DNA of 64,000 nt. Origin: Nereocystis luetkeana. Lineage: Eukaryota > Sar > Phaeophyceae > Laminariales > Laminariaceae. Where the stretch lies: the NCBI GenBank assembly GCA_031213475.1, contig JARUPZ010000014.1, positions 6,664,174-6,728,173 of the forward strand, in the 5' to 3' direction. Under the pieces are notes generated by a model. That model worked only from the letters and a program-made list of their open reading frames with translations. It had not been told where the DNA came from and did not search any database. Shown piece after piece: positions 1 to 64,000 of this stretch (the stretch's first letter is position 1; each line of letters begins with the position of its first letter). A program made the translations under genes and the position numbers.

Positions 1-182
1 CCCCCCCCCCCCTCCTCCTCCTATACCGCCTCCCCTTTTCGCTTCCATACAAACCTCCAAAAACATTGGTAACTGAAAAAAACAAGCAAACAACAAATAA
101 ACAAACAAACAAACAAATAAACAAACAAACAAACAAACAAACAAACAAACAAACGAACAACATGATCGCTTCCTCCGTGCAG
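1..182. repeat. Simple repeats and probable intron end
   Basis: The window opens with a C tract and CCT repeats. An AAAC-type tetranucleotide repeat runs from about 100 to 156. Then a short stretch ends in a plausible splice acceptor at 180-182. No coding signal is visible. Confidence 0.8.
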
Positions 183-3100
183 GCGCGGACATGACCCTGG
201 CCTCCCTGTCAGCGTGGCTTCCCCTGCCCCACCCAGACGCCTCCGCAGAAACCCTTGAGCGACTGCTGCTGCTGCTACCACCGTCGCCACCGCTGTCAAG
301 CTCGGCCTCCCCGCCACCGTCGCTCGGGCGGGGGAGCGCGGGGGGGGACGCGCGCCTTTCATCCCCGCTTGCGGAAACCGCCGGACCGTCGACGCACACC
401 GGGCTCACGGCGCGGAACGGAATGGTGTCGCTCGGTCCTGTGGGGAGGAGGCGCCGGGGGCCGCAAGGTCGAGGTCCCCGCCTGGGGCTGTTGGGTTCTG
501 CGGCCCTGACGACGAACTTGAAGGTTTTTTGTCGGAAGATGGTTGCCAGGGGCTTTTCAGCTCCCCGAGCGGAGCAGCTGGAGGCGTTAGCGAAGGTGGG
601 TGGGTGGGTGGGTGGGTGGGTGGCGGTGTGGGAGTGATGCGGCGCGTTTTTTTGTTTTTTTTTTTCTTGTATTTCGCGGTATTCCTTGTATCTGGCTGGT
701 ACTCGGATTTTTTGTAGTGCAACGGATTTGTGTGTGTTTGTAACCTCCTATAGGTTGTTTGCAATTGTCTCGGTGGTTTGTGCGTGTGCATGCCTTGTGT
801 TCGGAGGGCTCCTCACCAACCCCCGCCCCTACCCCCTGTTATAGATAGATTGGGTTGGTGTCGGTTGGCGGTTGGCAGCTACACTGTAAAACATGCCGCT
901 CGTCTACGTGGGCTAGACAGCCAGGGTACCTCTTTTCTTTTTCTTGGCGGTCGCCCGCTGCTGGTCGTCGAGGTAGATCATTCGTGTGAGGTAAATAACA
1001 TTTGCTCCGCACAAGTGGGAATGCTCGAATCACGTAGTGTGTATGGTAAGGCACCCCAAGAGGCAGTTACGCAGTACTCCCATTGCTGCCTCTAAAAGTG
1101 GCTACGCCGGACAAAACAATTACTCATTGAAGCTGTCATCCATGTGCAGGTCCGCACCTAAAGCGGTTCTTAGTAGGATGCAGCTCGTTCTTCATGCGAC
1201 TCTCACCGCACACCCTGCATTTGCCTCGCGCTTGGTGCTAGCGATCTCTGCCTGTTCGGTGAAAACCCGACGGGCCTTCCTCTCCCCATTGGCGTTGTAG
1301 GGGTGCGAGGGTCTATTGTCATACGACTACGGCCATGCATGATATCGAGTATATCTCTCCTATGGAGTACCCCGCCCTCCCCCCCCGCCTCCCTATTTTA
1401 TATAGGGTGGGTTGGCGTCGGTTGGCGACGACGCTGTAAAACACGCCTCGCACTGCGTGAGCTAGACAGCCAAGGTACGTTTTTTTTTTTTTCTTTCTTT
1501 TTTGGCGGTTACCACGGCTGGCGGTCAAGTTAGATCATTTTTGTTCGGAGAGAGCTTTTACCCCGCACAAGAGGGATGATCGTATTACGTAGTGTGTATA
1601 TGGTGAGGCACCCAAGAGGCAGTTACATAGTAAACCCGCTGCCTGTTCTCTGGAAGTGGCGACACCGGAACTTGAATCAATTTATTGATGCTGTCATCCA
1701 TATGCAAGAAAATCCGCCTCTAAAGCGGTTCTTCGTAAGACGCGGCTCACCCTTCATGCGGCTCGCCCAACACCTCACGTTTCGCTTCGCGCTTGGTGCA
1801 AGCAATGTCTGCTGGTCGGGGAAAACCCGACGTGCTCCGTCCCGACATTGTAGGGATGCGAGGGTCTATGGTCATACGACTACGGCCATGCATGATAAAG
1901 AGTACCCCCTCTCAGCCCCCCTTCCTCATCCACTCTTCCCCCCCTCCCCTAGATATCACCCCGCCCCCGCCGACCCCTCCTCGCTCCCCTCCCTTCCCAT
2001 CCAGTGCCCTACCCCCCCCCCCACCCTCCTCTCCCGTCCCGTTGCCAAGTTACACCCCGCTCCTTGCGTACAACTATTGATTTTCCTTGCGTATGCTGAC
2101 TCGCTATTGCTCGACCTGTCTGACGCGAAGCCCATTTCCTCCCTGGCTGTGCACCCCCCCCCCGCGCGCATCTCCTCGAAAAATGTCTGTACTTGGCCGC
2201 TACAATTCCCCCCCCCGCCCCCCCCCCCCCCCCCCGACCCCACCCCCGCACCTCTCCCCCCCCCGCAGCCCAGCCCCTACCAACTCCCCTCCTCCCTTGC
2301 TACCGCCCCAACTTCCACGCTGCAACCTGCGCGCTGCTCTTTTGTGGACCGTTGGCTGTCAAGGTACTCAACGGGTCTGGCGCAGGCTCGGGTTCCTCCT
2401 TCGCGGTGTCCACCCCCCTCCCCATCCCGATCACTTACCCTCTGCTCTTCCGCGAGTCTCTGGGATCGCGGGGGGACCAGCTGTTCGCTTCGACGCCACC
2501 ACCCCCACCGTCCCATGTCATCTCCGCCTCGGGGGCGGGGGTTGGGGGGGCGGGGGTCGCGGATGGGCGGAGGGGGCGGGGGGGAGCTGAGGGTGATGTG
2601 CGACGAAGTTTCGGCCGTGGCCTGCGTGGAGCGAACATCCGCCATGGGACGGTTCCTTGGACAGGTGCGCCGAACATTTTTTTGTTTTGCTACATATGAG
2701 GTGTACATGGTACATGGTACATGATAGTTTCTGCCAGGTGCCCCCTTGTAGGAGGTGCGATCGAATCATCACACCGAGCTTGCACAGATGAGTGTTCGAG
2801 TTGAGTTTCCCGAATTGACGGCTTTTTTTTTTATTTTTATTTTTGTTTTGTGTTTCTACCTTTTTTTTCCCCCTTTTTTTGTTTTTCATGCTCTACAAAA
2901 AACATCCCAATTCTACTCCATATGGCTGCGTTTTCCGAAGCGTGTCTGCTTGGTGCGATCTGTATCGCAACAATGCCAAAGTGCCCCCCCCCCCCCCCCC
3001 CCTACCCTCTATATACGCTAGCTGGGTGCCAACTTTCGTTTCCAAGTTGAAATAGCCCCCAGGGTGTTAGTCTGTTCCCGAATAATAGTTGCTTGGGCGC

Positions 3101-3502
3101 CAGTTCTCCAAACACTGGACAGGAAACACTAATGGCTAAACGTGCCTTACATGCTCGTCTAGGGTGACACCAGGCGTCATTTTTTCGTATTCCCCAATAA
3201 TTAACCCTCCTCCCCCCCCCCCCCCCCGCTCTTCCCTCCCTCCCCCCACCCCCCATCCTGCGCGCCCGCGCCACATCCCTCCCACGATGTGGAAACCCTC
3301 GACGGCGTTTTTTCAGGCTGTGCAAGGGCTGGATCTGCGACGGGGGAGGATCCTGCTGGAACTGGAGAAGAACGATCTCCACAAAGACGACGCGCTCGAA
3401 GTCTTGGAAACCCTGACGGGCCTTGCCGAGAGCTACGGCTACTTCGAGCAGGAGAAAGGGGACGGGGGCGGAGGAGGGGAAGTGTCGTTTGACGACGCTT
3501 AA
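183..3502 (+). CDS. Unrecognised gene, last two exons (183..595 and 3317..3502), 5' part outside window
   Basis: A pyrimidine-rich stretch ending in CAG at 180-182 precedes an open frame that runs to AAG|GTGGGT at 595/596. The next exon follows TTTTTTCAG at 3316 and ends with TAA at 3500-3502. Both junctions are phase 0, so the two exons join cleanly. The first exon (about 137 codons) is rich in Ser, Pro, Leu and Gly and includes a leucine run. The second encodes 61 residues of amphipathic helix character (RGRILLELEKNDLHKDDALE) and then an acidic, Gly-rich tail ending SFDDA. The ATG at 191 could start the protein, but the acceptor just upstream suggests an internal exon. I do not recognise the family. 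The 2.7 kb intron holds two near-tandem copies of repeat D and poly-C tracts. The gene converges on the Hsp20 gene. Confidence 0.55.
836..1371 (+). repeat. Repeat D, copy 1
   Basis: This is a roughly 0.5 kb dispersed repeat. It begins near a short TA-rich stretch followed by GGTTGGTGTCGGTTGGCGGT and ends near GCCATGCATGATATCGAG and TCTCCTATGGAGTACC. It is repeated almost in tandem at 1390-1910, inverted at 9085-9610, and in part at 7972-8085. I see no terminal inverted repeats and no tRNA promoter boxes, so its class is open. Confidence 0.8.
1390..1910 (+). repeat. Repeat D, copy 2
   Basis: Second, near-tandem copy of repeat D, in the same intron and orientation as copy 1. The shared landmarks occur in the same order: GGTTGGCG, CTGTAAAACA, GCTAGACAGCCA, GGTGAGGCACCC, GAAAACCCGACG and GCCATGCATGAT. 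The long open frame across it is a by-product of repeat and poly-C sequence. Confidence 0.8.
1911..3316. other. Intron sequence: C-rich and low-complexity DNA
   Basis: Long C-rich tracts lie at about 1920-2300, 2981-3002 and 3211-3255, with GGGGGCGGGG stretches near 2530-2585 and T-rich tracts near 2820-2890. Open frames here on both strands are poly-Pro or poly-Gly artefacts. I see no exon until the acceptor at 3316. Confidence 0.6.
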
Positions 3503-3548
3503 TATATACTTCGGAGTACCTGGATATATTTCTATTAATGGTGCTCCT

Positions 3549-3796
3549 GAGGCGTTCTACGATAGAGGTAGCACATTTCCGCCAAAGTATTTTCCGGGTA
3601 TTGGGGCTCCTTAACCCAACATCGTCGCAATGCCAACGTTGTCTCGAAAAATGATGTGTTTGTATGCATGGGCCATGGGGTTATTCATCGGGATGACACT
3701 TGATTTTTGCTGAAATCGGTTTTGGGGTGAGGTATGGAGCTCCTGAAGGGAGGAGCTCCAGAAAAAATAGGGTGTACCTCTATCGTGGAACGCCTC
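3549..3796. mobile_element. MITE family B, copy 1
   Basis: This is a 248-bp element. Its left end, GAGGCGTTCTACGATAGAGG, is matched in inverted form by the right end, CCTCTATCGTGGAACGCCTC. It has no coding capacity. Internal landmarks are GGGGCTCCTTA and GGAGCTCC. Related copies lie at 4893-5131, 44781-45042 and 58293-58530, with decayed ones at 46380-46580 and 60740-60960. The size, inverted ends and copy number fit a non-autonomous DNA transposon. Confidence 0.8.
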
Positions 3797-4271
3797 CTCT
3801 GTACTCCGAAAACGATCCCCTAACACTCGTTCCGAGTACCTGGTATGTTTTACGCCGGAGATGCGGGTACGGCACGTTCCAACCGAATATATGAACGGAG
3901 GCGTTGTCCGTAGTCGGGACTGGTCCGGCAACGGGTTTCATCTTTTCCGCACGTAGAAAGAGTGAAATGAGCGATGAGAATGTTCCTCTGTGTGCGTACG
4001 GTGGAAAAGCTCTCCCCTTGTGGCTTGCGTCGGACAAAAACCAACCCCGCGCTACCCGCATGGGCGGGGGGAAAAAAAATCGATCCGCACCCGGGTATGC
4101 ATGCGCAGCGCATAAGCCGCGCATCTTATAGGGCAGATGAGGGGTTACTATCCCTCTTGGGACGACTTGAGCGGTAAAAGTGACGACAAAAAATAAACAG
4201 ACAAAGGATAAAAAATAAACGACGCCCCTCTTAAGTTTGTTGAGTGAGGGGGGGAGGGGTGGAAGGGGGGG

Positions 4272-4304
<33 letters not shown>

Positions 4305-4628
4305 GGGGAGAGCGGTTCCCAGAAAAGCCAAGTAAAAATTAAACTGAAGGGAAACGAAAATATTTTCTTTTCTGGAAAAAATCCCAACCCCGCTGTTTCA
4401 AAATAGTTGGACGTGATGGCTTTGTGCGGCTCCGTTTTTTTTCTCTCTCTCTTTGTTTTTTGTTTACCTCTCTCGTTGTTTTTTGTTTACCTCTCTTCGG
4501 TCTTTGCGGCCCGACATGCAGCGCGCTACTCGCAGAGACATGGGCGCCGGGGGCAGCAAGCTCCTTCTATCCTACAGTACCGTACCGCGCCTGCGTACGT
4601 ATGTAGCCGTCGATAGGGGTAAGGTACT
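3797..4628. other. Non-coding interval with poly-G tract
   Basis: I see no supported gene. A run of about 40 G residues occupies roughly 4264-4303, and T-rich repeats lie near 4435-4495. The open frames here are short or created by homopolymers. Confidence 0.5.
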
Positions 4629-4742
4629 ACTCATGGGGGACCATAGTAAATAGGACCAAATACTGTTGGTAAAAATAGGTAACTATATACCGGTAGTTTT
4701 TTGTGTGTACCGTAGGTCCTATTCTATCTTTGTCCCCTGTAA
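4629..4742. mobile_element. MITE family A copy (A1)
   Basis: A short inverted-repeat element. The left end is GGGGGACCATAGTAAATAGG and the right end has GGTCCTATTCTATC then GTCCCC. The interior contains GTTGGTAAAAATAGG and GTGTGTACCGTAGG, which recur in the other family A copies. It directly abuts a second copy in the opposite orientation at 4745. Confidence 0.8.
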
Positions 4743-4744
4743 CA

Positions 4745-4858
4745 TTACGGAGGGACCATATTGGGTAGATAGGACCTACGATTCACACAAGAACCACTAG
4801 AATATTTCCCTATTGTTGCCAACAACACTTGGTTCTATTTACTATGGTCCCCCCGTCA
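4745..4858. mobile_element. MITE family A copy (A2), inverted relative to A1
   Basis: The left end, TTACGGAGGGACCATA, and the right end, ACTATGGTCCCCCCGT, are inverted repeats. The interior is the reverse of A1, so two family A elements lie head to head with almost no spacer. Confidence 0.8.
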
Positions 4859-4892
4859 TGCTATTTCTAGTCAGAAACCAGACACGGTGTGT

Positions 4893-5131
4893 GAGAGGTT
4901 CTACGATAGAGGATCACCCCAAAAGATCTAAGCCTCCTCGCTACAGGAGCTCCATACTTCACCCGAAAACCATTCTCAGCGAAAATCAAATTGCGTCCCG
5001 ATGAAGAATCCCATGGATAAAAACAAGATTTTTCGAAACAAGATTGACGCTCCGACGGTTTTGGATCGAGGAACCCGTCACTCAGAAAACATTTCAGCGG
5101 AGATGTGCTACCTCCCATCGTAGAACGCGTC
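4893..5131. mobile_element. MITE family B, copy 2
   Basis: The left end, GAGGTTCTACGATAGAGG, and right end, CCTCCCATCGTAGAACGCG, are inverted. The interior carries the family's GCTCCTCGC and GGAGCTCC landmarks. Non-coding, about 240 bp. Confidence 0.75.
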
Positions 5132-5638
5132 GTATAAACGTATATCACCACCCTTTATTGGAACTTAATAAGGCCCGTCTTGTTTGAGTTTTAGTGTACA
5201 AAACAACCACTACATACGAGGAGAGAGTGGTGCGTGCTTCTCGGGCGCCATGATGGACTCTGACCGCTGTTAGTAATGGTGTGTGGGTGTGACCCCCCCT
5301 CCCCCCCCCCCCCCCCCCCCCTACGCAATGTAATACTCGCGCGCAACATACGGTGAGTTGTGCCGAGCCTGCTACTACAACTACAATTAATTGTTTCTGC
5401 CGATTTTCTCCGGGGCGCAAATTGAAGGGGGGTAATGGAAAGGCCCCTTGGTTCGCTTCGGGCCAGAAGCACGGGGCGGGGGGGGGGTAGGGCGGCGGGG
5501 GCGGGGACGACAGCACCCAACTCAACTCCCTCCCACGCTTTGTATTTCCAACTCGGACCGTACTGGCAGTTAATTCCGGCAGGGAGTTCGAGCTGAGGTT
5601 AGGCTGGATCTTGGGGGGACGGCGGGTGCATGCTACTA
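5132..5638. other. No gene seen; C and G tracts
   Basis: A C run at about 5287-5322 and a G run at about 5477-5487 dominate. I find no acceptor/donor-bounded coding frame. Confidence 0.5.
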
Positions 5639-5748
5639 TTTACGGGGGACCACAGTAGTAACTAGGACCAAACATCGTTGGTAAAAACAGCGAAATGTGT
5701 AGCTTTTTGTGTGTGCCGTAGGTCCTATCTAATATGGTCCCCCGTAAT
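5639..5748. mobile_element. MITE family A copy (A3)
   Basis: Left end TTACGGGGGACCACAG, right end TATGGTCCCCCGTAA. The interior has GTTGGTAAAAACAG and TGTGTGCCGTAGG. Confidence 0.85.
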
Positions 5749-5879
5749 ATGAGGGACGCACCGAATATTTTCTGGGGCTCCTCGCTTGATTCTAGTATAT
5801 GATCCCTCTGTATGCCCCTCCCAATACCTGACCGTGAGATAAAAAGAAAACGCAACCCGATGATGAACACCGCCATGGC

Positions 5880-6190
5880 CTGAGTCGGACAGATCATCTA
5901 CAGATGGATCATGATCTGTACAGATCATCAAATGTAGATTATCCTCAGCTGCCGTTGTGAGGGGGCGTGCGGTATCTGCTGCATTAGGTGGTACAGGTCC
6001 AAACCATGAAAATGTGTGCCTATTAAAAACAGGATCTTCCAGAATATATATTATGCGGGTCCCGGCGCTCGGCAACATGAGCTAGATCACATGAAAAATC
6101 AAAATCGGGAGTATATAGATGGGTAGATGTACAGATGATATAGATCATGACCTGTGGGAACTGATCTGTAGATGATCAGTACATGATCTG
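5880..6190. repeat. Repeat E: GATCATGATCTGTAGATG-rich palindromic segment
   Basis: Short palindromic words around GATCATGATCTGTACAGATC flank a core containing GCCGTTGTGAG. A related arrangement occurs at 13565-13760, where the word GCCGTTGTGAGAGG is again bracketed by GATCATGA and ATCTGTAGATG words. A weaker relative lies near 18270-18370. It is probably a decayed dispersed element, and the ends are uncertain. Confidence 0.45.
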
Positions 6191-6603
6191 CCCGAGGAGA
6201 GGGATAATTACATGGCCTCCTGTAGGTGCTAGATAAATATCAACAGTAGCATTACGGGGGAACCATTTCTCTCTTTTTTTTGTTTCAATCGTTTTGCCGT
6301 ACACAGAAACACCGCCCGACACCCGACCGACTCTTTCCACTATCATCGTCGAAGCACAGCGTCGACAACGAACGCCACACACTTATCACGATCGACGTAT
6401 ATCTAGGTTCACAACATCTTTTGGTTGTGGACTCACACTACACACTCACTCTCAGATAGATGACAAATAGACTATTAATAATAATAACAATGATGCATCA
6501 ATGTATCACCCACACTTTCGTCTCGTGTATTTTTTGGTGGGAAGTGTCGTGCCTTTAAGCCCAAACTGTGGAGGGCTTTTCGCGGGTCATGATCCGACCC
6601 ACG

Positions 6604-6700
6604 AGTTGAGTCGGGTCGGGTCGGATCGGGTCGGGTCGGGGGGATTTCATGGTCACGGGTCGGGTTCGGCCACCTCTACTCGACTCGACCCGACACGGGC
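6604..6700 (+). repeat. GGGTC pentamer repeat
   Basis: A short array of GGGTC/GGATC pentamers (6613-6642) is followed by related inverted CGACCCGAC-type units to about 6695. It is simple tandem DNA, possibly able to fold back. Confidence 0.6.
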
Positions 6701-6765
6701 CACCAAAAATGTTTTTTTTTCGGATCCTCCGATTAATAGGGTCCATGCGAGGACAACACTGCTGC

Positions 6766-6870
6766 TAACCCTTTTGGGACTGCAGTCTCGTTTAGGGCAC
6801 AAGTGGGGACGAATTGCTTGGATTTTGAGTGCTTTGTCCCCAAAACGGGAGTGGAGTTCTAAAGGGGTTA
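6766..6870. mobile_element. MITE family C, copy 1
   Basis: A roughly 100-bp inverted-repeat element with left end TAACCCTTTTGGGACTGCAG and right end containing GTCCCCAAAACGGGAG then AAAGGGGTTA. Other copies lie at 15453-15549 and 30806-30903, with half or decayed copies at 25743-25800, 32455-32518 and 36555-36650. Confidence 0.75.
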
Positions 6871-7971
6871 CTAGCACAACTTGCAAGAGGACGGGTTTCG
6901 ACGAAATCCTCGATCTCACAGCTGATTGATGCCTTTTTTTTCAGACTGCTTGCTGCTGGCAGCGTCCCTGCGCGAGCGGCACGTACGAAACACATCACAC
7001 GTACCTGGTGCATGTCTGAATAAATGTGCAACTTGGTGAAATGAGTTACTTACTGCACATGATGCCACGAAAACTACAAGCAAGCACTGCTGCTCTTGCA
7101 AATACGAGAAGATTCCCTCGATCCTGGCCTCTTTAGAACAACTGCACACACGCGGTTCAAGGATAAAGCCACCTACTATACGTAGAGTTGGGACGTTCGT
7201 GAGCCCCCGGCCCCCGTTCTCGCCCTCGTCCCCGCCCCCATCCCAGTGGTACGGTGGCCTCTTGACACGTCTAGAAAGCCTGCGTGGAGGAGGAAAATTG
7301 CCCACAACCTACGCCTGGGTACAGCAGCTCCAACCACCTCATCCCGGTACCCACGAAGCAAGAGGTCGACACTACAACCACCACCATCACCATCATCACC
7401 ATCACCATCGCCACCACCAGAGACAGGGTATTAATGTACGTGTTCCGAGTACAGATATGCATGGTTTTACGCACATACGCCATCCGCGTCCTTGCAAGAC
7501 AGCGAAAACAATACACAAAATAAGCTCTCTCCCTCCGACCACGACGTGAACGCTAGCAAGGCGCCACAGCAACACCGACCGCACCAACATAGCGCCACGC
7601 TAGATTTCGCCCCCCCCCCCCCCTCCCCCCCTCCCGCCTCCTCCTACGACTGTGGCCATACGTAACGATGAACGAGTACACTCCCTCCCACCTCCCGATC
7701 ACAATCACCTGGTACCGGGGATGAAATATATTAATAGTTTTTTTTTTCCTATTTTTTGCAAAATCTTAGCCTCGAATTCTCGATTACCCGATCCTCTCCT
7801 CTCGGGACAAGCCGTGAAACACGAGACACGCGGCGTGTGCGCGGTGTTTCGTTTACGTAGCCAAACAACATGTTTCCACTAGAGCGACGGTGCGATCGAG
7901 CGAGCGAGCGAACAGGATGAAGGCACGCGCACTGCCTCTCTGCTTGCAGGTGCTCTCTCTCCCCCCCCCCC
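6871..7971. other. No gene recognised; CAC/CAT repeat and C tract
   Basis: A CAC/CAT trinucleotide-like repeat lies at 7376-7424 and C-rich tracts at about 7608-7640. Several short open frames cross the simple repeats, but none has a credible splice context or family resemblance. Confidence 0.45.
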
Positions 7972-8085
7972 GTCGGTGAAAACCCGACATGCTCCGTCCC
8001 GGCATTGTAGGGATGCGAAGGTCTATGAACATACGACTACCGCCATGCATGAGATCGAGTACATATCTCCAATCGAGTACAAGCC
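7972..8085 (+). repeat. Repeat D, partial copy 3
   Basis: Matches the right-hand portion of repeat D: GTCGGTGAAAACCCGACATG, GCATTGTAGGGATGCGA, CATACGACTACCGCCATGCA, then ATCGAGTAC. Confidence 0.75.
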
Positions 8086-8416
8086 CTCCCCACCCCTCCC
8101 CCAATGCCAATCCTTTACTTTACTGGTGGCCATATGTTTACTCTTGTAGTGCATCGCCAATCACTTCCCACGGGGGTACACCCCCCTGTCCATGCTCTCC
8201 GCCCCCCCCCCCCCACCCACCCCCCCCCCCCCCGAGAACTACTGTACTACCGTTAATAGTGGCGCTCCTCTGTGCAATCACGCGAGAGTAACACCTGAAC
8301 CCCACTCAACATGTCCGACACTCCTACCAGGTATTACATTTCCCTGACGATCCTAAGACCTTTTCCTGGACGACCCTAGAACCACCGCGCCCCCCCCCCT
8401 CACCCGTGGTCTAAGA
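8086..8416. other. Region 3' of Hsp20, no gene seen
   Basis: C-rich runs at about 8199-8233 and 8389-8399. No coding feature is recognised before the decayed Hsp20 tail. Confidence 0.5.
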
Positions 8417-8486
8417 ATCACCGCCTCCTTCTTCGGTGGTGGAAACCTTTGCCGCCGCTATCGTCCGCGGAAATCCGGATGCGACG
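8417..8486 (-). pseudogene. Decayed duplicate of the Hsp20 3' coding end
   Basis: Read on the minus strand, this segment matches the tail of the Hsp20 second exon about 160 bp away. RRIRIS-ADDSGGK corresponds to RRIRIP-VEGDGGK. After one extra base the frame returns to the STTEEGGG stretch of the real gene. The similarity stops at a TACCAGGTA word at 8484-8492. It carries substitutions and a frameshift and has no exon context, so it is a host-gene fragment left by a local duplication, not an alternative exon. Confidence 0.75.
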
Positions 8487-8547
8487 TACCAGGTATATCT
8501 ACTTATATATATGGCATATTAAATACCCTTTCTTGATGGCCTGGGCG

Positions 8548-8788
8548 TTACACGCTGTCCCCCTCGGCGGCGGGGGCAGTACCGCCTCCTTCTTCGGTCG
8601 TGGAAAGCTTGCCGCCGTCGCCTTCCACGGGGATCCTGATGCGGCGGGTGGCGGCCACCTCCCGCTTGGGGAAGGTCAACGTTAGGACGCCGCCGCTGTA
8701 GTCGGCGTTCGCCTTGGAAGCGTCCGCGGTCTCGGGCAGGCGGATGGAGCGCGTGGTCTTCCCGTAGGACCGCTCGACGAAATGGTAC
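8548..8788 (-). CDS. hsp20: Hsp20 exon 2 (terminal)
   Basis: Begins after the acceptor CAG at 8791-8789 and ends with a stop at 8550-8548. It encodes the second half of the alpha-crystallin domain and a 35-residue tail rich in Gly, Glu and Ala after the PKRE segment. Confidence 0.93.
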
Positions 8789-11700
8789 CTGGATGGGTGG
8801 GTCGTATAAAAGGGTTTGGGTTTTGCATGCATGCACGATGTCATGAGTTTAGCATAAGACGCGGGACAGAAAAGAAAAGAAAACAGAACGAGCCATCTTG
8901 TGGAGGTCGTCGTACGCACGTGCACACCTTTAAATATTAGTCGTTCGTATAGACTCTGAGCCGCAAGCAGCGAGAAGGCCTTGTAATCAAGTGTGCGTTT
9001 TTTTTTTTTGTAAAATCCGATACCTCGGCCGAGCGCTTCGTGTGGCCCTACTGTAGTTTTCGTTCAGCCCCGCCCTCATTCAGGGGGTGTGTGTACTCGA
9101 TAGGAGAGATGTACTCGATCTCATGCATGGCCGTAGTCGTATGACCATAGACCCTCGCATCCCTACAATGCCGGGACAGAGCATGTCGGGTTTTCACCGA
9201 CCAGCTGACATTGCTTGCACCAAGCGCGAAGCGCCTTGAGGTGTCCGGCGAGTCGCATGAAGGGTGAGCTGCATCCTACTAAGAACCGCTTGTGAGGAGG
9301 ACTTGCATATGGATGACAGCTTCAATGAGTTGATTTAATTTCCGGTGTAGGCAATTACAGAGACGGCAATGGGCGAGTACTATGTAACTGCCTCTTGGGT
9401 GCCTTAACACTACGTGATACGATAATTCCCACTTGTGTGGAGAAAAAGGTTTTTCACCTCGCACAAACGATCTAACACGACAAACAGCAGTGGGCGACCA
9501 CAAAAAAAAAAAAAAAAACGGTACCCTGGTTGTCTAGCTCACGTAGTGAGCGGCATGTTTTACAGTGTCGTTGCCAACCGACGCCAACCCAACCTATAAA
9601 AAATAGGGGGGGGAAGGGGGAGGTGCACTACTGTCGTACATGGCCGTACTCGTGTGACCATAGACTCTTCGCATCGCTATAGTGCCGAAAATCAAGGCGT
9701 ATCGACGAGGCAACAATTATTAATAGGCTGAAGTCTTGTAGCGATAGGCATGCAACACACTAATCGTAGTGTGGAGAGGGAGGGGGGGGAGTCACGACCG
9801 AAAAGTGAGATCAAATAACGGGGACGGTGATAAATACCTGGTAGGAAATACACAAAACGAAATCTGGGACGACAGGGTACGTAGGACGGGGTCTCAACCA
9901 ATAAATCCTCTTTGTTCGCGTCTTCTGTTTGTATGCGCAGCACATAGTGCCTCGTGTGTAGCGGATGGAATTATTCATCGAATTTTTGTAGAGCACTTGG
10001 TCTACGTTTACTCAGACAGCCGATTTTTGGGGGTTTCGGTATGAAGCTCCTTGCATCAGGGCCCCTGACACGCATCTCACACATCGGGTGCACAGATGAC
10101 AATCGAAGGTCAGCTATACACCACCTGGATCCTTAACCCTGCCGCAACGATAAAATCTGTGCGTGGGATGTGTACGGTACAGACCCAAGCCCAAGAAACG
10201 GCCCTAGACATGTGCAGATTTTATGTACGTGTTTATTTACCTACCTGATATCGCTATTACGGGGGAATATAGTAAATAGGACTTACGGTACACACTAAAA
10301 CGTATTTATTGACCTACCCGAGAATCGCTATTTTGTACTGGAGAATATAGTAAATAGGACCTACGGTACACACAAAAACCTATTTTATTAACAATATTTG
10401 GTCCTATTTACTATGGCCCCCCGTAGTAGCTAGACAACACAGACCAATACCACATCTTCCTTGAAATATCTAGACCATCATGTGGGGCTCGGTGTTCTGT
10501 CCGGCACTCGAAACAATTTTGGTATCCCCCTCGGACCGTATGACGAGTTCTTGGTTCCTAACCCTAACCCTAACCCTAACCCTATATATGTCCTGGGGAT
10601 GTCCCTGCGAGGCTCGACAGGGGGAACGAGCAGCACTATTTTTTACGAAATAATTTATTCCTGGCCGGGCTGCTTATCTATATCCCCGACATGGGTGGAA
10701 TGCCACCATTATCATCATATTTTCAATATGTTTGGGGATGTCACACCTACGTACCTGGTAGGTGTCTTTCGGGATTGGCCATCGGGTTGCACGTTTTACT
10801 CTCTGATCAAAACTCAGTTTGTTTGGCGGCTTACTACGGTGGTGACTTACAGCTACACTACTTACTGTAGTAGAGACCCTCGAGCGAGGAACCTCAGAAG
10901 GCGAATAGGTGCCACCGAATTTACTAGTAGAGTATTTACAACACCTGCAGTATAGCACCAGGTATTATTATACCAGGTACTTGTATGGCATACTCATGCT
11001 CAGTAGGCCATGGGATTGCTCATAAACCGTTTCAGGTTCAAGTTTCTTTTTTGTTTCTTTTTTTTTTTGCTCCGAGTCAGTCAGTCTTGGGTGAGGCATA
11101 AATAGAGCGTCAGAAATAATAGGGTGCACCGTAGCATGCGTCTCAGCAGGTATACCGTACTTCGTATAACACTATCACACCCGGGTGATAATACAACACA
11201 CCCCCTCGGACGATTTTCGAAGCTGGGTTTCTCGACAACGGAGAGGGCGTGCTGAATGCGACCTCGAATTCTACTTGTGTTTGAGTACTGGGTTCGAGCC
11301 CCAGGTGGGTCGGACATTTGACTTTATTTGCAAAAAAATAAATAAAAATGATTCAATTGTTGAGAGCGCCTTGCAGCGTGGGTAGGCACAATTCGATGCG
11401 AGTCGAAGAGGGAAGAAAATGCTGCAATCTTCTCGCGATAAAAATCAAGGCACGTACAGTTACTCGCGGGAAGGGGGTAGAAGAGCCTGCTATGTGACCC
11501 CGGATCTGAGTTACGAGTTGGAAGGAGAGAGAGAAGAAGATGGGCGAAGATAATAAATGGGATGAGCAAAAAAAAAAAAAAAACGATGCGTCTAATATGC
11601 AACCTTCTCGGGGAAACATTTTCAAGAAAGCCACCATTTTCGTCGTGCGTGTGCCTGCCCCCCCGCCATGTTTTTGGAAGGAAAGACCGGGTCTGAAATT

Positions 11701-13127
11701 TTCATCCCCGCAGGGGGGGTGTTTTTGTTATCACCCAGTGTGATAGTGCAATACGTGCGGTATGCTCGTGACGCGGGACAAATCCCACCATGTTGCAACG
11801 GGAACTATGGGTTAAATTGACACACGACACGATTTTTTTACGTCGAAGTGTGGTGAGCTTGAGCTTTTTTTGTACCAATCCGCCGGAGGATTGACCCCCC
11901 CCCCCCCCCCCCCCCCCCTAAGATGTTGCCCTCTTTATATTGTCGGACCGGTGAAACTTCTCGAGTGAGCGACTACCACGGGTTGCATACTGTAGATAGG
12001 ATGTATTTTACGAGTATGTTTGTTTTGGGACTACTATCACGGGGGGGGGGGAGGGGGGCAACCACACTAACCGGGGCCAATATAAGCTCGGTAATGAAAG
12101 CTGGAACAAATATTGGTTTTGGGTCTATACATGATGGGTTCTGGTCACTGTGCCCCCCCCGTAGCGTTAGCACATACAGGGTCGCGAGAACGAAAAAAAA
12201 AACCTTCTTCGACATGATCCGTGGGTGAGACATTGAGCTGCTCGCGAAAATGAGTCACCACCCCGGCCTTGGCGGCATCGCTCTCGACACGCACGCGGTA
12301 ACGGTGGTGATGCATGGCGGAGGAGAGGCGAAGAACTAGACAGCGGTACCCTCCGCTACGACCGAGGTGTGCTGTTCTGGTTCGACGTATTACCACGCGA
12401 AATTCGCGATGTTATCGGGTTTGATGCGCGCTCCGTACAACCCGCTTATTGTAGGGTGGCAAACAGAACGGCACTGACTGGCATTAAAAGCCAAAAGATA
12501 AAAATAAAACAGAACAGGGAAGACACTCTTTGGACAACATTGGCCCTCGACATTAAAAGCATGCTGTGACATCTACAAAAAAACGAACAGAGCGGTGCGG
12601 TATATAGAAGGGAAGGATTACTCTCTGGTAGTCTCCCTCGTCTAACTCGATTTTCGCCGGGAAAAAAAAACGGAACAAAATAAAACAAAATATCCCAAGA
12701 AACTCGCCACGTACTCGGAACACCACAAACCAACTCGTACGTACGTAGAACAAAAAAAAAAAACAACAAAAAAAAACAAAATAAAAACACACACTCACTT
12801 CCTTTCGCCCTCCTCTCCGCCCTCGTTTTTCTCCTCCCTCTTGCTCTTGCGCTCGCCCGACACCGTCAGCACGCCGGACGCGTTGTCGACGTCGACGGTG
12901 ATGTCCTCCTTCTGAACGCCGGGGAGGTCCGCGGTCAGCTCGAACCCGCCGTCGGTCTCATGAAAGTCCAGGTGCATGCCGAACTTGCCGTCGCCCACTC
13001 CGCCGACGAAGCCGCCGCCGGCACCGCCGGGGATGCCCGCGAGCATGTGGGCGGTGGGAAACCTGGTGGCCGATCCCCAGGGGGCCATGAGCAGGTCTCG
13101 CTCCATCGAGTCGAACACGTCGTTCAT
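8548..13127 (-). CDS. hsp20: Small heat shock protein (Hsp20/alpha-crystallin family), two coding exons (13127..12799 and 8788..8548)
   Basis: The spliced product has 189 residues. Exon 1 gives MNDVFDSMERDLLMAPWG, a Gly-rich segment, and the start of the alpha-crystallin domain (about residue 53: FHETDGGFELTADLPGV, then the ITVDV and GVLTVSGERK strands). Exon 2 gives YHFVERSYGKTTRSIRLPE, the family hallmark GVLTLTFPK and a C-terminal I-x-I type motif (IRIPV). The donor is GAA|GTGAGTGTG at 12799/12798 and the acceptor is CCATCCAG|G at 8789/8788, in phase 2, rebuilding a Lys codon. Family members are ATP-independent holdases that form oligomers and bind unfolding proteins. A T-rich tract and CAG end at 13135, just 5' of the ATG, suggesting an additional 5' exon. 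No organelle targeting peptide is evident at this start. Confidence 0.93.
9085..9610 (-). repeat. Repeat D, copy 4, inverted, in the Hsp20 intron
   Basis: Reverse-orientation match to the copies at 836 and 1390. It holds the reverse complements of the GCCATGCATGA, GAAAACCCGACATG, CTGTAAAACATGCCG and GGTTGGCGTCGGTTGGCAAC landmarks in mirrored order. A further short fragment of the same end lies at 9625-9700. Confidence 0.8.
10256..10425. mobile_element. MITE family A copy (A4) with a duplicated left half
   Basis: TTACGGGGGAATATAGTAAA starts at 10256. A second left-type end, GAGAATATAGTAAATAGGAC, starts near 10341. Only one right end, ACTATGGCCCCCCGTAG, follows at about 10420. This looks like one element inserted into, or locally duplicated within, another copy. 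It lies in the Hsp20 intron. Confidence 0.75.
10557..10588 (-). repeat. Interstitial telomere-type repeat (TTAGGG)n
   Basis: About five consecutive CCTAAC units, ending CCCTATATA, lie inside the Hsp20 intron. The unit is the complement of TTAGGG, the usual telomere repeat of many eukaryotes including stramenopiles. Confidence 0.8.
11270..11440 (+). repeat. tRNA-derived SINE-like repeat, copy 1
   Basis: A B-box-like motif, GGGTTCGAGCCCC, lies at 11290-11302. It is followed by an A-rich stretch and a body starting TTGAGAGCGCCTTGCAGCGT at 11360. The same order and body occur at the right edge of the window (about 63758-64000). The A box is not clear in this copy. Confidence 0.5.
11441..12798. 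other. Remainder of the Hsp20 intron
   Basis: A C run at 11895-11918 and A/T-rich homopolymers near the donor end (12660-12790) stand out. I see no other exon. Open frames are short and lack splice context. Confidence 0.5.
12799..13127 (-). CDS. hsp20: Hsp20 exon 1 (first coding exon seen)
   Basis: Starts at the ATG at 13127. It is GC-rich, unlike the surrounding intron, and encodes the N-terminal arm and first beta strands. It ends in a Lys/Glu-rich segment (KSKREEKNEGGEEGERK), an acidic-basic loop longer than in most Hsp20 proteins, just before the splice donor. Confidence 0.93.
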
Positions 13128-15321
13128 CGCGCCCCTGTTTTCGTCAAAGACAAAAAGGAAAAAAAAAAAAGAAACAGGAAGCGCCGCGCGTACAACCGGG
13201 GTACGTACGCGGCAACATTTTGGTTTATAGACTTTCAGGGGTCTCCATAATTCGAGACGTGTTTTTTTGGATCAGAAAGAGATAGGAGTGAGAGGAACGT
13301 GTGTATTTTTTTTTCCACCTGGTACCAGTTCATTGTGTTTACTGAAATTAGAGGAGGACACACCGCTCCTGTGCCTTTGCATCAAGAATTCCAGCCCGGC
13401 CGAAAACACGAGACTCTTAAGCGCTGTCGCATTGCAGTCGTGTAAGAAACTCTTGGGCGTCGATGCGACGACCTCTAGACCACTAACATGAATACCAAGC
13501 AATCCTTATAAATCCGCCCAGAAGGCGAAACGAGAGAACGTGGCGGGGATGGACGGAGGAAACAGTTCACTGTTCGGGCAGATCCGACGGATCATGACCT
13601 AGATCATCTAGTTCCTCACCCGCCGTTGTGAGAGGTTGTTGTGCAGGATCTGCCTTCTAGGGGCGGTGCCTTATGTCACGAGCAATGCCTCAGAGGGGTG
13701 GTGCCGCATGTTCATGTACAAATATATCATGATCTGTAGATGGTCTACAGCAGGAGTGCAAGTGATTTACCTTACAGCGCAAAATGGGAACGCTGGCCCA
13801 AGCTGATACACGTTCTTTTGACACGAGCTTCGATATCACCGGCTTATACTCTGGAATTCCTGATTTCCCTTCTCCCATGACATCAGCCCGCCAATTTCTT
13901 CGCGTCGATCGCGTTTTCCGTAGTGTATGGACGCTTTGTCGGAAGAGTGTATGTTCAGCGATATCCCTTCTGAGTGTATTTCCTTCTCCTATGGCGTACC
14001 GGAGCTCAATTGGGTTTGCCGTCTGACTTGGTTTGCGATATGTAGCGGGGACTTCAACGCCGATACGACAGCTGCTCATGAACGCCCCCGTCAAGCGAAA
14101 GGAGGAAAAGCAGCAGGGGAAAGAAAGAGAGACCACATATATATCGTACTGATACTGCAAACACAAAGTTTACTCCTTCCTGTACATGTATCTGCTTAAC
14201 TTCCAGCTCGTACCCTCGGATCCACTCCATTTTTTATGCGCCCATCGTTTTTTGGGAGACGGGGAAACATTTAAGCAGGGACGTGCCGGAGCCGTTAGGG
14301 CATCGGAGGTACAGTAGAAACGTTTCGCAGTAAAAAGTACTGAGCGCAGCATCGGCCGCCAGTGTAAATTACACGAGTTCACCAATACCTATAGTGCATA
14401 GGTTTCCTTAGTATACGTAGCTTTCTTCTTTCAGGAATGTGTTGATTGATCAACGCGGAAGCTCATGCTGCACATTGCCGGATGGCAAGCCTACTAATAA
14501 TAACAGTATGTATCAGCTCAAGTTTTTCTGCCTATCGTGTACAACCCCCCCCGCACAAGATCAATAATAGATAAAAGGAGTGCCTCCCCGGCAACCCAAC
14601 CAGGATTCACAAGGCGATACAGCTGTAAAGCAAAAACGCCTCAGGAATATACGAAATTTGATGATAAAACATATAGTAGGGTTGTTGGGGGTATTTTGGA
14701 GTGTCGCGTCATCAACTCGTCTGCGGGAGCGTGGCTGCATGACCGGAGAGTTTGTTTTTCCCAGCCCAGATTTTCCAGATTTTCTTGATTAGTGAATTTG
14801 CATCGTGTGTATCAAGATACGGAGGCGTTCTGTCACAATTGGTGAAGATCACCAGAGGGCAAAACAGCCGGGACGCTCACACAGCCTTCACATATATATA
14901 CCAGTGCATACCTGGTATATGTTTGGAATGCCTACTACTATGCAAATCTAGGGAATCTGGAACAAACAAAAAAGTGCGCGAGGGCAAGATATGGACAATC
15001 TTTGGATTTTTACGATAAGGGGTCCTTTCCGAAAATAATAACGGTCCTTACCTATAATCTGAACTTTTCCTCGCCGACTTTGTTTTTTCACTGACGAGAG
15101 CGTGAGCGGATGGGCGCGAGTTGGCAAAATACGACGAAAGTCGGCGCGCAGCTTGGTAATGCCGAATGACCCCTCTGCGCGATTCAAAACCAACGCGTGT
15201 ACCGGTCGGGGGCAGGTGGGGGGGGAGGGGAGAAGAGGAGAAAAACACCTGTGACCACACAGTTGTAATGTTCATTATACAGGTAGAGCATCTATTAATA
15301 CAACAACCGCAGCAAAATAAT
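13128..15321. other. Upstream of Hsp20: no supported gene
   Basis: A second repeat E segment lies at 13565-13760. A minus-strand open frame of about 158 codons covers 13690-14166 and reads fairly like protein (for example IELRYAIGEGNTLRRDIAEH), but I recognise no family, acceptor or donor. The Hsp20 promoter must lie in this region if there is no 5' exon. I cannot point to clear heat shock elements. Confidence 0.4.
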
Positions 15322-15429
15322 GTTACGGGGGACCATAGTAAATAGGACCAAATATTGCGAGTAAAAATGGCGATATATATAGTTTTTTTTGTGTTTTCCG
15401 TAGGTCCTATCTAATATGGTCCCCGGTAA
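15322..15429. mobile_element. MITE family A copy (A5)
   Basis: Left end TTACGGGGGACCATAGTAAA, right end ATATGGTCCCCGGTAA. Interior GAGTAAAAATGG and CCGTAGGTCC. It lies 24 bp from a family C element. Confidence 0.88.
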
Positions 15430-15452
15430 TAGTATCGCCGCCAAGTAGGTTA

Positions 15453-15549
15453 TAACCCTTTTAGGGCCGCAGTCCCGTTCTGGCGACAATCCAGTCCAAT
15501 TTTGAGTAATTTGTCCCCCAAAAGAGACTGCAGTCCTAAACAAGGGTCA
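15453..15549. mobile_element. MITE family C, copy 2
   Basis: Left end TAACCCTTTTAGGGCCGCAG and right end GACTGCAGTCCTAAACAAGG, with inner GTCCCGTTCTGG / CCCCCAAAAGAG halves in inverted orientation. Non-coding. Confidence 0.75.
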
Positions 15550-15753
15550 ACAGAACTCATGCGCGGGGCGAATCATAAAAAAATCGCGGTGCTGCTTTGA
15601 AGATCATGCGGCGGGCGAGTAGGGCATAATATCAAGCGGGTTCTCATTTTTTTTTACCATTCTTCATATTTTCGAGTGGGCTATTTCCTACCAGGGAGAT
15701 GCTGCTGCTGTGCACGAGTGCTCCTGGCACGTATTTGCAGAATACACACTATA

Positions 15754-18004
15754 TTACGGGGGACCATACAGTAGTAAATAGGACCAAATATTGTTGGTAA
15801 AAATAGGGAAATACAAGGCGCTTCGCTCCGCGGGCGGCCTACGCCGCCCGCTACGCTCGCTCAGGAAGGAAAAAAGTACATCAAATTATGCGAAGCGAAC
15901 AGAGGTCCACGATCGAGTTTAGTTTTTTCAAGGATCGTAATTGCAAACCGGCGACTTGATAATGCCAAGAGTCCCGCCGCCATGCTTCAGGAAAACACAG
16001 CTCCGACGTTATAGACCTATCTATGCCAATGGAAACGCGAAGTTCAAAGTTTTTTTTTCAAATACATCGCTTTGAAAAAACAGACAAAAAAATTCTCGTA
16101 CCGCCGCGGTGGGAAAAAAAGAGAAATATGTTTGATTTTTTCTTTTTTTTTCCCCCAACGGCTGCAGGCGGCGCAATTTGTGTTTTCCTGGTCGCAAATT
16201 GTCAACACGGTGATCGAAACCAGCTCGTGCGACGATCGACGCTCGATCTCGACATAGACTCAGCCCACGGCCAACCCACTCGGTATCTGGCAAGCCCAAC
16301 GAATATGGATGACGGCCTCGAAGATATCAGGTGGATTCATGGTCTAGGGGGCGAGAGCTTGCCGGCGGCGTCCTACGGTATCCTCCCAAACCTGAAAAAA
16401 AATCTATTTTTTGCCATTCGAGACGGATGGAGAAGTTTTGTCTTCTGTTTCGTGCAAACCAGCGGCCAAATGTTTTTTTATCACACGCCTGGTCAGCTCC
16501 CGCCACATGACACCGGCCATGGTGTGAAGACGGTGACCCTAGGGTGGGTCGGAGCCCCTAACGAGCGCACTCCGTTCAGAATTCATGACGCAATCGTTGG
16601 TTTTGTTGATCGATGTCTGTCGAGGACTCGGAATCTCGCCGCTTCGAACCAAAGATCGGCCTGAGTTTTTCTCAAGCCGATGTTGGCCCAACATCGGCCC
16701 CAGATTTTCTTTTTCCGGGCTTTTCCAAAAGTTAGGAACTTTTTTTGTTTTTCACGTGGCCCATAGGAAGCGTGTTCTGAAATATTTTGGCGGGTATGTT
16801 TGAAATTCAAACTTTTTATTGAAACTTCGCTGTACCATTGGCATAGGTCTTAGGAACTTTTTTTTTTTTACGTGGCCCATAAGGAGCGTGTTCTGATTTT
16901 TTTTGGCGGGTAGCTTTGAAATTCAAACTTTTTATTGCAACTTCGCTGTACCATTGGCATAGGTCTTAGATCTCCAAGGAAGATAAAAAAAAAGAAGCTC
17001 CGACGTTAGCTTGGATGCCACATATATGCTTCGCGTCACGGATGTCGTACGTACGTACATAGCCCAGGTAGGGTGCTACTGTCTGTACTTATTTTCTTCT
17101 TTCGATATGCTGTATGTCTGTACTGTATGTACGAAGAAAAGCGAAAGCACAGCACGGCACAGCAGCAAAAACAATGAAAATGAAACCGAAAACTCGGAAA
17201 GGAAAAAATATCCCCGTCCCCTCTCGTGTAATATTTTTCTGCCTGATTGGAACACCTTACACCCGGTCGAACGAAAAGAAGAAAATAAAAAATCGCACAG
17301 AAGAGCTTCTCTCTCAGCCTCGTACGCCGCCCGCCCCTCTCGCGACCACCTCGCTACCGATTCGGTCCGGGTAAAGCTTTTATCACTCTCTGCCACAATC
17401 AGCCCCGTCGCCCGCCTCGCGTGAAGCCCGGTGCTCACCGTGGCCGTCGTTCGCCAGCTCGATAACGTTGGTGTTCAAACTGCACACCTCCCTCTTTCAA
17501 CTTCAGCGTGGTCGCAAAAATAAGCACCGCTTGAATATTATCTTGCCCTCCTGAACGACCTTCAATACTAGTACATACATACTCTATCAACAATCATAAA
17601 TCGAAGCCAGACAAAGCCCGTTCATGCATCCCTCGTGTCTCGAGGCACACGCGACGCCTAGGCACGAACGCGGCGACCGCGCTCCTTGCAACCCCCCCTC
17701 TACCCGCCACAGCACCCGCTAACACCCGCGACGGTGCCGGGTCCTCCCGCGATATGCCGTGCTCGGAGAACACGCACGCTCACGAAACGAAAGAAGAAAA
17801 AAAGGAAGAAAGGACCGAGAAAACAAAGAACTGCTGGAAAGGTCCGGGAAGTAATGAAAGGAGGCGGTTTGGAAGTGGGAGCTTTGAGAGGCCAGGGATG
17901 CACCAACCGAACACGTTCAGGGGTTGTGATCTAAAGTATGTAGTTCTATACATTTGTTTTTGTGATTACCGTAGGTTAGGTTCTGTTCACTATGTGCTCC
18001 CCTC
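15754..18004. mobile_element. Composite inverted-repeat element, copy A (MITE-A termini around about 1.1 kb cargo, with nested insertion)
   Basis: The left terminus, TTACGGGGGACCATACAGTA, and inner GTTGGTAAAAATAGG are those of MITE family A. The right side, about 17935-18004, is the decayed other end of the family (GTTTTTGTGATTACCGTAGG, then TTCACTATGTGCTCCCC). Between them lies cargo absent from the short MITEs, starting with a GC-rich hairpin (GCGGGCGGCCTACGCCGCCC) and matching the copy at 35161-36392. A separate insertion of about 0.98 kb (about 16014-16970) interrupts the cargo. A short open frame starting [14 protein letters not shown] recurs in both copies but resembles nothing I know. 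Confidence 0.8.
16014..16970. mobile_element. Nested inverted-repeat element inside composite copy A
   Basis: The left end, AGACCTATCTATGCCAATGG with ACGCGAAGTTC, is inverted relative to the right end, GAACTTCGCTGTACC / ATTGGCATAGGTCTTA (close, not exact). The right end is duplicated in tandem, with units of about 119 bp at 16733-16852 and 16853-16970. The 12-mer GCTCCGACGTTA occurs just outside both sides, and copy B at 35 kb lacks the insert. An open frame of 213 codons (16023-16664) crosses it, but I recognise no transposase motif. Confidence 0.65.
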
Positions 18005-19878
18005 ATCTCCACCGGCGTAAATGGGCTCATTGATCTCCGGCAATCACTACAAAAAAACACCCCTCCGAACGGGCCTTTTAGGCAACAAGCCAGCCTTAGA
18101 AGGCCGTACTACACATACATACATACATACATACATACGGATTCATTCGAGACAGCGGCGACCCGCAACAAGGAGACACTGCACGCTTAATACGGCTCCC
18201 TCTGATGAACATGATGACCTATTCATAGACAACATGTAAGCGCTATATGACACAGTACACTACAATTTAGTAGATTCTACAGATCGGCAATATATCTGCC
18301 CTGCCTGGCTGAAGGGTATTGCTCATCATCAGGTGGAACGGTCACTGCTGTTGTGAGCCGTGACAAGCTATTACAGCAGCACATGTTTCCTGCATTGTAT
18401 CTTCTTGTGCTACTTGCTGCTGTACATCATGCAGATCCCGCAGATTATACAAGCCCTCGCAACGGTAGCTTAGTTAGGATACACGACAGTTGATATGATG
18501 CACTGCAGCAGCTGCTTGCTGTAGATCTTGATGATCTGCAAGAGTTCAACTGGAATGCGTCCGCGCGTGACTATCCGAGTAGAGCACGTGGATATTTCAG
18601 CAGCAGCAGCAGCAGCAGCACGCCGCAGCAGCAGCAGAAATCATCGGATGTATGATACCTGGTACGAGATACTCAGTCTCACCTTTCAAGTGGTTGTTTT
18701 TTTTCTCCTGGGCGCGTTTTTTTGTACCGTTCGAGTAAAAAACGTGGTCTAAGCCACCCTGGACTACGGTAAGGATCTACCCGGCGCCAGCCGCAACCCG
18801 GCGCCGGCCGCCGCCGCCGCCGCCACCGCAGCAGCAACTAGGATAGCACAACCCACAAAACAACGACGAGTATATATAGCAGCAAGGCGCAAGCAAGTAG
18901 ATGTATCACACGCAGTATAGGTAACAGATACCTTCCAATATACCGCACAGTAGCTCCCCCCACCGGACTGCCTGCCATATCTATTCGGCCAGCCCGACCA
19001 GCGCTAAAAGCACGCCAAAGACCCACCTGAAAGGGTCAAAGGATCCTGTGCGCATGAGACTCATGACGAGGACTTGCGAGAGCAGCAGTAGTAAAGTACC
19101 AGGTAGTAGGTAGTTGTTCTCGTCCGCTTCTTTCTCGATGCTTCGCTGCTGGTTTGCTGTTTGTTGGGCTGCGAAGAGAGGGACACAGCAGGCTGCTTTG
19201 CTATACTCTTGACAAGGGAGGCAGGGGCGATGGGTTGTGGCAGGATATGGGGGTGGTTGTGTCTAGAGTGCTGTATGTGGGCACCGATGAAGGTTGACCT
19301 TTCGAGAAACTGGTTGATGTTCCGGAGCCGGAGAGCTGGCGAGCTGGCTTTCTTCCAGAGAAGGGACTGCTCTCATGATCTTTTTCATCAATATGTCCGG
19401 AAATGTAATAACCACTTTACTATTCATATTAATGACAAGAACCACCTTACATTTGCGGACAGGGGCATGCTAAGCGCCTGGCTTCGAGAATACCTGGTAT
19501 CGGAAACGCTGAAACCTTGAAGTTTTGAACAGGAATTTTCTTCGGGTTTCAAATTTCAAAATTTCAAAAAATAAAGTGGCACAGCTCTCTCAATAAACAT
19601 ATACCAGGTACCTGGTATATCCAGATATGTCCGGATACAGGAAAAAATACACCTCTCCGTGCCAATTCGTGATTACAAACGTGAACGGTTCGATCTTACA
19701 GTAGTAATCAGGTCATCCCCATTGGTGCCGATCACAGGCAATGGGCACGACTCCCAGACTGCTAAACCTACTCCCGTCTCCCGCAAAAAAACGTAGGAGG
19801 GGGGACACCTGCTACGAGAACCTCTGTTGGAAAAAATGTACCTGGTATGTCATACCAGGGTATCAGGTATTTTTAATA
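18005..19878. other. No gene seen; microsatellites
   Basis: Contains a CATA repeat at 18113-18139, CAG repeats at 18598-18637 and a GCCGCC repeat near 18800-18825. Several TACCWGGTA words occur (18655, 19098, 19491, 19602). No credible coding exon. Confidence 0.5.
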
Positions 19879-19983
19879 TTACGGGGGGCCATAGTTAACA
19901 GGACCAAATATTGTCAGTAAAAATGGTTAAATATATAGGTTTTTATCTATACCATAGGTCCTGTTAACTAGGGTCCCCCGTAA
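19879..19983. mobile_element. MITE family A copy (A6)
   Basis: Left end TTACGGGGGGCCATAGTTAA, right end TTAACTAGGGTCCCCCGTAA, flanked by TA on both sides. Confidence 0.88.
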
Positions 19984-20074
19984 TAGTAGATAATTCGTCT
20001 TCAAATTATGGGGTGGAATCAGGAACCACAGACACAACATCGAGTACGGTGTACAAAGAAAGGGCTGACGGGTT

Positions 20075-20560
20075 AAACCGACACCAGCCGAGCGTACTGC
20101 GACGCTGACCCTGGCCTCGTGGGTCCTACTGCTACTGCTGCTGCTGTTTTGCTGCTTGAGAAGCTCTGATGTAGATGTTGCACAGCAGCAGTAGATGTGG
20201 CACCACCTGCTACGAGAAGCTCTTTTTGGGCATGCCATGTTCGTGTTGTCGTCTCGAAAATATTATGCCGACTTTCGAGGTGGGAAGCAGGAAACATATA
20301 AAAAACGAGTGCAGGGTACGTACTACAGCAGTAGTACGCATGTCAGCGTATGTGTATATGTACGCGTACAACGGGTGCAAGGGTTATACCGACAAGCCGA
20401 GCGTACGGCGACGCTGACCCTGGCCTCGTGTGTCCTACTGCTACTGCTGCTGCTGTTATGGTGCGGGAGGCGCACTGCTGCTGTAGATGTCGTACATCAG
20501 TCCAAGTAAAGTTGTGGTGGCACCTGTTACGAAAAAGCTCTTTCTGTTGGACAAAACATG
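20075..20560 (+). repeat. Direct duplication, period about 320 bp
   Basis: A segment with GCCGAGCGTACTGCGACGCT, CTGGCCTCGTG, CTACTGCTACTGCTGCTGCT and GGCACC-CTGCTACGA-AAGCTC (about 20080-20225) recurs at about 20395-20545. A following motif, ATTATGCCGACTTTCGAGG, recurs near 20775. The whole block lies between two family A MITEs. Confidence 0.7.
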
Positions 20561-20881
20561 TGAGATGCAGATTTTTATTGTGCTGAATTTCAACCAGAAA
20601 ACACTATACTAACAACACTCTGCTGGACAAAACATGTCGAGTGTGTTGTGTGCTCTTGACCCTTTCTACCCGTCGACATCCAGCACGACCACAGCACAGT
20701 GTCCGTGCCGATTCCTCGATCCCTGGGAGATACAAGTTCTGTGGTCACAGCAGCGTAGATTTCGTATTCATATTACTATGCCGGATTTCGAGGTGGAAAC
20801 CAGGATACACACGACCAAATCCCAGGGTTGGGTCCTGGATCAGTATCTACTGGCAGTATTCCTGTACTGGCAGTACTCCTA

Positions 20882-20987
20882 TTACGGGGGACCATAGTTA
20901 ATAGGACCTATGGTACACATGAAAACCTAGATATTTAACCATTTTTACTAACAATATTGGGTCCTATTAACTATGGTCCCCCGTAAT
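20882..20987. mobile_element. MITE family A copy (A7), the best preserved
   Basis: Ends TTACGGGGGACCATAGTTAA and TTAACTATGGTCCCCCGTAA are perfect inverted repeats over at least 20 bp, flanked by TA dinucleotides. It is opposite in orientation to A6. Confidence 0.9.
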
Positions 20988-22139
20988 AGTACTGGATTTG
21001 AGACCGCCAGTACAGCCAGTACTTGGCCCACTTACGTACATCCTACACTATGCCTCTTTTGGGGTAGGGGGGAGTCTGTGAAGTTGTGACTATTTGTTTG
21101 ATGAGGCGAGAGGGCAGGGCAGGGCAGTTTTGTTTTTGCTGTCTTCGACCAACGCCTTTTACCTCTGCGTGGCTTTTCCTGCTTCTTTGCTTCTGCTTTT
21201 TCATCTATTCATTTATTGCTGCGCCTTTGAGTCGTCTTTGTTGCAGCTGCCACTATGCATTACACGTTGTCGTTGCATGAGATTGTACGGGTTTGCTCTG
21301 CCTTTTTACTTGCGCATTTTCTAGCATTACGATTTCCAACTGAAATATTTGTCCATCGCTTCAAGTAACTTGTCAAGTAAGGATGGGTTCAAATGAAAAA
21401 TTAATGCAGTCTACTAGGTTTTCAACTTGGTTCAACATGTTTCGGAAGCAGCTTGTTCATGAATATGTTCAATACGCTAGCTGTCATGCTGTCATGTGAT
21501 GAATATCACCGACCAACTTCAAGATATCAGCCAAAAAACAATAATCAGATCTGATTATTGTACCTTTAATCTCTTCAGTTTTAGTGGTTCACACACGAGT
21601 CCGGCACCATCCGAGTGGCCCAAAATCACCCAAAAAATATGCTCTAGTGAAGCCAAATCGCGTAAAAACACGCCTCCGGCGGGGCGCCTCCAGCGGGGCC
21701 CTCCGGGGGCGCCTCCGGCGGGGCCGCGACACCAGTGTACTGTTTGGACCCAGTGTACTGGCTGCCGACGCAGCCAGTACACCTGGTACTGGCGCGCAGC
21801 GCCAGTACCCAACCCTACCAAATCCAGTACTTTTTCCTATCAAGAGTCAGGAGAGGCCAAGAACATTTATTTATGAAAATTATTGAGATGCACTCGGCGT
21901 ACAGCAGTAGTACAAAGCAGTATTAATAGTACGTCCGTATAGTAGATATTCTTTCGAGTTCGTTCGTTCAGCACAATAATATACCTGGTACAAAAATAAT
22001 CCGCATGCGCCCAGCATGAGGCATCGCAGAAATGACTATACTGCAGGTAGGTATTACCGAGGTCGTGCCTCATTACCACCAATTATTACTAGTAAAAAAA
22101 TAAAAACTCCTGTATTTGCTCGGCAGTTGCGTCCCAGAA
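20988..22139. other. No gene seen; GC-rich foldback at 21665-21800
   Basis: Repeats of CGCCTCCGGCGGGGC and GCCAGTAC/GTACTGG words make the 21665-21800 interval strongly self-complementary. Open frames on both strands follow from this symmetry. No splice-bounded exon is visible. Confidence 0.45.
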
Positions 22140-22194
22140 GGATACACACGTGGCCAATCGGCTACCACCAAACACCCTCTGTAGGGCAAAATAT

Positions 22195-22680
22195 CTTACC
22201 CTCTGGAGGGTGCCCAAAAATGGGCTATACTATCGTGCGGTAAATTTTAGGCCCTCCACACCGACGTACAGAGTGGTCGGCCGCGCACGCTCTGGAGGCC
22301 GACGTCACAACAAACACCCTCTAGCGGGCAGAATATATTTCCCTCTGGAGGGTGCCCAAAATAGGGCGATACTATCGTGCGGTAAATTTTAGACCCACCA
22401 CACCGACGTACAGAGTGGTCGGCCGCGCACGCTCTGGAGGCCGGCGTCACAGTAGAAACCCTCTGGAGGGCAGAACATCTTTTCCTCTGGAGGGTGCCCA
22501 AAATTGGGTGACACTATCGCGCGGCAATTTTCAGACCCACCACATCGACGTACAGAGTTTTCCGGCGCGCACGCTGTGGAGGCTGACGCCACCCCGCAAA
22601 ACCCTCTGGAGGGTATATGAGACCGTACCCGCTGGAGGGTGCCCAAAAAAGGGCGACCCTACAGTGCAGTCGAAAACGCA
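22195..22680 (+). repeat. Left palindrome array, four units of about 143 bp
   Basis: CTCTGGAGGGTGCCCAAAA starts at about 22201, 22343 and 22485, with a variant near 22629. Between them recur CCGACGTACAGAGTGGTCGG and GCGCACGCTCTGGAGGCCG. Units diverge by a few percent. Confidence 0.85.
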
Positions 22681-23250
22681 CCCATCACACCGACATCTAT
22701 TAATAGTGGGTTTGTACGGTGAACCGCCACAAGACACTGACAGTCATACGCGCCCCCTATATTTATAGATATGCGGAAACAGTAAACATTGTTGCATCAA
22801 ATATTTTGCTTTATATTATGAATCTACTACATGTTTGCTCAATCCAACTGGCCCTGTGTGGACAGTTGTTTTCACACGATGTCCTATATCTGCCACGCCT
22901 TTCGAGACTATTCTACGCCATACAAACACCGGTAGCGGGCATGTAATGTACAACACTGTGTACAGTATGTCGACCGTGCGGCGTGGTATACCCGCCTAAC
23001 CTACCCCTTGCGTGTCCTTCTGCTTCCTCCCTGCTCAATGCATCTACGTGCGTATGCTTCGGGGAAGCCCGTGCCTCTCTTTGACGAGTTCTAAACCAAT
23101 GCGCCACAATGAGGCAACAGCAGTATAACAACTCCCCACATGTCGTGGTTGAGCGAGTATCATACGTAATTCACAAAAATTAGTAACCCCCCTGTCTTGA
23201 GCTTTCGCCGACAAACAATTACAATATAGGCAGCAGCCAGACACAGAGAT

Positions 23251-23790
23251 GTGGATATTGAAATTCCCAGCACCAACTGGCCAGAATACAAAAACGAAGA
23301 CGGTATCATCATTCGAACACATGAGGGGGCATCACATTGTGGCAACCTGTGCACGCGCTTTGAACAAAACACACCCTGCGGGCACTGCAACCGAACAGAG
23401 ATGGCGCAGCCACAACACATAGGACAGGGGCATCCCAACAAAATTACTCACACCTGCCACCATCGAGCACGGGAAAACAACGAATATGAACGCAATCCAA
23501 TCGATAGAAAACAGACATGCCCTGATGCTCTGATCCCCCCCTCCCCCCGACTAATCATAATCCTAGTAATCATCCACGACTGTTCAGGCGCCAGCCGCCT
23601 CACCCCCTTCCCCCCTCCTTGTCGTCTATGGCTGAAAGGCCGTAACCTACACAAGAAGAGTCTTCGTCCATGGCAAGTTATCCCCGCGAGTGGAGGTTTC
23701 TTCGACCAGGCCCCGGTGATCGTCATCGCAACAGCTGTCTTGGCTATAGCCCTCGCCATCGCTACTCCTCCCGCCTGTGGACTCTTGTGA
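23251..23790 (+). other. Unassigned open frame inside the 6.36 kb element
   Basis: A 179-codon frame with a Cys/His-rich part (HCGNLC, CGHCNR, HTCHH), Pro-rich and Ala-rich segments. The Cys/His spacing could suggest metal binding, but I recognise no zinc-finger family. It overlaps a second unassigned frame (23777-24085) that ends WHGIVLKWDAENPNYGGR. Either could be remnants of the element's coding region. Confidence 0.25.
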
Positions 23791-24121
23791 ATTTCCTCCG
23801 TGTCGTCGACGGGGCCACTCTGACTTCTATGAGCTCTTGTTTTTAACCTGCCGTCGCCGTCGGTTGATGGCTGTGGCTCATCGTCATCGGTTCTACCTGA
23901 AATATGGTACGTGGGCCGGGCCGAATATGTGCGAGTGCAATCAAGAGTACATACCTGGTAGTCGACGTTTGGGAGAATGCAACGGAATTGAGTTGGGTCG
24001 TCGCGACTTCAACAACTGGCACGGTATAGTTCTCAAATGGGATGCGGAAAATCCTAACTATGGCGGCCGACCTCTAGCTACGTAGCTTTATCTACGTGGT
24101 ACATATTTCAAAAAGGGCTGT

Positions 24122-24941
24122 GACCAAAATCAGGTACGTATACCTGGCGATTTTTGGGCCAAAATCAGTTAATACTAAAACCAAGTACAAAACGCGCGCC
24201 ACAATCGGCGTTTAGTCCATGGAGATCTATATAAAAACACCTGCGCCTCAACATATATAGCGTGTGGCCTCCCAAATCTGAATTATTTTGTTTTATTTAG
24301 GGTATAGGTCATAGAAAACAACAGAGTACACATCATAACAACTGAAGTACATCGTACACCGAAGATATCAGGAGTACAACGTGCGCTGTCAAGGATGTAG
24401 GGCCGATGTTCCAAACTAAAACCTAACAGGTACTGTAACACAGTAGTTTGGTGTCAGTCGAGGCATGTCGAGGCAAAGTTGCTGTCCGTCAAGGGGTGAA
24501 AATGCGGTCATCTGACATACTTGCCGTACACCCCAAAGAAGGAAAAATGGAATCACCTTGCGACATGTATGCATAAATACGTACGTACTACTGGTACGTA
24601 CAAACACAGAGCGTACGAGTGTACGCATGAATGCGTACTTACGTACGAGTTTCTACACAAGAATTGTGCAACCGATGGACCACACACGCATACGCGGAGA
24701 AAAAACTGTGTACGTATGGCCCCTATCATTGGTTCAAAATAGGCCCAAATCAGTTAAAAGTTGAAAGCTAGACAGAGTACTTGTAGATAAATCAGGTAAA
24801 CCCTTGACCAATTCGAACCAAAATCAGTGACGATGTCAGTCTGGCCAATAGCAGGGCTCCTGGCGTGTGTTTTGAACTTGTTTCTGGTAAAATCGATTTT
24901 GGCCTAAAAATGACCAGGTATACCTGATTTTGGCTAAAACT
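24122..24941. mobile_element. Inverted-repeat element of about 820 bp nested in the 6.36 kb element
   Basis: The left end contains CCAAAATCAGGTACGTATAC then CTGGCGATTTTTGGGCC. The right end contains the reverse complement of CCAAAATCAGGTATACCTGG then CATTTTTAGGCC. Interior words CCAAAATCAG recur near 24172, 24746 and 24818. Non-coding as far as I can see. Confidence 0.55.
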
Positions 24942-25304
24942 CTTTCTAAAACAACCTCCAACAGTGGTCAACTGCTTGTACAGCAGCGGTGGCGACATGC
25001 ACTCACCGAGGAGATAAGGGCAGAGACAGCGGCAGAAAGTTGCCACGGCGTCCGCCTCTTCGCCGATGTAGGTTGCACGTCTGTTTTGAAGGTTGAACGC
25101 AAGCCGGCCTTTCCTGAAAGCGAACAGACGCAGCATCTGCCACACCAAAAAAAAGACCTGGTACACAATACGGATAGCATTCAGCGTAAGAAGGATGCAA
25201 AACAACCACAAGAATATGTTTACGTCGATGAGGTGTTTGGCACTCTCGACGCCGACATGGCCATCGGGATAAGCCGCCTGCAGATAATCACTCCCCAACT
25301 GCAC
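24792..25304 (-). other. Unassigned open frame inside the 6.36 kb element
   Basis: A 170-codon minus-strand frame with a hydrophobic segment (IFLWLFCILLTLNAIRIVYQ and following) and a Cys-containing stretch. It reads like protein, but no family is recognised, and its 3' end runs into the nested 820-bp repeat. Low confidence that it is a gene. Confidence 0.2.
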
Positions 25305-25633
25305 GCTACAGGGGTAGCGATATGCGGTTGAACTGCTGTAGTTGAAAAACCTTTAATGGGCGAGACAGAAAAGTAGAGTATCCGTGGCAGACGTCTACCA
25401 GACAACTACAGCAGTACAACAGCACAGCAGTACCCGTAGGACTGAGACACAGAGAAATCCCACGAACGTCCAAGGCTCTTCAGTGCACGTAGCTTCAAAA
25501 CGGCTGTATGTATAGCAGATAGCATTGGAGTTGGTGTAGATCTGCATGGCCTATTATATACACATGGCACCAAATGAGACCAGGATGCCAGGTGGGCGTT
25601 CGGCGGTTCCTGCGGAGGGTTGATCATATTTCT

Positions 25634-26285
25634 GCGCCTCCAAGCGGGAGTAGGGTGTCAAATGCGATAGGTCAAATGACCAAATGGGAAAATACAAGGT
25701 GATATAAAATATACGTGCCAACCTACTGCTGTAAAAAAAAAAGTTAACCCTTTTAGAACCGCAGTCCCGTTTTGGGGACAAACCACTCAAATTTCAAGTT
25801 TGCACGTACGTACATTTTCTCCGCTGGTGGCTGGAGAGTACGAGGATGTACGTACGTGGAAAAATCAAAGTTCAAAATTCAAAAATGCAGCCCGTTGGGG
25901 TTTTTTAATGTATGCCGTGGAGCATAAAAAAACTCGTACAACATGTATGTATTTCTGAACCTCCAAGTGGGAGCCGGGTGTCGAATGGGATGGGCCCACT
26001 GCGGGATCATAGTACCAAATGGGAAAACACCAGGTGATGCCTAACATACGTACCAGGTATCATACAAACAAACGTACTGTACAAAAAATCTCCGCTTGTG
26101 GCTGCTATAGAGTACAGCAGTACCAGGATGGATGTACGTATACACGTACCACAGTAGTACCTGGTACGTAATACTCGTACGAAAAAAAGATGCTCGAAGT
26201 TCAAAATTCAAAATGCAGCCCGTTGGGTCTTTGAATTTATGCCGTGGGGTAAAAAAAAAACTTGTACAACAGGTACACCAGCAGG
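25634..26285 (+). repeat. Tandem duplication, period about 320 bp
   Basis: The order CCTCCAAG-GGGAG, CCAAATGGGAAAA, GGTGAT, then TCAAAATTCAAAAATGCAGC, CCCGTTGGG and TATGCCGTGG occurs twice (25634-25950 and 25958-26285). The first unit is interrupted by a half copy of MITE family C at 25743-25800. Confidence 0.65.
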
Positions 26286-27259
26286 GCATCACAAAATGAA
26301 GAGCGCAGCAGTGATCTCCTTGCTGCTGTGGGTCTAACAAGAGGGACAGCATTAGGTGGCGAGAAGGAAATCTGGTAGCATCGCTCCGATTGGCTAGGAG
26401 AGCTATCACTGATCAGACGTACAAAAAGCGTGACCCCCTCGTACGACACCACAGCCGCAGTACCCCGAGTAGAAATAGTTGAGACAGGGGGACCCACTGC
26501 TGTATATATCACGCGGTCCACTCCAAGCTATGATGTGTTGCCCACCCACAAGGAAAGTAGCATTCGCGTACTCTCACCTTGGGATAGCTGCCATCAACGC
26601 TGTCGCTGGTCGTCTAGTCCATGGAGAGAGCTGTCCTCTCCAGCTCTCCAGTCTCGTCCATTTCGAAAAAGGCTTCTGTTTTGGAGGGACGCTCGCGTAC
26701 TGCTGTACCTGGTAGTTGTATTTCAAATTGTCGGCCTAGGTGCCCCTCCACGCCCTCACCCACAGCGTTTCGACTCAATGATTTCACATGCTCAGAGCTA
26801 CGAGTATATGCGACGGGAATGTGTATATCGCCTGTAATTGCTTGCTGCTAGTGCTGCCATCGGCAAGAGCTGTGGCGTGCAGCGTGTGGCTTCAACGGAC
26901 TGGCGGTTTTTGAGGGTTTCGAAATGCTTGTGAAGCTTGTTTTCATAGGGGTTGAAGCAACGTATTTTGAAAAAAACCCAACTATAATAGCCACTGGATA
27001 CAGGCTGCCGCTGTGCAGCGGTATGTGTGTATGTGCGGTCTGGACCCGGAGCGTATAGTACGCGACATATGTCGAGAATCAAGTAGTCAAGAATTCAGAC
27101 TGAAATATTCCGAGATATTATAAGGAATTGCAGCGAAGCGTTTGTGCTCAGGCAGAAACGCCATTCTATAGGCTGTCTATGATCGATGTTCGCATCACAA
27201 TTCGCGAGCCTTGGCCAGAAAAGGATCGCGTTGTTACTGGTGTATACGCCACGGCCACC

Positions 27260-28450
27260 CCATGGCGTGTAATGCTCAATTCACAAGCGCCGGAGGGTTC
27301 GTCAAGCAAGACGCTGGGAGGTAATTTGGATAATTTCCGTCCAAAGAAAGGCTCGAGCAAGCCACGAATCACTCAAGGGAGGGCAGGTACAGCCAGCCTT
27401 TGGAGGGGAACTGATCGAATCGCTGCAGTCACAATGCCTCTGGGGGGCGACATGACCATTCCTCACAAGCGTGCGCAATCTCAAGGCCTCTGGTGGGTAG
27501 CATGTTGTTCCACCTTCAGCGGGTGCAATGTCAATGTGCCTCCAGAGGCTGCCCATTCTCATCATAGACCTCCACCTGGGCAACTATTTCCCACGGCGCT
27601 CCAGAGCGAACGGCACGCAAACACTCTAGAGGCTAGCATTTAGTAGAGACCTCCAGCCGTCGCATCAGAAAAGCTCCCTCTAGAGGGGCGAAACCTCATA
27701 CCCTAAACAATCTCCAACGCGCTCTGGAGGGTGAAATGCCGACCCCCCTCCAGACTTTTCAATATAAACCCCTCTAGAGGGTTGAAACGGTCATTACCCT
27801 CCTCCGGAACAAACCTGCCGCACGGCCCTCCACCGGTATATAGACAGCCCACTCTAGAGGCTAGCATTTAGTAGAGACCTCCAGCCGTCGCATCAGAAAA
27901 GAGCTCCCTCTAGAGGGGCGAAACCTCATACCCTAGACAATCGCCAACGCGCTCTGGAGGGTCAAATGCCGACCTCCCTCCAGAGTTTTCAATATAAACC
28001 CCTCTAGAGGGTTGAAACAACCATTGCCCTCCTCCGGAACAAACCTGCCGCACGCCCTCCAGCGGTATATAGACAGCCCACTCTAGAGGCTAGCATTTAG
28101 TAGAGACCTCCAGCCGTCACATCAGCAAAGAGCTCCCTCTAGAGGGGCGAAACCTCATACCCTAGACAATCGCCAAGGCGCTCTGGAGGGTGAAATGTCG
28201 ACCTCCCTCCAGAGTTTTCAATACAAACCCCTCTAGAGGGTTGAAACGGTCATTTCCCTCCTCCGGAACAAACCTGCCGCACGGCCCTCCAGCGGTATAT
28301 AGACAGCCCACTCTAGAGGCTAGCGCACATGACAAGCCTGTACAGGGTACCAAAAGAAAAAAATCCCTCTAGAGGGCGGAAGGCCTGGCCCTCCAAGCCT
28401 CAAACACCCTCTGGAGGGTGGCCTCGCCCTCTGGAGGGTCAAATTGTTCC
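27260..28450 (+). repeat. Right palindrome array, units of about 229 bp
   Basis: CTCTAGAGGCTAGC starts at 27624, 27852, 28081 and 28311. Each unit also carries CCCTCTAGAGGGGCGAAACC, GCTCTGGAGGGT and CCCCTCTAGAGGGTTGAAAC. Looser CTCTGGAGG words extend left to about 27260 and right to 28450. Confidence 0.88.
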
Positions 28451-28492
28451 CTGGAGGGTTTTTGGGGGTAGCCGATTGGCCACGTGTGTATC

Positions 28493-29517
28493 ACCGAAGA
28501 GGCTCCCCACGTCGCGGCGGGAGAGCAATCAGGCCCGCACTTGCAGAAGGTGTGTCGAATAGCTATTGAGGAGTGATGTGATGATTGGATTTTGCGCTAG
28601 AAGGAAGGCGTGGTGGGAGACGCTATACCCAGTTTTGCGCGTACTTACGACGGTAGTCCCGCGCCAATGAGACAGACCTTGCTTGGCGAGATAGCCGTTT
28701 TGGTCATCTCGATGTTCCAGTAGATCGCCAACGATGAGCATAGTGTAAAGCCAAGTAAGTGCTTTTCCAATCTACGTAATGCAAAATGTTTGAGATGATT
28801 CCATGGTCAGGAAGCTATAAGCATGACTCGAGTAAAACTCAAGTTTGTTGTGGTAGGTACCATGTATGTGCATTTTAGCTGTCGGTTGCAGCACTATTAT
28901 GTGAGGTGCAGTTGACAGGGTGCCCACAGTAAGATACGAGTAAAGGTATATGATGATGGTGACAAGATACGAGGTCCAGCGGCCACGTAGCCCCCGACAA
29001 CAAAAAGGTGGAATATTTTTGTACTCGCATCAGGAGCAATAATAGCAGCAGCACTAGACTTTTACAGCAATATTCCATCCAACTTATCGCGCACAAATAT
29101 TTTTAGGGGTACTACTCGTACCAGTGAAGAGTGTTGACGAGAGAGAGGTTGCACTCCCGAGTACCCGGGACGTTTCTGGAAGGGGTTCGTACAACTCTAC
29201 TGATATACTCGTACGCCGGAGCCGTGTAACATGCGCCGAGAAAAGGTATACCCACCCGCAACCAACCAACTTTTTTAGTTGTCGCCAGGAATGTTTGTGT
29301 TGCACACAGATGCTCGTACTCCGACCACTGACTGAGAGCTTTTTCGCGGTACACTGGCCTAAATACTAAACACTGGGAGTATGTCCACACGGTATTCAAC
29401 CCGGAATTACTCCGAGTCCTCGCACTCTACGAGTTAAAAAAAAATACTGCCTGGTCTGCTCATACCTGGTTACCTGGTATAGATTTATATACAATGAATC
29501 TCGGCCGCTATGAGCGA
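28493..29517. other. No gene seen
   Basis: Unique-looking sequence with short open frames on both strands. No splice-bounded frame or RNA gene is recognised. Confidence 0.4.
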
Positions 29518-30650
29518 ACCTTAAAATTCCGATTTTATCTTCAACTTTGTATGGGACTCCGGACCCCTTCGCTCCCCTGCCTTCGAGCTTGCTTTTTCGA
29601 CCGCTTTCCTCGAGGGTCGGGCGAGCCGGCCTTCGACGGGTGGTCTCCCGTGCGCGCGTCTCGGAATCTCGCGCCACCGACGAGCCCGGCGACCCGGAAC
29701 TTGAGGGATACCTGGTATTTCATATTTGCTGGAAAAAGGAGACACGGACGTTCTATTTTCTGTGGTCCTGGAAATTTGTTTAGGTCTTGTTGCTTCGCGA
29801 AGAGCTTCTTGTGACAGGCCTCATCTTACAGTAGTAAGTAGTAGTAGCTTTTTACTCTCCGAGGTTCGATCTCTCGGTCTTTTGCTGATGCTACCGCTTT
29901 CTACCGACTGCCTTGCTTTGCGGGCCGCCGCCATCGGCCTTTTCGAACCCCTCGGTCCTGCCTTTCTCGGTGGCTCCCTTCCCTTGCCCCTGTTTATTCG
30001 CCGGACGACTAAACGCGCCTTCTCGGCGTATCGCGCAGTTCTTGGTACCAGATCGTTGCATATCCCGGTGATTTTGCTTTGTTGTTTTTTTTAGTCAAAC
30101 TTTGTTAAAACTCGGCACATCTTCTCTTTTCCCCCTACTACTACGTATTGTTCTAAACGTAGAAGGTACTCGGGTTGCTCTTGTACTCAGGATGCGAACG
30201 ATTGAAGAGTTCAATTTTTTTGCGGAGGATTTTTTATTGGTTCAAACTGACAGTCCCGTTTTCGACCACGAACTCGAAGAATATTTAGCTGCGTTGAGGA
30301 GACACGGAGCTCTATCTTCAGGTTGCGCGAAGCCTTCGCTATCGATTTAGTCTTGAACTTTGTCTGGGACTCCGGACGCCTTCGCCTCCCTGCCTTCATG
30401 CTTGCTTTTTCGACCTCGATACGTATTGACAGTCTCATGTATTCTTGGGTGCGATATCTGTAAAAGCTCATTATTTACCTGGTATACTACAGTCGTACAG
30501 TTGTACGAGATTTACGTGACAGACTTGATCTTATCTCATTTTCTCTCCGAGGTTCGATCTCTCGGCCTTGCTGATGCTACCGCTTTCTCCCGACTCCCTT
30601 GCTTTGCGGGCCACCATCGGCCTGATATATTTTCAAGCCCCCCCCGCCAA
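29518..30650 (+). repeat. Direct duplication with protein-like content
   Basis: The blocks TTTGT-TGGGACTCCGGAC, TGCTTTTTCGACC and GAGGTTCGATCTCTCGG with GCTGATGCTACCGCTTTCT occur at 29545-29960 and again at 30360-30640. Near the middle, frames reading DPELEGYL (29690) and FDHELEEYLAALRRHGA (30260) look related. It may be a decayed duplicated gene fragment, and the family is unknown. Confidence 0.5.
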
Positions 30651-30805
30651 AGCTGATTGTATTCGAACTCGCACTCGTAGGACCATGTATGTGTGTGAGA
30701 ATGAACCTGGCATTCAAACAAATGGCGAGAAGTGTTTCGTTGTTGTTGCTGAGGTTGTCGAAAGTACCCGGGTGTGGCAGGAATAGGTGCCTGGTATATT
30801 GTTTT

Positions 30806-30903
30806 CAACCCTTACAGGACTGCAGCCCCGTTTTGGGGACGAACCGCTGGCTAATTCCAAGTAGTTGGTCCCCAAAACGGGACTGCCGTCCTAAAAGGGT
30901 TAT
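30806..30903. mobile_element. MITE family C, copy 3
   Basis: Left end CAACCCTTACAGGACTGCAG with CCCCGTTTTGGGGAC, and right end GTCCCCAAAACGGGACTG then CCTAAAAGGGTTA, in inverted orientation. Confidence 0.8.
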
Positions 30904-32914
30904 AATGCGGAACATTCAAAACACCTTTTTTGGTTTTCTGTTCGCGCCTAATTTTGTCTGGTCTGCTGTTTGTTGTTGCGCAGAACACGTGCGTATACCT
31001 ATACGCACATACGGGGCAAAAAGTTTTCCTTTATAAAGCACCCCCTCGCCTGCTCCGGAAACAGCTCTATCTCCGACACTCAAAAGGCCTTGCCAGCTCG
31101 GCCCGGGCGTTTTCCCGACGAAGTATGATAGCAGGCGGCGTATATACCACTGTCACACCGGGGCGTTCTCCGGAGCTTGTTGTTGAGGGGAGTCCGATAA
31201 TTATCCGTACCTATGCCCGTTTTCGTACGAAAAATGCGCCCCGGGATGCTACCGTGATGGGGATTTTTGGATTTTTTACCCCCTACTCAGCTATAATAGC
31301 TGTTACTACACCCTTGACTTTAAGTGAGGACACAGGCGGGCACGAGCAGCAGGATGCTGCTTTGCTGGTATTGGACAGATGGTGATCCACAGATGATCCA
31401 CTCTCAGACAATCGCAATCTTATGTTCGTAGCATGGCACTCTTCTATGATGTGGCCGAAGAAACCTTAGAGAAGAATAGACATCGGAGTCTGTCTAGTGG
31501 CGGTTGTGAGAGAAGGGGGAGAGAGGCTGACACAGGCCTGCGCTCTTTCTCGTAATTGTTGTAGCTACTCAAACGCTGGTCTTTCTTCCGCTACAACACT
31601 ATCCTCTGAACCACGCCGTGCGCAGAATAGCCCGTTCGTTGGGGTCAAACACTGGTCTCATCTATGCCGCATTTTTAATATCCGTATTGTTGGTCGGAGC
31701 GATACGTAACGGGCTGCAACATCACACACCACGTGTCGTTGTGGTCGATGCCCATCGTCCCTGGCGTAATTATTCATACTCGGCTACAACATGCTACGGA
31801 CGGAACCAGTGCTTCCTTCTACTACCCCCTGCTACAGCAGTACTTGTGCTATCTGATGTTGGCCCCCGATCGCAGCAGTAACGACTACATAACATTGATC
31901 GATGACGTAAATATTTCGATATCTTCATTATTACCCCGCGTTATGACGGTATGATTGATACCCGGTACGAGCATAGGTAAAAGTGCGATACGTAAACGTA
32001 TGTTCGTACCCTTTTTCCCTGTCCCGCACTGTGCGGAATACAGCTGTTCGTCCAAAGCCAGGGCCAAATTGGCAAATTGGTTGTGACGCACGGCCTGCTA
32101 AAAAACCCCGCGAACCGAAAACCCCCCGCTAACCGATCACGCAATCTGACAACCGGCCACGCAATCGTGCCTGCACCGACCGGTTAAATTGTCCACCCAA
32201 CGTAGAGGTGAACATAAATACTACTACTGCTGTACTGCTGTATAACTGACACATCCAGCGCTATGATGGTGCTTGCTTGATTTCGGTTGTGTTCGAATAT
32301 ATACTCGTACAAGTTTTCCCTTCGGAGTGGCATGAGCGTAGCGTGTAAGAAAACTCTTGCCGAAAGACGTATTTCGTGGGTTGGTTTGAACTATTCCACC
32401 AATTAAAGTTAAAATATATGTGCTACAGTTGGGGCAAAAGCTCAAATGTACCTTTCAACCTATTTAGAACTGCAGTCCCATTTTGGGGACAAACCACTCA
32501 AATTTCTAGTAGTTTACATCCCTCCCAGATGAGGAACGTGTCCGAGGAGCTGGACTCATCCTGGAGAAACTCGACTCCTCTGTTGCGAGCGATGGTTTAG
32601 CAACATCGACTCCAGTACAGTACGGAGCACGACTCCCTGGTACATGTTCGAAGTAAATTCGACCCCATCGAGTCCTATTTTTTAATTCCCGAAATCGGCG
32701 GGCAGTGTACGAATTTCATTTGTTTTGGTATCGACCTGTCGTACGCGGGCAGATTCCAGTTTATAACTACTGCTGCTGTAGTTCATTTGCTCAACCAACC
32801 GAAGCTCCATCTGGGACGAACACGTCAACATACACATATGCCCTCGTTAAGGAAAGGCGCCACATCGCCCCAGTCATCCCATGCCCCACTCCGAGTAAAG
32901 GATTACCCGTGCAG
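30904..32914. other. Upstream of the fusion gene; start exon not identified
   Basis: Contains a half copy of MITE family C (32455-32518) and short CTACTGCTGTA words. The start exon of the exonuclease/ATPase gene should lie here or further left, because the first recognised exon has no usable 5' ATG. I could not pick it out by eye. Confidence 0.4.
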
Positions 32915-33583
32915 CAACCCCTATCCAACTACTTACTGTACGCGGTTCTGAGCGGGATGGCTGAAAACGGCGTGAACTTCGAGCCCTGCTGGGAACAGCT
33001 GTCCAGAGAGTTTGCGGCCGTCGTTCAAATCAAAGGGCCGGTGTTATTGGGGGACATCGCCAGGGCGTACGCGTCGGTGCACCGGTCAAATTTCCAGCTC
33101 CACGGTCATCAGCTGAAATGCTGCCTGCAGAGGGGCCAACTGCCGTCAGTTCGGTACGACGAGCGAACGAAAAGATTGTGCTTGGTGGAGAACGCAGGGG
33201 GTGATGGTACGTCGAGCAAGAAGGCGTCCTCTGCGTCGACCAAAACCACCAGGCGCGCAGCACCGACAGAAAAATCTGGGCACACTACTGCGAGGATAAC
33301 GAAGCCTTCCGGGACGTCCAAGGTCGAGTATTCCGGGCCAACCAAAACCGGGAAGACCGCGACCACCAGAGACAGGTATGTCGGGACGACCAAGGAGGAG
33401 ACAGCGACGCCGCCCTCTGGTCCGAGCGGGTATATTCCTTCGTATTTTCTTATTGACAGCACCAACAAATGCAATGAATTCGTGGGGCCATCGTTGAAGC
33501 TGATCTGCACGGGGCATGCGATCGCTCTCCAGCTCGAGGGCCGCAGGTTGGGTGCCGACGGTGGAGAGATCTCGATCATCAAG
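32915..33583 (+). CDS. Fusion gene exon 1 (first recognised)
   Basis: Open frame ending at ATCATCAAG|GTGGGC. The left end is uncertain: CAG at 32912-32914 or TAG at 32776-32778 could be the acceptor. It encodes a helical region ([20 protein letters not shown]), a Thr/Lys/Ser-rich linker and the first exonuclease strands, [20 protein letters not shown]. The 3.5 kb intron after it contains composite element copy B. Confidence 0.85.
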
Positions 33584-36500
33584 GTGGGCTGTCAATGTGT
33601 GTTGTGTGCCATGTATCACGTCAAATATATACGTCTACGAGTATAGAGCGAGGACGCGGGAAATTATCTACGGCAGTACACTTTTTACTCTCCCCCTTGC
33701 AAACCCCCGTGGACCATCTGTTGTGCTCGACGGACGGGTGTTTGTTCGCCGTAATTGTTCGCCGTAATAGTGTAGACTGCTTGCTGCTGTGTCGCAGGAC
33801 AACTGCATTGCAGCAGTAGTCATACGTACGAGTCGTAAAGCATACCAGGTATACTGCTATTATACCCACTCTAAAAATATCGTATTCAAGGTGGTTGATG
33901 TGAGATATTAGCGCACCGAAGTCTAGAACACTGGACTGAGGGATCTTGAAATCGAGGAACCAGTGGAGCGAAAAAAAAACATGAAGAGGGCGAAGGAAAT
34001 ACGATGTAATCAAAGTGTCAAGATACGTATGGATGTACATACATACATACATATGAAAGGTATCTTGTTTTCCTGTGATGATCACGTAGTAGGTAGTTAG
34101 ATACAGACAATACGCAATCATCCCGGGATTGCCTCGTTTCCTGTAAAGCAGGTGATATGCCGGGTTCGTCGATGTCGTGGCGATGACACACGCGGTATAG
34201 TCACCATTTCAATTTATCCTTCGTATGTTTTCGGTGGGTTGTCGCGATGCCCCCTCTGTCCTCAGCGAGGTTCTACGTGTCGGAACACCAACGCCGCCCA
34301 CTTCTCGACAGCCAGGCACCTTTGCTTGTGTGGGACCGAATGTTTTCGGCCCCTACAGACGGGTGTATCACCGTTCCGCGGGCGGGCAAGCTTCGTACGA
34401 TTCCCACTTTTTTTACAGTATGCAGTTTCAGTCATAGATGGTAGTGATTCACTACAGACAGGCAGTAAATAACCTAACACTGTGAAGAATAGCTGATTCT
34501 GAACGTGAACGAGGTCGACCCAGTTATTTGTGGACCTACCTGGTATATTACAATAGTGCTGTAGCGACGATCGGGAATATTGACGTACAGGTAGGTACCT
34601 GATACCAGTACCAGACTAGCATCGGCGCAGCTCGGGATGCGTACAAACCCGAACCGTGTAAAACAATGGATACATACGTGACGTGGTACACCGTGCCTGC
34701 TCTCTGCAGAGGACGTGCATGCTCCCCTGTGTCATGGTTAGGGCTGAACACTACCGTTACCCCGGTACACCTTCCTTGTCTCCGTCAAAAAGAAACTTGT
34801 CGCGGTTGCCACGCGCTAAGGGTCGAACGTTGTGACCTAAATATTTTTTTTGTGACATCAGGCCACACTCTTTGACTCCCCTCAATGCCGTTGTAAAACA
34901 ATTATATATGTACCAGGTATATATTATATAGAACAATAGCTGTGAGATCGAGGAATTCGGTCGAAACTCATATTTGCAGGCTGTGTGTGGTAGATTGATC
35001 GCGCGTACTACCGCTTACATATATATAGTGCTTTGGTACTATCATAAAGTTTAAGGGACGAAGCCAAAGTCACGATCTGCCTTGGGGGGAGTTGAAACGG
35101 GTCTTGCTATTATAGTATACTGGTAGCTTATTATGTTGATGTTGTAGCGAGAAAATCATATTACGGGGGACCATAGTGAATAGGACCAAATATTGTCGGT
35201 AAAAATAGGTAATACAAGGCGCTTCGCTCCGCGGGCGGCCTACGCCGCCCGCTACGCTCGCTCAGGAAGGAAAACAGTACATCAAATTATGCGAAGCGAA
35301 CAGAGGTCCACGATTGAGTTTAGTTTTTGCAAGGATCGTAATTGCAAACCGGCGACTTGATAATGCCAAGAGTCCCGCCGCCATGCTTCATGAAAAAAGA
35401 GCTCCGAAGTCAGCTTGGATGGCACATATACGCTTCGCGTCGCGGATGTCGTACGTACGTACATACCCCAGGTAGGGTACTACTGTCTGTACTTATTTTC
35501 TTCTTTCGATATGCTCTATGTCTGTACTACGGCATGTACGAAGAAAGCGAAAGCACACAGCACGGCACAGCAGCGAAAACAATGAAAATGAAACCGAAAA
35601 CTCGGAAAGGAAAAAAAAACCGTCCCCTCTCGTGTAATATTTTTCTGCCTGAGTGGAACACCTGACACCCTGTCGAAAAGAAAAGAAAAAATCGCACTGA
35701 AGAGCTTCTCTCTCAGCCTCGTACGCCGCCCGCCCCTCTCGCGACCACCTCGCTACCGATTCGGTCCGGGTAAAGCTTTTATCACCCTCTGCCACAATCA
35801 GCCCCGTCGCCCACCTCGCGTGAAGCCCGGTGCTCACCGTGGCCGTCGTTCGCCAGCTCGATAACGTTGGTGTTCAAACTGCACACGTCCCTCTTTCAAC
35901 TTCAGCGTGGTCGCAAAAATAAGCACCGCTCGAATATTATCTTGCCCTCCCGAACGACCTTCATAACTAGTACATACTCCATCAACAATCATAAATCGAA
36001 GCCAGACAAAGCCCGTTCATGCATCCCTCGTGTCGAGGCACACGCGACGCCTAGGCACGAAAGCGGCGACCGCGCTCCTTGCAACCCCCCCTCTACCCGC
36101 CAGCACCCGCTGACACCCGCGACGGTGCCGGGTCCTCCCGCGATGCCGTGCTCGGAGAACACGCACGCTCACGAAACGAAAGAAGTAAAAAAGGAAGAAA
36201 GGACCGAGAAAACAAAGAACTGCTGGAAAGGTCCGGCAAGTAATGAAAAGAGGCGGTTTGGAAGTGGGAGCTCTGAGACGCCAGGGATGCACCAACCGAG
36301 CACGCTCAGGGGTTGTGATCTAAGTATGTAGTTCTATATATATATATATAGGTTTTTGTGCGTACCATGGGTCCTATATACTATGGCCCTCCAGGAAGAG
36401 TTGTTCCTGATTTAGGCGCTAGAAGTTTTCATACACGGTACGTTGCATTGCTTTTTTTTGTGTCTTCTAAACCAGCTTTTTTACTACGAGTACCGTGATA

Positions 36501-39500
36501 TGAGTAGTGTAAGTGAGGTAAGCTGTTCCTCAAGTCGAGAGCCTCACCTAGGAATTGCTGCCGCGAAGGACTGCAGTTCCGTTATGGGGACAAGCCACTC
36601 GAATCCTGAGCAGGTTGCCCTGAAGACGAGACTGCGGTCTTCTTCAAAAAACGGATATTACGGTGCTGCATGCCTTCAACGAGGCACGCGTCACAGTTCG
36701 ATTGCCTTTACTTTGTTGTCTTCGTCGTCGTCGCCGTGGTCATTATTATTTTTAATATTTCCTTTGACATCCTACAATATGCAGCTTGACCTTCAACATT
36801 GATCACTCATAACTTTCCCGAAAGAGAAAACGTCATTATTGTTGGTTATGTGGGTTTTTGTCAAGTATGTTGTTGATTGATTCATGTTCTCGTACGATCC
36901 CTGCGCCCTGCGCACAGCAGTGTTCCAGGAAAATTAAAATATACCAAAAAAATACGAATCGTATTTGCAGGGGGAACGGAAAAAAAAAAAACATGTAGAG
37001 TATGGTATTCCACGACGTGCTGTACGTGCGTAAGACCGTTCTGAACAGCCAGTTTGAACATGGTTGCGTTCGAACTCGCTTCTACAGCAACCTGTTGTCT
37101 GTGCGCGCGTCAGATCGCCGGAAGCTGGTCGATGAGCCGTGCGGCGTTCATGTTCGACGTGGCGGCGCTAGAGAGGACACCAGCTGGGCACAAGCTCCTG
37201 CGTGACCAGCTGCTCCCATTCCTCGAAGATGAAGGTTCGACGAAGGTATCACATCATACCACGTACCGTTTTCGCACGAAAAAGGCCATCCATAGGTAAT
37301 GGTGTAGCCCAAGAACGACGTCGTACTCGTACGCGCGCGGGAGGGGGGCCGCTTTCATAATTACCCCTAAAATAATATGAACATTCCAGTGTCAGGATTT
37401 CAAAAAGAAGCCAGCAAACATTAACCTCGGATGGATGGTCGGGGGAAAAAATGAAGTATGTCTTAGAAGCCCCCCCCCCCGCCGATCATTGTCGGTTTCC
37501 TAGCCCACCTCTTGGGTGCGGGTTTGCACTACAACGGCACCGCCGGGGCAGGCCCGAAACACCGCTCGCTATGATAAGGGAGCGATCGCCAGATGTTTGC
37601 GCTCCAATGCGTTGTTCGCGTCGTGATGCCAGACCTCATAGACTTGTCGGAATTTCAACCAAGAAGAGTTGCCTTCATGCCAAGTACTGTACAAATATGT
37701 TCATGATGAGAGAGAGATGCCAGACGGTGCTCCGTTTTCTGTTTCCATCCCATCTGGTTTATTCCGCTCCTCTGTCTCCTGCTCCCTGATGTAGTCGTTT
37801 ATCAGGTGCGAGCGGACATAGGTTCGGCCTCTCTCCCTCCTCCCCCCTGGGGTTTGCGCCATGCAATTTTACGAACAGAAGGGTTCTCCACGTTCTTCCC
37901 TTTTCGACTCGCGTCTTATTGTTTGTGCCTATGCACGATTCTAGTATTTGAATCTTCGCATTACTTGCGATATATATATATGCACATGTTGTGGGACACG
38001 AGGTATCAGACGGCATGTTGTTGTGCTATTGATACTGAAGATATCGTACCTTTTCGCTGCTGAAAACGATGCCCAGCCGAATTTCACGTACAGTATACAA
38101 CAAACCTGTCGAAAACGGGAGAGATGTGACGTAGACATTACCCTCCCAGGACGTTCCTTTCCAAAACCCGTTGTCGGATTTCGAGGATAAATAGGGTCTA
38201 TCCGTTCTGGAGCATTCATTCCCCACTCCATCTACCCCGTAGGTGGTCCACGACTTCACGATAAGCGCCATTGCCTTGAAGCGCCACTTCGGCGACGCGC
38301 TCAAGATCGGTCGACCTCTGGACACTCAATTCGCCCTCGAGGCTCTACAGGGCGACATTGGCGGCACCATCGGCTCAGCGATCAAAGTCTTTACGGGGAC
38401 TCACGACCTGTTTAGTGACGCCGCTTTTAGGTGCGATCTGATCGTTTTACATGCCATAGACAAAACGGGAAAATGGGAACGAAACAAAAAATGGGAACGG
38501 ACGGTTTTTTTTAGAAAGCAAACCAATTGTGTACAACTCCAAGAAAAAACGTTGACAGTCCTGTGGGGCTGTACAGCAGCCTTCGAATGACCTGTCGCTC
38601 AGGCTGGAAGTCCTCGGCATCGCCGCGGTAGCCAGCATCTAGAGGAATCACTATAATAGAGCCAGCGTATATCGCTTTTTGCGCCCACCCGAAGGCACGA
38701 GATGGAGCATGACCGTTCTGACGAGCTAGGGGTTTCTGTCCTGTACTGCGCGTACGAAGTATACTGTCAAACCGATGAAAGCAAAACGCGTCGTATATCG
38801 TATTTCCGAGACATATGCTTTCGCTCATTCGCGGGTGCTCCTTAAGAGCAGAGGCCTTCCTGCAAGCGGGACGCGGGGATACAGATGTTGCTTGTTGATA
38901 GATTATCTTATGTTCAGCGTTCTCAGCTGAATCTTTCACCGACGCGGGGTCGAGGACAACAGTGCGCAAGACGTTGGGCTTGGACTCGGAGGTGAGGGGT
39001 AGCACAAACAAGCTGAATTGATGATATAGTGTTGATTGGTTCCGCCTACATCGTTTGCGCGCGAACAGACAACTTGCCGTGCTACAGCAAAACGGGAAGA
39101 GTGTTGAGTGATGGCTGGTTGTATATTCACCCCCCATACGTTCGGCGTGAACAGCTGATTGCAGAACTCATTTCATACAGATCGTTGAATTGGCACAGGG
39201 ATATGTTCGTTTTTCAACCCTCGAGTTTTTTCACAACGGGAAAGCTGCTATTACGGGAGACCACAGTAAGTAGGACCTACGATGCACCCAAAAACGTATA
39301 TATTCGCCTATTTTTATGCACAATATTCGGTTCCATTCACTATGTATGGTCCCCCGTAATAAAACCGAACAAAGTGCTTTTTAAAAATGTCTTGGACAAA
39401 AGCCTTCCAAAAATAGAACGCTCTCCGCTTTACCAGCGCCCTTACCGTTGTAGAAATAACCAGCGCAAGAAAAAACTCGCACTCCTGTACGAGCTCAACG

Positions 39501-42500
39501 ATATTTGCCGTAGCCGGGGTTGACGGCAATCGTATCTCGACGGAGAGCCATCAAGGAATTCCACTGAAAACATGACAGTACGGTAGGCTTAAAAGGGGCC
39601 TTGACTGTGGTGAATATTGTTTGGGCGCATCCGGCATGTTTCCGGACGCGACCCCGACGCTGCCGGTATCGAGCCCACCTTGACGCCAGAGGGAGAAGGA
39701 GAGCCAAGATGAACAGAATGGTGTATGCACCCGACGTAACACGAATATTCGTGTGTTGTGTGTGTCTGCTCTATGCACGTACGTATAACGATATATTGGA
39801 TGATATATCGGTGGCATGTATGTTCTCTTTTTGTTCTGCTCTCACTAACATACTGCACGTGGAGGACTTTGGCCTATTTTGATGCAGCCCGTTTGGGCAC
39901 GACGGACGAGGCTACCGGAGAAAACACCCGAAAAACCACAAGCTGTGCAGGATTGCAGATCAGGTCATTTGTATTTCACCTTGCGCGTCGACTGGTTGAT
40001 AGTGGTAACATAGAACGGCCGTTTGAGGACGATCATCCCAACTGTTGCGATACATTGCGACTCAGGGCGACCGCGTTCGACCACATGAGAGGCTCGAGTC
40101 TACCCATCAGCTCCCACGAATTAAACCGAGCCGCGCGCACGGTCAACTCCCTCGCTAAGGTAAGCCATGATCTGCGACAGGAAGCATAACACATGGTTCC
40201 TCGCGCCACGGCCTCGTGGTATTTCATGACGAGTAGTTTGTCTCCGAGAATTTGCAGCATGCATCGGTGTCGAAGTAATATCGTGCTGAGGTGCGCGATT
40301 GTTTTTTCCGGCGCTCGTTTTTTTCCAGAACGGGCAAGGCTGCCAAAATTGAGCATTTGTCTATCGTTTTTCGGAAATATCGTGGTCGAGAGCCTCCCGA
40401 AAATATATACTTCTCGAGTATCTAAGCACCATTCTGTGTCATTGTCGAGAAAACGAGTGCTGGTGAAAAGCAATCGTATCCATGTGCAAACTCAAAGATC
40501 TTTGCAGTAGCTGATGTCGGATGACGCAGTACATACATACGGCGAGGCCGTGAGTATGTTCTCGTCTGGTGGGCAACCCGCGAAACATTCCCGGCATCAT
40601 GGCGCGTACTTCTTTCACGCGGGTTCTGGTTCTTTCTCGCGTGCCAGGCCGGGGCGAGCATCATGACGGCAGGGCAGCTCACCGAGGACAAGCTCACTCA
40701 AGTTCTGCAAGCCTCCAAGGTACAACAAATACCCCCGTCTCACAAAAGCAACATGCACGCTCCTTTTCCAGTGAAATTACGCATGAAGCCTTCCTCGAAG
40801 CTATCGGAGGTCGTTTCGGCGTAGTTGCGCTACAAAAGATGTCAGACGAGGTAGTAGAGTTATCGACTTTCCGATGTTCACGAAGCTTTGTGAACACACA
40901 TATCTACCGTTTCCGTTTCGCGTCCCCGTACTGGAGGAGTATTGTGCTGTTATGACAGCGTCGATTTTCAGAAACCAGGATCGAACTGAGCCCGTCAACA
41001 TGTCCAGCAACCACACCAGGAACGACGTGGATGAACATCGGTACGACGAGGAGAAACATGTAAACTTGCCGATATGAAACATCCCGTGAGAGACAGAGTG
41101 GCCCCACGCACGTGCCAACCATTGATAACTAATATTGCGGTACAAACCACACCTTCATGCGCAACTATAGGTTAATCGGCTACCCGGTATCGACTGAGTA
41201 GGTATTGCATTCCGATGTCTCTAGGCACGCGAATGCTGCTGTCTTGTCGAGTATTCGGCTACTCGACCATCGTCGTCGTGCAGACCTCTCTCGTCGCAGG
41301 GCACCCACCTGTGGCCCAGCGGTTACACCCTCGGGCACAGCAGTTGGTCGATTTGCTTGTGGCGTCGTCTGCATATGCATATATATATATACCACGCAAC
41401 CATCGTGTTTACAGATATCCATCGTTCCGATATTCATGTTCGTTTACAGCAGTTTCCGCCGGTAGTACTGCTGCCGTACAAGATATCACCGCAACCGAGT
41501 ATCCGCGTACTACGGCAGTCGGGACCAACAAGCGTTACCACCGACGAGTTTTTCCCCCAGATTTCTTTGGAGTTTGTATCGAGGTCGTGAAGAGGCATTC
41601 GGCCACGGGTTGGGAAACGTTACGCAGGGCAATGTCAAGAAAGTTGAGCGTCGCATACTTAGAAAACTTGAACGAGAGAAATCCTCAAGATGAAATACAC
41701 GAAGAAATAAGATGGAAATTACCGAAATTACGCAAACAAAGGCTCTACTCCGATGACATCGGCTCTAAGCCTATCCTGACCGCGTTACACTTGTTGAGTC
41801 AACACCACATGTACGCGTTAGCCCTGAGTCAACCATCCAGTGGAGAGTAGTTCCACAAGCGTAATGTCGATAAACCGAGTGACGAAAGTCCCTTCTCCTT
41901 CAACGGGATACGGCGCTTGACGCTTCGTACGGCGTATCAACGGCAGTATTGTGCTTGCTTACCGGAGTGTGCCAGGTAATACCTAAAACGCCTCGACCCT
42001 TTCCCAACAGCTGAAGATCGACTTCGCGATGCACACGCTGGACAACTCTCGTTGGATGGCCTTCCGCAACAAGGGAAGGTGCTGGGGAGGTGGAGTCGGC
42101 AGGAAAATGGTCAGCTACGAGCTGCAGAAGGTCGGGTCCCCGACTGCGATGCCTGCCACTAGCGTCCAGACAAAGTCCATGCTTCAAAAGGTCGGCCCCA
42201 ATGACGATACAAGACAAATTGACAGCAGTACTCGTGTCGACCTGGTACCCCTTTCGTTGGGGCGTTTATGTATACGGTGAAGAACAGAAACCACTCGGAA
42301 TTGTCGAAACTCATTCAAACTGGTATGAATGATATGAACTTCGTGCACTCCTGGGTACCAAACCCCGTGCACCCTCGGCTCCAAAGTTGGGAAGCGGAGG
42401 CGGGAATGTGTGAACGTTTTCGAGCACGGTATGGTGTATTGTGGGCCTGGCTGGGGTCGCATCCCGCTTGTGCTGAAAACGTACGTATAGTACTGCTGGA

Positions 42501-45500
42501 CTTGCAAATTGCATGACAGCGTGGCAACGTCAGTCGTCGACGTCCAGTCAACAGAGCGTTTACTTCCGGATGGGTCGCAATGAAACCAGGCCTACGTGTG
42601 ATCAGCGTACTTGGTACGCGGTGGTTCAGAGATCTCCCACGCTTCGCCGATACATGTGTGCCTTCGAGACTTTATTTACTGACCCCCGGCGGAAAATGTC
42701 ATCGTAGTACATAGCTGTAGCACCATAACATTGTCATATCAGCCGTGTGGCTCACACTGATGCAAACGAAAGACAAACCGATGCACATTGTAGTGCATCA
42801 TTACTTGGATTGGTATCGTGGGTAGGTATATCGTACTTCGAAACATGACCTCAGATATCACTATTGTCCAAGTTCTCCGATTATCATCTTCAGGCCACAT
42901 GTCGCAAGAAACCAGCTCTTCTTCCTGTTCGCGGAAATGCACAAGCAATTCCGTCGGTCGCAACGCAAAACTGTAGTATTTCCTGCTGGACATCTCACGT
43001 TTGTCTGACTTTTGCAGTTTGTCATCATGGGTGCCGTTCGTCTCGTACCGACCGTTAAAAACGAAGTTCCGCCTGTTTGTTCGTACAGGGAGAGGCACCT
43101 CTCATGCTCAAGGAAACAGCATCAACGCGAAGTACAACGTGTTGATTTGTTGGCCGGGCGCAAGATCAAACCAATCCGCAACATGAATATCAGCCAACGC
43201 TCGAATCTCTGTGTTTCCGCTGCCAAGGGTCCGGGACTGCCCCATATACCACTACATCGTGCTCTTATTCAACGTCCTCAAAGCAAAGAGTGCCCATACC
43301 CAGGTTATCGTCGGCATTAGGCGATATGGTCAACACATTGCTATGCGCTCGATAGCGCATCCCCAAGCAACATCTCGAACACGTTGCTCGTGATGCTTGA
43401 GGCTACACATCGTCATCGTGCACGACCTGTACTGTGTGGAATCAAAAAGTATGTCAAAACGTTGCTTGTTGGTACCATGAAGGATAGGGTCAGCTCAGTC
43501 TCCGGCATTGTTGAGTTTAGCAATGGAAGCCCATGGAGGCATCCTGTGCTTCCGCGGAAGCAGTGGGAGCTTCTCCAGAAGAGTCCACCCACTCTTTATG
43601 GAAGCAGTGGAAGTTTTCTTGAGGGCGGCGCTCCACCTAATTCCACTAAAAAGGCCAATAATTCACGGGACCCGGTCAGCTTGTCCGCCCTTCGATCGCC
43701 AGCTGGTTTTGGCCAAGTGGCCGGAAGAAAATGAGCACAAATCCTGGCTCGGCTGGCCGATGAAGATTCTACATCTTCACGTCTGCTTACGCTCGCAGCG
43801 ATAACCTCGTACTCGCTCGCGCCCGACGTGGGTACCTACATTAATCCTCAGCTCCCGGCACCGACAGTTCTATTCCTATAAATATTTACCAGTATACATC
43901 GATTCGCCAAGTAGTTCGTTTGCGGAAGGCCTAGGCGCGCCCTACGTACAAACACGCCAACCTTTCATAGGGGTCGTTGAATACTCGGTGTACACCTAGT
44001 CGTGGAGTCGTCCTGGTATTGCAACTCGAGTGGTTTTGCTGCTGTAGAGTGGGTACACAAAACATACCACCGCCCCGCCTACAGAGAAGTGAGCATGCGT
44101 CTGTGTGGTGAAAAACAATGTTGATAGGTACTGCCACAAACTAATGTGGAGTGTTACACTTCTCCCGTTGATTGGACAGGTTCAAGGACCAGTCGGCGGC
44201 GGAGGGGTGGAGACGCTCTTTCCTCCCAAGCCTCCTCAGCAGCAGGACGCCAAACCTGTCACGTTCCTAGCGTTTGTTGGGCGCCTCGGGTAAGGGGCGA
44301 GAATCACCTGCTGGCACTGCTCTTCCGTTTAGCATATAGTTTGTCGTCGTCTAACCCAGGAGGCCGTGTTAAACATTTGTGTTGCTCACGGCGCCAGATA
44401 GATAACCCCTGCGCCTGGCACTAAACAGTTGCGATTCCTTAAGACCATAGTGAATAGAACTCGCGGTACACACAAAAACCTAGATATTTACCTATTTTTA
44501 CCTACCGTGTTAGATCGATTTACTATGTTCCCCCGTTAAACGGAAAACGGTAGAGGAGTTCTTATTCTACGATACATACCGAACCCTGGAACCTAACAAC
44601 TGAATAGTTATCACCCCCTCAAGACTTTTTATTGGTTTGTTGAAAACAACTCACCCACCCGATCATGTATACATCGCCCCAGAGCAGTACGTTTAAACGC
44701 CCCACCCGAAAAACGCTTTGTGCGCGATACATAAGAGAGACGCCGAACCTCGTGACATCGCCGTGAAGTCTTCTGCTGTTGACGACGTTCTACGATAGAG
44801 GTCCAACCTAAAATTCCTGAGGCTCCTCCCTAAAGGAGCTCATTTTATACCCCACCAGAAAAAAACTGACTTCAGCCGATATCGAATTGCGCCCCGATGG
44901 ATACCCCCATGGCCCAAGTATACAACCACGTTCTTTTTCGAAACAAGCTTGGCATTCCGACGATTTTGGGTTTAAGGAACCGCGTCATTTCAGAAAAAAC
45001 AATAGCGGAAAAACGTGCTCCCTCTCCATCGTAGAACGCGCCGTCTGGAGAAAGTCCCAGAACACCCCGTCGATGTATTTGGTAGCTTTATTTTGTGGAA
45101 ACGTTACTACACGGGGCGTAACCACTCGAGGTCTGTCGATGCCCAAATCCCTATTGAACAGTGCGAAGCCCAACGAAAAGGACGAACCGACAGAAGACGT
45201 CAACTGCCCTCTCGATGTACTGCAGCTCGTCCCTGAAGCCTTCCTGGCGGAGCACCTGACGAGAAGGTGCGATTTCCGTCGTCAATCAGAATAACGCTAG
45301 GAGACCGGCCGTTCTCGCCCTACAACCCCGGCAGCAAGCAACATATATATCTGGTATCTGGTATGGTTGGCCTCCGTGAGACGATGATGACGGACAGTAT
45401 GCGGCAATAAGTTATTCACTCTTGGCACGTTGATTCGCTAGGATGTATATCATGGGGCAACGACGAAAGCAGAGCTCGGGACCATATTCGCAATCGCAGT

Positions 45501-48500
45501 GTGGCGGAAGTGCTTCTGATACTGTGTCCTGTGCTAACGATAAAGCCTAGAGCACGGGTATCGAGGAAACAGATACCGGCAGTGATAATTATGTGTGATT
45601 CCTCGGTACTGGCTGCATGAGCTTAGCCTGCGACGGCTTCCCAACATCGTGCCTCCCGTGGACACGTCGGGTCAACACTCGACGCAGCATCGTTCAAGTA
45701 CGCCGGACCCAGGAAAAATTAAGGCTTGTTGCGCTGATTGTGCGGCCGGCAAAATCTCTCAACCATTATGCCGCGGAGGCAGCCGTACGACTAGCGTTTA
45801 TTGTAACTGAATGTCCCGGGGAGTCGCGGACTTCAAGCACACCCAAAGCCCGCAATATGCAGGTCGTTCACAGCTATGATTGGCAGACCAGCCTCTCGAC
45901 TTGGTATTGTCCGAGGCGGTTATAATAACTGCGGTCGAGATCGCCCACTGGCGTGATCGTTCGACGTGTAGAATACTCGGACCAATGTGTGACCACCTAC
46001 CTCGAGAGCTCCGAAACCGCAACTCATTGTAACGTTTGGGTACTGTCTTTAAAGTTGAACCCCCAAGGCTGTGGTAGGGGGGGGGGGCGGGTTTAGATTT
46101 TTCGAGTTTTGCAACTGAGAGGCACTCGGACGAGTGACCACTCTATCATATGTATTCGCGGCCGAAAGCTATTTCTCTTCCATGATTTGGTTAGGGTTAG
46201 GACCGCCATGGGATTTCTTGTTTTGCTACCGCGACAGATAAATGAATTTCCGAGCCCAACTCAGGTTAAGATCGAACAGAGCTGCTCGCCCCAGCGACCT
46301 TAGCGCGGTATTCGAAAAGTGGGCAAGCCGTCCTGACGCGTGCTACAGCCGTACGGGAAGCAAATGTTGGCGAAAAAATATTTTTTGAATGGCGGGGCTC
46401 CTTAAACCCGAATTGAAAAAATAACTATATTTTCGTGCACCTAGGACATCGGAGTATTCATCCGGTTGCGCTTTGATTTTTCTCGAAATCAGTTTTATGG
46501 TTGAGGTATGCTAACAGTAGTGCAGAGATCCTCGAGCGGAGAGCGTCAGAAAATTTCAGAGTGCACCTCTAGCGCAGCACGCACGCTCGACTGTAAGCAC
46601 CAGCCTCGATACACGGGTTGGTATATTCTGCTTCTGATTCCCGTACTCAGCCAACGTGTCACGAGCTTCAACTAACTACGAACGGGGCCACAGGTGTAAT
46701 TCGAGACAGTACGTTCGGGGGGGGCGGAAAGGCTGCCCTCTAACATCGTTACTGTATGTATAAAAATCTACCGTGATCTTCAAATCTTCGAAGGCATAAA
46801 CGGAACCTCGAAGACCTTCAAGAGATTGTCCTGGACGAAGGCAGGCGACCCAGGGCCCTTTTACAAGGTGAGCCGCCGCGAGCCTCAGGGTGTGTAGGCC
46901 GCCCACGCGGGTGTCCCTTGCAAGTGGCGGTGACACATGTGTTCCCCTTGAACCAAATCACGAGGCACGCGCGTCGGGTGACGATCGAAAACACCTTTGA
47001 ACTAAGCTACGGCAGGGCAGGCAGTACTGCTGTGGTCCCGTGTTCACTCGAGAGACATGCTTGTCTCTGCTTGCTGTGGGGGGGGGGCATGGCTACAGCC
47101 CCAAATCCACTTAGGCCGTAATGACACCTTGCACTTTCTTAACCTCCAGGTATGCTGCAAACATTGGCTTTGAGGAAAAACGGAACAAATAAAACTCGCT
47201 GACCCATGAAGATTTTCGCGAAAGGGAACAGCACGCAAGCTTGGACCTTGAAAATACACAGGGTCGCCACTCGGGCAATATCGACCCTGATCCATTGACA
47301 CAGATGCCGTGAACGTGTTCCCCTCACCGTAGTTTGGGTATCCAATTGAATATTCCTCGTACCGTTGTGAACTCGACGGCCTCTCTAGGACGCGGACGAC
47401 TTTTTCTTTGCAGCGACGAGAACCGTCTTGTGACAGCGAAGGACCTCAAGAAGGTCGTGGGTCGCCTTGACCTCGAGGGGAAGTTTGGGCAGGACAACCG
47501 AGCAGGATTCCCCGGCCAGCTCCACCGGCTAAGCGTCATGAGGAGAAAGCAGGTTAGCGGAAAATATGTCTTGAAATGAACTTATCGAACCCTCGGTACA
47601 CTGTTTGCATGGAGTCTAAAAGTGCATGGGACGCTGAATTTTTATCGCCCTGTCTCCGGCAGTTTTGGTTGACCTTCTCATTTGACGGAATGGGGTATTG
47701 GGATGCGTCTTACCGGCTTTACGTTTGGGTGCTACGCTTCGAGGTCTAGAGAATTGTTCTGACTGCTCGTGTATGCCGATCACACCTTCGAACGTTTGAA
47801 CAGAACGGAGAAATATACGCGGCGACTCTCCGCATTGGAAGGTTTTTCAAGGGGAGTGCCGGACTGATCGATGATATTCTCTTTCACGTCATGGACGTCC
47901 CCGGTAAGACGAGCTTTGCTAAGTGTTCTTCGACACCGGATGGCTACGTCTGTCAGCAGAGATGTCAACCGTAGCGCAAATCGGTTGTGGACGGACTCGT
48001 GAGACAACATATCCCTGAGTAATGTGCGGGATCGTAGTTCACCGTATCTCGTTCGTCCCTTGTCATGTTGCACCACACAGGCACTTCATTTAAATCAATC
48101 TATATCATCCGTACCCCCGTCCCACTTGCCAAACGATGTCAACGCTCTCGAATGGCTCCACGCGATTTCAGGAAAGCCACAGCGCGCGGCGTCGATTCTC
48201 GTCTTGGGGGAAGCAGGGTCCGGGAAGACCACTGTCATTCGCGACGTCTGCCGCAAAATCTCCGCAACGCAGGTGCCAGCGAAGGACGATAACGGCCAGG
48301 GTGGATTCTACCCACCGTAGATGGGAAGAACTATTTACTTGTTTCGCGCTAGAATTAACTGGAGAGACATTATATATACCTCATCTCCAACACCGACATC
48401 TTGAGATAACCTACGCGCCAATCATCAATAAAACGTAATCGGCGCGCACATATATATTATGTAAACGACGACTCGGATAGCAAACATGCGTGTGCAGCAG

Positions 48501-51500
48501 TTTCTTTCTTGCAGAAGTTTCATTATTAGTCGGCCTTGCTGCTGAACACGCCCGCTTTGTAGCTTTGTATTGGGATGACTCGGCGGTCGTTCTGCCTTCC
48601 ATGCACATACAACGCTCTGGTTCCGGTTGCAGCGTTTCCGAGGTCGGGGGGTTCACGGAAAAGGAGCACCCGCATACTGCGTCAAACAACCCCGCCGATT
48701 GTTATCTCCCAACCTAGCCTGAAGCAGAAGGGAAGCTTCCACCGACGAAATATCCATATGGCGAAGCATAAATGAGCGGTATATCGCAGGCCTGTACTGG
48801 AATCAGGGTGGTTGCGAGCGCTGAAGGCGGGTTTCATTTGAAGGGTTCCATGATATCCCGCCACGCTCGTGCTTCCCACTCTGCGCCTGTAAATTTGAAA
48901 GACCGTGGTGATCGTGGACACGAGCAATGAGATTGCCGGCGATGGAAACATCCCCCACGGCGAAGCCATCGGGGAGAGCCGAAGAATCATGGTACCGATC
49001 AAGGCGGAGCAACACAAGTAAATACGCGTTTGCATTTATTTTTTGTTGTCCTCGCGAGTTTCGCGTCCGTCACCTAGATTAATGTTCGAGTTGGCAGACG
49101 TAACAGGCTACTGTTAACACACCATGCCGTGAAACTTGAGATTACCCTCTCCGAGAGTGGCATCAGTTCTGCGGGCTATGTCAGTGATTTATTTTCGGTT
49201 TCATAGCCCGTTGGCTTGCGACCAATGCTGGCCACATGGTAGAGGTCGTTCATAAAACCAGCCAATGCATCCGGTAATTTTCTGCTTCCGCCAACGGGAT
49301 GACGCCGCGACCTTCCCTTGCCGATATAGACAAACCGTTGGGCAAGCATCGCCATATGTACAGATTTCATCGCCTTTCTATGTGGGTATCTTCAGCGTTT
49401 TCCACCCGCATCTGGGGATTCATTCCGTCTAACCTCCGAGCTCACCCCTCGCAAAACACGGATAGGGTCATGACGGAGGCGCTACAAAACCACACGCCCC
49501 AGACAATTGTGGTGGATGAGATCTCAAACAACCTGGAGGCGCGTGCGTGCTTGGACATCAAGGCCCGGTAAAAATGCATTCCCATTCATGGAATGTAGGA
49601 GCTACGTAAACTGTTAGATGCCCCGCCTACCATGCAAGGTTAGGATAGGGTGCATCGTCGCTCGGCGTGCAACGTGCGCGCGCAACCATGACCGACACGT
49701 ATCAGCCATGGACAAATGTGACCCGTGCCGAGGCGCTAGGTGGTCGTTTCTGAGCAGAAATGAATGATCGGTTACAGCCTCTTGCCACGAACACCCACGG
49801 CGATAGCACCTGGCCTTGACGAATAGATTGGAGTAATCTGAAGGCCGTAATCTGGCAAAAATGTTAATACTTTCATAGATTATGCTACTACACTGCTATG
49901 GCGTACCTCCGTGCCTGTCAGTCCTCTCAATGCTCTGGCACGCTGCGGCTATTTCCGCAGGGGTGTTCGTTTGGTGGCGAGCGCGCACGGCGACTTGCAG
50001 TCCCTCCTAAAGAACCCCAACCTCAACACCCTCCTGGGAGGAACAACGAGCGTGACCATAGGCGACAAGGCGGCCGAGGACAACGGGGGCAACAAGGTCA
50101 GACGACAAACGAAACAGCCGGGCCATGACATTACTTTTCCCTCTATTTTCGTTTTTTGTTTTTAGCTCTATTCTATATTTCACTTTCAGTTTTTCGGCAA
50201 TACGTCGGGTGTGTGTCGCGTGTGTACTCACGCTCGTTGTTGAAGTCCAGACCGGAGACAACAGAGTAAATAGCACCTAATGTGACAGTAGCCCATGACC
50301 TGAAATATTCGTCAAACTGTGTGGGTTCTATTGTCCTCCATTATTTGTTTGTCGGCATATCTCGCACATGTCACCGTCTGGGCTGGAGGTAATAAGGCAA
50401 AAAAAACAATAAATGTAATCGTGGATGAAATGCAAGGTTCCTCTAGAAATTTTCTTCTCGCCTTTATTCTTCAGCGTACGTTGGGTGTGTGGTTACGTTG
50501 CGCGAGATTCCAGACAAATTGTGGGAGCAATCGATGCATTCCTTAGTTTATGTTGCGCATGAGGCCCAGGTATTTCGTTCGTATTTCTCGCTGATCGTCT
50601 GCTACCTTGTTCCCGTCGCAGGCTATTCCGCTTTCAAGTAACGTGTGTGCGACCCCGTAAGCCTGGTTCGAAGCATCTGGCATAGTAGTGACCTGTGTAC
50701 CGGTAGATATGGCCAGGACTTTCACAACATGGTATCTACCTGTGTTCGTCCGCTGCAAGGTCACGTCCGCCACCGGTTTTATCCAGAATGCGCGTAGGGC
50801 CGGCTTGTTGAGTTACCATCTCATTGTTTTGCCGTGAAACGTAGACCCACGTTGACATGATGCTGACACCAGTGATGCCATTATAGGGTTGACCCCTTGG
50901 ATACACCCCCCGCTCTCAGGCATCTTCACCTTCGCCACACCCCGCGCGCCAACCTCCTTTTGCCGGTATCAGGTCCTGACACAACGAGCCGGTGCTCCCG
51001 TCTTTGATATGGCCATCGAGATCAAGCGCGGCGAGGTGGGGACGTGGACCATCATCAGGAACGTGGCGGTTGCTGTCGACGCCCTCTTGGAGGGGGTCTC
51101 TTACGAGGTGGAGCGCAGGTCCCGTTCTGACCGCGATCCGCAGTCCGCAAACAAGGTGTGGCCTCTTAAGTTTTCATTTGCGCGGTTTTCTTACTTGTAT
51201 GTCCTCCTGTCCCTTGCGGGATGTTTTGCTGCCCTCCACCAGGCGTCTACTGGACGTCAGGCATCTAAGCATGTATATAGGACAATGAGTAATGATGTGG
51301 TTACCGTGAGGAGCCTAGCGTTTGCACAATGGGTGCGGTCGTTCATCGGCGCTGACTTCACTGTCAGCAGTAAAAGGGGGCTTATGCCGAATATGTTACT
51401 TTCGTCGGAAGGCGCTCGATCAGAAGTTTTCAGCAAAACGCCTTGTTCGTGTGGACAATTTTGCCGTTCTGGGACGATCGAGCGATAAAGTATCACAACA

Positions 51501-53610
51501 CACTTATGCGATATGCACGGTGTTCCGCTTTTCCCCACAGGTAGTTAGTTTCGACCGTGGGTTTACGAATGTTATTGTTGATTTGAGATCACTCACTCTG
51601 GATACTAACGCGACTTCGTATGTAGAGAGGGGGTGAGAGCTCCGGATACCGAATACAAGGGGCATCCTCACTATCGAAGCCTATGTGTAAAGTTGTGGAA
51701 GAGCACTTCCTACAAATTTCGTTGGAACGTCACTGTGAATGTGTAAGCTTGTGGAGGCGTGCTGTATGTGCTACGTGGATGTCGCATGGGTTTGTGCTAC
51801 GTGGGCCAAACATCTTATCGTTGATGAAGCTCTTCAACGTAGGACGCACCCAATTATGCTTGTTTCGGTGGGATTTTGCCACATTTTTTTTGCACATTGG
51901 TTTCTTCGTTGCCGAGGCCATGAAAGGGCGCCTTATTCTTCGCTCACACATAAACTCACACTTGGCGGTTGGGCGAGTTGCAGTAGCAAGCTTGTACGTA
52001 TGTCTAAACATATCTGAATACGACGTTCGCGGCCGAGACCTCTTTATATCCACTTATATTTTCGGGTTAAGCAAGTCGTCGATGCCATTTTACCGGCCGG
52101 TTTGCGTCCGACGTGGTTTCCCGGCGCAAGCACCAAGGACTTCCACATAGGGGAGCTTCGTAGTACAGGGGGGCGGGACCTTCCGCACCTTGGACAATGC
52201 GGGCGGAACTAGCCCCTTGTGGAGGCAATGAACAATCGAGCATACCGGGTCGGGATGTTGTCGAGACGTTAGGAGTCGGTTGTGCTGAGTTATGCAACGT
52301 TTCCAAAACAAATGCAGCGAACCCCACTGAGATAGTGTCGAGGGCCTCTCAAATTCGGGCCCCCGAATGTTGTGCTGCATTGTTCGATGTCTCCGTAACT
52401 ATTGCGTTTCCGGCCCGCCCCACGGCCACCCGTTAGGGGGTACAGACCGATACCCATTGCCACAAAGTGGCGGTAGCCGCTCGACCCCACCACCACGCAC
52501 ACAACTCAAGCTACGTATCCTCAGCCGAAACGTTGTGGGAAAACGTCTGAGCACACGCTCTGGCAAATGAACAATTCATAATCTCACGCAGCGCCTGACC
52601 TGGGAAAAACACGGTGTGTTTCACGATCGGACTCTAGAACACTTAGGATAGGAAACATTCCGACTGGCGGGATCCGTCACCCAACTTTGCTCCGAGCTCG
52701 TTTCACCCTAGCTTCGTTGTGTGCCCCTGCTTCTGTGAGTAGTGGGTTGTCTTTGATCGGGCTTGAGTTTCAGTTTTTCTCGACGTCGGGTTATTTCAGG
52801 TTGATGGCCACGTTCCTCAAGCGAGTATACTCATGAACAAACAGGTGCACCACTTGCCGTAGCTCGCGTCGGACGAGTTTCGGTTACGTCACACGAGGCG
52901 TTCGTGCTTGAGTAGTTGCCTCGAACAACCAGGGACCGTACAGAGTACGTAGTAGGCCGAACGCGTTCGAACCGATCTTTTAACACTTGTTTGGGGGACC
53001 ATAGTTTATAGGACCTGTGGTATACATAAAAACCTATATGTTTGACCCTTTTACTGACCATATTTGGTGCTATTAACTTTGTTCCCCCGCAATAATCAAG
53101 CTGAGGCTCACCGTCGGGGTCGTACATGTTTAGTTGCCATCGGACTGTCCAGGCAAGGCAACAGCGAGCAAACCGTACGTACTTCCGAGTTTCAAAATAA
53201 CACCAGGATGCAGTTCTTCAAACGTGCGAGACGCCCGAGGTGATTTCGGCCGGAGGGAATTACAGCCCAACACGTTCTCTTCTTTACATTTCCCGGTGGG
53301 CTCCTCGCGCTCGTGGAATGGCCCAGAACTCGAAACCCAATGCACCGACTGCCGCGCGTCCGCTTTTGTCCCTAGTGATCTCTACACGACCCACCGCAGT
53401 GGTTAAATAGTTCACAAGTTCCTAGAGGGCGATTTTGTTTTGAACCTGATGTCTACCAAAGTCGTTGAATTGCCCTTCCTCCGTAGTTGATGCCTGAATT
53501 ATTATGCCCTACGCACGAATCTCTCCTTCATCCAGGACGCGGACTCCGAGGACGGGGCCTTCCGGCTGGCGTATGGCCAGGAAACTGAGCGAGCCACGCT
53601 GCTTTTTTGA
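32915..53610 (+). CDS. EXD1-like 3'-5' exonuclease domain fused to a SpoIIIAA/Ycf45-type P-loop ATPase, 17 exons seen
   Basis: Joining the 17 exons listed separately gives a continuous frame of 866 codons plus stop, with GT-AG ends and matching phases at every junction. Residues about 1-110 are an unclassified helical region, followed by a Thr/Lys/Ser-rich linker. Residues about 182-330 match the 3'-5' exonuclease fold as in EXD1: [44 protein letters not shown]. Residues about 490-820 match SpoIIIAA/Ycf45: [50 protein letters not shown], Walker [26 protein letters not shown], Walker [19 protein letters not shown] and [10 protein letters not shown]. The plant relative SPD1 acts in plastids. 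A nucleic-acid role is an inference. The true start exon is not found. Confidence 0.88.
35161..36392. mobile_element. Composite inverted-repeat element, copy B (intron 1 of the fusion gene)
   Basis: The left terminus, TTACGGGGGACCATAGTGAA, and the right terminus, TATACTATGGCCCTCC, are those of MITE family A. The 1.1 kb cargo matches copy A at 15754-18004 over nearly its whole length, from the GC-rich hairpin to CACGCTCAGGGGTTGTGATC, but lacks the nested insertion. It is flanked by TA on the left. Confidence 0.85.
36393..37113. other. Rest of intron 1, with decayed MITE family C
   Basis: The interval 36555-36650 resembles a decayed family C element (GGACTGCAGTTCCGTTATGG with GAGACTGCGGTCTTC). 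Nothing else is recognised up to the acceptor at 37113. Confidence 0.45.
37114..37245 (+). CDS. Fusion gene exon 2
   Basis: GCGCGTCAG precedes the exon and AAG|GTATCA follows it, both phase 0. It encodes [20 protein letters not shown] and [12 protein letters not shown], the strand and helix between motif I and motif II of the exonuclease fold. Confidence 0.9.
37246..38242. other. Intron 2 of the fusion gene
   Basis: A C run at 37471-37480 and otherwise unremarkable sequence. No repeat copy or embedded gene is recognised. Confidence 0.45.
38243..38430 (+). CDS. Fusion gene exon 3
   Basis: Follows CCCGTAG and ends TTTTAG|GTGCGA in phase 2. It encodes [20 protein letters not shown] and [12 protein letters not shown], a clear match to the HD...L and DTQ region of EXD-type domains. 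An alternative donor at 38387 (AAA|GTCTTT) is weaker. Confidence 0.88.
39251..39359. mobile_element. MITE family A copy (A11), intron 3
   Basis: Left end TTACGGGAGACCACAGTAAG, right end ATGGTCCCCCGTAA, flanked by TA. The right half carries a 4-bp duplication (TATGTATGG). Confidence 0.85.
40066..40159 (+). CDS. Fusion gene exon 4
   Basis: Acceptor CGACTCAG and donor AAG|GTAAGC. The phase fits exon 3. It encodes [20 protein letters not shown] and following. It is assigned by splice sites and phase only, as the sequence is not recognisable by family. Confidence 0.6.
40648..40719 (+). CDS. Fusion gene exon 5
   Basis: A 24-codon phase-0 exon between GTGCCAG and AAG|GTACAA, encoding [20 protein letters not shown]. 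It is supported by splice sites and phase, not by family match. Confidence 0.65.
40720..42010. other. Intron 5 of the fusion gene
   Basis: Contains an open frame of about 211 codons on the + strand (41215-41850), including a segment near 41590-41845 that reads like protein ([20 protein letters not shown]). It has no phase-compatible splice sites with exons 5 and 6 that I can find, so I leave it as intron. It could be an alternative exon. Confidence 0.35.
42011..42190 (+). CDS. Fusion gene exon 6
   Basis: A 60-codon phase-0 exon after TTCCCAACAG, ending CAAAAG|GTCGGC. It encodes [20 protein letters not shown], then a Gly-rich [13 protein letters not shown]. Conserved-looking but not assigned to a domain. 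The introns on both sides have no gene. Confidence 0.75.
42191..44179. other. Intron 6 of the fusion gene
   Basis: 2.0 kb with exon-like open stretches at 43019-43220 (after TTTTGCAG) and 43490-43740 (ending [17 protein letters not shown]). Either might be an additional coding exon, but neither preserves the frame between exons 6 and 7 with clear splice sites. Confidence 0.35.
44180..44289 (+). CDS. Fusion gene exon 7
   Basis: Follows GATTGGACAG and ends CTCGG|GTAAGG in phase 2. It encodes a Gly/Pro/Gln-rich linker and [11 protein letters not shown]. The next intron carries one MITE A and one MITE B. Confidence 0.8.
44438..44538. mobile_element. MITE family A copy (A12), intron 7
   Basis: Truncated or diverged left end, GACCATAGTGAATAGAAC, and right end ACTATGTTCCCCCGTTAA. 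Interior TACACACAAAAACC and TATTTACC as in other inverted-orientation copies. Confidence 0.7.
44781..45042. mobile_element. MITE family B, copy 3, intron 7
   Basis: Left end GACGTTCTACGATAGAGG, right end CCTCTCCATCGTAGAACGCG. Internal GAGGCTCC and GGAGCTC landmarks. It ends about 120 bp before exon 8. Confidence 0.8.
45162..45266 (+). CDS. Fusion gene exon 8
   Basis: Acceptor ATTGAACAG, donor GAGAAG|GTGCGA, phase 2 on both sides. It encodes [19 protein letters not shown], matching the first helix of the SpoIIIAA/Ycf45 N-terminal region (LP..LR..L type). Confidence 0.9.
45267..46793. other. Intron 8, with decayed MITE family B
   Basis: 46380-46580 resembles family B (GGCGGGGCTCCTTA, then GTGCACCTCTAGCGC). 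The open stretches at 45595-45925 read partly like protein, but their phases do not fit exons 8 and 9. The SpoIIIAA family also has no insert at this point, so they are not called as exons. Confidence 0.45.
46794..46867 (+). CDS. Fusion gene exon 9
   Basis: Acceptor CTTCGAAG, donor CAAG|GTGAGC. It encodes [20 protein letters not shown], matching the family motif EI..D.GR.P. The frame is fixed by phase with exons 8 and 10. A neighbouring open frame on the same strand is a shadow. Confidence 0.92.
47389..47552 (+). CDS. Fusion gene exon 10
   Basis: Follows CCTCTCTAG and ends AAGCAG|GTTAGC. It encodes [15 protein letters not shown] and [20 protein letters not shown], the family's DNRAG...LHR.S signature. 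Confidence 0.95.
47804..47903 (+). CDS. Fusion gene exon 11
   Basis: Acceptor TTTGAACAG, donor CCCG|GTAAGA. It encodes [20 protein letters not shown] and [13 protein letters not shown], matching the family segment before the P-loop (G.I.G.T.RVGR...G). It is too short to stand out as an open frame and was found from the protein pattern. Confidence 0.93.
48172..48272 (+). CDS. Fusion gene exon 12 (Walker A)
   Basis: Acceptor GATTTCAG, donor ACGCAG|GTGCCA. It encodes [20 protein letters not shown] followed by [17 protein letters not shown] is the P-loop that binds nucleotide phosphates. Confidence 0.96.
48902..49017 (+). CDS. Fusion gene exon 13
   Basis: Acceptor TTGAAAG, donor CACAA|GTAAAT. 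It encodes [20 protein letters not shown] and then [11 protein letters not shown], almost diagnostic for the SpoIIIAA/Ycf45 family. Confidence 0.97.
49466..49567 (+). CDS. Fusion gene exon 14 (Walker B)
   Basis: Acceptor CGGATAG, donor GCCCG|GTAAAA. It encodes [20 protein letters not shown] and [13 protein letters not shown]. The DE pair is the Walker B acidic centre. Confidence 0.96.
49961..50096 (+). CDS. Fusion gene exon 15
   Basis: Acceptor TTTCCGCAG, donor AACAAG|GTCAGA. It encodes [20 protein letters not shown] and [15 protein letters not shown], the sensor-like AHG motif and the following strand of the ATPase fold. Confidence 0.96.
50973..51155 (+). CDS. Fusion gene exon 16
   Basis: Acceptor CCGGTATCAG, donor AACAAG|GTGTGG, both phase 0. 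It encodes [20 protein letters not shown] and the W.I.R.VA.AVDALL.G segment typical of the family C-terminus. Confidence 0.95.
51156..53535. other. Intron 16 of the fusion gene
   Basis: 2.4 kb with MITE A13 at 52989-53093. The remaining open frames lack support. An extra exon here cannot be excluded. Confidence 0.4.
52989..53093. mobile_element. MITE family A copy (A13), intron 16
   Basis: Left end GTTTGGGGGACCATAGTTTA, right end TATTAACTTTGTTCCCCCGC. Interior GGTATACATAAAAACC, matching inverted-orientation copies. Confidence 0.75.
53536..53610 (+). CDS. Fusion gene exon 17 (terminal)
   Basis: Acceptor CTTCATCCAG, then 24 acidic codons ([20 protein letters not shown]) and TGA at 53608-53610. 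Phase 0 fits exon 16. The 2.4 kb intron before it contains MITE A13. There is no R3H domain after the ATPase in this exon. Confidence 0.7.
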   Translation, partial: DADSEDGAFRLAYGQETERATLLF

Positions 53611-55608
53611 GGCCGGCCTGCCGTGCGTTTGTGCCTTGGACCATTTCCACCTGCGCTTGCATGTGAACAGTATCTGCTCCCTCATTTCACTTTATCAGCA
53701 CTGTTGGAGGTTTAGGATTTGCGGGTGTAATACACTGGATAAAACGAAGGCAAGCGTACAGCAGTAGGCCTCTTAACAGTTTCAAAAACCAGTTTTTGTT
53801 TTCGGTCAATATTGCGTTTAAGTAAATAATAGGCAGAAACCAATTCTGAGATAAATGGACGATGCCATGTTTTGTTCATACCTTTCAACGCGCTAGAGTA
53901 CGCTCTTTAATGCGCGATAGTAGTCTCTTGAATACCTTCTCAGGTATTGTTTTGCCCAGAGACAGCCCTAGGATAGCGGGGCTACTTGCAAAGGGCCGCA
54001 CGAAAGCATGGATTCGAGACCATACACTAAACGGCGCAGGTAGATCAGTGGCTGAGTAGATACTACCAGTCATGGCGACGTGCCGTGGACCAAGCGGACG
54101 CAGACAGCCTCGCTTGCCTAAGCTAGGAGCTATCGTTGGGAGGTAGGTGGTGATATTCCACACCCCATGTATAATACGTGCGTACCGGGGAAGAGCGCCA
54201 CTTCGAACCCCTCGATCAGTAGTACTCCAACCATCCCAGAGCAACCAATAATCCACATCCCGAAGAAAAACAGACGAAACCAAGGCGAACGCACGGCCTT
54301 GTTCTGGTTTCGGGTATCCAGCTTGGGTGAAGGGTGGGAGGGGCGTTAAAGCCGAGGCCTCGGCGACAACTCCAAACCAAGGAATATGGGTGACTGATGG
54401 GAAGAGACATGGAGGACATACTTTTTCCATGCGAAGGAAAAGGATACACCTGGTACTTGTTGAGCACTCCTTGAGCAGTAGGCAGCGAAGCGCGGTAGTG
54501 TCTGGCAGTCGTTTTATTTAGACCCGGACGAGAAGTTAGGGAAGCAGAGGGCACCAATCTCTCGTAGGGGAGGGCCTCTGCCGTAGGTTGGCAGAAGATT
54601 GCCCGATGTTTGCTCAGTTGGGTCGGGGGGGGGGGGGGGGGGGGTGAAGTCGATCGGTATCGCGATGTGGTACAAACTCGAACGCGCGAACTGAATGTGG
54701 GAGCGTAGGTTGTGTTTGTGCCGAATGCCATCAGACGATACCATCCACGTGTGGCGCGAGCTGCTCGTGGGGTGGCATAGGTCCGTCCGAATGTGCACGA
54801 TCGTTTGGGGCTCCTGCACTCAGACGGTACGGCAGCATGTCGCTGGAGTTCCACTTGTTCAATGGTAGTGATTACATATGCCTCGGCCATGAGATCATAT
54901 AGTCAGGAGCCTCGGAAGACGTACGGAAGGTTCAGACATTAGCCCCATCGCATCCCACGTCTGTCATCATCCGCTAAATCGGACACGGGGGTGGGTCGAG
55001 CGCCCTCTCACCCGCCCTCCGTCTCTCCGCTAAGAAGTAACTCTTCTAGAGGTGTGGCATGAAATCGAGGCTTGCGCAGGAGAGCAGGGGGAAAGGCCGG
55101 TGCTGCATACCATGAGGTGGGTGCATCCGCCGTGCGTATGTCCTATACAGCACGCAGTGTGCCGCGCAGAGAAACCACCCATGTGGCCATAGAGGATGGC
55201 CGGTTCGGTCGATATAAGCATTGCGTCGGCTGTGGCACACCTCGATAGACAACCAACCACGTTTCGTTGAGAGGCCATTAAAATATGCTACCAGGCATAC
55301 CTAAACATGGGGGGGGGGGGGGGGAGGGTGATCGTCGGGTTGCAAGTGTCTTTTTCCCTGAAAGCCGATGTTTTGGGTGGGGGACAGAGGAGTGGTGTTA
55401 CTGCCGTAGGGTGGTGGGGGGGGCACAATGCCCTTACCTCCATCGCTGTGTTGCGTGCCACTCACCAGGCGAGTAGCCGTGGTGCACCCCACTCAACAGA
55501 TAGGATTTCGAGGTATTCAGTTGGCGCAGAGGCACAGCACAACAGTCACATGACGGTGCGTATCGCGGAGAATCCAAAACGTGCCTCTAACGTTCCTAGG
55601 CTGCGACT
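53611..55608. other. Downstream of the fusion gene: no gene seen
   Basis: Poly-G tracts at 54627-54644 and 55309-55324. The 224-codon minus frame at 54216-54890 crosses a poly-G tract and has no recognised motif. Confidence 0.45.
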
Positions 55609-55718
55609 ATGATCGGGGGACCATTGTAAATAGGACCACACATTGTTGGTCAACATTCGTAAAAATATACAGGTTTTTGTGTGTACCGTAGGTCCTATTT
55701 ATGATGGCTCCCCGTAAT
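55609..55718. mobile_element. MITE family A copy (A14)
   Basis: Left end ATCGGGGGACCATTGTAAAT, right end ATGATGGCTCCCCGTAA. Interior GTTGGTCAACATTCG and GTGTGTACCGTAGG. Confidence 0.8.
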
Positions 55719-58292
55719 AGTTTGGGTGACCACTCGACCGAGTGCCACAGAGGGCGGCTGACATAAAATGAGCTAAACGTAGCCCCGGCCACCGTACACC
55801 TTAGTCAGAGCTCCCCCCGTTCTTCTGTGGGGAACCTTGGTGGAACCTCAGGTGGGTCCCCCGCCGTAGCCCGTTCGGGTTGTTCTTGCGGAGCATGCGG
55901 CAAGAGACGACGGAGGGTAGTAGCGCGAGGGAAGGTATACGCCCTACTCGGGGGAGGCGATCGATGCGTCTGTTCAGCTAGGACTAGGGGTGTCGAGCAG
56001 GAATCGACATTTTCGGGTGTCTGACTATTTGCGTGTTACGCTCAGTGTCTCCGAGCAGAGCACGCTCTCCAGGGGAAGGGGAGAGGCGCCACGTCTGTTC
56101 GGCTACTATTATAGGTGTCAAGCAGAAATAAACTATTTTCGGTTGTCTTGTCTATCTGCATGTTTACGTATCGTCTTGGAGATAAGCGTCTAGCGGAAGA
56201 GCCGGAAGGAGTAGGCCCGACCCAGAACCCTGACACGATCGCGTCGGACAGACGGAGGGTGGCAGGCGTGGTTTCGCTCCTGCATTAGAATCCAGCATCC
56301 TGCCTAGTTGCTGCTCGTGAACACGGTCGTCCATAGCGGGTGGGCGCGTCACGCAATCTATGTGCTTTAGTCGATGCTCGGTAGCATCGAGCACCATCGA
56401 AGTGTCAGCGTTCGCACGTAAGCACGGCACATAGGTAGGGTTCTGCCGTTAGTCTGCGTGTACGTATTGTAGTGTTTGGTACATACTGTAGTCCGGTAGC
56501 AAGAAACGCGGCGGAATCCCTCGAACCCGCAAGTTCCAAGACGTTTCGTCTGAAAGAGTAGCAATGTCGCACGAATCGCTGAGTCCGAAGTGGATACATT
56601 TCCATGAGCAGCCGTGTCGCTTTGCAACTGTGTGCCCGTATTGCTGGTAAAATTAGAGAGGTAGGTCTGGAGCTACTACAAAGGTTACATAACCTCGTAC
56701 CCTTCGATATCGACCCGTAAAAATATTTATGGGAGCAAGGTAGACTCGCTATTAATAGTGGGGCCTCAATTGTTCAGAGTATATTGCGTGTTTTCACAGC
56801 AGTGAAGCGATCGAACCATAGAGTAAACTTGAGGGAAATGTTTGATTCCAACCAGTTACGTATCTGGGTAAAACGGATCAAACGGCGGCGAAGATCCTTA
56901 GCATGTGGTGCTCTGCGTGATTTCCGGCCATTCCGGCTGAGGAGTAGGCCTTGGGCCACGATTGGTTAGCTTTCCTGGTGCCCCTTCATCGCAGGTGATT
57001 CGATGTATCATTTATGGATATGATCTGAGCCACTGCCTGGTATACAATATGGATGACCTTGGCGTTTGACGTATGCCTTTCATTGACTTCTTAGGCAGAA
57101 ACGGCGCGGACAGTGTACCCGCGCCCGCCCGCTAGTTGTAGGCCACTCGCGGGTGTTCACAATCGATGTCTCGATACACCCTGCCGTTTGGGGCGTGCAC
57201 CGACAGCTTCTTCGATTTCAAGAGGTCGGTCGTCGCCGCGCGCCAATGCACTTCGATCGAACTCGGATATTCATGAGTCTAACTTGCATAATGGGGTATC
57301 GGCAACTCCAAGTCACAGCTCGGAGCGTTTGGCGTTCTAATTGTTGTGTATGGTAGTGCAGTGTTAGCCTTGTACTTCGCATCAGTACAATGACGAGTTT
57401 TGCTGTACCTGCGGTATGGCTATCTGCAGAGCGGAACACTTTTGTAGCAGTACCCCCATATCGGAAGCGCTTCCAGCTGTCAGCTGTCCGGCTATCATGG
57501 CGCCGGTCGGGTATGGCACAGCTCCTTCGCTGCTCTGGAATCTATCGTGAGGACCGCGTGTTCACAAACACAAAGAGACAACGGTGCTTTCAAATTTACC
57601 CACCACCAGAGTGGAGAGGTTCTAAAACGTGGAACACATCTCCTACCTCACGCGTGCTAAACACACGCTGATGTAGGTTGACCTATGCCGCCGCCGGTCG
57701 TCTTAATTTTCGGTTTCGGTTCTCTTTAGAGCCCCCACGCAACGATGTGCCTTGTATGCCGAAACGTCCGCCCGCGACCGATTTTTGACAGCAAACGCGC
57801 GCTACAACCGAGAAAGCGCTGGGAAAACAAATCCGCGCGTTTACGACGACAAAAAAAATCCGACTCACCCAAGCTCCTTTACCTCAGTACCGTGGGGATG
57901 CCATAGGGTTTTACGACGTAATTCGTCGTGCAGGCTTGGATTGTTCTTCGTCGGGTATACGCACTTTTGAGCTTTTTTCCCATGGCGGGGGTTGGGGGGA
58001 AGTATATGGGCGCTTCCAAGGAGGAGCCTCGGAGTTTATAAGGTTATACCTTACCGTAGCGCACGTCAGGCACAGGCCGCAGGCTCGGTTTTGTTGCGGG
58101 TACCCCGGAGCTTCCCGTTGGGGAGGGGAGGGGGGGGGCACACCCCAAGGACAGGGTCGCCGGAGCCACGGTTGTGCTGGTACTCGTGACCGTTCTTCGA
58201 AACATCAAGCCGGTTAGACGTCTGCCCCAAAGGGCACACCACGCTGCTGTAATGAGATAACCTGTAAAGCATACAAGAAGGCGTTAACGCCA
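55719..58292. other. No gene recognised
   Basis: A local near-duplication links 55988-56055 and 56100-56170 (GTGTCGAGCAGGAATCGAC versus GTGTCAAGCAGAAATAAAC, each followed by TTTTCGG-TGTCT). Short open frames on both strands have no supporting splice sites. Confidence 0.4.
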
Positions 58293-58530
58293 GAGGTGTT
58301 CTGCGATAGAGGTCCACCCCAACTTTTCTTCAGGCTCCGCACCTAACCCAAAAACTGACTCATGCAAAAATTGGATAGCATCCCGAGGAATACTCCCATG
58401 GCCCAACAATGCCTAATACGTCGTTTTTGGAAACAAGATTGGCATATCGACGGTTTTGAGCTAAGGAGCACCGTCATCCAGAAAACGTTGGCGAAATGTG
58501 TTACCTCTATCGTATATCGTAGAACGCGTC
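58293..58530. mobile_element. MITE family B, copy 4
   Basis: Left end GAGGTGTTCTGCGATAGAGG, right end CCTCTATCGTATATCGTAGA then ACGCGTC. The right end has a small internal duplication (ATCGTATATCGTA). Confidence 0.75.
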
Positions 58531-58823
58531 GCCATTGGGTCCCCGAGATGGCGACCAAACAGAATGGTAAAGGCTGCTTGAGTATGACCAACAGTTACGA
58601 GAGCAGGGTGCGGGTCCAGAACTACGGGTGGTATGCTGTTGCTCCCGTGCCGTGTACCTGCGCCTCCTTGCGAATGAAACGCGGACAAACCGCTTCGTAT
58701 TTCATCTGCCTTGCCAACTCACGCAGCTGCCGCTGCTGCAATCGCCGGGTTGGCGTCGTCCATGCCCCCCCCCCCCCCCCCCCCCGCCCCCGCAGAAAGT
58801 GACACGCCAGACAGCTTTGCCAA

Positions 58824-58928
58824 ATCTGGGGACCATCGTAAATAGGACCACGTATTGTTAGTACAATTGCGGAGATATAGGGGTTTTTGTCTGTACCGTA
58901 GGTCCTATTTACTGTGGTTCCCCGTAAT
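58824..58928. mobile_element. MITE family A copy (A15)
   Basis: Left end CTGGGGACCATCGTAAATAG, right end TACTGTGGTTCCCCGTAA. Interior TATTGTTAGTAC and CTGTACCGTAGG. It lies beside a C run at 58762-58783. Confidence 0.8.
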
Positions 58929-60414
58929 TTACGTACTGTAGTGGAAGTGTGTGTGTTGTGACTGTTTCATCTCGATGTACCCTGGCCTCCAGAACGAAAA
59001 CACGATCCGGGCCGGACACAAACAAAACAAATTCACGTGAGGGCAAGAAGCGGAATCGAACAATTAGCGAAAATGAGAGTGAGAATACGCCCTCACCTTG
59101 AACGCCAATGGGCGACTCCGAAAAGCGTTGAAGCCTGCGTTAGACGCGTGCTAGAGTAGCGCTATCGTAGCAGCTACGGTAGATTTGATGAGGATCCTTA
59201 CTTGAGCAAAATCGTTTTTGAGCAGAAGCTAAAACTGCGACGCGACGAACAGTCCCCAAGCCAAGGTATACCATCGACACGCTACTATTTATACAGAAAA
59301 CAATAATATTTTATTGTTTTTGTTGTTTCCTGCCGACTATGTGCCGGACATTATCCGTTCCAGAATGAAAAAACCTGGAAAAATATAATCGTCGAATACC
59401 ACCACACGTGGTAAAGCACCCATGGTGTCCCGACGGTATTGGGGTAAAGATTTCGGCCCGTCAGTCATAAAACAATGAAACATATGTGTTTGGGTTAAAT
59501 ATGCCGTGAGGCATGCACAATCGTAGCGATCCACAGTAGCACGTGGGTTTCCTTCCAGCGCATTCGGTACAATGGTAGACCAACGTTGTGTACACGGCAA
59601 ACATAGCTAACCCTAATGCAAAACTTTGGGCCAAGCGGAGCAGTCCCGATCATGAGCCTAGGCCAGTCAGGCCCAATCTTGAACAGGTGGCGAGGTCCAC
59701 TGACTCGCACGGCGGGCAATATATATGGTCAGAAGGATCTCTCGAATACCCTCTGAACCCCCCACGTCCGCTCCAAAGACACGGGCAGGGTGGACCTCGC
59801 CCACAAAAAACACCCAATCTGATCAATACCACAGAACCTTGTTGTGGCGGACACCATCCTCGGAAACAACGTTGAGCGCTGTCATTCGTGTACTGCAGGA
59901 TTTAGCGTAGCACTCGCCTGAACAACTCCTTGAACCAACTTTCTTACTGCAGAAGTCCTCTAAACAGTGAGCCTCGTGTTCGCCTTATGTTCTCAGAAGG
60001 TTATTCTCTCTTCTCGTGGGCCTACACTGTTGCAATGGTTGGGTAGGTCCTCCGCTTCCTAGGGGAGGATCTCGGTCGATAAAAAACAGCGTCTAGGCGC
60101 AAACTGGGATTGGCATACACGCCACGCCCCTTGTCGCGCGTTGCACGATCGACCGACACGCGTTGCACGAGTGACCGAGACGCGTTCACATGATCAACCG
60201 AGACGCGTTGTTGGGCAGCGTATTACACATGTATCTGGAAGGGCAAAAAGAAAAAATCGAAGAATTTACGCTCGACCAATCCGTAGGAGGTTGTACCACA
60301 TCGTTATTTCTCTTATTGTGGACAGCGTTGCACAAAGCACAGTAGTAGAGCAAGGCAGTGGTCGTAGCCGGGTGGTCGTCGCGTTTGTTTAGCTCCTCGC
60401 AGGAGAAGGTCGCT
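58929..60414. other. No gene recognised
   Basis: Unremarkable sequence with short open frames. No repeats of the families above are seen, apart from isolated words. Confidence 0.4.
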
Positions 60415-60497
60415 ATTACGGGGGACCATAATAAACAGGCCAAAACACGTTCAGTAAATCTTGTACCGCAGGTCCTATTTAATATCCCCCCCCGTAA
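60415..60497. mobile_element. MITE family A copy (A16), internally shortened
   Basis: Left end TTACGGGGGACCATAATAAA and right end TTTAATATCCCCCCCCGTAA are separated by a shorter interior (about 83 bp in total versus 105-110), still containing AGTAAATC and TGTACCGCAGG. Confidence 0.8.
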
Positions 60498-60739
60498 ATC
60501 TCTTACCCGAAACACCAACTCCAGAGACGTTCCTTTGCGCCATCCAGCCGACCTTTCTCTTCGCTACGCGGTGCTGCTCCAAAAACAACGTACCATGTAT
60601 CGCTGTAGTAAGCTTATCGTACCACCGTAACTAACCGGAATGCTGATGAGTGCTCACATGAGGAGCTCAAACCGGTCACAAGATACAAACGGCGCATGCT
60701 ACGATATAAGTCTAGCGCTTTTGGGGGAAAATAGTGTCT

Positions 60740-60960
60740 GAACGACGGGGCTCCTTACCCCCGGATCGTCGGAACTGAATTCTCGTTTAACAAATCAGTT
60801 ATAGATGCGTATACCTGGGCCACTAATCAACAATAATTGTATTTAATGTTCATGAAGTCAGTTTTTGGGTGACTTATTGACGGTTAAAGAGCTCCTCATG
60901 CGGCGAGCCTCAAAAGACAGAAAACGGTGTACCTCTACTGCTCTAGCATGTGCCATTGAG
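60740..60960. mobile_element. Decayed MITE family B copy
   Basis: GACGGGGCTCCTTAC near the left, GAGCTCCTCATGCGGCGAGC internally and GTGTACCTCTACTGC near the right follow family B order, but the terminal repeats are eroded. Confidence 0.5.
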
Positions 60961-61895
60961 CAAAAGTGTGAAACTCCTACCGTAGGAAAAGCCGGCAACC
61001 GGCAAATAGCCGGTAACTCCTCTCACGGCCCGACGTCCTGACCACGCATCGTACGATCAATCACCTGTCCAGTGTGGTCAGCAGCAGCAGCAGCAGCCCA
61101 CGAAGAGACGCAATGTTCTCGGTTTCTTGGTATCCTGCATAAGCTACCACAGCCACAGAAGTCTGCTGACTGGGGCTGAACAATCAAGTGTGCTGATGTA
61201 TGATACCGATAACAACTTCGGTTACACACGACTACCTACACCCTTTCTCCTGACCATTGTATATGGCGATGTATGGCGTCATCGTTTCTAACGCTCACCA
61301 GCACACCCCACTCTACGCGGTTCGGGCCCTGTGTTATGTGCCTTGATCCAAGACAGTTGGCTCGTAATTGTGCAGTGCACACATATCATCGGTTTCTGGT
61401 ATTGCTCGTCGTGGATGATATATGTGTACAGTAGGACATCTGCCTCGAAGCGAAAATAAACAGGGGGTGTGGTTACGTTCCACCATTCGTCCCTCTCCCT
61501 CCCCCCCCCCCCCCCCACAAACACCAACACCGGTACTGGAAAAAAGGCGACAGCTTCGCCACGCCATTAGGCTATATTCCCATCATCGCTCGCGCCTCTG
61601 GCACTTTGGCCGCACACCCTATCCCCCTGCTACATTCCACCCAATCTAACCATGGTCTTGGTTTATTGTGACGAATTCCTTCTTCCATCTCTGATATTCC
61701 CGTTGTGGTCTATGATCTGGAATCTTGACTTGTCAGCCAATCGCCTGACGTGATTTCTACCAGAGAAGAGAAGGAAGCACACAGCACCTTCCCCCACGGT
61801 CGCGCCCCCGAGAGCACTTCCTCGATAAATACATAGGACCAAACGCTTGACCGCGGAAGGGGTTCGTTTCGACGTCACTCGATTGGGTCCCCACA
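60961..61895. other. No gene seen; C run
   Basis: CAG repeats at 61080-61096 and a C run at 61500-61517. No supported exon. Confidence 0.4.
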
Positions 61896-62058
61896 TCAGC
61901 TCTTGGCAGCTTTATTCAATCCTGGGTCCAACCACTTCTTTCTCGCGGTAAGGTCCTTCGCCACGGGGTTCGTTGCTGCTGTTGCGACAACAAAATACAT
62001 GGGCGTCCGGGCACGGGTGAAGTACGGAGCCCCTCGCCCGACCCGTGTAAACCCGGCA
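61896..62058 (-). CDS. Possible terminal exon of an unknown minus-strand gene
   Basis: On the minus strand, ATCATTTTAGCAG is a good acceptor ending at 62059. It is followed by an open frame of 53 codons to TGA at 61898-61896. The protein (GRGAPYFTRARTPMYFVVAT, then KDLTARKKWLDPGLNKAAKS) has a hydrophobic core and a basic tail, suggesting a small membrane or organelle protein. I do not recognise it and found no upstream exon. Confidence 0.35.
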
Positions 62059-63456
62059 CTGCTAAAATGATCGGCGTCATAGGTACCCCTCCCTCCCCAA
62101 CCCTCACACCAGACCAAACACGAATGACATATTACGACAGATTATCGGTACGCTTATTGGGTTGCTGGGTTACACCCCCATCGATACGTCGACCCTACCG
62201 TGGACATTACGTTGGGTGCGTTTCCCCCATCGATACACCCTCTCCCGCCCTCCCAAACATTACGCCACTCCTGTTGCGTCCATCCATTCGACGACCCTTT
62301 ATCGTTTGCTGATAGTACAGTGGGGGTGGTACCCCAAGCTCTGGATACTCGTTCCCGAGCACCGAAGCCCCCAGAGACTGCCAGGCAGCCCTACCATATC
62401 GGCACCTACTTTACAAGACTGCTACCGGTAAAATGTCTAGATTACACTCCTGAAGAGGGTGAGGGTCGGGTATGCGCGACGAACCCCTCCCCCCATGTTC
62501 CTCACCACGAGTGGGCGATCTAGGCCGTCCTCCCACGCGAGTAGCCCGAGTTTTGTACGTCGCGAATATGCCGTCGTACGGAACGTTCGCCCCCCAAGTT
62601 TCGTTTCAGATGCCGGCCCGATGTTTACTAAACCTTGACGTCGCTGTTTACTAAACCTTGGCATTCGTAAACTACATTCAGGCAGTGCTCGCTCTACCAC
62701 CTCCCCATTGCCCTCTTCGTCTTGATCCCATTTTCAGGGAATTTGTTCGTTTAAAAAACCGGTGTTCGTAAGTAACCACAACAAGGCCCCGGACTACTGT
62801 AGCACCTTGCACAGGTATGCACAGGCTACACTTGAAGCGTGAGCCGTTGACGCTTTCAACACGTGGGTCGCGGTCTCGATAAAAGAGGCCGGCCGTAGGC
62901 ACCTGTCGGGTGTATCGGATACCTCGACATTCATGTACGCAAACACGAGACTACGCGCGCACGCACCTCTGGGAAAACTGACGCGAATTAGACCAGGACT
63001 CAGGGCAAAACGCAGCCGAGAATTCGACCAAGATCTGGGGAGAACACTATCATCATACCAGGTAGACGATACAAACCGATAAGGCAGTCCGCCTTGGAAA
63101 CGTACGTCGGCAACAAAAACACATTTCACACTTGCTTGAAAACCGATCAATCAATCTCTGGGGACCCGGGAACGCTGGTTTATCCGATTCTCGACACGAG
63201 GAAATTCACTCTTCTATCTATAAAAAACGTTTTCATGGTGGACGTGAGATTCGAGCTCACGACCAACGTTACCCTTTTGCCAATTTTAATCCAAGCAAAC
63301 TCAAAGTAAGTGGACTTGGAATCCTTCCATGTTTGTATCGTACGCCTGGTATGAATGAACTTCGGAACGGTTCGTACGATATACTTCTAACAAACGCCCC
63401 GCAAAAAACGGCATGTACGAAGTCTCGGCTCAAGCGCGGCCATTGCAAACTTACTA
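62059..63456. other. No gene recognised
   Basis: A short local repeat of CCCCCATCGATAC occurs at 62177 and 62225. A T-arm-like hairpin (GTGAGATTCGAGCTCAC) lies at 63245-63261 without a complete tRNA around it. Confidence 0.4.
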
Positions 63457-63561
63457 CTACGGGGGACCATAGTTAATAGGACCAAATATGTTTAGTAAAA
63501 ATGCTTAAATATATAGGTTTTTATGCAAACCATAGGTCCTGTTAACTATGGTCCCCCGTAA
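63457..63561. mobile_element. MITE family A copy (A17)
   Basis: Left end CTACGGGGGACCATAGTTAA, right end TTAACTATGGTCCCCCGTAA, flanked by TA on both sides. Interior GTTTAGTAAAAATGC. Confidence 0.9.
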
Positions 63562-63757
63562 TAGACGAACGTAGAGTGCTTTAGTGCACCAAACCTTTTC
63601 TTAGTATTGGGTTTAGCGATAACATACGCCTGTCGACATCCAGCATACCCAGCAGCACGTCGTGTTCATGCTGATTGTAAGCATTCATAATATAAGAGTT
63701 ACCCTGATACAAGCTTTGTTTGGTCCCAACCCTCCAAAGCTGCAAGACAATACAGCA

Positions 63758-64000
63758 GTTAGCTCATTGCCTATAAAGGAGGCAAGTCGCCCCGGTGGTA
63801 TTTTCATAACGCCCCCCCCCCCCCGATTTGCGCCCACAGTATAACTGATTCCGCGAGTTCGAATCCGACCGCAGGGATGAATTTTCTGTCACTACAAAAA
63901 CAGAACAATCGGAATTGTCTTTTGAGAGCGCGTGGCGTGGGTAGGCGCAGTTCGACGCCAGTCGACGAGAAGAGAGCGTGCTGAAGTACTCTCGTGATAC
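63758..64000 (+). repeat. tRNA-derived SINE-like repeat, copy 2, cut by window end
   Basis: An A-box-like TTAGCTCATTGCC (63759-63771) and a B-box-like GAGTTCGAATCC (63855-63866) are separated by a C run. From 63922 the body TTGAGAGCGCGTGGCGTGGG matches copy 1 at 11360 for about 80 bp. RNA polymerase III promoter boxes followed by a shared non-tRNA body are typical of SINEs. Confidence 0.55.

Follow-up and report, generated by a model that had tools for sequence, protein, structure and literature searches.

Ycf45-type ATPases are common in bacteria and plastid-encoded in some algae, and their function is poorly known. The locus described here lies in a stretch of 64,000 nucleotides from Nereocystis luetkeana (assembly GCA_031213475.1, contig JARUPZ010000014.1, positions 6,664,174 to 6,728,173 of the forward strand; hereafter the window), and it raises the question of whether such an ATPase can be joined to an exonuclease-like domain in a single intron-rich gene. 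An earlier note on this DNA had proposed exactly this arrangement. On the whole we lean towards one nuclear gene for a protein of about 866-870 aa, in which a dead Egalitarian/EXD-type domain is combined with a Ycf45 ATPase and which may serve in nucleic-acid remodelling.

The exons were rebuilt by hand from the raw sequence of positions 32500-54500, and stop-to-stop frames were surveyed for 30-56 kb. The reconstructed gene occupies 32957-53610 of the plus strand and comprises 17 exons with 866 sense codons and a stop. It begins with the ATG at 32957 and ends with the TGA at 53608-53610; every intron is of the GT..AG type, the intron lengths range from 251 to 3530 bases, and the splice phases are compatible through the whole model. 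The earlier note had also counted 17 exons in one frame, with compatible phases and 866 codons, and our independent splicing gave identical counts. Upstream of the exon 1 ATG the same frame stays open and holds no further ATG. The exons and their products are listed below; residue numbers are those of the 866-aa form, and in the 870-aa form described further on those of the ATPase are 4 higher.

32957..33583, plus strand: exon 1 (aa 1-209), N-terminal region of about 80 aa, Thr/Ser/Lys-rich linker and start of the exonuclease-like domain
aa 189-195 within exon 1, plus strand: motif I region IALQLEG; the Egalitarian alignment runs from aa 189
37114..37245, plus strand: exon 2 (aa 210-253), exonuclease-like domain with AFMFDV...FLEDEGSTK, in the Egalitarian alignment
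38243..38430, plus strand: exon 3 (aa 254-316), exonuclease-like domain with the motif II region and LDTQFA, in the Egalitarian alignment
39964..40159, plus strand: exon 4, doubtful (aa 316-381); the gene-model search prefers a shorter form, 40066-40159
40648..40719, plus strand: exon 5 (aa 382-405), coding-like, no homology match
42011..42130, plus strand: exon 6 (aa 406-445), coding-like, no homology match, possible in-frame extension to 42190 or 42244
44180..44289, plus strand: exon 7 (aa 446-482), Pro/Gly-rich linker, coding-like
45162..45266, plus strand: exon 8 (aa 482-517), where the N-terminal region of Ycf45 begins
46794..46867, plus strand: exon 9 (aa 517-542), Ycf45, profile E=0.13 on its own
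47389..47552, plus strand: exon 10 (aa 542-596), Ycf45 profile match
47804..47903, plus strand: exon 11 (aa 597-630), Ycf45, profile E=0.11 on its own
48172..48272, plus strand: exon 12 (aa 630-663), Walker A (K648)
48902..49017, plus strand: exon 13 (aa 664-702), Asp box (E673)
49466..49567, plus strand: exon 14 (aa 702-736), Walker B TIVVDEI (D719, E720)
49961..50096, plus strand: exon 15 (aa 736-781), His box SAHG (H745)
50973..51155, plus strand: exon 16 (aa 782-842), in which the ATPase domain ends
53536..53610, plus strand: exon 17 (aa 843-866 and stop), short acidic tail, placed by splice sites and coding statistics

Homology anchors exons 2-3 and exons 8-16 together with the last part of exon 1 (from aa 189). 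For exon 8 the anchor is solely the profile alignment of the whole spliced product, in which the match begins at aa 502; the blind scan described below did not recover this exon by itself. Splice sites and coding statistics underlie the placing of exons 5, 6 and 7 as well as that of exon 17.

Judged by its sequence, the C-terminal half is certainly a Ycf45-type ATPase with intact secretion-ATPase motifs. The spliced protein matched a profile of 99 Ycf45 proteins, 97 of them from prokaryote contigs and two (L122 and L123) from viral contigs, with E=2e-91. When the 2504 six-frame ORFs of the window were scanned blindly with this profile, eight gave E<=10; all were on the plus strand, and they held exons 9-16 in profile order. 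A tblastn search of plasmids revealed a Scytonema R3H protein that shares 39.8% identity across 92% of the query (E=4e-60). When the DTSNEI motif was looked for as a DNA pattern, at least 118 stretches of prokaryote contigs and 6 of viral contigs matched, and the 361-aa ATPase part showed 39-44% identity by blastp to ORFs of these stretches in the best 60 rows. The relative-locus search returned nothing for the ATPase half in prokaryote contigs and nothing for either half in viral contigs. Two of the ORFs (L029 and L035) have long N-terminal extensions, which by eye resemble translated sequence from upstream of the gene.

The SpoIIIAA profile search that had been suggested earlier gave a match above the cut-off, with 34.0 bits against 27 for Pfam Spore_III_AA (PF19568). 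The SpoIIIAA equivalog model TIGR02858 scored 52.8 bits, below its cut-off of 281.3, and the protein is thus of the Ycf45 (R3H-ATPase) type and not SpoIIIAA proper. Of the earlier SpoIIIAA/Ycf45 assignment, membership of the common superfamily and the presence of the motifs therefore hold, while SpoIIIAA proper has to be dropped.

The Ycf45-specific N-terminal part (DNRAG...LHR..., GR) is present in the window ATPase. Among the 129 columns conserved to at least 95% in 103 prokaryote rows, 89 are kept in the window and 40 are changed. The kept ones include K648 of Walker A, E673 of the Asp box, D719 and E720 of Walker B and H745 of the His box; among the changed ones are two arginines of the bacterial cluster ARRRG, which reads AEDNG in the window. 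The same ATPase motifs are needed for the function of SpoIIIAA in Bacillus (PMC2703783). The PF25516 and R3H domains are both present in a Calothrix protein (L027). When a 72-row profile of this C-terminal region was run over the window, its plus-strand match was the end of the ATPase in exon 16 alone, and three other matches, all on the minus strand with E of 5-10, were at chance level. A tree of 48 rows, in which the terminal branch of the window is about 10 changes per column long, does not place the window ATPase beside a particular bacterial group.

The exonuclease-like half has weaker similarities than the ATPase half, but by sequence comparison they appear to be real. Our own bait consensus brought up chains of Egalitarian and of BmEXD1 in the PDB. 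Residues 189-284 could be aligned with the exonuclease-homology domain of Drosophila Egalitarian with 33 of 85 positions identical (Z 11.4), a score reached by 0 of 5000 shuffles, a count that carries some selection because Egalitarian had been chosen after the bait raised it. With the other references shuffles did as well in 36 of 5000 cases for BmEXD1 (Z 3.3, short), in 568 of 5000 for Rrp6 and in 1944 of 5000 for a cyanobacterial RNase D-like protein, so that a good alignment was obtained with only one of the four references. Against Egalitarian the spliced model scored 78, the ORF of exon 1 alone 44, and the best of the 2504 window ORFs 47 (an antisense frame over exon 1). The alignment crosses the joins between exons 1 and 2 and between exons 2 and 3, and these exon joins are thereby supported.

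Could this likeness be due to chance or to another fold, with a divergent nuclear Ycf45 carrying an unrelated N-terminal extension? The family searches leave some room for it. The PF01612 (DNA_pol_A_exo1) search proposed in the earlier note stayed below the cut-off, a 224-aa piece giving 12.2 bits against a gathering threshold of 23.6 (E=0.16), and the same region gave no family at E<=10 when placed inside a 445-aa piece or a 308-aa provisional join. For the exonuclease region NCBIfam offered no supporting family, PHROGs a single unrelated match (tail protein, 0.1), and phmmer against the PDB, with two cuts of the region, nothing at E<=10; a tblastn search of phages with the exonuclease half had no match. 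A bacterial RNase D profile, built from 44 of 70 rows after ORFs of at least 500 aa had been dropped as PolA-like, scored a poor 2.1 bits, and 22 of 5001 controls were as good. Against a chance likeness stand the 33 identities in 85 with 0 of 5000 shuffles as good, collinear across three exons, and the fact that the only Pfam match of the 224-aa region is to PF01612, the family that would be expected, and is also collinear (profile positions 22-110 of 173). We regard an unrelated extension as very unlikely. The domain had been described earlier as an EXD1-like exonuclease; what stands of this is an Egalitarian/EXD-type domain, while the alignment with BmEXD1 itself is poor and the catalytic aspartates are lost.

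DEDD exonucleases carry acidic catalytic residues in motifs I, II and III. In the alignment with Egalitarian, Q192 of the window protein stands where motif I has its aspartate, and S261 where motif II has its own; E194 of motif I and D257 of the HD pair are kept. Beyond the DTQ residues the alignment with Egalitarian falls to the level of shuffled sequences (4332 of 5000 and 936 of 3000 as good). For motif III, a candidate stretch of exon 4 had been noticed by eye against PLTREMMLYAAGDV; it is not supported, as the tail after DTQ aligned no better than shuffles. Membership of the DEDD group is thus not borne out, the acidic residues of motifs I and II being changed and motif III not being alignable.

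With two aligned catalytic aspartates lost, the word exonuclease refers here to a fold from which no activity is expected, and the domain probably binds its substrate without cutting it. EXD1 is an inactive, RNA-binding nuclease, and the exonuclease-homology domain of Egalitarian is known from animal RNA localisation. RNA is contacted by this domain of Egalitarian at a distance of about 15 A from the putative catalytic residues, which binding does not require (PMC13186709), and this contact away from the catalytic residues serves as a model for a binding role in the window protein. Within the single-gene model the domain might instead be a nuclease that stays active by means of shifted or unusual metal ligands; the product would then be an ATP-driven nuclease. 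E194 in motif I and D257 beside motif II, both kept in the alignment, would suit it; Q192 and S261 at the positions of the aligned aspartates, together with the failure to find motif III, speak against it, and we consider it highly improbable.

The question of whether the two halves belong together turns on the region between exons 3 and 8. Exons 4-7 gave no homology match. After training of codon statistics on the 12 homology-anchored exons, the candidate exons were compared with frames of intronic pseudo-exons. None of 2777 such frames scored as high as exon 5 and none of 2383 as high as exon 6; the corresponding numbers were about 1 of 2495 (0.04%) for exon 7 and 0 of 2629 for exon 17. Exon 4 is doubtful, with 2.9% of 1564 frames as good. 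It should be mentioned that these statistics are no sharp test, since the anchored exons 1 and 9 themselves score about 0 per codon.

A crude search combining splice and codon scores from exon 3 to exon 8 put one gene ahead of two by 5.0-5.7 nats under five penalties; the model behind it is small, was trained on the same gene and ignores gene ends. It preferred 42011-42244 as exon 6 under all five penalties and 40066-40159 as exon 4 under four of them, and these forms lead to a product of 870 aa in the same frame. A direct splice from exon 3 to exon 8 is also in frame and scores 6.2, a value from an earlier model run that overfitted at low penalty, against 16.3-37.0 in the run that replaced it.

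The rival arrangement is that of two adjacent genes on the same strand, in which an Egalitarian/EXD-like gene ends between exons 3 and 7 and a separate Ycf45 gene has its start within exon 8 or before it; ATGs in exon 4 and exon 5 and those at 45073 and 45139 are among the candidate starts. It draws on the want of homology in exons 4-7 and the weakness of exon 4, on an in-frame ATG inside exon 5, and on the in-frame stop that is reached when exon 4 is left unspliced. The best two-gene path itself varied: under two of the five penalties the second start fell at 40085 and exons 4-7 went to the ATPase gene, while under the other three it fell at 45139 and they went to the first gene. This arrangement is at odds with the lead of the one-gene model, with the coding-like character of exons 5-7, whose phases chain to exon 8, and with the stretch from the ATG at 45073 to exon 8, which is in frame, scores as non-coding (-0.40 per codon) and has a repeat immediately before its ATG. 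We consider two genes unlikely, and the two halves are likely to form one gene. The single-gene claim of the earlier note is favoured by the crude model and the coding-like exons 5-7, although this falls short of proof.

For the first 82 aa of the protein neither a Pfam nor a PHROG family was found, and PelD, the best PDB match (0.055), makes no sense and was set aside. An AF2 prediction for exon 1 alone was uninformative (pLDDT 36.7), and at this value its helix-helix-helix-strand-strand pattern is no evidence. A comparison with the first domain of Egalitarian (ED1) did not support a LOTUS-like winged helix at the N-terminus of the window protein (1815 of 3000 shuffles as good), nor did the XAD of Egalitarian align with the window protein (729 of 3000 as good). 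The LOTUS, XAD and motif III readings had all been favoured by eye, and all failed on shuffling. No signal peptide is obvious by eye at the start of the modelled protein, before which a further upstream exon may exist, and the location may thus be cytosolic or nuclear rather than in the plastid.

From the N-terminus the proposed protein would thus consist of a region of about 80 aa, a low-complexity linker, the Egalitarian/EXD-type domain, a middle part and the Ycf45-type ATPase, with both halves presumably joined in one polypeptide. We hypothesize that RNA (or DNA) is held by the dead exonuclease fold in the way known from Egalitarian, and that this fold may stand in for the C-terminal R3H domain by which bacterial Ycf45 binds nucleic acids. 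ATP hydrolysis by the ATPase, probably a ring, could then move or remodel the bound nucleic acid or a partner. The most probable reading is that of a type II/IV secretion superfamily ATPase with a non-cutting nucleic-acid-binding N-terminal domain. More tentatively, and with less than even probability, the protein may be a Ycf45 ring ATPase whose R3H grip has been swapped for a dead Egalitarian-type domain, giving an RNA motor of the cytosol or nucleus outside the plastid context. If true, a eukaryotic Ycf45 combined with a pseudo-exonuclease of RNA-binding type would suggest that the function common to the family is the handling of nucleic acids; an intron-rich eukaryote would have an ATPase carrying an exonuclease-homology domain like that of Egalitarian, and a motor of bacterial or plastid type would have gained a new way to grip RNA or DNA.

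Several other features were observed in the window. Two minus-strand ORFs match positions 2-46 and 45-100 of the Pfam HSP20 profile, respectively, and probably form one spliced gene for a small heat-shock protein:

12801-13271, minus strand: ORF matching HSP20 profile positions 2-46
8551-9063, minus strand: ORF matching HSP20 profile positions 45-100

A MITE-like repeat of about 110 bases occurs in both orientations and is palindromic at 4635-4853; among the matches listed, its copies are:

4635-4853, 5634-5749, 15323-15432, 19877-19988, 20879-20991, 39245-39361: copies of the repeat of about 110 bases
44443-44536, 52993-53094, 55606-55721, 58828-58928, 63452-63564: further copies of the same repeat

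Three of the copies listed are in introns 3, 7 and 16 of the gene. The following repeats were also among the matches listed:

16988-17950 and 35393-36338: repeat pair, about 94% identical
15751-16006 and 35158-35407: repeat pair, about 94% identical
3552-3791, 4888-5133 and 44777-45044: dispersed repeat
27622-28324; 22166-22661; 869-1905 with 9093-9623: tandem or inverted duplications, 76-95% identity

One copy of the 94% repeats lies in intron 1, and the stop-to-stop frames of both copies look similar; the frame at 35774-36328, in the intron 1 copy, had no Pfam match. The dispersed repeat at 44777-45044 is in intron 7, just upstream of the ATG at 45073 and of exon 8.

Comparison with known systems revealed that the ATPase region of the window protein resembles cyanobacterial and Chloroflexi Ycf45 (a PF19568-like ATPase with PF25516 and R3H) nearly from end to end. 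The window protein differs from them in the added exonuclease-like N-terminus, in the changed ARRRG cluster and in PF25516/R3H, which were not found in the window. With SpoIIIAA of spore formers it shares the ATPase superfamily and the four motifs, but not the equivalog level (TIGR02858, 52.8 of 281.3 bits). The likeness to Drosophila Egalitarian (PDB 9uju, 9rvy) consists of the 33 of 85 identities over the first 86 aa or so of the domain; Egalitarian keeps the aligned D/E/D residues and has no ATPase, and its motif III part, helical XAD and first winged-helix domain do not align with the window protein. BmEXD1 (PDB 5fiq) belongs to the same superfamily, and its motif I is also changed.

Among nuclear-encoded Ycf45-type proteins, plant SPD1 consists of Ycf45 plus R3H and is located in the plastid. 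By this general description the window protein is like SPD1 in being encoded in the nucleus and unlike it in the R3H domain and perhaps in its location. A role for SPD1 is named in PMC7913978. Nuclear YCF45 is listed for Phytophthora and Naegleria (PMC3087521), mutations in ycf45 are listed for evolved Synechocystis (PMC13139465), and EXD1 is mentioned in PMC12497819. Ycf45 is termed uncharacterised in passages of PMC3087521, PMC6242988 and PMC13139465. No pairing of an exonuclease with Ycf45 appeared in the titles and abstracts returned by text searches of open-licence papers or in the passages available from PMC3087521, PMC13139465 and PMC12497819. Thus, the pairing of these two known families appears to be new, although it may well be annotated already. 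A fusion of another kind has been reported in euglenophytes (PMC6242988), where Ycf45 forms the C-terminal extension of an FtsH protease predicted to be targeted to the plastid.
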